Shown: piece by piece, positions 1 to 64,000 of the stretch | Layout: the number at the start of each line of letters is the position of its first letter | How positions within the stretch are numbered: the stretch's first letter is position 1 | Assembly: GCA_030765065.1 (NCBI GenBank) | Contig: CM060980.1 | Coordinates: 61,240,364-61,304,363 of the forward strand | DNA length: 64,000 nt | Direction: 5' to 3' | From: Deroplatys truncata | Lineage: Eukaryota > Arthropoda > Insecta > Mantodea > Mantidae | The notes under the pieces: model-generated | The model's input: only the letters and a program-made list of their open reading frames with translations | The model's database searches: none | What the model was told of the DNA's origin: nothing | Program-made: the position numbers and the translations under genes

Positions 1-239
1 AAAGGAAACAAAGAAGCATCTCATGATACAATAACCAGAACAGTAGACTGTGTTAGTTCATCTTAATCTTAGCAAAATCCTGCATATATAAAACAATCAC
101 ACAATTTTCTTTGCCCATCATCTTTCTCATAGCTTGTCTAAAAAGCACTGATTACGATAAACATTCTAATTGTTTTAATTGGGTAATACCACGGAAGTAT
201 ACATTATGTAGACTGAGAAAAAATAAATTAAAAATCTTG

Positions 240-430
240 CGTTCAGAAACCTTCTCTATCCTCTATCGTTTATTAATGTCTATACAAACTATCCTTACGA
301 AAGTTTATTTTTCCATTTAGTAAATTTTAGATAAGACAAACCTTTGCAGAAATAGCTACATTATAAATTTCGATATACATACAAAGAGAATAGCGATAAA
401 ATGTTTCATAAATGGACGCTAGCATTATTG
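240..430 (+). repeat. DR1 interspersed repeat, 5' fragment
   Basis: This is a decayed copy of the start of the DR1 family, which recurs throughout the window. It aligns by eye with the segment at 53960-54130: both read through a CTCTATC stretch, ATACAAACTAT and TTTGCAGAAATAG into a GCGATA-rich part. No coding potential is evident. The rest of 1-700 is AT-rich and shows nothing I recognise. Confidence 0.5.
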
Positions 431-704
431 GATGCATTTTATAATAAATTAAGAATTACAAAACATTTCCTATCGTAAATGTTACCATTATTACGCGGAA
501 TGCTTTATAACTTTTCACTTTGTAACCTTAAAAGCTGCCTGACTTAAGAATGGGCATCTTAATTTACGAGTAATATCTCAATATACAGCTATTAGATAAA
601 ATACAATGCTTCCTCTAGCTTAGTTAAATGGTTGAGAAAGTAGAGGAAATGAAAACAATTTCTTGTGAATTAATTGTTCTTCCACACTGACATGTGTGTA
701 GACC

Positions 705-812
705 AAAAAGAAGAATCAGAGGATTGAAAAATTCAGTGCCATAGCCGGGATTTGAACTACGGATCTCCCGATAGAAAGATCTGATAGAGGCTAAACTAAT
801 GAAGCCCGGGCT
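705..812 (-). mobile_element. tRNA-derived SINE fragment (family E)
   Basis: Read on the minus strand, this has a tRNA-like head with a B box close to GTTCAAATCCC, followed by an acceptor-like CGGCTATGGCA and a tail containing CCTCTGATTCT. The same tail follows the tRNA-like head at 938-1045 on the opposite strand, so the two are one SINE family in inverted orientation. It is too degenerate to be a functional tRNA gene. Confidence 0.55.
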
Positions 813-937
813 TTAAAGTACTTGCGGAATTGTAAGTCACTATTGGGTTATGTCGTCTCAAAACAATTTGAGATCTCTTTGTGGTTTACCGGGAAAAATG
901 CGAGTCAGTGTAGAATTTAATGTCCTATCAGTAAGTT

Positions 938-1045
938 GCCATGGTAGCTCAGTAATTAGAGCAACCGGTCGAAAACCGGGAGATCAGTGGTTCCCAGCTA
1001 TGGTATTGAAATGTTCAGTCCTCTGATTCTATCTTTTCAACAATT
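938..1045 (+). mobile_element. tRNA-derived SINE (family E)
   Basis: The head folds much like a tRNA: a seven-base acceptor stem starting GCCATGG pairs with CTATGGT using wobble pairs, the D stem is GCTC/GAGC, and the anticodon arm contains CGAAAA. The T arm is damaged (GGTTCCCAGC instead of the GGTTCRANNCC B box). A non-tRNA tail with CCTCTGATTCT follows, shared with the copy at 705-812. I read this as a Pol III-derived SINE rather than a working tRNA gene. Confidence 0.6.
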
Positions 1046-1064
1046 ATGTTTTACCATAATCTAA

Positions 1065-2018
1065 CTTGTGCCATTCAAATTGAAAAAATATGTTTTTTTA
1101 AAGAGAGTACGTTAAATCACTAAACTTCTGTCTTAATATCACCTGGTTTAAATATATTACCAAGTAAGAAAACTGAAAAGACCCTTACAGCAAATGAAGA
1201 TTAAGGGCGATCGCATTACACAAAAACAAATTCCAAATAACGCTACATATGAGACATATCCATGCTTCTTAAGGCCAGTAATAATTAAACAGAATAGTAT
1301 GACAGGTACTTATAAGTAGTGGTAAGGGCGCCTGAAGAAGGACGACTATGTCCCATTAAAGTATCTGTACATTAGAATATGTGGGGAATGCTCTTCATGG
1401 GAAAGCAAAAGAGAAGCGCATTACCAAAGTATGTGTTTTGCCCTCTCTTTTTCATGAAGGAGTCTTGTCGTTTTTGACTGCATGTTCATTGGTACCAGGC
1501 ACAGAATTTCTTAAACATTAGGATTAAAGCAAATAAGCTTGAATTGTTACTGGGCTTTAGTCAGGGACGTCGCAGGTAACAAACCACCTCATCCCTCGTA
1601 CAGTCTGTTGGCATTTCCAGAGGCTACGAATTGAAAACGCACCATGGTCGATTTTTATGCGTTATTGGAAACGATTCAAAAACCCACCAATTAGAAGCGC
1701 ACAACATTTCAGCTAATCGACCGTTCAGATCACTCTACACGACGCCCTTGTTTCATCAGAATGAGTTGATTAGCGAGAACGGTTACTAATAAAGGCAACG
1801 ACTGTGTTCTTATCCCCATTTACGAGTATAAGTACAGAAAGCTCCGTGTGTTAGCTAGTGGGGATATTTCTTGGAGTGTACTTTACGGTGTGTAATGCAG
1901 CCATCCATACAGATGAAATATAAGCGCTGTGCTACATGACATTAATATTCCCAGAGATATGAATTAATCAGTAGAGCTCACATTTGCCGATTTTTGTTCC
2001 TTTATTTAGAATCGTAGG
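1065..2018. other. no recognised feature
   Basis: Mixed-composition sequence with no long ORF, no tRNA-like head and no similarity to the other repeats in the window that I could see. Confidence 0.5.

Positions 2019-2019
<1 letters not shown>

Positions 2020-2070
<51 letters not shown>
2020..2070. repeat. (AT)n microsatellite
   Basis: About 25 uninterrupted AT dinucleotides. Confidence 0.97.
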
Positions 2071-2073
<3 letters not shown>

Positions 2074-2074
2074 G

Positions 2075-2879
2075 AAGAATGCACATTTAAAGAAATAATG
2101 TTAACAGTCTACACTTCATTAAGAGAATAGTGGAATTTAGTAAATTTAATATATGGGATATGGCTGTTTGATATTTCTGTACTGTTCTGTCATGTCAAAA
2201 TAGTTTTAAGTGATAAGAGAATAAATGATTGTGCCTACATCAATGTTTATCATCACAAATGCAAGTGTAGTGTCTATTTTGAACTAGTGCCTATTGTGCC
2301 GAGCTCTATGCACAGTAACGACATGAATTTAAATATAACACAAAGGCATGTTGATGATGTAAGACATTCTATTCATTGGGAACTCAGAAAGAAGTTTCCC
2401 GAAAATCCCGTTTCATTTCAAGAAGTCAAAGCAACCAAAGGAGATGAAAATTGCAACAAATAGGAAAGAACGGTTTTGTTTTCCAATTGACATCGTGTTT
2501 CTAACATGTGATACTAATCCAAAACTGTTAGTGTAATATGAGAAAATTGCTTTAACGGATGGAACATTTTATACAGACTACGTTTCCAGCAATTTAATAC
2601 TCTACGTGTTTCCTATAGTGAACATTATTAATAGGTTTTTCGTTTTTTTTCCTTTGTTGTTTTCTTTTCTCACTATCTATCTCCCCCCGCCCGCCATTTA
2701 TATGTTGCTTTTAACATCTCGAACCTTAGGAACAATTGCTCATCAGCAGTGATTTACACTCGTTTTACAGTGGCATAATATTTAGATTGCTACTACTTTT
2801 GATCATTGCATTAAATTCACACACACACACATTCACATTCTCAAGCACACTTCCAGATTCCAAGGAAGATAGGGAATAA
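2075..2879. other. no recognised feature
   Basis: AT-rich sequence with a short CA run near 2820. I see no coding or repeat signature. Confidence 0.5.
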
Positions 2880-2995
2880 TCCTAGCTAAAGAAAAATTTC
2901 CTTCAGGTGGGAAAAATTCCCTCACGGGATTTTCGAATCAGGAGGTTTGCATGCCAACCACCGGAACACAGAGGCAGTGCTTAATCGGTTCTATT
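2880..2995 (-). mobile_element. possible tRNA-derived SINE
   Basis: The minus strand contains a tRNA-like sequence with GGTGGTTGGCATGC as a weak A box and GATTCGAAAATCCCG as a weak B box. A non-tRNA stretch follows towards lower coordinates. It is degenerate and no target duplication is visible. Confidence 0.35.
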
Positions 2996-3579
2996 TTGTT
3001 TCTTAACATCTAAATCAACAGATTGTTAAGAAATGATGTGGGGGCGGATCATTTCTTTGTGCAATGAGCAATTTACCCTCGACCGTATAATTTTAGACTT
3101 TGACACAGCTGCATATGATGAAACAAAAATCTATTTCCTTCCGTCATGTAATTGCAATTGTAGTAATAAGTCTATAATAATATTGCAATAATGAAATTAA
3201 TAATTTGTGTATGTATAGTCTGTAAATAAATTCATTCATCCATATACACAAATTATCACATTTACAACAAGTAAACAAACCTGTTAAAATATGTGCGTTA
3301 TTTCTCATCGAAAGAATTCCTTTCAGTATCGTAACGAACTTGTTTCCAAACTAAAAGCACTACGAAAATCGGTTGCTACTTTTCGCACTACATGTTTCCA
3401 AAATATACCAAAAGAAACATTAAATTGCAATATTTTATATTATAAAAACACAAAATATCAAATTACGAACACATTGGTGTCATATTATTCCAAATTTGAA
3501 TACTTTACATATTTAGAATCAAATAGAGCTTGCAACAATAGCGAAGTCAAAATATTCATATTTCGGATTTATATTCTCC
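2996..3579. other. no recognised feature
   Basis: AT-rich, with only short ORFs that resemble nothing I know. It ends where DR1 similarity begins. Confidence 0.45.
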
Positions 3580-3744
3580 TTTTCGGTTTCTTTACCACGT
3601 ACAGAGTAGGTGGAGAAGGTATTGCATTCCACCCAAAAACTCGATACCGAGATTTCACCGGAAATACATGTTTGGAAGCCCCCTGAATCCAAATAAAGCA
3701 TTTTTGGAATCATGTCCGTGTGTTTTTGTGCGCGTCTGTGTGTG

Positions 3745-3779
<35 letters not shown>

Positions 3780-4470
3780 CGTTAGTGTGTCTGTGAACAA
3801 CTTAACTCAAAAAAGGAAAAGTCGGATGAATACTAACTTGGTATTTGAGTTCAGTATGTTCCAAAAGTTTTCAAGAAAATTCCCTAACCCCAACTACACT
3901 ACATGGAGCATTTTTTGAAAATTTGATTTTCTAAAAAAAATGGTTCTAACGATTTTTATTAATATACCATATATAAAATATATCTACATGAAAATAAAAT
4001 GCATATCGTGGATTTTCTGGGAATAGCCTAGGAAGACTCTTCATTCGGAAGGAATATTGTATAAATTTGCTTAACTGTTAATCGTTAAGCGATAAACGAA
4101 ATCGTACCAGACAAAAATGTAGAGCTCTTTGAAACACACAATATATTTCCAAGTTTTTTGTGGCATAAGCCGTTTCTGAGATATCCGTTATTATTAAAGG
4201 TTCGAATACTTCAATACTTGCCATTAATTCCCATCCAGTTTCAGTTGTTTCTCGCAATTGCATGGAAATAGTAGCACATAGTATCCAGTTCTTAAACATT
4301 TGGCTATCGCTGTTCTTTTTGTTATCAATAATGAATGTGTAATGTGGCTATTTCTGCAAAGGTTTATTTGGCTTAAAATGTAGTTCTTAGATAGGAAGAT
4401 AAGCTTCAGTAAGAATAGTTTGCATACCATTATTAAATATAGGAGGATAGAGAAAGTCATGTGAATATAT
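3580..4470 (-). repeat. DR1 interspersed repeat, near-complete copy
   Basis: The copy runs in reverse orientation. It starts at a decayed terminal motif (other copies read TACTTTCTCTACTACG), continues through GGAAGTATTGCATTCCACCC and GATACCGAGATTTCAC-type blocks and a (TG)n run at 3745-3777, and ends at GAGAAAGTCATGTGA. The body repeats the same blocks in the same order as the copies at 28775-29752 and inside the big inverted repeat. No ORF is conserved among copies, so the element is non-coding. Confidence 0.75.
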
Positions 4471-4474
4471 CAGA

Positions 4475-6769
4475 TCATATTTTTATAAATATTGCCCCTT
4501 TGTAAATTACTGAATATTTTACTTTCAATGCAGATTATGGTTGGCAAGTTAAGGATGTAATTATAATACTTCTTTCGAAAACTCAATACTGAAATGTTAA
4601 TGGAAAAAAGCATTGAGTCCCTCTGTATATAAGAAAAAGCATTTCAGAAAATACCTTTTCATTTGAGAACATAAAACTCAAAAACCAGGTATGTGCCGGA
4701 TGTCTAGTTGAATCAGATGCTGTTTAAGGACGCAAGGAGATTTTTTTTTAAAAGTCTCAAAAGTGAATAAACTTTTTTATTAAAACATTAATCTTATTTT
4801 TGAGATCTTACCAGGACATACCATGTATATCTCGCTCCTTGTCAGAGTAGTCTGTTAGCCCTCTATTTCTCAAAGAATTTTATATTCCTTGGAGACCATA
4901 ATTAGTACACGAAAGACTACTTTAGACAAGTTATGTAGATCTCACTAAAATGTACAGTTTTAGGAGTTAGCCCTTTTCGAAATATTTGTTGTAACATTTC
5001 TTAAGAAGTCCGGGACAGATATTTTGGCCAAAAATGATAAAATAATTTTATATTTTTACATATTACATGAACCTAAACTTGGAACCAATACACATCCCAT
5101 GACATCATAGTTTTTTCTGTATTCTGGTATTTTTAAAGGTGTATTAACACCTTGAAAGGGTAAGTGAGTAGGCATTTAATGGCAAATATCGAATCTTCTT
5201 TTGCATTTTTCTACAACATGAATTCTCTACGATTTAAGGTGTTCTAAGTGTATCAGAGGTAGTTCAATTTTAACAAAAACTTTTATGCTTCATCTTGAAA
5301 ACTAAATGTACAACTCTGGTTATTTTTACAATGCTATGACTTTGAAGAAAAACAAATTGAATTTTAAAACTTTTATGAAGTTTTATGGAACAATTAATCT
5401 GAAAATAAAGAAAACTTGATAATCTCAATAAGTACAGGAGTTATTTATAAAACTAATAAAAATATATTCTTCCAAACTTAATCAATAAAATTGATTTATT
5501 GCTGTGCTTCAGATGTTATAGCGGATGGAGTATAATGGTATTTTGTTTTTAATTTGTATAAAATATTTATATCTTGAGAAGTAACTATCGTACAAAATTA
5601 AAATTTTACATATGAGTTGCCTTTATGACAGAAAACATGTATACGCATTTTTAACCAAATAACTTCAAAATAACAAAACCTGGTAAATTCAGTCCCAGGG
5701 TTCACATCTGTGAAACTCTGTTTCTCAACATGCATGCAACCCAGCACTTCTAGGCATACATTTACCTCGATTAGCATAAACTGGCTAGAATGATCGCTGT
5801 TTATACGAGGAGTAAATGTTTGTTACTGATAATTGAAAGAAAAGTTCATGTTAGTGTCTACATATCCCATTTTTAACGCTTATTGTATTCACAAAGGCTT
5901 ATGCCATTCGCTGTGTGGTTCTGGAACAAAGTTTAAGCATATCTCTCTATCACGAAGTCAGTTGTGGCGTTGCATGCGTATTGAGGACAGCAGAGCAGTA
6001 GGCAATTCTCTGAAATATATGAGGCGTTTGGGACGTACAGTGAAGACACAGGAAGAACGTTTCATTCCAAATGAGCTTTGTTTTCCTTTGAACGCCAAGT
6101 ATCCAGCTACCCGAGCGTTTCCTGAAACTTTAAATGCGTGTGTGTGCGTGTTTATGCAGAAGTACGTGGAAGGTAAGCACACAATATAGTCGATAAAGGT
6201 GCAGAGAAAGAGGAGGAGGAACGGGATTTGCGGGGAGCAGGGTGGTTTTTATAGCCCCTTCCCTGACTTTATGAGTTACACCGCAACTAGAGACTGTATC
6301 GCGAACTAATATTTCTTCCCGATTTCCTCAATAACTCCCCATCTACTGTCCCGCTATACGCGCTCTCTCTTTCACCCCTTCACGCGGAGAAACGCGGCAC
6401 TAATGTTTCTCTACGCCTCCGGAACAACCCACGTCTCATTTTCTTTAGAATTATATATCTTTCTCCAACCGTTTTTTTTTCAGATGAAAGCTACAGGCGG
6501 TATGTCGATGTTTAATATTGAGTTTCCGTAAAATATTGAATTGCTGAAGCGTTTAGAATGGCATTATTAAATCTTTATTTAATAGCGTCTCGACATCAGG
6601 TCTTACAAACGCGAAGCGCTCAAAACGAGATTTAAGGTATGGTACATATACATGAAGAAGAAATGTATAAGATAAAAGTAATTTAAGAACGTGTTAACTG
6701 GAAGATTTTAATTCATATCATCTGCCCATACAACGGTACATATAATGGTACATATCACGGAGGGGCCCC
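4475..6769. other. no recognised feature before the inverted repeat
   Basis: AT-rich to about 5800, then more mixed and GC-richer from 5950 to 6450. The longest ORF (5833-6189) begins with TTG and resembles nothing I recognise. Just before the junction the sequence reads ACGGTACATATAATGGTACA, a short direct repeat. Confidence 0.45.
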
Positions 6770-6927
6770 AGTAGTAATAGTCCCGGATGAGCCAATTGTT
6801 TTAACGATAATCCTGCCGCTAGGGGCGCTAGTGTCGCTAGTGTCGCTGCGTGCGACGGCGGCGGCGGTAAGTTTGAAAAGCGCCCTGAGCGGTAGGATTA
6901 TCGTTAAATCGGTTGGCTCATCCGGGA
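6770..6927. repeat. left terminal inverted repeat with 147-bp hairpin
   Basis: After the outermost AGTAGTAATAG, two 40-bp arms (6781-6820 and 6888-6927) beginning TCCCGGATGAGCCAA form an imperfect hairpin around a GC-rich loop with TGTCGCTAG repeats and a GGC run. The same hairpin is at the far right end, so each end of the large inverted repeat carries its own smaller one. It may be an independent MITE captured at both ends or a terminal recognition structure. Confidence 0.85.
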
Positions 6928-6929
6928 CG

Positions 6930-9540
6930 AGTTGAAAGAATTGAGGAAGTGACGTGGAGTGTTTTGATTGGTTCGTTAATTTGGGGTGGGAGATGAAGGA
7001 AGGAAGATGGAAGAGTATGGAGTTGGCGTGATGGAGAGGAGTTGGGTGGCGAGGTGTTGTCTGTGCGGAGGTCGGTACTGAAATGGGGGAAAAGATGGGG
7101 AGCGAGGGATAAAAAGTGTAACAGAAAGTGACGTGTGAAGTTGTGATTGGTGGGAATAAGAAGTGATTTTATTGGTGGAAAGGAGCAAATGAGAGTTGTT
7201 GATTGGTAAGAATAAGAGGGATTATGATTGGTGGAAAGAAAAAGGTGTGGGAGTGGGGTATGTTGGAGGTGATGGGAAAGGTGAGTTTTGCTAGCAGCAA
7301 GATTTGCAAAAGCCTGTCTTGAACTGATCAGCAATTTTTGAACGTCGGATGGTAGTTTTCTTGAGTGGATAGAGAGATGGGGGCGATATGAGATGCGGTG
7401 GCGAAAATGGGAACTAGACAAGGTTGTTGAGACAAGAGGTTTAAGGACGAGGAAATTTGGAGGTTAGTGGTGAACACGGCGGTCGCAAGAGGTGGGGGTA
7501 AGGAGACGCAGTGGTGAGAATGGGAACTAAAAGAAGATGGGGGTAGCAAGAGTTTTAGAAGAGTAGATTTTGAGGTTAAAATAGTGGGAACTAAAAATGG
7601 CGGAGGGTCTGCGACAAGGAGATGCGGTGAGAACTAAACAAGATGGCGGTCGCAAGAGGAGGGTAAGGAGATTTGAGGTTACAGTACGAAAACACGAAAG
7701 GATATATTCCTACGCCAAACAGGTCCGAAAAATAATTATGCGTGTGGTACTTACCTGTTACCGGTGTGGATGCGTCACCAAAAGCGCGGCACGCGAGGCG
7801 GAAAAATAAAAGCAAACTGTTTTTGAAAATGCTTAACCAGCTTTAAGATCAACCAACATCACTACGCACTGATATACCTAGGTTTTTAAAGCGGTACAGA
7901 CACCCTTTGCAGAGGCGTAATTTAACTATACCAAAAACCTGGTACTGGACCATCGTGATGGTCGCTAGCGTACGTAGGAGCAGGGTTCTCATAGCCGGTC
8001 GAAAGCGGTCAAAAACGTGTACGACGTAGGTGTTGACAGTAGCTGCTGTCGAGTCAACGGTCGAGGTGTGAATAAACAAGATCTGTTCTCGCCGGCAATT
8101 TGGTTCGGAGATGTGAGCAGCGGCGAGGTGTTGTCTGTGCGGAGGTCGGGACTGAAAGAGGGAAAAGATGGGGAGCGAGGGATAAAAAGTGTAACAGAAA
8201 GTGACGTGTGAAGTTGTGATTGGTGGGAATAAGAAGTGATTTTATTGGTGGAAAGGAGCAAATGAAAGTTGTTGATTGGTAAGAATAAGAGAGGTTATGA
8301 TTGGTGGAAAGAAAAAGGAGTGGGGTATGTTGGAGGTGATGGAAAAGGTAAGTTTTGCTAGCAACAAGATTTGCAAAAGCCTGTCGTGAACTGATCAGCA
8401 ATTTTTTGAACGTTGGATGGTAGTTTTCTTGAGTGGATAGAGAGATGGGGCGATATGAGATGCGGTGGCGAAAATGGGAACTAAACAAGGTGGTTGAGAC
8501 AAGAGGTTTAAGGACGAGGAAATTTGGAGGTTAGTGGTGAACATGGCGGTCGCAAGAGGTGGGGGTAAGGAGACGCGGTGGTGAGAATGGGAACTAAAAG
8601 AAGATGGCGGTAGCAAGAGGTTAGAAGAGTAGATTTTGAGGTTAAAATAGCGGGAACTAAAAATGGCGGAGGGTCTGCGACAAGGAGATGCGGTGAGAAC
8701 TAAACAAGATGGCGGACGCAAGAGGTGGGTAAGGAGATTTGAGGTTACAGTACCAAAACACGAAAGGATATATTCCTACGCCAAGCAGGTCCGAAAAATA
8801 ATTATGCGTGTGTTACTTACCTGTTACCGGTGTGGATGCGTCACCAAAAGCGCGGCACGCGAGACGGAAAAATAAAAGCAAACTGTTTTTGAAAATGCTT
8901 AACCAGCTTTAAGATCAACCAACATCACTACGCACTGATATACCTAGGTTTTTAAAGCGGTACAGACACCCTTTGCAGAGACGTAATTTAACTATACCAA
9001 AAACCTGGTACTGGACCATCGTGATGGTCGCTAGCGTACGTAGGAGCAGGGTTCTCATAGCCGGTCGAAAGCGGTCAAAAACGTGTACGACGTAGGTGTT
9101 GGCAGTAGCTGCTGCCGAGGCAACCGTCGAGGTGCGAATGAACGAGATCTGTTCTTGCAGGCAATCTGGTTGAGAGATGAGAGGCGCGGTGGTAAAAATG
9201 TGAACTAAATAAGATGGCGGAGGCACGAAGTTGAGGTTAAGGAGCGGCGAGGTGTTGACTGTGCGGCGGTTGGGGTCTGAAAGAGGGGGAAAGATGGCGA
9301 ACGAGGGATAAAAAGTATAACAGAAAGTGACGTGTGAAGTTGTCATTGGTGGGAATAAGAAGTGATGTTATTGGTGGAAAGGAACAAATGAAAGTTGCTG
9401 ATTGGCGAGAATAAGAGAGATTATGATTGGTGGAAAGAAAAAAAGGTGTGGGAGTGGGGTATGTTGGAGGTGATGGAAAAGGCAAGTTTTGCTACCAACA
9501 ACATTTGCAAAAGCCTATCCAGAACTCATCAGCAATTTTA
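6930..9540 (-). promoter_or_regulatory. tandem promoter-like modules, left arm
   Basis: This mirrors 21960-24570, and reading outward (minus strand) gives the sense described there. Blocks starting at 7048, 8128 and 9243 repeat with a period of about 1.1 kb; the third is partial. Each holds several ATTGG (CCAAT on minus) boxes, GTGACGT sites and repeated AAGATGGCGG motifs. The first two modules each carry an outward-facing splice donor (near 7750 and 8819). ORFs in this stretch are low-complexity Ser/Thr/Pro/Leu strings that look like by-products of repeats. Confidence 0.5.
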
Positions 9541-9868
9541 AATAACTAGTGTTTCGGGGGTTTTCTCTGGTTGGTAGACGAATGCAAGCTGTTTCTACCA
9601 TACTTATATTATTCGTCTTTTTCCTTTTTTTTTTAAAATGACTAGGTTTTTTTTTTTTTTTTTTTGGGAGTTTTCTGCGGATGGTAAACAAATGCAAGCT
9701 CTTTCTGCTTTTTCATAGGTTTTCCCTGGTTGGTAGGCGTTTTCTGTACTGGTTGACGAAGGCGTTTCTAATTTTGGAGGTTTTCTCAGGTTTTTAGCGG
9801 TTGTCCCTGCCCGGTAGGCAAATGATGAAGTTTTACCTTGTCGGCGCACGGATACTAGGCACGTACTG

Positions 9869-9899
<31 letters not shown>

Positions 9900-10286
9900 G
9901 AGACAGACAGACACACAGACAGGCACACACACACGGACATGTTTCCAAAAATGCTTTTTTTTTTTTGATTCAGGAGGTCTCAAAACGTGTATTTCCGGTG
10001 AAATCTCGGTATCGAATTTTTGGGCGGAATGCAATACTTCCCCTACTTACTATACGTAGTAGAGGAAGTAAAAAAGTATTGAAAAATTTAAGGAAATAAC
10101 AAGCAATACCTCAAAAGTATACTATCTTGTTTTCACGGGTTTTCCAGATCGGTAAGCGTTAGAATACTCTTAGAGCTTTTTTCAGGTTTTTTAGCGGTTG
10201 TCCCTGGCCGGTAGGCAAATGATAAAGTTTTTCTATAACGTCGTCGTTTTGGCTTGTGGCGCACGGATACTAGGCACGTACTCGCG

Positions 10287-10320
<34 letters not shown>
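9541..10320. repeat. microsatellites and degenerate short repeats, left arm
   Basis: Short related blocks built on GTTTTCCCTGGTTGGTAGG and AATGCAAGCT recur several times. Two copies of a CGGATACTAGGCACGTAC block (near 9850 and 10265) each adjoin a CA microsatellite, with a DR1 end fragment between them (about 9935-10075). Poly-T runs near 9650 differ in length from the mirrored arm. Confidence 0.7.
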
Positions 10321-10322
<2 letters not shown>

Positions 10323-13189
10323 TAGTAGCGTATAAAAAAAACTGATGTGTTACACTCACATGACTTTCTCTACTCTTGTACAATCTAATTGGTAGCTTTT
10401 AAGCGATAGTCAAATATTTTAACGCTGGTTGCTATGTGGCGAATTCCATTCTGTTTGCATGTTCAGGACATAAAAAAAATGAATAAACGAATTTGAGAAA
10501 AAGTATAAGTATTGGAAAATTTAAGGAAATAACAAGCAATATCTCGAAAACGGTTCACTCAACAAAAGAAACGTATATGACATAAGTTGTGTATTTTAAC
10601 GCGATCTACATTTTTTGTGTAGTAAAATTTTGTCTATCTCTTATGGTTTACCAGTTATGCAAAAAAGTCGTTCACAATGAAGAATATTTTTGGAGACATT
10701 CCCAGAAAATTCGAGATATACATTTTATTTGACATGACAATATCTTAAACATATGATGTTTTAATCAAAATCGTTAGAGCCGTTTTTGAGAAAATTAAAA
10801 TTTTCGAAAAATGTTCCATGTAAAGGGTAGTCTGGGGTGGGGGGATTTTCTTGAAAACCTTCGTGTCGCATCTCTGGAAGATACTGAACCTAAATACCAA
10901 GTTTGGTGTTTATCCGACTGTTCGTTTTTGAGTTATGCTGTTCACAGACACACAGACACACAGACACACAGACAGACACACACACGGACATGTTTCCAAA
11001 AATGCTTTTTTTTTTGGATTCAGAGATTCTCAAAACATGTATTTCCAGTGAAATCTCGGTAACGAATTTTTGGGTGGAATGCAATACTTCCCCTACTTAC
11101 TATACGTAGTAGAGAAAGTAAAAATGAATAACGCATTTGAGAAAAAGTATAAGTATTGGAAAATTTAAGGAAATAACAAGCAATATCTCGAAAATGGTTC
11201 ACTCAACTAAAAAAAATGTATATGACATAAATTGTGTATTTTAACGCGATCTACATTTTTTGTGTAGTAAAATTTTGGCTATCTCTTATGGTTTACAAGT
11301 TATGCATACTGAACCTAAATACCAAGTTTGGTGTTTATCCGACTGTTCGTTTTTGAGTTATGCTGTTCACAGACACACAGACGCACAGACAGACACACAG
11401 ACACACAGACACACAGACAGACACACACACGGACATGTTTCCAAAAATGCTTTTTTTTTCTGGATTCAGTGATTCTCAAAACATGTATTTCCAGTGAAAT
11501 CTCGGTATCGAATTTTTGGGTGGAATGCAATACTTCCCCTACTTACTATACGTAGTAGAGAAAGTAAAAATGAATAACGCATTTGAGAAAAAGTATAAGT
11601 ATTGGAAAATTTAAAGGAAATAACAAGCAATATCTCGAAAAACGGTTCACTCAACAAAATAAATGTATATGGCATAAGTTGTGTATTTTAACGCGATCTA
11701 CATTTTTTGTGTAGCAAACTTTTGTCTATCTCTTACGGTTTATCAGTTATGAAAAAGTCGTTCACAATGAAGAATTCTTTTGGAGACATTCCCAGAAAAT
11801 TCGAGATATACATTTCATTTCTCTCGACATTATCTTAAATATATGATATTTTCATCAAAATCGTTAGAGCCATTTTTTAATACAAAGAGAACGGGGATTT
11901 CACAAGTGAAACAGTACTGTGATAGCGATACCACTGAAACAAAAAAAAAAAAATCTGATGTGTAACACTCACATGACTTTCTCAACTCTTGTACAAAGTA
12001 TTTTTACAAACGCTTATTCCCCATCTAGTTCATGTTAATCGAGATAAACATTTGCAAAATCTATTTTATTGCTAATTTTCTTGTATAAAAAAAAAATCTG
12101 ATGTGTAACACTCACATGACGTTCTCTACTCTTGTACAAAGTATTTTTACAAACGCTTATGCTCCATCTAGTTCATGTTAATCGAGATAAACATTTGCAA
12201 ACTCTATTTTATTGCTAATTTTCTTGTAGATGTAGGGGAAAATATATTTACAAGGGGAATATAGAAAAACAGTAGCCTTTAAGCACATACATATCTCTTA
12301 ATAGCTGGTTGCTATGTGCAGCACCATTCTTTTTGCCACAGATTAATACTGTTTGCATATCAAAGACAAAAAAAAATGAATAACGAAGTCCCATTTGAGA
12401 AAATAAATATTGGAAAATTAACAAACAATATCTCGAAAACGGTTCACTCAACAACAAAAATGTATATTACATAAGATGTGTATTTTAACGCGATCTACAT
12501 TTTTTGTGTAGTAAAATTTTGTCTATCTCTTACGGTTTTTCAGTTATGAAAAAGACGTTCACAATGAAGAATACTTTTGGAGACATTCCCAGAAAATTCG
12601 AGATATACATTTCATTTCTCACGACATTATCTTAAACATACGATATTTTTCATCAAAATCGTTAGAGCCATTTTTTTTAATACAAAGAGAACGGGATTTC
12701 ACAAGTGAAACAGTACTGTGATAACGATACCAACAAAACTAATTATTATTCACCCACTGAAACACATAAAAAAAATCTGATGTGTAACACTCACATGACT
12801 TTTCTCATCTCTTGTACAAAGTATTTTTACAAACGCTTATTCCCCATCTAGTTTATGTTAATCGAGATAAACATTTGCAAACTCTATTTTATTGCTAATT
12901 TTGTTGTAGATGTAGGGAAAATATATTTACAAGGGCAATATAGAAAAACAGTAGCCTTTAAGCACATACATATCTCTTAATAGCTGGTTGCTATGTGCAG
13001 TACCATTCTTTTTGCCACAGATTAATACTCTTTGCATATCAAAGACAAAAAAAAATGAATAACGAATTCCCATTTGAGAAAATAACTATTGGAAAATTTA
13101 AGTAAATAACAAGCAATATCTCGAAAACGGTTCACTCAACAATAAAGATGTATATGACATAAGTTGTGTATTTTAACGCGATCTACATA
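10321..13189 (+). repeat. cluster of DR1 copies, left arm
   Basis: Several partial and overlapping DR1 copies lie head to tail. The terminal block ending ACTATACGTAGTAGAGAAAG appears near 11100 and 11550 (a further one near 10070). The opening block with ACTCACATGACTTTCTC appears near 11965, 12110 and 12790. The CGCGATCTACATTTTTTGTG core recurs near 10600, 11245, 11690 and 12490. The pattern suggests local tandem duplication of DR1 pieces after insertion. Confidence 0.75.
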
Positions 13190-13648
13190 CTTTCGTACTC
13201 ACCTATAAGATATAGAGGGTAGAGGTCGTACGAACGTAGCACTTTGAGAATTTATATTCAACAGTTGGTGTTACTCCTTAGAAAGGAAGTATCTGCTGAT
13301 TTTTATTTAATTCTTTACATTTTACATAACACGTATGCACTGGCACAACACAAAAGCACTACACACGATACTCAGTTTTAATATTTGCACTAATAACATC
13401 AGGAATAACTGAAGTCTGCAAACAGTCATTTCCCATGTGCAGCCTTACGTACAGAGAACGTGTGTGGCTGATCTATGTGTAAAAAGAGCCTGAGAGCGGA
13501 TGTACGTCAGCGGTAAAATCTTTTAAATGCATTTTTATTGGCGATGGTAGAAATCGTGCAGTGGTGGATCGTGAAAATTCATATAAATGGATGTATCACC
13601 TCATAATTAGCCTCTATATACCAAGAATATTGAGTTTTTAAAAAGTCA
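13190..13648 (-). promoter_or_regulatory. initiator, exon and splice-donor-like segment, left arm
   Basis: Mirror of 17850-18308. On the minus strand it reads TCAGTT (initiator-like), then about 200 bp, then a consensus-like donor ATAG/GTGAGTA whose GT falls at 13201-13202. It sits between the 76-bp satellite and the DR1 cluster. A transcript from it would run outward. No coding sequence is recognised. Confidence 0.35.
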
Positions 13649-15213
13649 GCAACTGTACCTGTGTTTCTATACGTGAACGTCAGATGGCAGCTTCGATACG
13701 TGTCCACGGAGACCTTAGTGCTAGGCAACTGTACCTCTGTTTCTATACGTGAACGGCAGATTGCAGCTTCGATACGTGTCCACGGAGACCTTAGTGCTAG
13801 GCAACTGTACCTCTGTTTCTATACGTGAACGGCAGATTGCAGCTTCGATACGTGTCCACGGAGACCTTAGTGCTAGGCAACTGCACCTCTGTTTCTATAC
13901 GTGAACGGCAGATTGCAGCTTCGATACGTGTCCACGGAGACCTTAGCGCTAGACAACTGCACCTCTGTTTCTATACGTGAACGGCAGATTGCAGCTTCGA
14001 TACGTGTCCACGGAGACCTTAGTGCTAGGCAACTGTACCTCTGTTTCTATACGTGAACGGCAGATTGCAGCTTCGATACGTGTCCACGGAGACCTTAGTG
14101 CTAGGCAACTGTACCTCTGTTTCTATACGTGAACGGCAGATTGCAGCTTCGATACGTGTCCACGGAGACCTTAGTGCTAGGCAACTGCACCTCTGTTTCT
14201 ATACGTGAACGGCAGATTGCAGCTTCGATACGTATCCACGGAGACCTTAGTGCTAGGCAACTGCACCTCTGTTTCTATACGTGAACGGCAGATTGCAGCT
14301 TCAATACGTGTCCACGGAGACCTTAGTGCTAGGCAACTGTACCTCTGTTTCTATACGTGAACGGGAGATTGCAGCTTCGATACGTGTCCACGGAGACCTT
14401 AGTGCTAGGCAACTGCACCTCTGTTTCTATACGTGAACGTCAGATTGCAGCTTCGATACGTGTCCACGGAGACCTTAGTGCTAGGCAACTGCACCTCTGT
14501 TTCTATACGTGAACGGCAGATTGCAGCTTCGATACGTATCCACGGGGACCTTAGTGCTAGGGAACTGCACCTCTGTTTCTATACGTGAACGGCAGATTGC
14601 AGCTTCAATACGTGTCCACGGAGACCTTAGTGCTAGGCAGCTGTACCTCTGTTTCTATACGTGAACGGCAGATTGCAGCTTCGATACGTGTCCACGGAGA
14701 TCTTAGTGCTAGGCAGCTATACCTGTTTCTATACGTCAACGGCAGATTGCAGCTTCGATACGTGTTCACGGAGACCTTAGTGCTAGGCCACTGTACCTGT
14801 GTTTCTATACGTGTCCACGGAGACCTTAGTGCTAGACAACTGTACCTCTGTTTCTATACGTGAACGGCAGATTGCAGCTTCAATACGTGTCCACGGAGAC
14901 CTTAGTGCTAGTGCTAGGCAACTATACCTCTGTTTCTATACGTGAACGGCAGATTGCAGGTTCGATACGTGTCCACGGAGATCTTAGTGCTAGGCAACTA
15001 TACCTGTTTCTATACGTGAACGGCAGATTGCAGCTTCGATACGTGTCCACGGAGACCTTAGTGCTAGGCAACTGTACCTGTGTTTCTATACGTGAACGTC
15101 AGATGCCAGCTTCGATACGTGTCCACGGAGACCTTAGTGTTTGGCAACTGTACCTCTGTTTCTATACGTGAACGGCAGATTGCAGCTTCGATACGTGTCC
15201 ACGGAGACCTTTC
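13649..15213 (+). repeat. 76-bp satellite array, 21 units, left arm
   Basis: Units of 76 bp carry GCAACTGTACCTCTG, TCTATACGTGAACGG and GATACGTGTCCACGG in fixed order. I count 21 starts of the CTRTTTCTATACGTG block, one of them truncated near 14800. Units differ by single bases (GTACC or GCACC, GGCAG or GTCAG), and the divergence is greatest towards the inner end. The ORFs through the array exist only because the unit lacks stops and are not genes. There are no variable spacers, so this is not a CRISPR array. Confidence 0.95.
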
Positions 15214-15530
15214 GCTTCAGGTGACAAAATAACACTAGGCACTTGTGTGCCGTGGTGTAAGCCGCAATCACGGTATTGGTAGCGTGGATCTCCTTGGGGC
15301 TCTCCTCGGAGTTACCTCAACACCACGTACATGACCTGGTTCGTCACGGGTACGCAGGTCTGCACTACCACTTCCTCGGCGTTGAGCAGGCCCAGGAGGC
15401 GATCGTACCGGTACACCAGCTAGCACGTGGACATGTTATCGCGCTGTGGTGTTGCGTGTGCGAGGTATGGAAACTCAAGGACGCAAAACATGCACGACCG
15501 AGGGTTAAAAAGCAGAACAAGTAGTGACGT
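15214..15530. other. GC-rich unique segment, left arm
   Basis: A GC-richer stretch with mirror at 16040-16358. An 82-codon ORF (15276-15524) starts at TTG and has no recognised family, so I do not call it a gene. Its end overlaps sequence resembling the promoter-like modules. Confidence 0.5.
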
Positions 15531-15770
15531 GGAGCGTTGTGATTGGTGTAAATAAGACGATCTCTGATAGGTGGACAAATTGAAATAACGTGATGTGATA
15601 GGCGAAAATAAAATCAAAGGTGATTGGATGAAAAATGACGAGAAGGAATTAGCGGTGAATTTGTGAACTAAGATGGCGAAGATTTTTTTTTTTAAAAAAA
15701 GGATAATATAAGTACGGCAACTGTAACGGTTTACGGCAAACGCGCGCCGCGCAATGCGTCACGCCCGGGC
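15531..15770 (-). promoter_or_regulatory. central module and GC-rich stem, left side
   Basis: On the minus strand this carries ACCAATCACAACG, CTCCACGTCACT and GCCATCTTAG, matching the outer modules (compare 24525-24550). Inward it continues through a poly-T/poly-A run and CGTACTTATATTATCC into a GC-rich stem containing GCGCGCCGCGCAATGCG that pairs with 15801-15840. Confidence 0.55.
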
Positions 15771-15799
15771 AATAAAACAAAAATCATATTGAGCAAGAT
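15771..15799. other. 29-bp loop at the centre of the inverted repeat
   Basis: The only unpaired sequence between the two arms; AT-rich with AATAAAACAAAAATC. The stem next to it has one extra C on the left side (ACGCCCGGGC versus GCCCGGCGT). Confidence 0.9.
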
Positions 15800-16039
15800 G
15801 CCCGGCGTGACGCATTGCGCGGCGCGCGTTTGCCGTAAACCGTTACAGTTGCCGTACTTATATTATCCTTTTTTTAAAAAAAAAAATCTTCGCCATCTTA
15901 GTTCACAAATTCACCGCTAATTCCTTCTCGTCATTTTTCATCCAATCACCTTTGATTTTATTTTCGCCTATCACATCACGTTATTTCAATTTGTCCACCT
16001 ATCAGAGATCGTCTTATTTACACCAATCACAACGCTCCA
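15800..16039 (+). promoter_or_regulatory. central module and GC-rich stem, right side
   Basis: Mirror of 15531-15770. It reads GC-rich stem, TATATTATCC, poly-A, CTTCGCCATCTTAG, then CCAATCACC, CACCAATCACAACG and CACGTCACT. CCAAT plus a CRE-like TGACGT core suggests promoter function, but only by motif resemblance. Confidence 0.5.
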
Positions 16040-16358
16040 CGTCACTACTTGTTCTGCTTTTTAACCCTCGGTCGTGCATGTTTTGCGTCCTTGAGTTTCC
16101 ATACCTCGCACACGCAACACCACAGCGCGATAACATGTCCACGTGCTAGCTGGTGTACCGGTACGATCGCCTCCTGGGCCTGCTCAACGCCGAGGAAGTG
16201 GTAGTGCAGACCTGCGTACCCGTGACGAACCAGGTCATGTACGTGGTGTTGAGGTAACTCCGAGGAGAGCCCCAAGGAGATCCACGCTACCAATACCGTG
16301 ATTGCGGCTTACACCACGGCACACAAGTGCCTAGTGTTATTTTGTCACCTGAAGCGAA
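16040..16358. other. GC-rich unique segment, right arm
   Basis: Reverse complement of 15214-15530 with no differences that I noticed. No recognised gene. Confidence 0.5.
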
Positions 16359-17848
16359 AGGTCTCCGTGGACACGTATCGAAGCTGCAATCTGCCGTTCA
16401 CGTATAGAAACAGAGGTACAGTTGCCTAACACTAAGGTCTCCGTGGACACGTATCGAAGCTGCCATCTGACGTTCACGTGTAGAAACACAGGTACAGTTG
16501 CCTAGCACTAAGGTCTCCGTGGACACGTATCGAAGCTGCAATCTGCCGTTCACGTATAGAAACAGGTATAGTTGCCTAGCACTAAGATCTCCGTGGACAC
16601 GTATCGAACCTGCAATCTGCCGTTCACGTATAGAAACAGAGGTATAGTTGCCTAGCACTAGCACTAAGGTCTCCGTGGACACGTATTGAAGCTGCAATCT
16701 GCCGTTCACGTATAGAAACAGAGGTACAGTTGTCTAGCACTAAGGTCTCCGTGGACACGTATAGAAACACAGGTACAGTTGCCTAGCACTAAGGTCTCCG
16801 TGAACACGTATCGAAGCTGCAATCTGCCGTTGACGTATAGAAACAGGTATAGCTGCCTAGCACTAAGATCTCCGTGGACACGTATCGAAGCTGCAATCTG
16901 CCGTTCACGTATAGAAACAGAGGTACAGCTGCCTAGCACTAAGGTCTCCGTGGACACGTATTGAAGCTGCAATCTGCCGTTCACGTATAGAAACAGAGGT
17001 GCAGTTCCCTAGCACTAAGGTCCCCGTGGATACGTATCGAAGCTGCAATCTGCCGTTCACGTATAGAAACAGAGGTGCAGTTGCCTAGCACTAAGGTCTC
17101 CGTGGACACGTATCGAAGCTGCAATCTGACGTTCACGTATAGAAACAGAGGTGCAGTTGCCTAGCACTAAGGTCTCCGTGGACACGTATCGAAGCTGCAA
17201 TCTCCCGTTCACGTATAGAAACAGAGGTACAGTTGCCTAGCACTAAGGTCTCCGTGGACACGTATTGAAGCTGCAATCTGCCGTTCACGTATAGAAACAG
17301 AGGTGCAGTTGCCTAGCACTAAGGTCTCCGTGGATACGTATCGAAGCTGCAATCTGCCGTTCACGTATAGAAACAGAGGTGCAGTTGCCTAGCACTAAGG
17401 TCTCCGTGGACACGTATCGAAGCTGCAATCTGCCGTTCACGTATAGAAACAGAGGTACAGTTGCCTAGCACTAAGGTCTCCGTGGACACGTATCGAAGCT
17501 GCAATCTGCCGTTCACGTATAGAAACAGAGGTGCAGTTGTCTAGCGCTAAGGTCTCCGTGGACACGTATCGAAGCTGCAATCTGCCGTTCACGTATAGAA
17601 ACAGAGGTGCAGTTGCCTAGCACTAAGGTCTCCGTGGACACGTATCGAAGCTGCAATCTGCCGTTCACGTATAGAAACAGAGGTACAGTTGCCTAGCACT
17701 AAGGTCTCCGTGGACACGTATCGAAGCTGCAATCTGCGGTTCACGTATAGAAACAGAGGTACAGTTGCCTAGCACTAAGGTCTCCGTGGACACGTATCGA
17801 AGCTGCCATCTGACGTTCACGTATAGAAACACAGTTACAGTTGCTGAC
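16359..17848 (-). repeat. 76-bp satellite array, 20 units, right arm
   Basis: This mirrors the left array unit by unit: the same variant units (the CTCCCGTTC variant, the TCTAGCGC variant and the truncated unit) occur in the same order. One of two consecutive GTACC-type units of the left array (near 14037 and 14113) is missing here, giving 20 instead of 21. Several single-base differences from the left copy occur at the inner end, for example CACGTGTAG near 16478. Confidence 0.95.
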
Positions 17849-17849
17849 T

Positions 17850-18308
17850 TTTTAAAAACTCAATATTCTTGGTATATAGAGGCTTATTATGAGGTGATAC
17901 ATCCATTTATATGAATTTTCACGATCCACCACTGCACGATTTCTACCATCGCCAATAAAAATGCATTTAAAAGATTTTACCGCTGACGTACATCCGCTCT
18001 CAGGCTCTTTTTACACATAGATCAGCCACACACGTTCTCTGTACGTAAGGCTGCACATGGGAAATGACTGTTTGCAGACTTCAGTTATTCCTGATGTTAT
18101 TAGTGCAAATATTAAAACTGAGTATCGTGTGTAGTGCTTTTGTGTTGTGCCAGTGCATACGTGTTATGTAAAATGTAAAGAATTAAATAAAAATCAGCAG
18201 ATACTTCCTTTCTAAGGAGTAACACCAACTGTTGAATATAAATTCTCAAAGTGCTACGTTCGTACGACCTCTACCCTCTATATCTTATAGGTGAGTACGA
18301 AAGTATGT
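17850..18308 (+). promoter_or_regulatory. initiator, exon and splice-donor-like segment, right arm
   Basis: Immediately outside the satellite, this segment contains TCAGTT near 18081 as an initiator-like site and a donor-like ATAG/GTGAGTACG with GT at 18291. An AATAAA at 18186 could instead be a poly(A) signal. It is a candidate first exon of an outward non-coding transcript, with no protein recognised. Confidence 0.35.
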
Positions 18309-21169
18309 AGATCGCGTTAAAATACACAACTTATGTCATATACATCTTTATTGTTGAGTGAACCGTTTTCGAGATATTGCTTGTTATTTACTTAAATTTT
18401 CCAATAGTTATTTTCTCAAATGGGAATTCGTTATTCATTTTTTTTTGTCTTTGATATGCAAAGAGTATTAATCTGTGGCAAAAAGAATGGTACTGCACAT
18501 AGCAACCAGCTATTAAGAGATATGTATGTGCTTAAAGGCTACTGTTTTTCTATATTGCCCTTGTAAATATATTTTCCCTACATCTACAACAAAATTAGCA
18601 ATAAAATAGAGTTTGCAAATGTTTATCTCGATTAACATAAACTAGATGGGGAATAAGCGTTTGTAAAAATACTTTGTACAAGAGATGAGAAAAGTCATGT
18701 GAGTGTTACACATCAGATTTTTTTTATGTGTTTCAGTGGGTGAATAATAATTAGTTTTGTTGGTATCGTTATCACAGTACTGTTTCACTTGTGAAATCCC
18801 GTTCTCTTTGTATTAAAAAAATGGCTCTAACGATTTTGATGAAAAATATCGTATGTTTAAGATAATGTCGTGAGAAATGAAATGTATATCTCGAATTTTC
18901 TGGGAATGTCTCCAAAAGTATTCTTCATTGTGAACGTCTTTTTCATAACTGAAAAACCGTAAGAGATAGACAAAATTTTACTACACAAAAAATGTAGATC
19001 GCGTTAAAATACACATCTTATGTAATATACATTTTTGTTGTTGAGTGAACCGTTTTCGAGATATTGTTTGTTAATTTTCCAATATTTATTTTCTCAAATG
19101 GGACTTCGTTATTCATTTTTTTTTGTCTTTGATATGCAAACAGTATTAATCTGTGGCAAAAAGAATGGTGCTGCACATAGCAACCAGCTATTAAGAGATA
19201 TGTATGTGCTTAAAGGCTACTGTTTTTCTATATTCCCCTTGTAAATATATTTTCCCCTACATCTACAAGAAAATTAGCAATAAAATAGAGTTTGCAAATG
19301 TTTATCTCGATTAACATGAACTAGATGGAGCATAAGCGTTTGTAAAAATACTTTGTACAAGAGTAGAGAACGTCATGTGAGTGTTACACATCAGATTTTT
19401 TTTTTATACAAGAAAATTAGCAATAAAATAGATTTTGCAAATGTTTATCTCGATTAACATGAACTAGATGGGGAATAAGCGTTTGTAAAAATACTTTGTA
19501 CAAGAGTTGAGAAAGTCATGTGAGTGTTACACATCAGATTTTTTTTTTTGTTTCAGTGGTATCGTTATCACAGTACTGTTTCACTTGTGAAATCCCCGTT
19601 CTCTTTGTATTAAAAAATGGCTCTAACGATTTTGATGAAAATATCATATATTTAAGATAATGTCGAGAGAAATGAAATGTATATCTCGAATTTTCTGGGA
19701 ATGTCTCCAAAAGAATTCTTCATTGTGAACGACTTTTTCATAACTGATAAACCGTAAGAGATAGACAAAAGTTTGCTACACAAAAAATGTAGATCGCGTT
19801 AAAATACACAACTTATGCCATATACATTTATTTTGTTGAGTGAACCGTTTTTCGAGATATTGCTTGTTATTTCCTTTAAATTTTCCAATACTTATACTTT
19901 TTCTCAAATGCGTTATTCATTTTTACTTTCTCTACTACGTATAGTAAGTAGGGGAAGTATTGCATTCCACCCAAAAATTCGATACCGAGATTTCACTGGA
20001 AATACATGTTTTGAGAATCACTGAATCCAGAAAAAAAAAAGCATTTTTGGAAATATGTCCGTGTGTGTGTCTGTCTGTGTGTCTGTGTGTCTGTGTGTCT
20101 GTCTGTGCGTCTGTGTGTCTGTGAACAGCATAACTCAAAAACGAACAGTCGGATAAACACCAAACTTGGTATTTAGGTTCAGTATGCATAACTTGTAAAC
20201 CATAAGAGATAGCCAAAATTTTACTACACAAAAAATGTAGATCGCGTTAAAATACACAATTTATGTCATATACATTTTTTTTAGTTGAGTGAACCATTTT
20301 CGAGATATTGCTTGTTATTTCCTTAAATTTTCCAATACTTATACTTTTTCTCAAATGCGTTATTCATTTTTACTTTCTCTACTACGTATAGTAAGTAGGG
20401 GAAGTATTGCATTCCACCCAAAAATTCGTTACCGAGATTTCACTGGAAATACATGTTTTGAGAATCTCTGAATCCAAAAAAAAAAGCATTTTTGGAAACA
20501 TGTCCGTGTGTGTGTCTGTCTGTGTGTCTGTGTGTCTGTGTGTCTGTGAACAGCATAACTCAAAAACGAACAGTCGGATAAACACCAAACTTGGTATTTA
20601 GGTTCAGTATCTTCCAGAGATGCGACACGAAGGTTTTCAAGAAAATCCCCCCACCCCAGACTACCCTTTACATGGAACATTTTTCGAAAATTTTAATTTT
20701 CTCAAAAACGGCTCTAACGATTTTGATTAAAACATCATATGTTTAAGATATTGTCATGTCAAATAAAATGTATATCTCGAATTTTCTGGGAATGTCTCCA
20801 AAAATATTCTTCATTGTGAACGACTTTTTTGCATAACTGGTAAACCATAAGAGATAGACAAAATTTTACTACACAAAAAATGTAGATCGCGTTAAAATAC
20901 ACAACTTATGTCATATACGTTTCTTTTGTTGAGTGAACCGTTTTCGAGATATTGCTTGTTATTTCCTTAAATTTTCCAATACTTATACTTTTTCTCAAAT
21001 TCGTTTATTCATTTTTTTTATGTCCTGAACATGCAAACAGAATGGAATTCGCCACATAGCAACCAGCGTTAAAATATTTGACTATCGCTTAAAAGCTACC
21101 AATTAGATTGTACAAGAGTAGAGAAAGTCATGTGAGTGTAACACATCAGTTTTTTTTATACGCTACTAT
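18309..21169 (-). repeat. cluster of DR1 copies, right arm
   Basis: Mirror of 10321-13189 with the same breakpoints between partial DR1 copies. The arms differ by single bases, such as GGAAATATGTCC here (20047) against GGACATGTTTCC on the left, and by poly-A length. Confidence 0.75.
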
Positions 21170-21959
21170 TTTAGTGTGTGTGTGTGTGTGTGTGCGCGCG
21201 CGCGCGAGTACGTGCCTAGTATCCGTGCGCCACAAGCCAAAACGACGACGTTATAGAAAAACTTTATCATTTGCCTACCGGCCAGGGACAACCGCTAAAA
21301 AACCTGAAAAAAGCTCTAAGAGTATTCTAACGCTTACCGATCTGGAAAACCCGTGAAAACAAGATAGTATACTTTTGAGGTATTGCTTGTTATTTCCTTA
21401 AATTTTTCAATACTTTTTTACTTCCTCTACTACGTATAGTAAGTAGGGGAAGTATTGCATTCCGCCCAAAAATTCGATACCGAGATTTCACCGGAAATAC
21501 ACGTTTTGAGACCTCCTGAATCAAAAAAAAAAAAAAAAGCATTTTTGGAAACATGTCCGTGTGTGTGTGCCTGTCTGTGTGTCTGTCTGTCTCTCTGTGT
21601 GTGTGTGTGTGTGTGTGTGCGCGCCAGTACGTGCCTAGTATCCGTGCGCCGACAAGGTAAAACTTCATCATTTGCCTACCGGGCAGGGACAACCGCTAAA
21701 AACCTGAGAAAACCTCCAAAATTAGAAACGCCTTCGTCAACCAGTACAGAAAACGCCTACCAACCAGGGAAAACCTATGAAAAAGCAGAAAGAGCTTGCA
21801 TTTGTTTACCATCCGCAGAAAACTCCCAAAAAAAAAAAAAAAAAAAAAACCTAGTCATTTTAAAAAAAAAAAAGGAAAAAGACGAATAATATAAGTATGG
21901 TAGAAACAGCTTGCATTCGTCTACCAACCAGAGAAAACCCCCGAAACACTAGTTATTTA
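21170..21959. repeat. microsatellites and degenerate short repeats, right arm
   Basis: Mirror of 9541-10320, with TG microsatellites near 21175 and 21597, CCAACCAGGGAAAACC-type short repeats and a poly-A tract near 21830. Confidence 0.7.
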
Positions 21960-24570
21960 AAATTGCTGATGAGTTCTGGATAGGCTTTTGCAAATGTTGT
22001 TGGTAGCAAAACTTGCCTTTTCCATCACCTCCAACATACCCCACTCCCACACCTTTTTTTCTTTCCACCAATCATAATCTCTCTTATTCTCGCCAATCAG
22101 CAACTTTCATTTGTTCCTTTCCACCAATAACATCACTTCTTATTCCCACCAATGACAACTTCACACGTCACTTTCTGTTATACTTTTTATCCCTCGTTCG
22201 CCATCTTTCCCCCTCTTTCAGACCCCAACCGCCGCACAGTCAACACCTCGCCGCTCCTTAACCTCAACTTCGTGCCTCCGCCATCTTATTTAGTTCACAT
22301 TTTTACCACCGCGCCTCTCATCTCTCAACCAGATTGCCTGCAAGAACAGATCTCGTTCATTCGCACCTCGACGGTTGCCTCGGCAGCAGCTACTGCCAAC
22401 ACCTACGTCGTACACGTTTTTGACCGCTTTCGACCGGCTATGAGAACCCTGCTCCTACGTACGCTAGCGACCATCACGATGGTCCAGTACCAGGTTTTTG
22501 GTATAGTTAAATTACGCCTCTGCAAAGGGTGTCTGTACCGCTTTAAAAACCTAGGTATATCAGTGCGTAGTGATGTTGGTTGATCTTAAAGCTGGTTAAG
22601 CATTTTCAAAAACAGTTTGCTTTTATTTTTCCGTCTCGCGTGCCGCGCTTTTGGTGACGCATCCACACCGGTAACAGGTAAGTAACACACGCATAATTAT
22701 TTTTCGGACCTGCTTGGCGTAGGAATATATCCTTTCGTGTTTTGGTACTGTAACCTCAAACCTCCTTACCCACCTCTTGCGTCCGCCATCTTGTTTAGTT
22801 CTCACCGCATCTCCTTGTCGCAGACCCTCCGCCATTTTTAGTTCCCGCTATTTTAACCTCAAAATCTACTCTTCTAACCTCTTGCTACCGCCATCTTCTT
22901 TTAGTTCCCATTCTCACCACCGCGTCTCCTTACCCCCACCTCTTGCGACCGCCATGTTCACCACTAACCTCCAAATTTCCTCGTCCTTAAACCTCTTGTC
23001 TCAACCACCTTGTTTAGTTCCCATTTTCGCCACCGCATCTCATATCGCCCCATCTCTCTATCCACTCAAGAAAACTACCATCCAACGTTCAAAAAATTGC
23101 TGATCAGTTCACGACAGGCTTTTGCAAATCTTGTTGCTAGCAAAACTTACCTTTTCCATCACCTCCAACATACCCCACTCCTTTTTCTTTCCACCAATCA
23201 TAACCTCTCTTATTCTTACCAATCAACAACTTTCATTTGCTCCTTTCCACCAATAAAATCACTTCTTATTCCCACCAATCACAACTTCACACGTCACTTT
23301 CTGTTACACTTTTTATCCCTCGCTCCCCATCTTTTCCCTCTTTCAGTCCCGACCTCCGCACAGACAACACCTCGCCGCTGCTCACATCTCCGAACCAAAT
23401 TGCCGGCGAGAACAGATCTTGTTTATTCACACCTCGACCGTTGACTCGACAGCAGCTACTGTCAACACCTACGTCGTACACGTTTTTGACCGCTTTCGAC
23501 CGGCTATGAGAACCCTGCTCCTACGTACGCTAGCGACCATCACGATGGTCCAGTACCAGGTTTTTGGTATAGTTAAATTACGCCTCTGCAAAGGGTGTCT
23601 GTACCGCTTTAAAAACCTAGGTATATCAGTGCGTAGTGATGTTGGTTGATCTTAAAGCTGGTTAAGCATTTTCAAAAACAGTTTGCTTTTATTTTTCCGC
23701 CTCGCGTGCCGCGCTTTTGGTGACGCATCCACACCGGTAACAGGTAAGTACCACACGCATAATTATTTTTCGGACCTGCTTGGCGTAGGAATATATCCTT
23801 TCGTGTTTTCGTACTGTAACCTCAAATCTCCTTACCCTCCTCTTGCGACCGCCATCTTGTTTAGTTCTCACCGCATCTCCTTGTCGCAGACCCTCCGCCA
23901 TTTTTAGTTCCCACTATTTTAACCTCAAAATCTACTCTTCTAAAACTCTTGCTACCCCCATCTTCTTTTAGTTCCCATTCTCACCACTGCGTCTCCTTAC
24001 CCCCACCTCTTGCGACCGCCGTGTTCACCACTAACCTCCAAATTTCCTCGTCCTTAAACCTCTTGTCTCAACAACCTTGTCTAGTTCCCATTTTCGCCAC
24101 CGCATCTCATATCGCCCCCATCTCTCTATCCACTCAAGAAAACTACCATCCGACGTTCAAAAATTGCTGATCAGTTCAAGACAGGCTTTTGCAAATCTTG
24201 CTGCTAGCAAAACTCACCTTTCCCATCACCTCCAACATACCCCACTCCCACACCTTTTTCTTTCCACCAATCATAATCCCTCTTATTCTTACCAATCAAC
24301 AACTCTCATTTGCTCCTTTCCACCAATAAAATCACTTCTTATTCCCACCAATCACAACTTCACACGTCACTTTCTGTTACACTTTTTATCCCTCGCTCCC
24401 CATCTTTTCCCCCATTTCAGTACCGACCTCCGCACAGACAACACCTCGCCACCCAACTCCTCTCCATCACGCCAACTCCATACTCTTCCATCTTCCTTCC
24501 TTCATCTCCCACCCCAAATTAACGAACCAATCAAAACACTCCACGTCACTTCCTCAATTCTTTCAACTCG
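21960..24570 (+). promoter_or_regulatory. tandem promoter-like modules, right arm
   Basis: Each module has clustered CCAAT boxes (for example 22068-22155 and 23191-23283), CACGTCACT, and TTTTATCCCTCG. Initiator-like TCAGAC, TCAGTC or TCAGTA follows at 22218, 23343 and 24417, then a shared 200-bp block ending in a perfect CAG/GTAAGT donor (GT at 22678 and 23744; the last module is truncated before it). Between modules lie short repeats built on GACCGCCATCTTGTTTAGTT. The GCCATCTT core matches the YY1/Pho-type site AAGATGGC. Function is inferred from motif clustering only. Confidence 0.5.
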
Positions 24571-24728
24571 TCCCGGATGAGCCAACCGATTTAACGATAA
24601 TCCTACCGCTCAGGGCGCTTTTCAAACTTACCGCCGCCGCCGTCGCACGCAGCGACACTAGCGACACTAGCGCCCCTAGCGGCAGGATTATCGTTAAAAC
24701 AATTGGCTCATCCGGGACTATTACTACT
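24571..24728. repeat. right terminal inverted repeat with 147-bp hairpin
   Basis: Mirror of 6770-6927. The hairpin arms are at 24571-24610 and 24678-24717, followed by the terminal CTATTACTACT and then the possible target duplication GGCCCC. Confidence 0.85.
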
Positions 24729-24734
24729 GGCCCC

Positions 24735-25252
24735 CGAAACCGGGCAGAACACCGCAAGTAGTTCGCAATGGTCCTTTTTGCTTCTAACGTGACCCCTGGA
24801 TGAGGGATGAGAGACTCGAAGGGCGACCATATCCGGATGACGACGGGTCAAGCATGGAACGGGGTCCCTAACATTTCCAAATATAACGCATTCGACGCCG
24901 CCCGACCACATCTACGATCCCTTAGCCCCAGCGGCCTGTTTCGGTGACGGATCCCTACTGAGCAGTACTGACCGACGCCAGGGAGGAAACGTCTACAAAG
25001 CGCACATCCATCGCCCAGTCGCAACTCGCCGAACACCGTCGTCTGGTCCTACAACCCTGAAACAGACGATAATGAAGGAGATGATAGGTACAAGAAATCA
25101 GAGGCAGGAAAGTCGTGGTAAAGGAGGAACAACTCCAGCAGTCGCCTGCCAGGGAAACCACGAAAAACCCATGGGTCAAATTGGGCGGTAGACTGGGATC
25201 GAGTCCGGTACCTCAAGAATGCAAGTCGCACACGTTATTACGGCGCCACTTC
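24735..25252 (-). mobile_element. tRNA-derived SINE (family A)
   Basis: The head on the minus strand starts near GTGGCGCCGTAATAACG, with B box GGACTCGATCCC, followed by GACCCATGGGTTTTTCGTGG and a long body. The same order (head, GACCATGGGTTTTT-like block, body with TGTTTCAGG) occurs at 31260-31671 and 35880-36323. Its 3' end abuts the right end of the giant inverted repeat. ORFs here are incidental. Confidence 0.6.
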
Positions 25253-25539
25253 TTTAATTACACTATGTAACAATTTTTTCATGTTGTTTTTACAATCTTA
25301 TGTGTCACTATTTTAGAAAATATCAATTCTTTTCAATAAATCGTGTTTCCATGCTCAGGACTTCGATATTTTGAAATTTCTTGTGCAGATATATTGGATT
25401 TGCTTGCTTTTAGGTTGAATGTATGCAATGTCAGTGAATTGACTTCCAGAACTTCTAGAATTATCTTTTTTACCTGTATACAGCAAGTGCGTGGTCTGAA
25501 TAAACAGTTTAGCGGCAAATGTCATGGCTTCAAGCTGCT
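25253..25539. other. upstream sequence of the degraded gene-like ORF
   Basis: AT-rich start, then overlapping short ORFs on both strands. On the plus strand the frame ending in a CYICG motif may be the N-terminal part of the pseudogene that follows, but I cannot place its start. Confidence 0.3.
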
Positions 25540-25730
25540 GCAAGCATTCGGCAGATGCGTTTGTTATATATGTGGATAATTTATCAAGATAATGGGCAAA
25601 ACGTACCACCTAAAATCGTATGGTGTTCTGTGTGATGTCTACAAATCATATTTCGGCATTCCTGCTGGAGACTTTATCAAGCTTTGGGTACCTAATGTCA
25701 GCTGTGAAAACTGTTGACGACTCCTAGAAG

Positions 25731-25834
25731 GTGAGATAAATTAGTATTTTTATAGTACTGAAATAACCTGTTAGCTTAAGTAAAACAATATAACTATTGT
25801 ATAGCCATATGTTAACACTTTCGCTTTTGTACAG
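25731..25834 (+). other. probable intron of the pseudogene
   Basis: A 104-bp insert begins GTGAGATAA and ends TTTTGTACAG. Removing it joins the LLEG and WYKGEKE coding frames. Length, donor and pyrimidine-rich acceptor fit a small insect intron. Confidence 0.6.
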
Positions 25835-26803
25835 GGTGGTACAAAGGGGAAAAAGAGCGACGAAATTCGGCATCCCAGAATTTGGCGAGAACCTACTGAC
25901 CATTTAACCAATTGCTACTTTTGCATGGTGGATCCTTCGAAACTTGCAATAATAAGAATGTACAATATGCGATATACCCAGATATTCCTTCATATATTGC
26001 CCTGGTCCTACATGGTTCTGACCCAGTACCGACTCCTCCGAAAAGTCTACTGCAATCATCTCCAGAAAAGAACAGTAAACACGAGGTTACAGAAGCTGAA
26101 TACAATGGGGGAATCAGAGATATAGAGAAAGATTCCTATTACCCCAATCAGAAAGACCTTAACGACTTGGAAAGAGACCTTGAATTCTGCAAGTCCAGTG
26201 CTGAAATTTTTAATTCTAGGGGCTAAAGCAGTGGGACTTGATAGATCAAGGTGTGCTCATCACAAGTCAGAGGAAACCTTATCAGGCTTCTATACTTGTC
26301 AATATGGACCCTGTTCCTGTCACAATGTGCCCGGTTTGTTTGAAGCCATTGGAATACACGGAATACAATGCAATCCTAATGAGTGGCGCCTGTTTATTTA
26401 CAGCTCGTCCAGAAGTCTTAAAGCCGTATTACTTCATAATGGGAATACTTATTCATCTCTCCCCCTGGCGAATTCTGTGCACCTCAAGGAGGAGTACAAT
26501 AGCATCAAGAACCTACTAAAGTCATAGAAATATAATGAATATGGCTGGGAAGTGATTGGTGATTTTAAAATGGTGCCATTCTTGACGGGCCTCCAATGGT
26601 GGCATTCTTGATTAATTTACTAAATTTCCTTGCTATCTTTGTCTTTGGGACAGCAGGGACACCAAGTTGCACTATCACAGACGACACTGACCACAGCGCT
26701 GGAAGTTTTCTGTGAGGAATAACGATATCAAGTGAGAGCCACTTATAAATCCTAGCAAAGTGCTGATGCCACCAATCCACATCAAAATGGGCTTTATGAA
26801 GCA

Positions 26804-27724
26804 TGAGGGAGTGTTTTTAACACTTAAATTATTTCAGTCAAATTATATAATATATAAATTCAATAACAGCCCGCCTTGAAGCAATATGTGTATGTAATAA
26901 TTTGTAAAATGTATATAACACTCATTGCATATGCTTATATTATTTTACACATGTTCAATAATGTTATATGAATGTATTACGTAATTTAATAATGTAGCAG
27001 CTGTGAGAAATAGATCAAAAGTTGTTAACAATAAGGTAACAATGAGGTAACCTTGAGGCAATAATGAATTAGAAAGTTTAAATGTTACTTGTGATTCTTG
27101 GAAGCAATAGTGTAATTTTAGTGACAGTTTATAAAAATAGCCAATCAACAACCAGAAAAAGCTTTAGTTAAATAGGTATTCTATTGGATTAGGAATAACC
27201 AATCAGAGACTTGAAATACAGAAATTTACAAGTTTAGGCGGTTGAAATCAATTCAGTTGCCTGCAAACAGTGTTCCTAACCGGACGCGAGACACATCCTC
27301 GAGAGATTTAATACGTATTTGTGTGAGACGAAAAAATAGTTAACGTGTTAAAAAGTGCAAGTAATTCATAAAAGAATCTCACAGCTCTCTATCAGTGTGT
27401 TATTTAAATCGTGTCAAGCATTTATAAAAGGAGTGACGTAAAATTATAATCTGCGTAAGCCTACATTCTTCAGTCGCACCACAACTCTGCAAAGAGAAAC
27501 ACATCTCTAACAATAATACTGACGCAGCCGAGGCAAACATAAATATATAATATTTAAAGAAACAGTAAAAATACATTTGGGGCGAAGGCTACCGGAAACT
27601 TTTTACTATACGTGCGGTTGCTACTGCTTCCAGTTCGGTTCCCCAACATAAGAACTACAATACAGCTTACTTCAAATTGACGCTCAAAGCGTGATGCAAA
27701 TAACGTAACAAACCACCTACTTCA
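26804..27724 (+). mobile_element. solo LTR inserted in the pseudogene
   Basis: A 921-bp sequence starting TGAGGGAGTG and ending CTACTTCA is flanked by AGCA on both sides (26800-26803 and 27725-27728). Removing it and one AGCA restores the coding join ATGAAGCAATTTG of the pseudogene. Inside are CCAAT boxes at 27141 and 27199 and TATAAAAG at 27423, so the LTR reads on the plus strand. TG...CA ends with a 4-bp duplication suit a Gypsy-type LTR retrotransposon; no internal region remains. A second copy is at 41077-42046 in the opposite orientation. Confidence 0.85.
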
Positions 27725-28239
27725 AGCAATTTGTTAAAGTTTTTTATCTAAGGAGTCAATAGCCCACCAATACCTTAGAAATTTCTTCCCTAAATTATCT
27801 GAAGTAACGGTCAAAGATGGTAATTCATTGGACCTCAGATAAAGAAGATAATGGAGTGTGAAGAATTCCCCAAGATGCTTAATGAGATGGACAAAGAAGC
27901 CTGGAATAGATTTCTTGCAGTTGTAAGGAGTTTCTTAGGCAATCATAAAGCCGAAAAATATGTGAATTATTTGAAACTATGGTACAGAAGTTTGGCAAAA
28001 TGGATTGCAGAATATCACTTAAAGCCCATATGCTTGATACACGTTTTGAGAAATTCAAGGGAAACATGGGAGCCTATTTGGAGGAGCAATTTGAATGCTT
28101 TCACCAAGGTATACTGGACTTTGAACGTCGTTATAAAGGGTAGTATAACGAGAACATTATGGGAAACTTTATTTGGGGGCTTATTCGTGACACTGATTTG
28201 CAATGTAGCCGAGAATCTCGTAAAAACGTCCACTTTTAA

Positions 28240-28774
28240 TTTCTGTGGCCTCTTTAAGTATTTTTAACATTAATTAATTTCAAAGCACAAACGTATTTTA
28301 AATGAAGTGGGTTTACTTTTAAATGACTTAGCAATTAAATACATCAAAGTCCTGGTTAAAAAAACAAAGCTTTTAATAAGAATTGCCATTTTCTCCATGT
28401 TTTAGATATAGGCAACCAGGAAGTAATACTTATTATCCAAGGACACAAATGGTGTTACGTAGTGTTATGTAACTAGTTTCGACTCTATCGGCCGGCCTGC
28501 GCACGACCTATGGCTCCCTGTAGTTCGTTCACCTCATCCTTTTCTCCTGGGGATGGAGGAACGGAGGTCAGCGTTGAGTCGAGGTGTGAAATGCCCTCCC
28601 CATTCTCTGCTCCTAGTCACACTCACATGTAATTAGTGCACAATCATTTAGATTACGACACGAGTTGCTCGTTAGCTAATTTTCACGAATAACAACGAAG
28701 ATTAACCGCGAGTTGTCTACAAGTGTTATGCACACACAGTATTATAGAAATGATAACTTTATACATCATTCAAC
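28240..28774. other. unassigned, with a GC-rich patch
   Basis: AT-rich except 28490-28640, which contains CGGCCGGCCTGCGCACG and is clearly GC-richer than its flanks. I cannot identify the patch. Confidence 0.4.
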
Positions 28775-29752
28775 TTAAAAATCTTATGTGTTACATTTAC
28801 ATGACTCTCTGCTCTTGTAAAAATATTTTACAAACTCTTATGCTCCATCTATTTCATATTAATCGAGATAAACATTTGCAGAAACGTTCTTTTGACATAC
28901 AAAGAGAATTACATTTTACACATAGCGACCAGTTCTAAAAATATTTGACTATCGCTTAAGCCGTATTAAGTTCCCCTTGTTTTGTATTTGCAAGGGTAAT
29001 ATAGAAATACAGTAGCCTTTAAATATAGACATATCTCTTAATGGCTGGTTGCTAGGTGCAGCACATTCTCTTTGCCACAGATTAATACTCTTTGCATATC
29101 CAAGACAAAAAAATGAATAACGCATTCCCATTTGAGAAAATAAGTATTGCAAAATTTAAGGCAATAACAAGCAATATCTCGAAAATGATTCACTCAACAA
29201 CAAAAATGTATATGACATAAATTGTGTATTTTAAGGCGATCTACATTTTTTGTGTAGTAAACTTTTGTCTATTTCTTATGGTTCACCAGTTATGCAAAAG
29301 TTGTTCACAATGAAGAATACTTTTGGAGACATTCCCAGAAAATTCGAGATATAGATCTCATTTGTCATGAAAATATCTTAAACATATGATATTTTAACCA
29401 AAATCGTTAAAGTCATTTTCGAGAAAATTAAAATTTTCGAAAAATGTTCGATATAAAGGGTAATCTGGGGTGGGGGGATTTTCTTGAAAACCTTCGTGTC
29501 GCATCTCTGGAAGATACTGAACCGAAATACTAAGTTTGGTGTTTATCCGACTGTTTGTTTCTGAGTTATTCTGTTCACAGACACACACATAGACACACAC
29601 ACAGACACACACGGACATGTTTCCAAAAATGCTTTTTTTTTTTTGGTTTCAGAGGGTCTCAAATCATATATTTCCCGTGAAATATCGGTATCGAATTTTT
29701 GTGTGGAATACAATACTTCCCCTACTTACTATTCGTAGTAGAGAAAGTAAAA
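28775..29752 (+). repeat. DR1 interspersed repeat, complete copy
   Basis: The best stand-alone copy. It opens with ATCTTATGTGTTACATTTAC and GACTCTCTGCTCTTGTA, passes through ATCGAGATAAACATTTGC, TAATGGCTGGTTGCTA, GCGATCTACATTTTTTGTG, AAATCGTTAAAGTCATTTTC, GGGGTGGGGGGATTTTCTTG, a CA/GACA microsatellite and GGACATGTTTCC, and closes with ACTATTCGTAGTAGAGAAAG. The two ends share an inverted ACTTTCTCTACT-like core. About 980 bp, non-coding. Confidence 0.8.
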
Positions 29753-30199
29753 ATGGAACGATAGATGTGTGTGTATTTGCCGCACACAATCTCACTGTTT
29801 TCAAGAAGTTGCTTAACGATTACCATCAATAGAAAAAGAATTTTAAGGAACTTATAAATATCTCATCTCTGCATTTGTACTTATAGACTGCAGCAATTCA
29901 CACTATTTTTCATTGCTTCAGCATAAAAACAAGGAAAACCGTAAGAAACTGTATTATTAAACTTACAATAATTGCAATATTGATATTAGAACGATGAAAA
30001 TGTATATCAGACTTTTTTTACTTTAAGATATATCATCGTATTCGTGCAAACCAAATCAACAGGAAATAAAAGGACATTGTTACAGATAGTTTTAGAAAAT
30101 TGTTCACGTTAACAGGAAATTCAATACGAAAGATACAACTACACTCGCTTGAATGGATTTATTAGTCACTAGCAGAACCAGCAGGACTGCACGCATCTC
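29753..30199. other. no recognised feature
   Basis: AT-rich sequence with no ORF or repeat I can name. Confidence 0.45.
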
Positions 30200-30410
30200 T
30201 ACGACAACAACGGATATTCCATTCTGTGCCACTGCCTCTCTCACTTTCTTTTACTACTACTTTCTCTCCCATTCTCCTGTATTTCTGCCTCTCCCACTTT
30301 CACTCCCCCTTTGGTTTTCTCCTTCACACCCCTTCCATTATATCTTCCACTCTCTCACTCTATGCCCTCTCTCAATCTCTCTCCTTCTCTCTGTGAAATG
30401 TACATGTCTT
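30200..30410. repeat. pyrimidine-rich low-complexity tract
   Basis: Almost all C and T, built on CTCTC and CTTTC runs. The ORF through it (30153-30422) is low-complexity and starts at TTG; I treat it as spurious. Confidence 0.85.
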
Positions 30411-31040
30411 GCGGTGTTTTGAAAACCGGCAATAAAACAGTTTGTTCCCTGGGTATTTATCTTAATTAAAACACCAGAGAAGGGTTCAACAGTACACCAA
30501 CATGTGTCTGTTCCTTAGGCGTGTAATGCAATCGGAACTTATTTCTTTCTCTTGGTAAACATTTTACATACACTAGAAACAGTAAAGAAACATTTGTACA
30601 ACTTCTGTAATACTCATCCTATACAAATTTTGTACATAGAAAAACTTGTCAGATATTATACTTATAAAATTTAATTCGTAACATATCTGAAAAAAACTGA
30701 ATAATGAGCGAGATTGTTTTATTATACGCTCTATTAGAATCCCTTTCCCTTTGAGGCAAGTAATTAGATGTCATATAGCCTATTTGATTCAAGTCACACG
30801 AGAGCGGAAGCCTGAATAGGTACCGAAGTATAGAAGGGACCTCTGCACGGCAGGCAGCTGGCAAAACCCAACTATATAACTTCTGTTGTTCCGAGGAGAC
30901 AGCACAGCGGACCGCGCGGCCAAAGCACGGACGAAGGAAACCGACCACTCCACCAGTAAGGAGAATGGGTCGGTAACACAACAGGAGGGATATTTTGTGC
31001 TTGTTATCCCCAGGGAGGAACAGACGTGAAAGACCGAACA
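30411..31040. other. unassigned; GC-richer from 30750
   Basis: A minus-strand ORF (30649-31110) overlaps the SINE at its start and shows no domain I recognise. Part of this stretch may be further SINE or LTR sequence. Confidence 0.35.
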
Positions 31041-31044
31041 CTTT

Positions 31045-31200
31045 GCTCAGAGGCCTCTTTATCAGGCTTGAGGTTCTTTTACGTGTCGTAAATTTACGAC
31101 ATGGGACCAACGGCTTTACTTAACTTCCGAAGGAAGCGATGCTAAGGATTTTTACGCCCGAAAAAATTCATCGTCCTCCGCCGGGTTTGAAACCGAGAGG
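31045..31200 (-). mobile_element. tRNA-derived SINE (family B), degenerate copy
   Basis: It contains CTTTATCAGGCTTGAGGTT, TCCGAAGGAAG and CCTCCGCCGGGTTTGAAACC, which match the copy at 54285-54480 block for block. The B box lies in CCGGGTTTGAAACC on the complementary strand. The tRNA-like head beyond it is lost. Confidence 0.7.
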
Positions 31201-31259
31201 AAGGAATGAGGTAAAAGACTGCAGAAGGAAATAGACCGCAGTCAGACCGGCCGACAGAG

Positions 31260-31671
31260 ACGCGCACAGATCCCTAACGATCAAAATCTTGATGGCCCGG
31301 TCACACCGGAGACTGGTCAGAGCAAGCTTTCCCCATGGGAACTGGGGAGAACTCCACCCATGTGAGGAGTCTCAGAGAAGGTTGCCATCTGATAGAGCTG
31401 AGAAGAGCTTTCCAATAAGCAGGCATCTGCGTCATCTGTCCGACACCGACCGACACTGTACAGCCCCTAAGCCTTCCTGAAACATGAAAAGGAAAGCGAA
31501 ATGATAGGAAATGAGGGAAAGGAAATTCATGATAGCAGAGTAATATCCCAGTATTCGGCTAGTCAACCAGTGAAAACCACAAAAAAACCCATGGTCAGAG
31601 TGACCTTTCCTAGGAATTGAACCCAGGACCTTTCGAATTCAAACCTCGCACGTTACCGCTGAGCCATCTTG
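31260..31671 (-). mobile_element. tRNA-derived SINE (family A)
   Basis: The minus-strand head reads AAGATGGCTCAGCGGTAACG with B box GGTTCAATTCC, then GACCATGGGTTTTTTTGTGG and a 300-bp body ending beyond ATCAGATGGCAACC. The body shares CGTCATCTGTCCGACACCG with the copy at 35880-36323 (CGTCATCTTTCCGACACCG). Confidence 0.7.
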
Positions 31672-31979
31672 TTCGAACTCATTAAACATAATAACATATT
31701 TGTTTACAAAAAATCAAGAATTATCGGAAGCTATTGGATACAGTTTTATTCCGTTAGCTAAAATAATCGTCAGCATCGTCGTCACTTTAGAAGATTTGGA
31801 TCCAAATGGTCCGTTCCGCTCTCATCTTTTCCTAATCGCCCAACTTGTCTGCTCCATCTGATCGACAAATCTTTTAAACCTTCACATGTCGAGTGTTCCC
31901 TATCCTGGATAACGTATCATTCCAGCGGCATCTATGGAGATGATGATATTTGGAGATAGAAGACACTGTATCAATTATC
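31672..31979. other. no recognised feature
   Basis: AT-rich spacer. Its last part may be decayed upstream sequence of the following non-LTR fragment. Confidence 0.4.
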
Positions 31980-32387
31980 TAGGATAAGCTAATGAATACA
32001 GGCTGCAAAATATATTAAAAATAATGATACCTGAAGTAAAATAGCATAACATATACTTCTAGAACAAAAAAGTGGTTTTAGGAAAAATAGATCGTGTATT
32101 GACTTAAGTCCGTTTTGTTGAAAAGCACGGAGAATATACGATTCCAACATACATAGACCTTTTAGATTATGAAAGAGCATTCGACACAGTCAACCGAACA
32201 AAATTATAGAATATACTTACACAAAGAGGGATCCCACATCACTTGATGCGAATAATACAGAGTTTACATATGAACACAAAAATAAGGGTTAAAATAAAAT
32301 AATGTTACAAGTTAAACCACTAGAGAGATATCAAGAGGTGCAACACAAGGGTGCTCTTTATCACCCATGTTATTTTATATATAGATA
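31980..32387 (+). mobile_element. non-LTR retrotransposon fragment, reverse transcriptase
   Basis: Across frames the plus strand gives EQ(K)SGFRKNRSC, then a DYERAFDTVNRTK block (the FxDYEKAFDxVNR-type RT motif with the first catalytic Asp), then ILTQRGIPHHLMRIIQSL. A QGCSLSP-like motif follows near 32345. Stops and frameshifts are frequent. It is cut at 32388 by the mariner-like element. The catalytic YxDD motif is not present in this fragment. I cannot fix the clade. Confidence 0.7.
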
Positions 32388-32389
32388 TA

Positions 32390-33600
32390 CAGGGTTATTC
32401 ATAAGCCAATGTCACATTTCGGAAGTTTGTTGTGAAATAAGTACTTGACATATCAGTGTAATGATATATCAAATAAAAGGCAATCTCTCAAAGTTTGTTT
32501 GGTAGGTATACCTTACAAGTGTTCAATGTGCGTGTCTCTGGTTACACGTGAGACATCCAGGTGACAGTCCAATTCCGCCCACACCTGCACCAGCATGTTA
32601 CGGTCGATCGTAGCTATCGCTGCTGTAATGCGATCTCGGAGGTCCTTCAAGACAGCTGGAAATGGTGAAATGAACACCCTATCCTTCACATATCCCCAGA
32701 GAAAGAAATCACATGGTGCTAAGTCCGGGGATAGGGGCAGCCACCGAAAAAATGCGACTTCATTGTGAGCATTTCGTCCAATTCAACGTCAGGGTAAGTT
32801 TTGGTTCAGGTACGCGCGCACGAGTCGATAGAAGTGGGGTGGGGCCCCGTCCTGTTGGAAAACAAAGTCACATCTGTCTGTCAGTTGCGGCATAAGCAAT
32901 TGTTTTAACATGTCCAGATAAGTGATGTCAGTCATTGTGGATTCGACGAAGAAAAAGGACCCGTAAACCTTGTCATTTGACAGGACGCAGAACACGTTAA
33001 TCTTTGGGTAATCGCGCACATGCTCGGCTGTCGCATTTGGGTGTTGGGTTCCCCAAATGCGCACGTTGTGACGTTTCACTTTCCCGACAAGTCAGAAGTT
33101 GCTTCATCGCTGAAGACGAGTCTGTTACCAAAATTATCATGTGCCATTCCAGCCTGCATGTCGATACCAAATTGTGTGCGAACCTCCTTGTCATCACGTG
33201 TAAGCGCCTGCAGGAGTACCAGTATGTACGTTTCGCCTTCAGTTGCTTCCGAAGAATCCGCCGCACAGTCGACTGAGACATTTCCAGCTGCAGACCTGCA
33301 CGATTTGTCGATTTCGAGGGCTGCGCGCAAACATCTCACGAACACTGCAACAGTGGCGTCTGACGGTCCCGACCTTCCGGGTCGTTTGGGTGTACACAGA
33401 CGACCAGTGCGCTCGAACGTTTCATACCACCTCTTGATGGCCCTGCGTTTTGGCGCATCCTTGTGAAAACGAGTGCGTAATCGCCCCTGAACAGTCACAG
33501 TAGCCTCTGTTTTAGCAAATTATATCCCTTAAAACGCTCTCTCGTTACCTGCGAACCTATACACTCTATCGCACAGCGGCCAATGGCGCCACCACAACAT
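32390..33600 (-). pseudogene. mariner-like transposase, decayed
   Basis: DDE transposase of the Tc1/mariner superfamily. Read from 33498 down to the stop at 32515: an N-terminal helix-turn-helix part with RRAIKRWYETFERTG, the first Asp in VFSDEAT (near 33110), RIWGTQHPNA, the second Asp in VFQQDGAPPH (near 32845), and the third in LSPDLAPCDFFLWGY (near 32725), ending HIEHL. A one-base loss near 33078 breaks LSGK from VKRHNVR. The middle part (near 33200-33290) is in another frame. Two TGA codons interrupt the stretch before the third Asp. The 3' end CAGGGTTATTCATAAG begins after a TA at 32388-32389; I cannot find the partner terminal repeat near 33600, so that end is lost or diverged. Confidence 0.85.
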
Positions 33601-33619
33601 GCGCGCGGTTTGCGGTTGG

Positions 33620-33960
33620 GCGGTGGCTTGCGCTCTGTCGAATTTTCAAAATATGCTTGCAACGGCAGACGATCCGGGGATCTTTGCACATGTCATCCCT
33701 TCTGGTAATGTGTTACTTCTTCCGCCATACTCATTTCTAGTTGAAGTTCTTCTCTGATATCCTGACTTCTTCTCTGGTCTCTTTAGCTCACACAGAGAAT
33801 TGATCTCAAAAATCTCATTTCTGCTGCTTCCATACGTCCTTTATCGCTTGCTCTTAACACCCAAGTCTTGCATCCATACGAAAAATTTTGAGGCAATATT
33901 AATGTAGTCTTAATTGGATTACTAAACTCATATTTCTTTCCGACATATTAACGTAATATA
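33620..33960 (-). mobile_element. non-LTR retrotransposon 3' fragment
   Basis: On the minus strand, across frames: SYGCKTWVLRASDKGRMEA, AEMRFLRSILCV and DIREELQLEM. This is the C-terminal block that follows the reverse transcriptase in many non-LTR elements (YGSETWxLxxxDxxRxEAAEMRFLR). It is opposite in orientation to the RT fragment at 31980-32387. The ORF at 33495-33689 may continue this region. Confidence 0.65.
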
Positions 33961-35052
33961 CGATATTACCATATCGTTTAATACATCCAGCTATGTTATT
34001 ATATGTTTGTAGGTTATTAAGTTTCTATTTGTTTAGTATACTGATATTTCACACCACAAGCGTCTGAAAGTATTCAGTTGTTCTATTATATTATTATTTA
34101 TAACTGTTTAAGCTCTAATATTAATTTTACCTCTCAACTTTTGTTTTTGAGATAGATGTTCTCATGAATCCAAAGGAATCTTCCAGTATATTTCATTTAT
34201 TCAGGTTAAATTTCCAAAATAAATTAAAACAATGGAAGAAAATTCTAAATATCCATAATGTTTCTGAGTGTTTTAGTTTAAGCCTAACTTCTTGAACGTA
34301 TCTGATGCCACGTAACTTCAGAAAGTTGCCTCTACATCTTGATCAACATTACAAGGGAATGCAAATCCTGCTTCACAAGGACGTCAGATGGTAAGAGCAG
34401 CGCTGGACACCAGGTTTCTTAGTCGCCAAGACAATTCCGCTCATCAAGATAATTTGCGTGCTAAGACACGGCATGCTTCATTAGCGAGCCATACATCTAG
34501 CGGCCATGGCAGTCATGCTCATAAATTCACAGCGGTCAAGAAGCGTATTCTCCAAAGCAGCAGCGCCGCAGGTTTTAAATCTTGCCTCCAAAACGACAAC
34601 AGGTATGGCGATACCCCCGCGGCTACCATAAAAAGAGATTAAAGATTTCAACTGTTGTACGGCACTACATGCGTGACTGTAGCCCTTCTGTTTTTCGATT
34701 CGGAGACTTTTATTTCCTTATTTTTCATCGTGCGGCCTGCTAACCAACCCTCCATTCTCACCCTCATCAGTTCCTACTGTGATTTCGTGCACGTGGACGA
34801 CGTGTATAATAACCCAAGAGTCGTTAAAATTCGGTTTTTCTCTCTTCCTGCTTAACGGACAAACCTACCGCCTCAATATGTAAACTACTGCATCGATTGC
34901 ACGTCAAGTGAAGGAGCTTCTGATTTTGAGCGGATTAAGTATGAAGTGTTTTAATAGCTGTACACATACACGGTTTCTCTGAAGCCTTCTGCAGTTCTTG
35001 AGATAATACTTTCGCATCTCCAGATAAACGAATCTTGAAGCTTTCAAATACG
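33961..35052. other. no recognised gene
   Basis: AT-rich to about 34300, then more mixed. An ATG-started ORF of 84 codons (34388-34642) has no recognised domain and no clear promoter; I leave it uncalled. Confidence 0.4.
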
Positions 35053-35711
35053 TACAGACCCTCAAGTAAGTATTCGTCTGCGCTTTAAAAAATTCTTCCA
35101 GTCAAATTAATGGAGGGAAAAATATAATTTAATTGTACATAAAGATCAAATGGTAATACAGTTTACGTGTCTTGGCAGTTTTCAGATCCTTCATTTGATC
35201 AGTTTTATAATTTTTTGGAAAATATGCCAAAATTACAACTTTTTTGTACATGGTGTTTTCAAAATTATCTTTGCATAGGATAGAACTTTTTTTATGCATA
35301 CATCTAATCACTTCCATTGACGTGTGACTTAAACTGGTGGAGAAATAAAGTCGTAAAGGTGAACCGGAAATGAGGAATTAAGGCAAAAAAGTTGAAATTT
35401 CCCATTTTGAATGTTATTCCTCCGTCAAATAAAATTCTATTTTCACCGGAAAATAAGCGATAGACAAAAAAAGTGATATGCTTAGTGCATGTAGCGTAAT
35501 TTTGAAAACACCACGTAAAAATAGTTTCAATTTTGGCATATTTTTCAAAAATTTATAAAATTGATAGAGTGAACGATCCTTAAAACCGCCAAAACGCGTT
35601 AAACTGTATTGCTATTAGATCTTTATTTTCAAAAAGATTAATTTTTCCCTCAATTAATTTGGCTGGTATAATTTCTTAAAGTGCAGACGAATACTTTCTT
35701 GAGGGAGTGTA
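35053..35711. mobile_element. foldback MITE with Tc1/mariner-like ends
   Basis: A 0.65-kb imperfect palindrome centred near 35380. The left end reads TACAGACCCTCAAGTAAG and TATTCGTCTGCGCTTTAAA; the right end is its complement with a few changes (TTTAAAGTGCAGACGAATA, CTTGAGGGAGTGTA). Inner blocks such as GTGTTTTCAAAATTA / TAATTTTGAAAACAC also pair. TA at both ends and the CCCTCAAGTAAGTATTCG-type terminus fit a Tc1-like non-autonomous element. No coding region. Confidence 0.8.
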
Positions 35712-35879
35712 TTGCACAACTTACCGTATTTTACATCCCATTTCTTTTTAAACTACAACCCAAAATCTAACTTTCCGAACAACAAACTAAATTAAACAGT
35801 TAGAAAATTTATTGTAAACAACTAATCAATAGAAGCCATTCAGAGCCATTACTCACCTAAATCCCTTTCTGGGATTTAA

Positions 35880-36323
35880 TTAGAAGGCAACCATTATAGA
35901 ATACAAGAATGAAGTGAAGGAAAGTGACCACAGAAGGTATCTCACGGCCTCAGGCACACAGTCTACAGAGATGCGCAGAAGTCCCTCACATTTCCTGACT
36001 CGAAGACCTGTCCCACCACTGGAGCTACCCAGAGAGAACAATGAACGATCCTGCAGCTCTTTGATGTCCACGGGGAATACTATATTCTTAGAGCAAGCAT
36101 CCGCGTCATCTTTCCGACACCGCCTCACGCCATGAAACCTAAAAGCCCACCTGAAACATGAAAACGAAACGGAATAAAAGGAAAATAAGGGAATGAAATT
36201 ACGCTAGGCGATAAACCACGCCAACATTCCTTTATCCACCAGAGAAAACTACAAAAAATCTCATGCTCGGAGTAAATGATCGATGAGAATTCGAACCTCA
36301 CACGTTACCACGAAGCCAACTTG
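35880..36323 (-). mobile_element. tRNA-derived SINE (family A)
   Basis: The minus-strand head CAAGTTGGCTTCGTGGTAACG carries a B-box remnant (GTTCGAATTCTC), then a long body with CGGAAAGATGACGCGGATGC. It shares order and blocks with 31260-31671. Confidence 0.65.
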
Positions 36324-39300
36324 CAGCGTAGCAGTCATTAAGTTTCTTTAGTCTGTTACCCAGTAGTTATCAAGGAGTATTTCAGAAGCTATTGGATAAA
36401 CTCACAGAGTAGTGAATCGTTTAAGAGAAAATATGAACAACTTTCAAAATATAATTTTAATACAAAAACACAAACCTGCAACTGTAATGCTGGCTGGATA
36501 TATGTTCACAGAAGTTTAGCTGTTGCAGTATCTGAAATCATCTCTGACACTTCGTCTCAGCATTTATTAACACCCCAGAAGTTTTTGAGTATGTATTTTA
36601 AATACTTCCTATTTTCAGACATCTGATTTCATACTGAGGTTATAATAAAATTAAACATATATAGTAAAAATTAAGGGAAGTAAGTCATATCAATTCGGAT
36701 ATTGCTTGTTAAAATATATCTGATTTGCTTCTATAACATATCTTTGACTATTATATTGATAACATAAAGTGAATACCAGATAAGATTTAAACTATCAACT
36801 GTTAACTATAATAACTAAAACCTTACGTTGAAATATGTCTTTCACAAGAACCTTGTGCAAGACAAAAATCGGAAATCTTGAATCAGATAGCAAAGTTTGC
36901 GTTCCAAAAATGCATTTCGACTTTAAATCTAACCCTCTTACCAAAAGAAGTACCATTTCCAGCTGCCTAAAAATTTAACTCCAATCTCCCTCATTCTTTC
37001 ATCCTGAATTTTATTTGGAATACCAATTGTATACGATGTTCCAAATTTTGCTGGTAATTAAGAAAACAGTTATTCCTAATGAAAAAATATTGGAAGTTTT
37101 CCATTGCAAATTTCTTTTATTAGTATCGCATATTTTAATAGATCAACAAATGGTCTTCAAACATGGTCTCTACTCCATGTGTGCAAGGTTTCTGAATTAA
37201 TTGCGTAGTTCTTGATTCTTCTTGAACTTTGTATGGACGTTCAATTGAATAATTTTTAGAATAAGCATTTGGAATGTTAAGCAACTGTTCTTTTATTTAA
37301 AATTAGCTTATACAAATAGTCCATAATACACTCTTTTGCAGTACTTACAAGGATTCACGGAAGGAATTAAAAACTAAGCTTAGTGTGAATTATTTCTAGA
37401 TACTCATGAGCAGGACTCCAATTTTGACCTAAAACTGTTTGAAAAATTACCTTCAAAGCAACTCTAAAATTTTTAAGAAGTTACATAATACGTGAAAAAG
37501 ATGTCCTAAAAACTGAAATTTATTTAATTTATTAAAATTTAGTGCACACAAAACTGTACATTAACTTATGCAGAGTATAACTCTTATACAAGTAGAAAAT
37601 ATAAGTATAAGAATAAAGTAATTTACAAATAATGAAAAATATATATTTGTTCCATGTGTTTGTTTGAAGAATCCGAAAAGAAAATTAGGAACATTATTTT
37701 TTAAGTACGTCTTACAAAACTGTAGTATAAACTCTTTTAAGTTCTCATTATTATACAAAATTCAGAACCAATGAAAAGGACTTCGCCAACTTATGATATG
37801 ACATAACAATAAGGACAATAACATCCTGATTGTGCGCACTGATTAAAGCAAAAAAGGGAAAACTGACCTGTCTAACCCCTAGTTTGGGACATAAATTCAT
37901 AACTGTAATATTTTTCTCCTCTGATACCCCTCCACCAAAAAGCAACTCTTCCCAGACTATTAAATAGGAATATGATTTTTTCCCCAAGAATACTAATAAG
38001 GAATGTACAAAATTATTCTTATGTCTCAGTTGAATAGTGAGATTTCTGATATTTGAAAAGTTATCCTTATGTAAAATGTCACTAATATAATAGTAGATTA
38101 TGATACAAGTGGTAAAAGTGGGACTTTATTTCGCAATTCTACAAGCAAAATAAAACCATTTTTAACAGTGTGGCGTATGCTATTTTTTTAGACAGCGCTT
38201 GAATTTGTAAAATATCAATAATATTATGTTAATTCCTATAACTAACAGAGATCACGTTTATAATGTGTTCTTGAAACAAGAGGAAATACGTTAAAAAGCG
38301 AGAATGTCACATCTTTGATGTTTTGTTGTTTCACTAACACTCATATTCTAGTGAAATTAATTCCACCCTACACCAGGCAATTAAACGATTAAATGCTGTA
38401 TCATATTGCTTTCTGAACTTTTTTGGTAAGCACTTCAAGTTTTATTCTTTCTGCTGCTTCTGTAATTTTACTGCCATTTCAATTTCTTCTGAATTCAATT
38501 CCGCCATTTAATCTTTATGTAGGTGAGATAAAAGAATAGCGTTTTACATCCAAGATAGCTGTCAATATAACATACGGGTTAACTCTACAATGAATTGCGA
38601 TAAATTGAAATATGACGATTTGTATTGTGAACAAGTAATGCAAGCGCCGTGAGAAATTATTCATGTAAAAAGACATAATGAAAAGTAAAACTTAATTAAA
38701 ACAAGTCGAGCTATTAAAAAAACAAAGGGTACTTGTATGTGATTGTACTTGAAAGCAAAGTTGGTCACATTAACAATTATGCACTAGTGCAATAATTTAA
38801 AGGTTTTAGCTCATGTGCTCTGTGTTAGAAGTTTTACTTTTAGGCATGCTGTCTAAAAACTCTTTATAAACTCAATATAAATGCAATACAGTAACTAAAT
38901 AGAAATACAAAGGGCAAGAAAATGACAAAAGTATGGCGTAAATATAAAAATTCTGTAAAAATAAAGTGTCATACAGTGACAAAAAATGATCTAATAAATA
39001 TGCATGTTCTTAATCTGGGACTCATGGTAAGGATTTATGTATATTAACAATACCTATGACGCTAAGAATCACAGAGTTAAAGAGCGTCCATAAATAAAAC
39101 TCAATTTAATTTAATACCTATGATACAACAATTAAAATATCACATGTCACTAGAATCCGGCCCTTGTCATGAAGTAAATGATAGATAATATCTGTGACTC
39201 TCACATAGAGCATTTTTCAGAGTGCAGTTACTATGTATGGTACTGCAGGGAGCAATAGACGTGACAAACATTGTTATTTACGATCCCAAACACTCGCATT

Positions 39301-40329
39301 CGTAACTACCAGCAGCTGAAGGAAATTATTTGAAAGAAAACTATAACAGTCTTCTAGCATGTCACCAACTGGTGTAGGACGGAAATACGATACGTTCACG
39401 CACACGCGCAATACCCGTTTACATTCCCAGTAGTTACACCAGACATCCACGCCGCCCCCATCGTAACTCTAGCCGTATCGTGATACTGTAACAGAACCAA
39501 AAGTTTTAAGTAATGATCTCCTCTCACTTTTTACAGCCTTCTTCTCGTTTAGTCGAGTTCCCCCAGTCAAAGGTAACGCTCTGCTATAACTTCCATCTAC
39601 GCGACTGCTCCGACCTTAATATAGGTTAGTGAAACCATTAAGATTGCAAACTAACGATTTATTGGCATGAGATCTAGCAACGGATAGAAGCCGAGCGTCT
39701 GAAGTGACGTACGAGCTCTTTGCACACTATTCACCAACAGATGAATGCGTTCAAATAAGGCGAGAGACCTCATTCCACTGTGCAACAGTCGATATAAGTC
39801 GTACTTACGTGTTCTTAATGCAACAGTCGATATTCCCCATAGAAGCTGCTGTAAACCTTCTCAAAAGAGCATTGTGTGTATGCAGATAAGTGCAGGAAGT
39901 CCACACTCAGGCCTATAATACAAATACAGATCTGTTCTTTCTTACAAAACTTTTCAACTTTATTGTAAGAGAGATTATCTTCACTAAAGCCCATTATTAG
40001 GTTGTCATCTTCGAAAATCTGGTTCACTAAGGGAGTGTATTTAGACCTGACTAATCGATACAAATTGATAACCATTATAGAGGGGTTGTCTTCAAGTTAT
40101 GTACACATAAAATACGTATTAATACAAAGAATGTAATTCGCAGCCTCCATGAGTTACTGGCGGGCAAGTAAACACGGTTGGTGAGTGCTGTCTGCAAACG
40201 CCAACAGACTGTACGAGGGAACCTGCGATGTCACTGCGAGAAGTCCATAACAGTTCAAGTTAACTTCCTTTCGTCCTGGCTTTAATGCTTATTTTCAGTA
40301 GTGTTTAATGCCCGTTCTTACTTCATACG
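36324..40329. other. 4-kb AT-rich stretch, nothing recognised
   Basis: Very AT-rich to about 39200, then slightly more mixed. ORFs are short, mostly TTG or other non-ATG starts, and resemble nothing I know. A few AATAAA-like words occur as expected by composition. Confidence 0.45.
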
Positions 40330-40550
40330 GCACTACAGGCAGTGGACGCTGATGATACAAAAATATTTGAGAAAGAAAGTTTTGGAAAGCAAATGTTCCA
40401 GGCCTAAGTTTAAAGTACCTCCCCGCCATTTGCCAATTATGAGGACTGAGGAAAACTTGGAAAAAAATAGTTGGATTACGTTCCTAGTAGGATTCGAGCC
40501 ACGGACCTTCCGAATGCAAGCCTCGCACGTTACCACGGAGCCATCTTACT
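40330..40550 (-). mobile_element. tRNA-derived SINE (family F)
   Basis: Minus-strand head: AAGATGGCTCCGTGGTAACG, TTGCATTCGGAAGGTCCG, B box GGCTCGAATCC. The body has TTTTCCTCAGTCCTCATAAT and AAACTTAGGCCTGGAAC, shared with the plus-strand copy at 61395-61640. The ORFs at 40301-40612 and 40333-40536 are by-products. Confidence 0.7.
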
Positions 40551-41076
40551 CCTTTAATGCTTATAAATTCCTCTGCCTGGTAATGACGAAAGCTGAAACA
40601 GTTGAAATTTAGTCATAATCAGAAGAAAACAATATCAGTAAACAAACAGCTCTTTGCGAAACAGTTGCGAATGTGATGATGGCACGTTGTAAACAAAACA
40701 GGCTTATCCTTCTCAGTGTCCGGGTTTGAAAGGCAAACAGGTGAATTGAGTTGTCTTAAGATTATGTTTAAAGTGCAGCGGTGGACAGAATCTAAAAGCG
40801 TAAATTATGGAGAAGAGTCTATTATTAGCGACACCACAAGTACGACTGGTTTAAAACAACGCAGAGTAAATTTAAAATATAAAAAAGTAAACTTTTTGTA
40901 GAATTAGTTGACTTTTACGATATGTATGTTGTATAAAAGTCTAACGTAAAGCCGAAAACTACTTTTCAATGTTGCTTATGTGTGTAAACTATATTATTCA
41001 ATTGTAATAGATAAAAGTATATTCAATAGCAAGCAATTTTATCTAAACCACAATAAAGCGAAGTTAAAAGTGCATT
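40551..41076. other. no recognised feature
   Basis: AT-rich spacer before the LTR copy. Confidence 0.45.
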
Positions 41077-42046
41077 ATAAAGTAGGGGTTTTCTTTACGT
41101 TGTTTGCATCACGTATGGACGTCAATCTGAAGTAGGTAGTTTCTTTGTGTTTCAAATGTTGGGGAACCGAACTTGAAATTCACGTATAGTACCCGGTTTC
41201 CGGTAGCCTTCGCCCCAAATTTACTTTCAGGTGGCCTTTGCCCCAAATTTAAAAAAAAATTAACTTCGTAATTTAACTGTATCTTTAAATATTATATATT
41301 TATGTTTGCCTCGGCTGCGTCAGTATTATTGTTAGAGACATGGATGCCTTGGCAGGTTTGTGGTACGACTAAGAATGTAGGCTTACACATATTATAAATT
41401 TACTTCACACCTTTTATTAATACTTGGTACGATTTAAATAACACTTCAGAGCTGTGAGATTCTTTTTATTAATTAATTGCACTTTTTCACTTATTTTTCG
41501 TCTCACACGAATACATATTAAATCTCTCGAGGACGCATTTTGTATCCGGTTACAGTCACTGTTTGCAGTTATGAGCGCTGTCTAGAAGCAACTGAATTGA
41601 TTTCAACAGTCTAAACTTGTAAGTTTCTGTATTTCAAGTCTCTGATTGGCTAATCCTACTCCAATACCTTCATTTAACTAAAGCTTTTTCTGGTTGTTGA
41701 TTGGCTATTTTATAAACTGTCACTAAAATTACATTATTGTTACTCCAAGAATCACAAGTAGTACTGTTAAACTTTCTTACTCATTATTGACTCAAGGTTA
41801 CCTCATTGTTACCAAATTGTTAGCAACTTTTAACTTATTATTCTCACAGCTCCTACATTGTTAAATTACGTAATATATTCACATAACATTATTACACATG
41901 GATACAATAATATAAGCATATGCAATGACTGTTACATACATTTTACAAATTATTACATACACATATTGCTTCAAGGCGGGCTATTATTGAATTTACATAT
42001 TATATAATTAGACTGAAATTATTTAAGTGTTAAAAATAATGCCTCA
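41077..42046 (-). mobile_element. second copy of the 26804-27724 LTR, inverted
   Basis: On the minus strand it repeats the first copy in order: TTAACACTTAAATAATTTCAG, CGCCTTGAAGCAATATGTG, AGCCAATCAACAACCAG, CGAGAGATTTAATA, TGACGCAGCCGAGGCAAAC, GGGCGAAGGCTACCGG and CGGTTCCCCAACA, with many substitutions and a duplicated GCCCCAAATTTA block near 41215. The ends are eroded (ATAAAGTAGGGG, TGCCTCA) and no target duplication is clear, so it is older than the copy at 26804. Confidence 0.8.
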
Positions 42047-42499
42047 ATTATTATTAATATAGCATAATTATATAAGATTATCTTACACAGAAATATACAG
42101 AAATGTCAGACAAAAGGGACATCAATAGATATATTTCGAACGCAATGTTTCAATAGTCAGTCCAGGCGGCATTCCTGTACGATGTTGCATTCAGGCATCT
42201 AGGAACAAAACTTTACTTGACCAACAGTGAATGAGAAAGCGCATATACTGTTCCCCATAACTTCGCCCTCTGCGTCAGGTCGACACTTTGTTTGTTTATA
42301 TCGAGCCACCTATAAACTTTTTCTCCTTGAGCACTAGAAGCCGAGTATTGTTAAGAGATGCAGCAGTAACCAAACCAAATATACTGTACAGGAGACAGGG
42401 GTACTCTGAAAGGGTATAAACAGGGGTATCACTTCTTCAGACGTGAAATTGTGCTATACTGTAGTCAAAATGGAACAAACAAAAATAAGAGGTATTTAT
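42047..42499. other. no recognised feature
   Basis: Mixed composition, no ORF or repeat recognised. Confidence 0.45.
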
Positions 42500-43300
42500 T
42501 TTCTCCACACGTATCTAATAGGTAGAGGAAGTATTGTATTCCACCCAAACATTCGATACCGAGATCTCACCGAAAATACTGTTTTAAGGCACCCTGAATT
42601 AAAAAGGCGTTTTGGGGAGAAAAAAGGTCCCATGCGTGTATGTGCGCGCATCTGTGAATATCATATCTCTAAAAGGAAATATTTTATAAATACCAAAACT
42701 GGTATTTATGTTCAGTATCTTGCAAAGACGCGACATGAAGATTTTCTAAAAATACCCACGCCATAATCTACCCTTTACATGGAATATTTTTCGTAATGTT
42801 TTATTTTTCCAAAAATGGCTCTTTGTTTAAAATACTGTATACTTATATTTAATGGAAATAAACTTTATATCTTAAACTTTATGGAAATAGCCAGTAATTT
42901 TCTCTTTATTTTTATAAATGTTCTATCATTTTATACAACTGGTGCACCTAAGATAGCCAAAAAGGACTTCACAAAATGTAGATCTCTAAAATATCAATTT
43001 ATTTCAAATATATTTTTGTGGTAACAGCCATTTCGGAGATCTGTTGTTATTGGCTCGAATTTTTTAATACTTTTGTAAACTTTTGAAACAATGTTATCTT
43101 AATTTGTTTCTTCCAATTTCACACAAAGAGAATGAACTTTCATGGCCAGGTATAGCACCCCATTTATAAACTTTGACTCTCGTTATCCGCTTTGCACCTA
43201 CAAAGAAAAGTGTAATAAAACTATTTCTGCAAATGTTTATCTCCATTGACATAAAGTAGATGGAAGACTAAGCTTTTGCAAGAATACTTTCTAGAAGCCA
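42500..43300 (-). repeat. DR1 interspersed repeat, decayed copy
   Basis: It begins with ACACGTATCTAATAGGTAGAG and GGAAGTATTGTATTCCACCC. GATACCGAGATCTCACCG follows, then a short GTGTATGTGCGCGC in place of the microsatellite, and TTTGCAAATGTTTATCT-like parts near 43230. All blocks are in reverse orientation. Confidence 0.7.
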
Positions 43301-43813
43301 TATAAAAGTAGCGATATTTGGTACAGAAGGTAATCTGAATGCACCTAACATACGCTTCATTTTCTTCAATTAAACAGATAATTACACGCGACCGCCTTTC
43401 AGCCAATCCAAGGCCTCGTGTACCTTATTTACCAATCAGAATCAAACTTAATCTATAGTTTTAAAGCAGAGTGCTCAAAAAGTAATAACCGATAGTTTGC
43501 TTACATTCATATTTTATCCCTATAATCTCTGCTTCGATACTACTAGGGAAGCTTATTCAAATTAATTTTCCAGTTCACTACTGGCGGCTGATACAAGCAG
43601 TAAAAATAGCGAGATTTGCCAAATTCAAAATATAAATAACCAGTACCAGATATAACGCCGAATAATACAGATGAAATTAGTGATTATACTAAAAGTACAA
43701 AAAAAATTGGTATCGTTATCCATTGTAGCTATCTTACCGACATGACAACCAGCATTCGTTAACCTCAATAAAATTACCGGAATTGCTGAAAACTATGTGT
43801 TACAGAGGAAACC
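43301..43813. other. no recognised feature
   Basis: AT-rich; nothing assigned. Confidence 0.45.

Positions 43814-43857
<44 letters not shown>
43814..43857. repeat. (TG)n microsatellite
   Basis: About 22 uninterrupted TG dinucleotides, not part of a DR1 copy that I can recognise. Confidence 0.97.
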
Positions 43858-43858
<1 letters not shown>

Positions 43859-46454
43859 CTACTCCACGTTTTCTGTTTATACAAACAAATCTGTCAACGG
43901 AAAGAATGGATGTCATTTGCAGCAGAACATGACATGTTATTATCCGTCGTTTAACGATATATAGAACTTTGTCCTATACCTACACTTATTTACCTTATAT
44001 TTCATTTTATGATACATAAAAGGATTTATTACATGCCAACCATATAGATCATGTTAAGAACAAAGTTCTAAAAGATAAAGTTTCATTATGAACCCATCTT
44101 TGCACATTTCAGCACAACTTAAACGATTGTAATGAAGCTTGTTAAATCGTATATCATATTAGGTCCTACTTAGAGAGGAATTTATTTCAAAAGGGGCGGA
44201 ATATTTAATGGGACAGAATGTCAAAATATCGGAATACCTCGAAGTATTTTATTTATGAAAACTCCATATTATTAATATTTAATATATATAACACATTTTC
44301 ATTAACATAATACGTAAATCAGTTTAAATTTGATACCTTGATTCCTAAATGTTTTCTTTTTAGCGTGGTCGCCAGCATTATTATTTTTCTTAATCGCTAC
44401 AATATAGCTGTTATCACGATTGCTTTTGACCGCATTTTAAAAATTTCCAATTTTCTATACTCTATAGAACCACAGTATTCAGCGAGACAGCAAAACAACA
44501 GCATCTCTGTTAACATTCGGGTAGTCAGGAAATAAATCCCCTACACTGGACAATCCAACTGCACTTTTGCTGTTGTTTTTGTTCTGTTTCTTTTTTCGTA
44601 GTTCCTCTCTGTCACTAGATAAATTCTGAATGCAGTCCTACACCACCATCAAAGGCTCCATACATAGAAAAAAAAGAACTAAATCAGGAAAATGACTACG
44701 AACTAAGGTCATCTTTACGGCTCACGTTTACCTAATAGCAGTCTCATAAACAACAAAAACTCCATCTTCCGAACAAATCAAGAATATGAAATAGCTGGCA
44801 TATGTAAGTGACAACGCATTTAAGTTCAATTATTTTGCACAAGCTTTTTCAGTATGTTTTTAAACCTACATGAAAACGTCGCCATAAGACAAAGCCAAAG
44901 TAACCATCCCAAAAAAGTAGTACAATCTCGGTTCTGAGGAATGTAGTGGTAAAACTTTTCATGAGAATTCTAGGAAATGTAATCATTTTTGGACGGGAAG
45001 GTATGTATTCCTGTACGTTATAAGTGCAATCACTTCTAAGCTACAAAACTGTAACAATAATTGTGACATTGAGGCTCCTCTAACAACTTGCATTAATTCA
45101 CCAGTTTGTTACAAAGATAAAATGATTTATTTGGAGCAAGGAAGTTTTGGCAAGGTATCAGCAATCGGTGTGTAACTCCCTGCTCGTAAATGTGTCTCGG
45201 GCGACATCATACGTCAAGGCAAACCAAACCCACCCTTGTCCGTTGAAAGGGAGAGATATGCAATGCTTTAATTATTCCACGCAAGCCATGGTGATGATGA
45301 TGGGCGGTCATTCTTCAAGCGTGTGTTGTCCACAAGGGCGTACCAGCAGCATCGCGCCCCGTTACATGATCGGTAATTGTGGGCACCGCCCTGCCCCGTG
45401 TTGGACGTCATGTATGACACCGGGAGAAACATGTGTCACTCCATAGGGTGCGTCCCAATAGCAGACCACCTGCTGATCACCCTGTTTCATCGCCCTGCAA
45501 GTAATGTTTCAAAAATATGGCGCCCCTTCTCCAAAGGTAAATGCATTTGCTAAACAAGAAAGGCAAATGCAACCACATCTTCACCTGTCCAGAGATGTTG
45601 GCTCGTCACTTCTCGCTGATTCCTCTATCAACGTCTACAAACATACTTTTAATGTTATGTCAATTATATCAATAAAACTTCAGCTGTATTTCATTACATA
45701 TGTTACCTAAAAACTTAAAATCCAACAAGTGTAGCATTTGTTCATCCATCAAGTAATGAAGATCGTTCTTAAACCTTTGAGACATCTTGGAGATGTAACC
45801 AAAGAAACAAAGAACACCTGCGGGAATGTGAGAAAGTCTGAAAAAATGGTGCACGTAATATTAATGAATACAAATGAAATCGTGTTAATAAATTGTTCAG
45901 CTTCTTGCAATTTCCAACCGAAACGACCAGCTTTTCTAAACCTACACAATAAACATATAATTACGTAGAATAGTTTAGGTGCTAGGCCATTTTTCTAGCT
46001 AGAAAGAAACTAATGACTATGTTCATATATTATGAATTGTAACTTTAATTATATTTATTATCACTTAGGAATACTCAGAGGTGAATTATATAAACATTTT
46101 TAAAAGTAGTTTCTTTAAGTTTTGATTACTTAAGAATACATTAGAGGATTAACCTTCAGTTAGCTGCTGCAGTTTCCGCTGTCGGGGCCTTTTAAACGCC
46201 GTCGTTTGAATGCACAGGCGCACACAGTTTGGTGCCCTTTCAATTTTTGGAATTCCATTTCCTTAGTTTTGATTTTTCTTACATTTTTAACATTAAAATT
46301 GTTTTATACGATGCAGTTTACAACCAATCTTGTTCAGCTTTTCAATAGAAACTCAGAAATAATTATTCTTGCTTTAATATTGTGATCCAAAATACGGCAT
46401 AGTTAATTTAAGCATTAAGGATAAATTGCAAACAAACAAATGCATATTTAGGAC
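43858..46454. other. no recognised gene
   Basis: Mostly AT-rich. 45140-45530 is GC-richer; its 99-codon ORF (45147-45446) begins at a non-ATG codon and has no domain I recognise. Confidence 0.4.
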
Positions 46455-46959
46455 TAGCAGCGAAGGGGAATTAGAACCTCTACCTATGAAGATCTTTTGT
46501 GCCTACCCTGACAGGGCGCCCTCGGGAGGGAGGGTTGAGGTGACAGAGTGGCCGGACTAGGCGGCACGACTGGGCAGAGTGCAGGGTCCCTACCGTCTTC
46601 CAGATTAAACTTCCCGGATGGCAGCTGGTGCAACCGGCTCCCCTCCCGCATGCAGGCTTGCACATCCCACTGGGGGGCCTGGGACTCTGAGATCGCTCCC
46701 ATTCCTGCGTACGAAGTGTTGCATAGAGCATCCTTTTCCCGTGCCATGCATCGCCGAGACTCCCGCCGACAATTGCAACCCTGAAACGCCCAAGGTGAAA
46801 TGGAGGTGCAGGGGGATATAATATTGATATATTATTGATATAGTGACCCGGGGAAACCCCGAAAAGACCCACGGATCAGAAAGGTCGGCCGCGAGAATCG
46901 AACCCACGACCTCCCGAATGCGGGTCACAGACGTTGCTGCCGTAGTCATCCCACTCGGT
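46455..46959 (-). mobile_element. tRNA-derived SINE (family C)
   Basis: The minus strand starts with a tRNA-like head, ACCGAGTGGGATGACTACGG, then B box GGTTCGATTCTC, then GATCCGTGGGTCTTTTCGG and a GC-rich body of about 350 bp. A TATCAATAATATATC patch lies in the middle. The architecture resembles family A. The GC-rich body explains the overlapping ORFs here. Confidence 0.75.
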
Positions 46960-49044
46960 ATTTGTATTTAACAGTCTATAATATATTTCTGAAAAAATTT
47001 CGTGAAAAAATTCCATTGCAGTTCGTTTTACTGTTAATTAACTAACTTGCAAATATTATGTTTTTCAAAATGATAGTTTGTGCACCATATTTAACTTTTA
47101 ATTAATTGGCTTTATAAGATAATTGTTTTCTAAGAAACTGCTTATGAATAACTGATATGTGAATAAGCTGGAACATGCGCATAATTATGATAGAGAAGCA
47201 TGTGAGGAACATTTTAAGAATTCTTAAGAACTACTGGATTTAGAAGTTTTACCTTGGCTAGCCTTAAGAAAGAGGCAGGCAATTTTCTTGCTTTTTTTAA
47301 TTTCTTTGTACGAAAGTGTTATACTAAAATAATACACGCTTCAGTCGATCTCTGGGATTTAGTAAAACAGAAACAGAAATATACTACATGTTGACGAGCA
47401 AAAACCTCTTAGAACAATGCAGAATCGAACACCCTTCCTGAATTCCCCATTTATGGTCCCAGAAGTTCTAACACTGGTTTCTTCGGAAGACTTCGTCCGT
47501 ATTGCAGGTAATCTATCATGCTGCTCGTAAACTTGGAAAGCTGCTCAGACGGCCACTATCTTGTGTTTCCTTACCGAAGTTGTTGGAAAATTAATGACGT
47601 GAAACAGTTAACGCACCAAACTACCACAAAAGTGGTTGGGGAACCTCTTTGGCAAGTTGCATTGGAATAGCTTTCCTATTGCGTCTGCACACTTCTTTAT
47701 GACTGATGAGTCCACTGCTTTCTAAGCTCAGAGCATGGTTTACGATTTCAGTTCAGTTGTGTGCCGAAATTTGTGGTATCCCCACTTCCTTATACGTTTT
47801 CAGAGGTTTTTAGTTTTCTATGTATTTGAATTAGCAGTTTTGTAAGGGGGATTTTGTTTGAAGCAGAACAGTTATTTATAAGTGTGAACACTGCCCAAAC
47901 AGGACTATAAATGTTGCAAGTATTTTTAGGTTGCCACTTGTTTCAATAAACATTCTTAACTACCATGGACATTAAGTTGGAAATTTACAATCATTCTCGT
48001 TGAGTATGCTGACGTGCATAAACTGCGGCCATAATGGAATGCAGCTGTTTATGTTGGTACGAACAGGAAGTCTAGCCCCACCCTCTGCCAACGTAAACTC
48101 CTCTGTTCCTTAAACGTAATTCCTGCCACTGGATTAAACACGAAGGATAAGTACTTTTGTTTTTGTTTTATTAATACACTTAATTCTTATATTTTCATGC
48201 TACACTACCTAAATTTCTGTTTTCTTACTGTGGTTCGATGGCGGCAATAACTTTAACCTTCGTCTCCATGTTCGTGATGGAACTTTGACATAAATGCCGT
48301 AGTTGTCGTCTCGTTTAACGACACACGAAATAATTCTTTTCCCCTTCCTCTAGAAGGCCGAATAAGTTACATCATACTGGTTTAATCTTTCTTTGTGCAT
48401 CAATCGTAGCGAAACTATCATAGAAGCGGTATCCGAACCACCCCTTCATTTCACATCTATTACAACATTCTTCATTGATATTTGTGTCTCAATTATTTTT
48501 CAGGTCAGCCACATAGGTCAGCGCTTATATAGATGTTTTAATTACTAGAATAGGAAATTATTTGCTCCATGTACCCATATTACGAGCAACAAAAAATTCA
48601 AAGGACTGTCTAACTTTAAAAAGAAATTTTAAAAACGACGTATAACGATTTATGCTGCTTTATAAACTTCGACTTTTAAGAATTTGAACTGCTAACACGA
48701 ATGAAATAGCGGCTGTAACACCACACAACGTTTTGCCAACTCATGCTGCACGTATGTCCTAAGTAAAGTTCCTATGTACCTTCTATAGAGAATTATTATA
48801 TTCGCAATAATATAACCAAGCTTCCAGAATTATTTTGAGAGATTCTGAAGTTCAAACTGTAAATATTAATTTTACTATTTCGTAAATCACATTGTAGACA
48901 TTGAATCTGATATTCATAAAACCCCCAATAAAATGTAAATAGTTAAACTAAAACTTTCAGCTATGAATGTTCATTACGGCATGAGGTGAGATGAGTTCCA
49001 AAATTAAAACGATTTATGGAATAACGCACTTAATGACACCAAAG
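46960..49044. other. no recognised feature
   Basis: AT-rich with moderately GC-rich patches near 47400-47750 and 48000-48400. No ORF or repeat recognised. Confidence 0.45.
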
Positions 49045-49795
49045 AAAAAATTTTGAAGTGTTACCCTCACATGATTCTCTACCCTTGTAAACTATTTTTA
49101 CAAACGCTTATTCTCCATATGCTTCATGCTAATCGAGATATGTGGAGTATTCCATTCACTTTGTATTACCAGGACAAAAAAAATGAATAACGAATTCCCA
49201 TTTGAGAAAAAGCATAAGTATTAGAAAATTTAAGGGAATAACAAGCAATATCTCGAAAATGGTTCACTCAACAAAAAAAGTGTATATGACATAAACTGTG
49301 TATTTTAATGCGATCTACATTTTTGTGTAGTAAAGTTTTGTCTATCTCTTATGGTTTATCAGTTATGCAAAAGTCGTTCACAATGAAGAATATTTTTCAG
49401 ACATTCCCAGAAAATTCAAGATATACATTTTATTTGTCATGAAAATATCTTAAATATATGATATTTTAATCAAAATCTTTAGAGTCATGTCTGAGAAAAT
49501 TAAAATTTTCTAAAAATGTTCCGTGTAAAGGGTTATCTGGGGTGGGGGGATTTTCTTGAAAACCTTCGTGTTCCATCTCTGAAAGATACTGAACCTAAAT
49601 TCCAAGTTCGGTGTTTATGCAACTGTTCGTTTCTGAGTTATGCTGTTCACAGACAGACACACACGGACATGCTTCAAAAATGCATTCGGTGCACCTCAAA
49701 ACATGTATTTCCGGTGAAATCTCGGTATCGAATTTTTGGGTGGAATGCAATACTTCCCCTACTTACTATACGTAGTAGAGAAAGTAAAAATTTGA
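49045..49795 (+). repeat. DR1 interspersed repeat with internal deletion
   Basis: It opens with GTGTTACCCTCACATGATTC, skips part of the 5' region, then follows the standard order to ACTATACGTAGTAGAGAAAG at its end. The microsatellite is short. The ORF 49516-49932 simply reads through the 3' half. Confidence 0.8.
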
Positions 49796-49935
49796 AACGT
49801 TGCATTTACGTGGCTTTGTCTACTCACACTTCTACAAACTATTCTACAGAAGCTTATTCTTCTATCTACTTCTTGTTAATCAAAATAAACTTTCATAACG
49901 CATTTACTCATTTCGTTTTAGATATAAGATGAACA
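49796..49935 (+). repeat. DR1 5' fragment
   Basis: It resembles only the opening part of DR1 (CATTTACGTGGCTTTGTCTAC, CTTGTTAATCAAAATAAAC), placed directly after a complete 3' end. Confidence 0.5.
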
Positions 49936-49939
49936 CTAG

Positions 49940-51075
49940 TTGCCTCTATAAGTAGAGGAGGTACTGCACTCACCCAAAATTTCCATATGGAGATTTCATT
50001 GGAAATACACGCCATGAGGTCCCATAAATCCAAATAAACATTTTTTAAAAATCTCCTAGTGTGTGTGTGTGTATTTATGTTGTACATATTGTCGCAACCT
50101 TAGGGGTTGTGACTGGGGAACGTAGCTTAGAGGTGAAGGTAGATGGTAGAACAAATAACTCGCAATGTTTCATGCTGGCCTATTTTATTATAATAACTAG
50201 AACATGATGATGCTGGGCTTCAGTTCCCAGCTTTAGGTCTTGAAGAGACCAGTTATATCTTTAAAAAATCTAGTTCTTAAGGGGCTTAACATTCAGACTT
50301 GAAATGACTGAAGGCTCAACACACTTAACATATAATGATGTGATCTTTAAGTATTACATAAAATATTGTGAGTTCCCCTAATGGGATCTTACCTTGGAGA
50401 GGTCAGGTATCTTGTTGCAGATCCAGCAGCATGGACTGCTGACGAGTTCAGAATAAGAACGACCCCCAGCAGGGTCTGCAGCTACTTATAAAGAAAGGGG
50501 GGTCTCGACAATCATGCCATGAGCATTACCAAGTATGGTGTACCGCCGCCCTTAAAGTGTGTGGGCTCAGGATTTCCTAAGGATCATGTAATCCATCGGG
50601 AGATGTGCAGAAAGGCACGTATTCCTAAGGAAACGATGGCATGGTGAAATACCTTTGAAATGTCAAGGGAAGTGGCAGACCACTGTTTCCTGTTATAAGT
50701 TAGCTTCAACTACAATCCCAAGTCAAGAAAGTTTATGAAATATAAAAATGACCAAATGTGTTAAAATGTAAGAATTTGCCCAATAAAGTATCAAATATGT
50801 GACAAATTATAATGCTGCCTGCAACTATATACGTGACAATATGTGTGTGTGTGTGTCTGTGTCTGTCTGTGAACAGCATAGCTCTAAAATGTAAAGTCGG
50901 TTAAACACCAAACTTAGTATGTACTTAACTTCAATATCTTACAAGAATACGACACGAAGATTTTCTAAAACATCCCCCCCAAATTAACTTCTATTTGTAA
51001 AATTTTTCATTGTTTTTTATTTTCCCAAAACTGGCTCTAGTAGTTTTGAATAGATTATCATATATTTAAAGGGGA
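49940..51075 (-). repeat. DR1 copy interrupted by a solo LTR
   Basis: The reverse-oriented copy begins AAGTAGAGGAGGTACTGCAC. It is broken inside its TG microsatellite at 50089 and resumes at 50839 with TGTGTGTCTGTGAACAGCAT, continuing to TCATATATTTAAAGG. The two halves join correctly when the LTR is removed. Confidence 0.75.
50090..50838 (+). mobile_element. solo LTR inserted in DR1
   Basis: 749 bp starting TGTCGCAACC and ending CGTGACA, flanked by ATAT on both sides (50086-50089 and 50839-50842). It contains TATAAAG at 50487 and AATAAA at 50782, the usual LTR promoter and poly(A) signal order on the plus strand. It is unrelated in sequence to the LTR at 26804. The 4-bp duplication lies in TA/TG-rich sequence and could be partly chance, but the clean split of DR1 supports it. 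Confidence 0.75.
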
Positions 51076-51399
51076 AAGAAACACAAAAATCATGCTGCTT
51101 CCTAAATGAAGTATATGCCTTATAAAATGTAGTGGTACGATTATTTCTACACATCGCCGCATTATTATTGCTACATAAACTAAACCAAATCTTCGTGTCC
51201 TGGAGGAAGCTTCGAAGCGGCAAGGCAATGACTGTTACACTTACAGTAATACGTTTTCATAATAATTTGCTTTGCTGGTATTTCAAGTTCAAGAGTGGTG
51301 TATTTTGTGTTTTTGGTGATGGTGTTACGAGTCAGTTTAGTATTATAAAACAACTAACACTGAAAAATGCCTCTGTATGTGGCTATAATGTGAAAAGTA
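51076..51399. other. no recognised feature
   Basis: Short spacer between DR1 and the mariner element. Confidence 0.4.
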
Positions 51400-52130
51400 T
51401 TGGGTTGTCTCACAAGTTCGTTAGTTTTGCTCGCAAGTGCCATCTATAGCGCCTGAAAACCCTGAACCCTCAAGTTATCCTAGTCGTCTAACCACCCCTA
51501 CGACTTAGAGAACAACAACCAGACTCGCTATTGGATATGTCAGTGTGTTTTTGTGACTGGCATTGGATAGAACGGTGTGAACTTATGTTTACAAACTATG
51601 GAAAGCAAAAAGGAACATTTCCGACATCTTATGCTGTTTTACTATCGTAACGATAAAATCGCCTCACAATGCCGGCAGAAAATTTGTGCTGTCTACGGGG
51701 AAGATGCAGTAACGAAGCGAGCATGTCAAAGGTGGTTTAGTCGATTTCGAGTTGGGAATTTCTCCCTAAAAGACAAACCTCAGTCTGGACGGCCAATGGA
51801 TACGGACGTGGAAAGAATTTATGAAACGATAGTCAACAATCCGCGAATTACAACTCGGGTGTTGGTATTGGAGCTCAATTTAGTTGTAGCCAGGAACTTG
51901 GCAATATATTGTCGACAACAATGGTGTATACTGCAGGAAATAAATGGTTTGTTTACAAAACCTAACTGTCGTAGTTATTTATCTTTTGAACGACCTTGTG
52001 TTTAAAGTTTGTAAACGGAAAGTTCGGCAACTACGCTGTCGTAGCTATGCTGCGGGTGAGGTGTGTTCCCAGGCGTTCTTAGTGATTGAAACGTAACGAA
52101 AAGCGAACGAACTTATAAAACACACAGGGA
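51400..52130 (+). mobile_element. mariner element with internal deletion
   Basis: The ORF 51577-52005 encodes the N-terminal DNA-binding half of a mariner transposase. Landmarks are the helix-turn-helix with HLMLFYYRNDKIASQ, ICAVYGEDAV, CQRWFSRFRVGNF, then KPQSGRP and NNPRITTR. After about residue 100 the frame diverges and no DDD catalytic core follows. The ends are related as inverted repeats: CACAAGTTCGTTAGTTTTG near 51411 and AAAGCGAACGAACTTATAA near 52100, with TA at the left edge. It looks like a deletion derivative of an autonomous mariner. Confidence 0.8.
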
Positions 52131-52201
52131 GATAATTTTTATAATTTTTCAAGTGGAGAAAAATCTGCCACAAAATTATGGGTAAAAAAATTCTTTTGGT
52201 C

Positions 52202-52226
52202 AGAAAAGAAAAGAAAAGAAAAGAAA
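52202..52226 (+). repeat. (AGAAA)n microsatellite
   Basis: Five AGAAA units. Confidence 0.9.
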
Positions 52227-52850
52227 CTTTTATTTATTCAAAGGTAATGATAGAGCTATATAGTTGGCAGAGGATGGTCAGTTTGATTTCCCCGGATTTT
52301 CAGCTTAATATTTAGTATATTCTATCATGTACTTAAATTCCTGAAAAAATTATTTATTTTTTTAAATTTTTTAAATATATGTGGTGAACGGCGATTTGCA
52401 AAAGGCTGCGTGTGATGACATAATGACTAGTGTTGCAAAACTGGAAAATGTATAGAGTTAAAGCTTTTCTCTCTGACAGACATAAAGGTGTAGGATGTCT
52501 GTTAAAAGCTATCCAAAAGATGAACATATATAAATTTTAACGTAAGTATAAAAGTTTAATGAAAAAAAATAAATCTGCAGAGAAAATGCTCATAACTGAT
52601 GCCAGGGAACGCCATTATAAACAGTAACTTATGGTGGCCTACAAACAAATGTTAGGAGAACAGTAGCGTTTTAATTGAAACATCCACGTCTATTTTCATT
52701 ACATAAAGTGTCACTGTATCTTTCGTGTTATTTTATTTGCTGAGCGCCTGTTATTGTTTTACTATTTTGAATTTTGGGTTCTTTGTCCTCCAGCTAGCTA
52801 TTATTACTCAGTCGAGCAAATCTCTTGAACAGGGTGTGTAAACGGAAAGG
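52227..52850. other. no recognised feature
   Basis: AT-rich spacer. Confidence 0.45.
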
Positions 52851-53476
52851 TGTTGTTACTAAAAGATAACACTGATAAAAGAATTTGTTTTTACACTTTT
52901 ATTGCCGTCACACTTAATTAATTTAACATAATTACTCTTGATACACGCCCGACTGAAACTGTTATATTTTCGAATGTAACTATAATCACTTATTTGCCGC
53001 ACATTATTAATTCTAGTATTTCACATTTTTGTAACTAGCTTTACGACGCGAGAGATTCTGTAGGATTGCGCGACGTTTAACCCGTGGATGATTCTGTTGA
53101 ACAGCGCGACGTTTGCCTTGTGAATTATTCTGTAGAACTGCACGACGTATAACTCGCGAATGATTCTGTTGGACTGAACGTTACCCGTCTCAGGCTTTAG
53201 CTTTTTATACTCCCTCACCCCGATATGCCTAAACATTGTAACAGAGCTGCTATTGGTTAATAAAACGCGCCAACATTAGCGTCTATTTTATATCCAATCA
53301 AAATTACGAACAAATATGCTCTAGGGAAGATATTCCCTCCATTTCTAAAGAAAGGCACGCTACTCTGACGTCATTTGTTTGTCTCATCTAATTAATAAAC
53401 AACTCACCCCCTCGTTACATTGTTACCCGCTCCTATTGTCAGTTTCAGTGAGGCCGTGTAAACTTATTTCCTAACA
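52851..53476 (-). mobile_element. probable solo LTR with intact promoter and poly(A) signals
   Basis: On the minus strand the sequence starts TGTTAGGAAA and ends AGTAACAACA (TG...CA with a TGTT/AACA terminal inverted repeat). CCAAT lies upstream of TATAAAAA (53202-53209), the 36-bp repeats follow at once, and AATAAA (52898-52903) lies about 300 bp further on. This is the LTR order of U3, R and U5. The flanks AAAGG and ATGCT do not match, so boundaries or duplication are uncertain. A host promoter is an alternative. Confidence 0.5.
53054..53180 (-). repeat. 36-bp tandem repeat, about 3.5 units
   Basis: Units starting GATTCTGTWG at 53054, 53090, 53126 and 53162, each with a GCGACGT-like core. 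Thirty-six is a multiple of three, so the minus strand reads a 12-residue repeat of type NRIIHxxNVAxF in a 71-codon ORF (53021-53236). The repeat lies just downstream of the TATA box. Confidence 0.85.
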
Positions 53477-53934
53477 ATGCTTATAATTAACAAACATCTC
53501 AAATCATTGTCATACAATAATGTTAATTTACACTACAATCACTCTGGCATTTACAGTGTTGTGATATAAAATACTGCCACAAAAGTTAGCATAAATGGCT
53601 AAAAAACAATAAATGGAAATATTTTGAATGTGATGAATTATTGGTACCAGACGAAATAAATAAGTTATAGATTAATCAAATTCATATAATAGTATGAAAA
53701 ACATTATTTTGGATAGTACCTTCTTATAAGATTTAGCGTATATTCGACTTTGTGTACGTATTGGCATTTAGAAAGTTATCACAGTCTTTGTATCGTATAT
53801 GCTCCAAAAACCATACATTTTCTTATAATGGCCTCAACTTAGATCCATGACTGCAGCACCATATCACAATTTCAGCGTAAATAAAAAATACTGGTGTTAA
53901 AAGTCAGTACTCCAAAACATCTGGGTCTTGCATG
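53477..53934. other. no recognised feature
   Basis: AT-rich spacer. Confidence 0.45.
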
Positions 53935-55075
53935 ATGAAAAAATCTAATGCGTTACATTCACATGACGTTCTCTACCCTCTATCAAGTATTAGTGGGTAT
54001 ACAAACTATTCTTACTAAAACTTATTTGTCTAAATACTTAATTTTAATCCCAATAAGCCTTTGCAGAAATAGTTACATTACACATTTAAAGGGAAAGCGA
54101 TAGTCAAATGTTTAAGAACTGGGCACTATATGCTGGCCTTAACATTCCATACTACTTCCATGCAATAGCGAGAAATAACTGAATGTAGACAGAATTTGGG
54201 AACAAAATTAACTGAACGCTCTTTAACTGCTGTGGTCCTTAGCATTCCATTCTATATTGGGCGTGAAATACCGGACATTTTCCTCAGAGGCTTCTTTATC
54301 AGGCTTGAGGTTGTTTTACGTGACGCAAATCAACGACACGGGACCACCGACTTTACTTCCCTTCCGAAGGAAGCTATGCTAATGAAGGCCCGAAAAAGAC
54401 CATCGCCCTCCGCCGGGTTTGAACCCGCTACCTCGGAAACTAGAGACTAGAATGGTAACCACTACACTACGGAGGACGACGAACTTGACAACGAACAAGT
54501 AATGAAAATTTCGAACCTTTAATAATGAAAATATCATAAATGGCTATTCTCACAAAAAAACTTGTTTGAAATAGATTGTGTGTTTTAAAGATATCTACAT
54601 TTTGTGTGTAGTACGTCTTCGTCTGTCCTTAACGTTTACTGGTTATATAAGATTATACAATTTTTTTCCAAATGAAGTAGACTACACAGGAATATTCCCA
54701 TAAAATTCAAAATATACATCTATTTGTAATGTAAATATCTTTAACATATGGCATTTCATTCAAACTTGTTAAAGCCATTTTTTATAAAATCAAACATTTC
54801 GAAAATTTTTCCATAGAAAGGGTAGTCTATAGTAGAGAGATTTTCTTGAAAATCTTCGTGTTGCATCTTTGGAAGATTGAACATAAATAAAAAGTTTAGT
54901 GTGTATCCGACTTTTAATTGTTTAGTTATGTTGTTTACAGACACACACACGCAGAGTTTTTCTAAAAATACCTCTTTTTGGTTCAGAGGACCTCAAAACA
55001 TTCTTTCTGATGAAATTTTGACAGCGAATTTTTGAGAGAAAGAAATACTTCCCCTATTTATACGTACTAGAGAGA
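53935..55075 (+). repeat. DR1 copy interrupted by a SINE
   Basis: The 5' part (53935-54190) has CATTCACATGACGTTCTC and TTTGCAGAAATAGTTACA. After the SINE at 54285-54480 the standard order continues with ATCTACATTTTGTGTGTAG and AAGGGTAGTC to a decayed end ACTTCCCCTATTTATACGT. Confidence 0.7.
54285..54480 (-). mobile_element. tRNA-derived SINE (family B)
   Basis: The minus-strand head TCCTCCGTAGTGTAGTGGTT gives a clear A box, and GGTTCAAACCC a clear B box, as in Glu/Asp-type tRNAs. The body has CTTCCTTCGGAAGGGAAG and ends in CCTGATAAAGAAGCC. This is the best-preserved copy of the family; a degenerate copy is at 31045-31200. It lies within a DR1 copy. Confidence 0.85.
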
Positions 55076-55585
55076 GTAATAAAAATGAGAAATCTAAGGG
55101 AGACGATGATGAATGAAATAAGAAAATCTTATGTGTAGCACTCACATGACTTTCTCTATTCTTGTACAAATTACTTTTATAAGCCCTTATTCTCCATCTA
55201 CTTCATATTAATCGAGATAAACGTTTGCAGAAACTATGTTATTGCTAATTTTATGTAGGTACAAGAGGATATGGTAGGCTTTAAGCGATAGTCAGATCTT
55301 TTAAGAGCTGGTTGCTATGTAGAGCATTACATTCTCCAGGACATAAAAATGAATAAGGAATTCCCATTGAAAAAAGTATGAGTATTGGAAAATTCAAACA
55401 AATGTCTCGAAATTAGTTACTCCACAAAAAAATGTTTTAACGAGATCTACACTTTTTGTGCAGTAAAAGTTTGTCTATCTTTTATGGTTTTCCAGTTAGG
55501 CAAGAGCACATTTGGTGACATTTCAGAAAATTCAAGATATGCATTTCATTTGCCATGAAAATATCTTAAGCATTTGGTATTTTAT

Positions 55586-57146
55586 TATTATATACTCTTT
55601 ATTGTCGCTTCAACTTTAAAGTCGTGTCGCGACTACTTTAGAATACACAACATGATTACCATGAAACTACAATATTTTAAACAGTAATAGTACATACAGC
55701 ATTAAATTCCCTAGATACGTGTGATACACATTGTTATACAATTTTTTCGCTTTCGTAAAGTTTATAATTCCTTGTTGTGCTGAATTTAGGGCGTCTGGTG
55801 GGCTGTTGGGATGTCACATCTTTCGCTGTGTTGTACATAACGACAGCAGGCTGTAGCGAGATGAACTGCGAGGTTGGATCTGCAGAGGTTGTACACAGGA
55901 GGAAGGTCACGGTTGAGGAGATGTTTATGCGTTATAGAAGTATGTCAAATACGTAGTCGAGTTAACACAACTTGGTCATTGCGGTTGAAATGATAGTGTT
56001 GAACTATGGACATCGAATAACTTGCTTCTAGATGTGGCTTTCCATGTTTCTCTCCATTGATTAATGCAAGTGGCGGCGCCGTGGCCGAGTGGTTAGACCG
56101 CTCGCCTCTCACCGAGGCGGCCCGGGTTCAATCCCAGGGACCCGCATGTAGAATTTGTGGTGGACAAAGCGGCGTCTGGACGGGTTTCCCCCGCCAATTA
56201 TTCCACCAACTGCTCCATCATCATCTTTCCTTTCATCCATTTCACCATCATTTCGTTTCATCTACTTCCTTCCTCCCATACCAGGCATCGGGCTGATCAC
56301 CCATCCTGGATATTCTGTCTGATCCATGAGTGTCTGCTCTTCGACGGGCCTCTGACCCCAGGCACCCGCCTGTAAGTCCTGGGGGTGTAAGTCCTACATA
56401 AGAGGAGGTTAAACAGATAAAGAAGAAGAAGATTAATGCAAGTCTTTTTGATGAAGTTGATGAAGTCCGTGTGTGGGATCGTGATGTCCTGAGGGGGATG
56501 TTTGGTGGCTTCTTTGGCTGCCTGATCAGCTGATTCAGTTCTCAGAATTCTGACGTGAGACGAACTCTAAGCGAATGATACTAAGTTACCTAAGATTAGT
56601 ATTTTGTTGTACAGTTTCTGAAATTCTTTAAAGATATTTTGGGCGGTTGAGGTTTGTTGAAGGGGTGATAAAGCACTCAGCGAGTCGGAGAATATTATGT
56701 AATTAAGTAGGTTATCTTTTATAAGTATATGAGAGTTGAATTGCGAACAATTCACAAGAATAGGCAGAAAGATAGGTGGGAAGACTATATTGTATGGCGT
56801 AATCAGGGAATACCGCTGCACATTCATTATGATCATCAAGTCCGGGTCCATCAGTGAAAATATGAATGTGTGTTGAATACAATGTACACAATTCGTTAAA
56901 CAGACGATTGTAAGACACAGTATCTGTTGAAGATTTTCCTTGCCTGGTCAATGATGTATCAATAAAGGGGCATGTGAGTCTCCATGGTATATAATCTGAA
57001 TCTATGAGACAAGGGAACATATTAGGCAGAGTAATGTTAAATTCCTTGAGGTAAGCCGAGAGACGAGTTGAAAACTCTGAGAGTTGTGCTGATTCTGTGG
57101 CATTTTCCATGTTATTGATGGGAAATATGTAAGAATGGACTAGAGA
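55586..57146 (-). mobile_element. 5'-truncated non-LTR retrotransposon with RNase H
   Basis: On the minus strand from about 57140 it encodes the end of the RT-adjacent region, then an RNase H domain: HIFTDGPG with the first Asp (near 56865), YSCELFAIQL with the Glu, IIFSDSLSAL with the second Asp, and ESADQAAKEA (near 56530) with the last. After the SINE insertion come VVLTRLRI, the NRDLPPVYNLCRSNLAVHL block typical of this type, and a stop at 55786. A 3' tail of TAATAATAAAA-like sequence ends near 55586. RNase H after RT fits the I or related clade. Frameshifts (for example between 56712 and 56851) show it is dead. Confidence 0.8.
56072..56430 (+). mobile_element. tRNA-derived SINE (family D) with target duplication
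   Basis: The head GCCGTGGCCGAGTGGTTAGA and B box GGTTCAATCCC look like a type II (Ser/Leu) tRNA. A body with CCATCATTTCG and CCAGGCATCGGGCTGATCAC follows, then a GAAGAAGAA tail. GATTAATGCAAGT occurs perfectly on both sides (56059-56071 and 56431-56443). It sits inside the LINE, which sits inside DR1. Confidence 0.95.
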
Positions 57147-57480
57147 TGAAAATCGTTTGACCCATTTTGATAAAATCAAAATTTTCTAAAAATGTTCTAC
57201 GCAAAGGGTAGTCTGGGGTGGGTTTTTTTTTAAAAATTTTCATGTCGCATCTTTGAAAAATACTGAACCTAAATATCAAGCTTGGTATTCGCATTTATCC
57301 GACTTTTAGTTTTTGATTGCGCTGTTCACAGACACAAAGACACACACACTGACCTTCTTCTAAAAATGCTTTTTTTATTGAGGGGGTCTCAAAACATATA
57401 TTTCCGGTGAAATCTCGATACCAAATTTGTGGGTGGAATGCAATACTTCCCCTACTTATTATATGTATTAGAGAAAGTAA

Positions 57481-58530
57481 AAGGTCTTAGTACTCACAAC
57501 CTGTGGATCCATTACCGGACGCAGCAATTAATATTTCACTGCCAAAGAATATTAGTGAAGTTTGAAGCCTTCTTATACTACACTGGGTTTTGGAAACGCA
57601 TTCCTAATATTCGGCATTGCAAATGACGGCATGACAACTCTTCTGCGTCCAGTAGCAGTTCATGTAAGCTGTTTATAGCAGGAATATTGTCACATCTTCT
57701 TATTAGCAGGATGAATAACTTCTTTTTAGCCCTGCGTTTTGTTTTTAACGCTAAATTGTGCCTCAAAATGTTCAAAGCATTACGATCTATAACTTAATTG
57801 TGAAAATTAGGCTGCAATGTTAAACAAACAAAGTCACTCTTCACCAATGTTGTGTTTTCATAGTTCGGGCAACATACACATTCATACTAGCCCTCAATTA
57901 AGAGACTAATGATTATGCTACCTTTGCACAGTCAAAATACTGCGGCCCTTCAAAAAATATTCAGTGGGCAGGTTAAATTTCTTAAATTACTCAAGAAACT
58001 TAATTTACTCTGCCTTATTATTATTTATATGTATACATTCATTGCATTTACACCAATGGATAGAGCGACCACGTTTATCGGTGTTCATATTGTTTCGGAA
58101 TCGTTGTCAGAACGATGTAATTTTTCGAAATCGCACCTTTTTCGTTCAAATTGATAAAGTGGAATACCACGTTAACTCGTTTTAAAAGTGGATACGGACT
58201 GATACCTATCACCAAGTATTAACTGAATTATGAGAAGTGATTGGTTAGTTTTTAACTCTGCACTCTGTTTGTAGAGATAAATTATCACATCATCTAACTT
58301 AAGCCACAAAGGAATCTTTTTGTCATTTAAAGTAACTCATAATGCTCCATACCTGTTTATAGCGTTTTCTCTTCTCTCACATCAGCTGGGTGATCTGAAG
58401 GCGTCACGCTATATTGTGAAAGATGCTGTAACCTTTAACTCCAGGATCACGAGACGCGTGCATTGCTAATTGTTTCTGATGATAAATAAACTAATATGAT
58501 GAATGAAATATTCAGTTTTGTGTTTCGTTC
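57481..58530. other. no recognised feature
   Basis: AT-rich with short ORFs that match nothing I know. Confidence 0.45.
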
Positions 58531-59400
58531 CCCTTTAAGATATTTGTATGCCAAATAAAATGTTTATCTTGAATTTTCTGTGAAGTCGTCTTATTTCTAA
58601 ATTACTTTTGTATATTTGATAAACCGTTAGAGATAAACAAAATCTTAGTGCACAACAAATATAGGTCTCGTTAAAGCACACAATTCATCTCAAAGTTTTT
58701 GTAACGTTGAGTATTTCCGAGATATTCTTTGTTATTGGTTTGAAATTTCAAATAATAGTATTTTTTCAAGTGGTTAGTCGCTATTCGTTTTTTGCTAATG
58801 GTCATACAAACATTATTAAACTTTAAAGTGACCTACTTTTTAAACCGATTTGGCCCACTGTATCTTATACTTACAGCAAATGTGTAAATGTGTAATAATG
58901 GTTTGTCTCGATCAACAAGAAGCACATTGAAGAATAAGCTTTTGTACGAATAAACTGAAGAGAATCGTGTAAATTCAACACATCAGTTGGTTGTTTTTCA
59001 GCTGCTAAATCCTATTCGATTATTTTTTCCCTTTCTTTTCGTGGCCATATCAAGAGAATGGAATTTCAAAGCCATCACATAACGACCCGTTTTTAAAAGA
59101 TTTTACTATCGCCTTAAGATTGTGTAACTAAAACAAAATTGTAATAAGCCATTTCTGCAAATGAAAATCTTGATTAACAAGAATAATACGTTTTACAAGA
59201 ATAGTTAGTAGAAGAATATATAGAGAAATCCACTTAAATGTAACAGTTAGTTGTGCTGTTCGCAGATAAACACACACATTTTGGGTTCAGGGACCTCAAA
59301 ACGTGTGTTTCAATTTAATATCGGTGTCGAATTGTGATTAAAATACAGTACTTTCTTAATTTACCATAAGTAAGCGGTAAAGGCAGTAAAACAGGGGCTC
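58531..59400. repeat. decayed DR1 fragments in mixed orientation
   Basis: 58535-58800 follows DR1 in reverse (AATTTTCTGTGAAGTCG, ATAAACCGTTAGAGATA, GAGTATTTCCGAGATATT). 58890-59220 resembles reverse 5' segments. 59255-59395 resembles a forward 3' end (GGGACCTCAAAACGTGTG, ATATCGGTGTCGAATT). The order suggests rearrangement. Confidence 0.55.
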
Positions 59401-61006
59401 AAAATTAAACTGTACCTAAGTTTCGTCTAGATCCTTAATTGGAGTAAAAAAACTGCATTAGGCATTTTCATTCCCTATGCAATAAACATTGTTCTTACCG
59501 AAGGGAAAGCTTTGCACTGAATCTCAAGCATTTTCAGCATGCATTGTGCAACGACGAAGGGTTGGTAGACTTACAGAAAAGTATTTCCAGAGAGGTCTTA
59601 TATGCACAGCATGAAAACAGGACAGGAGAAATTGCTCTGAAAAAAATGAATTAGTTAATAAAGTAATTCTCATTCTATGCCTGCACGGTGACATCACTTT
59701 AAGTGAAAAAATACGAGCAAAAATTTAAAAAAACAAAATAAATACTCAACCTTTAAGAAACATGTCACATTCCTGCTGTAGCTCCCTCTCGAAAAAAACT
59801 AGCTTATTTTTCCTCATTAAGGTTAAATGAGCTTTAGGACTCATTAAGTCTTTGGACAAAATTACAGGGTGTGAGCAGGTGCGTATCCACGTTTCTATAT
59901 ACAGAGAACAGGGGGCAGGGGTAGGGTTGACCTAAAATAAACTCATTACAGGAAGGGGTGGAAAAGAAGGGACAGGGTAATAAGCCTTCATCGTTACAGC
60001 TTTTTAAAAGTAGAATTTCAAGGGAGGTTTTAAAAAATTGCACCGTTGGTCCGCTTTGGAGGACTTATTCTCTAGCAATTAGTTAGAATAAGGTGGGCTC
60101 GCTTGATTCCCCTTCCACCTTAATATTATCAACGGCAGGAGGGGGATTTACATACAGTTCTACTTATTTTGTAGGAATACAAGCAGGAGAAGCCGCTTGC
60201 TCTATAAGGATTTATTTTAGCTCACTATCAGAGATACAAAAACTTTACCAGATTAGCCTCCGTTAATAAGTCAATTCTATACAAGTTTGTCTTTAAACTC
60301 CAAGCAAGTAATCGTAACTAAGCTATATAAATGATAAAAGAAAACTCTTCCAATATTCCTATTGTACAAACATCGGCTGCACCAAAATATTGAACTACAC
60401 ATTTCCTAAATGAATCAAATTCAGATAAATTTCGATTAAATGTTTACTGTAAGTAAAGAAAAGCCTTTTAGAATGTTATGGAAAGCAACGTACGCTACAA
60501 TTAGGCCCAAATGTACTACTCTCTTGCCCCAAATACCTAGATTTTAACTATAATATACTAAAAGTAAAGACCTGAATGTAAAATTAAACAAATTGAGATA
60601 AACTAATCCAACAATGAGAACATTAAAGAATAAGAGATCAAAGCAATACAAATGAAATTTTATAAATTAATGACAGTATCAATGAGAACATATGGAAGTG
60701 AAAATTTGACCACGAATAGTACAGACAGGAAAAGAAACAGTAGAGATGTGATTTATATGAACAGTAGCAGGATTTAACATCAAACAAAGAAGTAAAGAAG
60801 CTCGCAAACAGGTAAATATATACAACTTAAATAAACAATTAACTAAAATAAGAATAATGTATACAAACATATATTATGAAAAGAGAGAGTAGTGCTATTA
60901 AATTATATGCCCCTACAAAATACCTACAAGTAGGAGGAAGAACAAGATAGGATGACATGTTTAATTGAGGACAGAACAGGTCGAGAAACCTATACCTTGT
61001 GAAAGA
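59401..61006. other. no recognised feature
   Basis: AT-rich, with no ORF or repeat identified. Confidence 0.45.
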
Positions 61007-61008
61007 AG

Positions 61009-61043
<35 letters not shown>

Positions 61044-61055
61044 TATTATTATTAT
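61007..61055. repeat. (AAT)n/(ATT)n microsatellite
   Basis: AAT units turn into ATT units near 61041, so the tract is palindromic. Confidence 0.95.
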
Positions 61056-61104
61056 ATACGCTGTTTGAAATGTTTTAGCAGACAGGCTAATAGAGAAATG
61101 ACTC

Positions 61105-61320
61105 TCATTTTTACTTTTTCTTCCACTTACCTATAGCAAGTAGAAGAAGTACCTATTATATTCCACCCGAAAGCTAGTTATCTAGAATTCATCAAAAATT
61201 CACATTTTGAGATCCCTTGTTGAAAATGATATTTTTAGAAAAAGACCTATGTGTGTGAACAGAAAAACTTAAAAAGGAAATTTTGGTAAGTACTAAACTT
61301 TGTATCTAAGTTCAACATCT
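61105..61320 (-). repeat. DR1 3' fragment
   Basis: It begins with ACTTTTTCTTCCACTTACCT and GAAGTACCTATTATATTCCA and follows the reversed DR1 order to AAGTTCAACATCTTCA. Confidence 0.6.
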
Positions 61321-61394
61321 TCAAGGATTTCCAGTGTTTAGACAGTGCATGTGTTTCCCCCAGCAACTATGACAGTTGGATCCTCTAAATCTGT

Positions 61395-61640
61395 TATGCC
61401 CGTACCGACGTGGTGCCTCGTTAAACATGGATTCATGAGCGGGAGGTCCGCGGTTCAAATTCCGACAGGGCCGTTCCTCCCTACAGACTGAGGTTTTCTC
61501 CAGGTTTTTCTCAGTCCGCATAACTGTCAAATGCCAGGAAAGTACCCTAAGCTTAGGCCTGGAACGTTTTCTTCCCAAATTTCCATTCCCAATTATCACT
61601 TCAGGCATCAGCAGTGCCACCGCCTATGGGCCGTATGCAG
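61395..61640 (+). mobile_element. tRNA-derived SINE (family F)
   Basis: Decayed head with GGTCCGCGGTTCAAATTCC as B box, then CAGGTTTTTCTCAGTCCG, CATAACTGTCAAATGCC and AAGCTTAGGCCTGGAACG. The body matches the minus-strand copy at 40330-40550. Confidence 0.75.
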
Positions 61641-62779
61641 TAAGAGCGGGTGGGCGCTAAACACTAAAAATGTTTTACACTGTAAAGTGCGGCAATTTCC
61701 GATCTCTTGATATATGTGTTTTTGAATTTTAACAATACAGTAAACTTCAACGTTCACAGTATCTCAAAAAACAAGTGCTGCCTTTTGCTGTATATTTTAC
61801 AGTTATGTACTACATCCAAATCTACATACTTCAGACATGTTCGCTCTTCTAAAGGGTACAAAAAGATTCGGAATTTGCTTTAGTGTTTAAAACATCTTAT
61901 TTTCGATATAAAATACCTAAAATTAGAAATATTGATTAAAAGTACTTAAATTATTAACTAATAAGACATATAAATAGGCAAAACACTTAAGAAGAAATAA
62001 GTGTTAGAGCTGAATGAAATTACAGAACTTGAAGAAAATAAAAAACATTCCGAAGAATATATTAAGAGAATACAGAAGATAATGAATGCGTACCTTTATA
62101 AACCTATGTAGGCTCAGTAAAATGGTGGGAATAAATTGTGAAGATCTAGCAAGCTCTTGGTCTAAACTTGAAATACAGAAGACCACTTATTTTTTAAATG
62201 CAATGTAAGTACTAAATTACTTTAATTCGCGATGGTGATGATGAATATTAATATTATTATTATTTACTGTATTTCATTCTATAAATAGTAGTCTATTTCA
62301 GAGTTTCAGTCTTCCCTAGATAAATGCATTATAGATTTTGTAACCCATAAATTTATATAAAAATCAGTATAGATAACCTTAACTACATTTTCGAAATGCA
62401 TGTAAGAAATATCGGATAAAAATTGAATGGAAACTCGAATGGAACAATTTGAATTAGTGAAGATACTAACAAAAGGAACTTTCAGAACATCAAAATTTTG
62501 TTGTAGAACATATATACACATTCATGCATGAATAAATGAAAACAGTACTTTAAACTTAGATTCAATTATTTTGAACGCGGAATCCAAAAATATATTTTCG
62601 TGAGATTTTCACTAAGATTCCAAGGTAGTACCATTTACCTTAAAGGTGATAACGATTATGGTGATGATGATTATGACGTCTCATGACAAGGCACTTCCCG
62701 TGATCATAAGGTTTTCAAGTAAAGCAGACAGAGGGAAGTCGTGCACCTTAATTCGGTGAACTGCATTACACTATGTGTG
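61641..62779. other. no recognised feature
   Basis: AT-rich with a weak GATGAT-rich patch near 62660. Nothing assigned. Confidence 0.45.
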
Positions 62780-62940
62780 TTGTTGAGAACATCCTGATGG
62801 CAGAGGCACTGGCGGAATAATTGGTAGGGCAAATATACACAAGCCTCGTTTTATCTGCTGCAAATCCCAGCTCAAGCTGGGAACGAATCCGGACCACCTT
62901 CATGAGAGGCAACCGGTGTAACCAGTCGCGGGGTCATAAC
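62780..62940 (-). mobile_element. probable tRNA-derived SINE
   Basis: The minus strand gives CCGCGACTGGTTACACCGG and GGTCCGGATTCGTTCCCAG, a tRNA-like head with a slightly damaged B box, followed by GAGCTGGGATTTG and a short body. No second copy in the window. Confidence 0.5.
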
Positions 62941-63289
62941 TGGATTAAACTGTATAATTAAAGTATCACATTAAAAAATATACATTAAAATAGTAAAGTG
63001 AATCACTAGAAGTAAATATGAGTCTGCCAATCCCTTCCGTTATTTAATATGTATTTAAATAAATTACAGGCTTTGGCTACAGTATAGTCCTAGAGGAGTG
63101 AAACAAAATCGAGTTAACATACACAGCTTACGCGTATGACCTATTTATTAATAACCATTTCTGAATATGGCATTCAAAGATCAATTACAAGTTTAAACAC
63201 AATTTTGGAAGTATATAGTATGGAATTATCTTGAAAACACCAATTCAATGGGAATCCAAGGAAAATACTGGATAAGAATACAAATGCTT
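62941..63289. other. no recognised feature
   Basis: AT-rich spacer. Confidence 0.4.
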
Positions 63290-63690
63290 ATGAATAATAA
63301 AATAGGAGACCAGACATCAAGTCTATTTAGGGTGTAGTATATCAAATGAAATAAATATAGATATATAAGAATTTTTTTCAAAACTAAATGGAATAACTAA
63401 AATAAATTTAAATAAAATGAACAGAAATCAACATAAGGAACACATAACATTACTGCAAAACCAGCTATAAATTTTGGTTATCAAGTATGGACACTAAGAC
63501 AAAAAGACAAGAGGAGACTGGAAGCGGCGCAGATGAGATTTGCTCCTCACCGGCTAGGAGCGACAATAAGAGGTAGACACAAAACTGAAGTTAAAGAAAA
63601 TTTAAAAATGAAAAATATAGTTGAAGTTCTGGAATACCAGAATAAATGAAGACTTGTGAAAAGGTATAGGTTATACCAGGTGGCCAGCAG
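63290..63690 (+). mobile_element. non-LTR retrotransposon 3' fragment
   Basis: Across frames the plus strand shows FGYQVWTLRQKDKRRLEAAQ, MRF and a following KTEVKENLKMKN block. This is the same C-terminal motif as at 33620-33960, so the two are related elements. The upstream part to 63290 is degraded coding-like sequence. Confidence 0.65.
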
Positions 63691-63967
63691 CACCGTATTC
63701 TACGTGTTTAGATATCCCTTCGTGCGTTAAAACAATTGTAGAATTCAAGGGGACAATTGCAAGCAAACATAGGTTAGTGGGGAACTGGCACAATAGCCAG
63801 CGAGCGACCTTGTTCTACTCCTCTTGCTCATCAGCGAAGACGATTAGCAGATCGCTGCACAATGCGTATAATCGTTAGACAAGAACAGCGTAAACATAAT
63901 TTACAAAATAGCTATGAGTGGATACTAATATGTCAAATGAGACATTTTAAATTATTTGTCAATATAT

Positions 63968-64000
63968 GCCGGCCCTCGTAGCCGTGGTTGCTGGAGTGTA
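63968..64000 (+). mobile_element. SINE head cut by the window end
   Basis: CCGGCCCTCGTAGCCGTGG followed by TTGCTGGAGTG resembles a tRNA-like A-box region; the B box would lie beyond the window. Confidence 0.4.

What the first reader, a model, noticed from the sequence alone, without database searches (positions are those of the whole stretch)
6770..24728. 18-kb near-perfect palindrome with a 29-bp loop
Two 9-kb arms mirror each other to the last base, with only scattered substitutions and small indels visible. Known foldback elements have long inverted repeats, but I do not recall one of this length, content and symmetry. A transcript through it would fold into about 9 kb of double-stranded RNA, so it could be a source of endogenous siRNA as well as a transposable element. 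The near identity implies recent origin or continuing gene conversion.
Basis: partly seen in the sequence, partly recalled or inferred. Interest (0 to 1): 0.9.

Follow-up and report, generated by a model that had tools for sequence, protein, structure and literature searches.

The report
Giant palindromic parasite of Maverick elements
The 18-kb palindrome is a real, high-copy mobile element made of one end of a virus-like Maverick transposon joined to its own mirror image, and its two halves stay almost identical inside each copy while copies differ from each other.

Summary
An assembly fold-back is very unlikely: the arms differ in places, a perfect 6-bp duplication flanks the element, and the genome holds 514 exact loops (692 with up to 3 mismatches). 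Of 11 copies read, 10 lie in perfect 6-bp duplications (one after shortening its termini by three bases) and one in a 5-of-6 match. The ends (AGTAGT...ACTACT) and the 6-bp duplication are those of Polinton/Maverick elements. The same 29-base terminus bounds 18.4-19.8-kb elements carrying a protein-primed polymerase marker. In those, the long arm lies only at the polymerase-upstream end (10 of 10 on contig C1); in the palindrome it lies at both ends, and each arm keeps a dead polymerase fragment. So it is a Maverick derivative, one end mirrored, without recognised intact genes, probably moved by coding Mavericks. Arms differ by 0.05-0.25% within a copy, 0.34-1.5% between copies, and all five indels over 50 bp are mirrored: one arm gets copied from the other. 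Whether at replication or later is unsettled. No RNA role was testable.

The parts
6764..6769 (.). left copy of the 6-bp target-site duplication GGCCCC
6770..15769 (+). left arm, 9,000 bp, 5' end AGTAGTAATAGTCCC
6780..6928 (+). terminal ~150-bp imperfect hairpin; the 201-base end folds as single-strand DNA at -61.8 kcal/mol, z -13.6 against 200 shuffles, none as stable
   Evidence: (self-match 11-159)
7048..9189 (+). two ~1.07-kb direct repeats (arm 279-1354 and 1353-2420, 95.5%) in the outer left arm; the mirrored losses of E3 (1,129 bp) and E1 (250 bp) fall in this region
13650..15211 (+). 76-bp minisatellite, left arm (20.55 units)
15212..15446 (-). decayed fragment of a protein-primed DNA polymerase gene (61% over 44 aa and 67% over 24 aa, with a stop and a change of frame)
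15770..15798 (.). 29-bp loop CAATAAAACAAAAATCATATTGAGCAAGA, flanked by a GC-rich stem; identical in the 11 copies read
15799..24728 (-). right arm, 8,930 bp, mirror image of the left arm
16123..16357 (+). mirror copy of the decayed polymerase fragment
16358..17844 (-). 76-bp minisatellite, right arm (19.55 units)
24570..24718 (-). mirror copy of the terminal hairpin (position taken from the mirror)
24729..24734 (.). right copy of the 6-bp target-site duplication GGCCCC

Best explanation
The palindrome is a non-autonomous ('satellite') derivative of a Polinton/Maverick. Its outer arms are the polymerase-upstream end of a Maverick, present twice as mirror images; no intact gene was recognised, and each arm keeps a dead polymerase fragment. 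SHOWN: Maverick-type ends and 6-bp duplications; the same terminus on polymerase-bearing elements in the same genome; the long arm at one end in those and at both ends in the palindrome; within-copy arm identity above between-copy identity; mirrored large indels. INFERRED: coding Mavericks supply polymerase and integrase in trans; protein-primed replication starts at the (AGT)2 ends; in some rounds a displaced or unfinished strand folds back at the loop and copies its own arm, so that a variant in one arm appears in both; the product integrates with a 6-bp staggered cut. A size close to the helper's (16.0-19.8 kb in 11 copies read, against 18.4-19.8 kb in 10 polymerase-bearing elements on C1) suggests that it may also be packaged in helper particles; this last step is speculation. 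The confidence given is for descent from, and movement by, Mavericks; for arm copying during replication rather than later I would say about 0.55.
For: Ends AGTAGT...ACTACT and 6-bp duplications in 11 copies: 9 perfect as first read, E10 perfect if both termini are taken one AGT shorter, E2 5 of 6. Vertebrate Mavericks most commonly have 5'-(AGT)2//(ACT)2-3' ends, with 6-bp duplications and a mean size of 16,862 bp (PMC8097293: section 7 and passages). E10's shorter termini are what a slip in the jumping-back step of protein priming would leave (inference). The genome has 11,882 first-look candidates for polymerase family PF03175, 76 scored, many with open frames around 1,260-1,315 aa. One element with the palindrome's own terminus (C1:263198192-263217948) matches the outer arm at 95.6-97.9% and has in its centre an open polymerase frame (PF03175, E 1.6e-22) followed by an ORF with a Walker-A-like GPSRCGKST motif, the polymerase-ATPase order of the first vertebrate module. 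On C1 up to 262.1 Mb, 37 exact terminal pairs: 14 hold the loop (arm-189 marker at both ends in 12, one end in 2), 10 hold the polymerase marker (arm-189 at the polymerase-upstream end in 10 of 10, other end 0 of 10), 13 hold neither. The arm-2421 marker: coding elements 9 of 10 upstream and 0 of 10 at the other end; loop elements 13 of 14 at both ends. Polymerase fragment with the same stop in 22 of 22 arms. Each of 22 arms is closest to its own partner (0.05-0.25% against at least 0.34%); of 208 variable sites 146 are symmetric, 54 in one arm only, 5 shared but not symmetric, 3 multi-state. Five of five indel events over 50 bp outside the minisatellite are mirrored. The loop is within 26 bp of the exact centre in 9 of 14 elements although lengths range 16.4-18.6 kb.
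Against: The polymerase fragment is only 77% identical to the helper DNA and runs in the opposite sense to the helper's gene relative to the arm, so the palindrome is not a simple one-step mirror of today's helper end; either it is old and its outer arms have been renewed, or it came from another lineage. The junction left by a ~390-bp loss in the helper's left region is in 5 of 10 coding elements but in 0 of 14 loop elements on C1. The helper's integrase and capsid genes and its far end were not read. Arm copying could equally be gene conversion in the chromosome. Five of 14 loops are 72-421 bp off centre; minisatellites are unequal in W, E8 and E10; several gaps of 15-28 bp are in one arm only or differ between arms. 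The 10 extra copies are not a random sample: they came from the 40 best matches to the central 451 bp. Markers were exact matches only: on C1 up to 262.1 Mb, 13 of 27 exact loops and 1 of 11 polymerase markers lie outside any exact terminal pair, and 13 of 37 pairs and 15 unpaired termini stay unclassified.
Confidence: 0.78

Rival explanations
1. Same Maverick-derived palindrome, but the arms are kept alike by ordinary intrachromosomal gene conversion between the two arms after insertion, as in sex-chromosome palindromes, with no special step during transposition. (This shares the Maverick origin with the best explanation and rivals only its copying step.)
For: Symmetric variants private to one copy are common (100 sites), and gene conversion between close inverted repeats is well established (recalled).
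Against: One-arm changes persist at 0.31-0.59 per kb per arm along the arm, so conversion is not erasing them quickly. Symmetric variants pile up in the outer arm (52 of 146 in the first 738 gap-free columns) and almost vanish next to the loop (1 in 556), which fits renewal of outer arms from helper ends better than uniform conversion. Neither point is decisive.
Confidence: 0.35
2. A classical foldback (FB/Mutator-type) transposon with unusually long arms, unrelated to Mavericks.
For: Very long inverted repeats with internal tandem repeats and no recognised coding capacity, as in Tetris (passages of PMC4079207).
Against: 6-bp instead of 8-10-bp duplications; (AGT)2 ends; terminus shared with polymerase-bearing elements; polymerase fragment in both arms.
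Confidence: 0.03
3. Assembly or library artefact (fold-back of one long read or haplotype).
For: A very long near-perfect palindrome is a typical artefact shape.
Against: Arms differ by substitutions and indels, the two flanks are different sequence with a shared 6-bp duplication, hundreds of copies with one common loop lie on many contigs, and lengths and minisatellites differ between copies and in some cases between arms.
Confidence: 0.01
4. A host-domesticated hairpin that makes double-stranded RNA against Mavericks (siRNA or piRNA source) and was selected for its symmetry.
For: A transcript across it would fold along 9 kb, and its outer arm matches a helper end at 95.6-97.9%.
Against: It is a mobile family of hundreds of copies, not a single locus, and no transcription or small-RNA evidence exists here.
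Confidence: 0.05

Closest known systems
Polinton/Maverick elements
   Same: (AGT)2//(ACT)2 ends, 6-bp target-site duplication, total size 16-20 kb, same 29-base terminus as polymerase-bearing elements of this genome and the outer arm of one that was partly read
   Different: no intact gene recognised in the ORFs scanned; inverted repeats of ~9 kb instead of 46-1,447 bp (mean 402) in vertebrate Mavericks (PMC8097293 section 7); both ends carry the same Maverick end
Palindromic defective adenovirus genomes, including the Ad12 SYREC symmetric recombinants (recalled; not found in the library, listings)
   Same: two copies of one terminus (replication origin) joined head-to-head; protein-primed relative
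   Different: here a high-copy family integrated in chromosomes, with its own loop and target-site duplications
Foldback transposons (FB, Galileo, Tetris)
   Same: dominated by very long inverted repeats containing tandem repeats; non-autonomous
   Different: Tetris has 8-10-bp duplications and arms up to 1.7 kb and was assigned to Mutator; here 6 bp, ~9 kb and Maverick
Sex-chromosome palindromes with arm-to-arm gene conversion (recalled)
   Same: arms more alike within a palindrome than expected
   Different: here a mobile dispersed family

Membership tests
Polinton/Maverick | 5'-(AGT)2 ... (ACT)2-3' (or (AG)3) end motif | tested here: met
   AGTAGT at 21 of 22 ends (E2 continues ATTAG instead of AATAG); E10's right end is one AGT shorter, and its duplication suggests the same for its left end
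Polinton/Maverick | 6-bp target-site duplication | tested here: met
   9 of 11 perfect as first read, E10 perfect with its shorter terminus, E2 5 of 6
[quoted passage not shown]
   only a broken ~78-residue stretch per arm; an open frame was read in one other element with the same terminus and its marker is in 10 of 37 terminal pairs on C1. Hence filed as a non-autonomous derivative, not an autonomous Maverick
Polinton/Maverick | retroviral-like integrase, capsid and protease genes | tested here: inconclusive
Foldback (FB/Mutator-type) | long inverted repeats with internal tandem repeats | tested here: met
Foldback (FB/Mutator-type) | 8-10-bp target-site duplication | tested here: not met
   6 bp; yardstick is Tetris, from passages
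Palindromic defective genome of a protein-primed virus | both ends copied from one end of the helper | tested here: met
   arm-189 marker at one end of 10 of 10 polymerase-bearing elements on C1 and at both ends in 12 of 14 loop elements; arm-2421 at one end in 9 of 10 and at both ends in 13 of 14. The helper's far end itself was not read
Palindromic defective genome of a protein-primed virus | replicated by the helper and packaged in its particles | not testable with these tools
   no DNA from particles or extrachromosomal DNA available

The most novel reading that the evidence does not exclude
A self-renewing palindromic satellite of an integrated virus-like element. In each cycle one arm is the template for the other by fold-back synthesis at the loop, so the element purges one-armed damage, and it spreads in helper Maverick particles because it keeps the helper's length and a doubled copy of its left end.
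Probability: 0.3. Interest if true: 0.92.

Novelty: new variant of a known kind. Interest (0 to 1): 0.8.

Why it matters
Mavericks are thought to replicate by protein priming and perhaps as virions, but this is inferred from sequence. A high-copy family whose copies are mirror-symmetric, each with its own variants, may be a natural record of replication intermediates. It makes the fold-back or snap-back step testable from genome sequence and suggests that Mavericks can carry large satellites. It also warns that 18-kb near-perfect palindromes in assemblies can be real.

Tried and rejected
Assembly fold-back: rejected (duplications around 11 copies, arm differences, hundreds of copies). Classical foldback/Mutator: rejected by duplication length and ends. 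Coding content of the arms: nine left-arm ORFs of 110 aa or more, and one outside, gave nothing over cut-off in Pfam; the best was DUF4183 at E 0.022, below cut-off, in minisatellite sequence. A coding Maverick of another family at C3:71460895-71478142 (L041, L042): same (AGT)2 end class but a different ~150-bp terminal repeat, so not the direct parent. The idea that coding relatives carry 9-kb inverted repeats too: not supported, because the arm markers lie at one end only. Literature: no palindromic Maverick was seen in the listings of searches of the held open-access library (titles and starts of abstracts), and no adenovirus palindrome paper in those of 41, 77 and 83; this does not show that none is in print. 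The species was not identified; G000 is an unnamed 4.29-Gb genome.

Not resolved: 13 of 37 terminal pairs on C1 with neither exact loop nor exact polymerase marker (5 of them without the arm-189 marker at either end) and 15 unpaired termini; whether right-end palindromes exist; the far end, integrase and capsid genes of the helper.

Full report
1. The palindrome is real. A self-comparison of the window gives the inverted match 6768-15135 / 24730-16358 and a central one. The ends are AGTAGTAATAG at 6770 and its complement ending at 24728, and the loop is 15770-15798. The arms are 9,000 and 8,930 bp. Outside a 76-bp minisatellite they differ at 9 of 7,433 sites, with 8 gap events. The minisatellite has 20.55 units on the left and 19.55 on the right. 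GGCCCC flanks both sides.

2. It is a dispersed family. The window lies at G000:C6:61240364-61304363 of an unnamed 4.29-Gb genome. The end of the arm, the centre and an inner part had 2,399, 1,005 and 1,520 first-look candidates, of which only 40 each were scored, so the places listed are lower bounds. The loop 44-mer is present 514 times exactly and 692 times with up to 3 mismatches; the reversed control gives 0. At ~18 kb each, 692 copies would be about 12 Mb, an estimate that assumes full length.

3. Ten further copies were fetched and read (chosen from the 40 best matches, so not a random sample). All share the loop. Nine of the 11 copies lie in perfect 6-bp duplications as first read; E10 is perfect once its termini are taken one AGT shorter; E2 is 5 of 6. 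Lengths are 15,974 (E3) to 19,782 (E7) bp, computed from the ends.

4. Arms are alike within copies and different between copies. In the alignment without the minisatellite, within-copy divergence is 0.0005-0.0025 and between-copy divergence 0.0034-0.0152; each of 22 arms is closest to its partner. Of 208 variable gap-free sites, 100 are private to one copy and present in both its arms, 46 are shared by several copies and always in both arms, 54 are in a single arm, 5 are shared but not symmetric (2 of these are fixed mismatches beside the loop), and 3 have more than two states (columns with gaps were dropped). All five indel events over 50 bp outside the minisatellite are mirrored: the 1,129-bp loss in E3, the 250-bp loss in E1, the 456-bp loss in E9, the ~875-bp gain in E7, and a 58-bp gain shared by E1 and E3. 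Gaps of 15-28 bp, by contrast, are often unequal between the arms of one copy. The minisatellite length is equal in both arms in 8 of 11 copies and unequal in W, E8 and E10.

5. Where the variants lie is informative. Single-arm changes occur at 0.31-0.59 per kb per arm in every 1.5-kb bin of the arm. Symmetric ones are concentrated in the outer arm (52 in 738 gap-free columns) and nearly absent beside the loop (1 in 556). My reading is that outer arms are renewed by exchange with related ends and then copied to the other arm. The alternative, conversion in place after insertion, is not excluded.

6. The ends say Maverick. A study of vertebrate Mavericks reports 5'-(AGT)2//(ACT)2-3' as the commonest end motif, 6-bp target-site duplications, a mean size of 16,862 +/- 1,678 bp, terminal repeats of 46-1,447 bp, and a jumping-back role for the repeated end (PMC8097293: section 7, passages). 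The palindrome has the ends, the duplication and the size, but not the short repeats. E10, with one AGT less at its termini, is what a jumping-back slip would leave (inference). The terminus also carries a ~150-bp imperfect hairpin (z -13.6 for the 201-base left end).

7. Candidate helpers are in the genome. The protein-primed polymerase family PF03175 has 11,882 first-look candidates, of which 76 were scored; 152 matches were counted, many with frames of about 1,260-1,315 aa. One family at C3 has (AGT)2 ends with a different ~150-bp repeat and a 17.2-kb span. The palindrome's own 29-base terminus occurs 2,056 times, four per exact loop. Many of these form pairs without the exact loop. One such element (C1:263198192-263217948, 19.76 kb) matches the outer arm at 95.6-97.9% in its first 3 kb, with one of the two 1.07-kb repeats and a ~390-bp stretch missing. 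In its middle it has an open polymerase frame (573 aa seen, PF03175 E 1.6e-22) and then an ORF with a Walker-A-like motif, for which Pfam gave only a sub-threshold AAA_14 hit. Only these two 3-kb pieces of it were read. The polymerase 40-mer occurs 893 times with up to 2 mismatches.

8. One end against two. On C1 up to 262.1 Mb there are 37 terminal pairs by exact matches (parsed). Fourteen hold the loop: the marker at arm position 189 is at both ends in 12 and at one in 2. Ten hold the polymerase marker: arm-189 is at the polymerase-upstream end in 10 of 10 and at the other end in 0 of 10. Thirteen hold neither and 15 termini are unpaired; also 13 of 27 exact loops and 1 of 11 polymerase markers in that stretch lie in no exact pair. 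These stay unexplained. The marker at arm 2421 is at the polymerase-upstream end in 9 of 10 coding elements (absent as an exact match in the one at 87.7 Mb), at the other end in 0 of 10, and at both ends in 13 of 14 loop elements. So the coding element has a short exact terminal repeat (its far end was not read) and a long left region, and the palindrome has that left region twice. The junction left by the ~390-bp loss (97 exact places) is at the upstream end of 5 of 10 coding elements, at the other end of none, and in 0 of 14 loop elements on C1. Elsewhere it occurs as facing pairs, for example C11:115928764/115941215, C14:174099986/174112402 and C16:207170150/207183322. These could be palindromes made from, or renewed by, that end, but they were not read.

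9. A relic of the gene. Each of 22 arms has, next to the minisatellite on the loop side, a polymerase fragment (61% over 44 and 62.5-67% over 24 residues) with the same stop. At DNA level it is 77% identical to the helper sequence over 214 bp and in the opposite sense relative to the arm. Of the Maverick pieces at hand (L029-L044), only L044 matched it at length. This ties the palindrome to Mavericks by descent, but it says that the centre is older than the outer arms, or from another lineage. A one-step origin from today's helper is therefore not supported.

10. How it most likely works. Shown: descent, ends, duplications, mirrored arms. Inferred: helper polymerase starts at the (AGT)2 ends; a displaced or unfinished strand folds at the loop and copies its own arm; helper integrase inserts the product. 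Packaging in helper particles would explain the helper-like length but is speculation. Adenovirus left-end palindromes and SYREC genomes are the nearest analogues (recalled; not found in the listings).

11. Novelty. The listings of searches of the held library showed no palindromic Maverick; subscription journals are largely missing from it. I call it a new variant of a known kind: a foldback form of a Maverick.

Noticed in passing
G000 genome-wide: The genome seems to have an extraordinary load of protein-primed polymerases (11,882 first-look candidates, 76 scored; several families with long open frames), against a median of eight Mavericks per vertebrate genome in PMC8097293.
   Followed up: partly
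G000:C2:56118709-56129779: The coding-Maverick left junction lies on both sides of one polymerase marker (56121775), only 11 kb apart: possibly a left-left element that still carries the polymerase, an intermediate form, or two neighbouring elements.
   Followed up: no
G000:C1:8175017, 136049225, 169287437, 180964237, 233586282 (start of each pair): Five terminal pairs have neither exact loop, exact polymerase marker nor the arm-189 marker at either end; right-end palindromes or another subfamily are possible.
   Followed up: no
window 29130-29755: A 90.6% copy of arm region 10491-11126; related repeats also flank a Maverick in L042, so the middle of the arm contains or seeded a dispersed repeat.
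   Followed up: partly
window 26804-27574 and 41268-42046: An 85% inverted pair of a ~0.8-kb repeat outside the palindrome.
   Followed up: no
window 15770-15798: The loop begins CAATAAAA, containing a polyadenylation-signal-like AATAAA on one strand only; its meaning is unknown.
   Followed up: no
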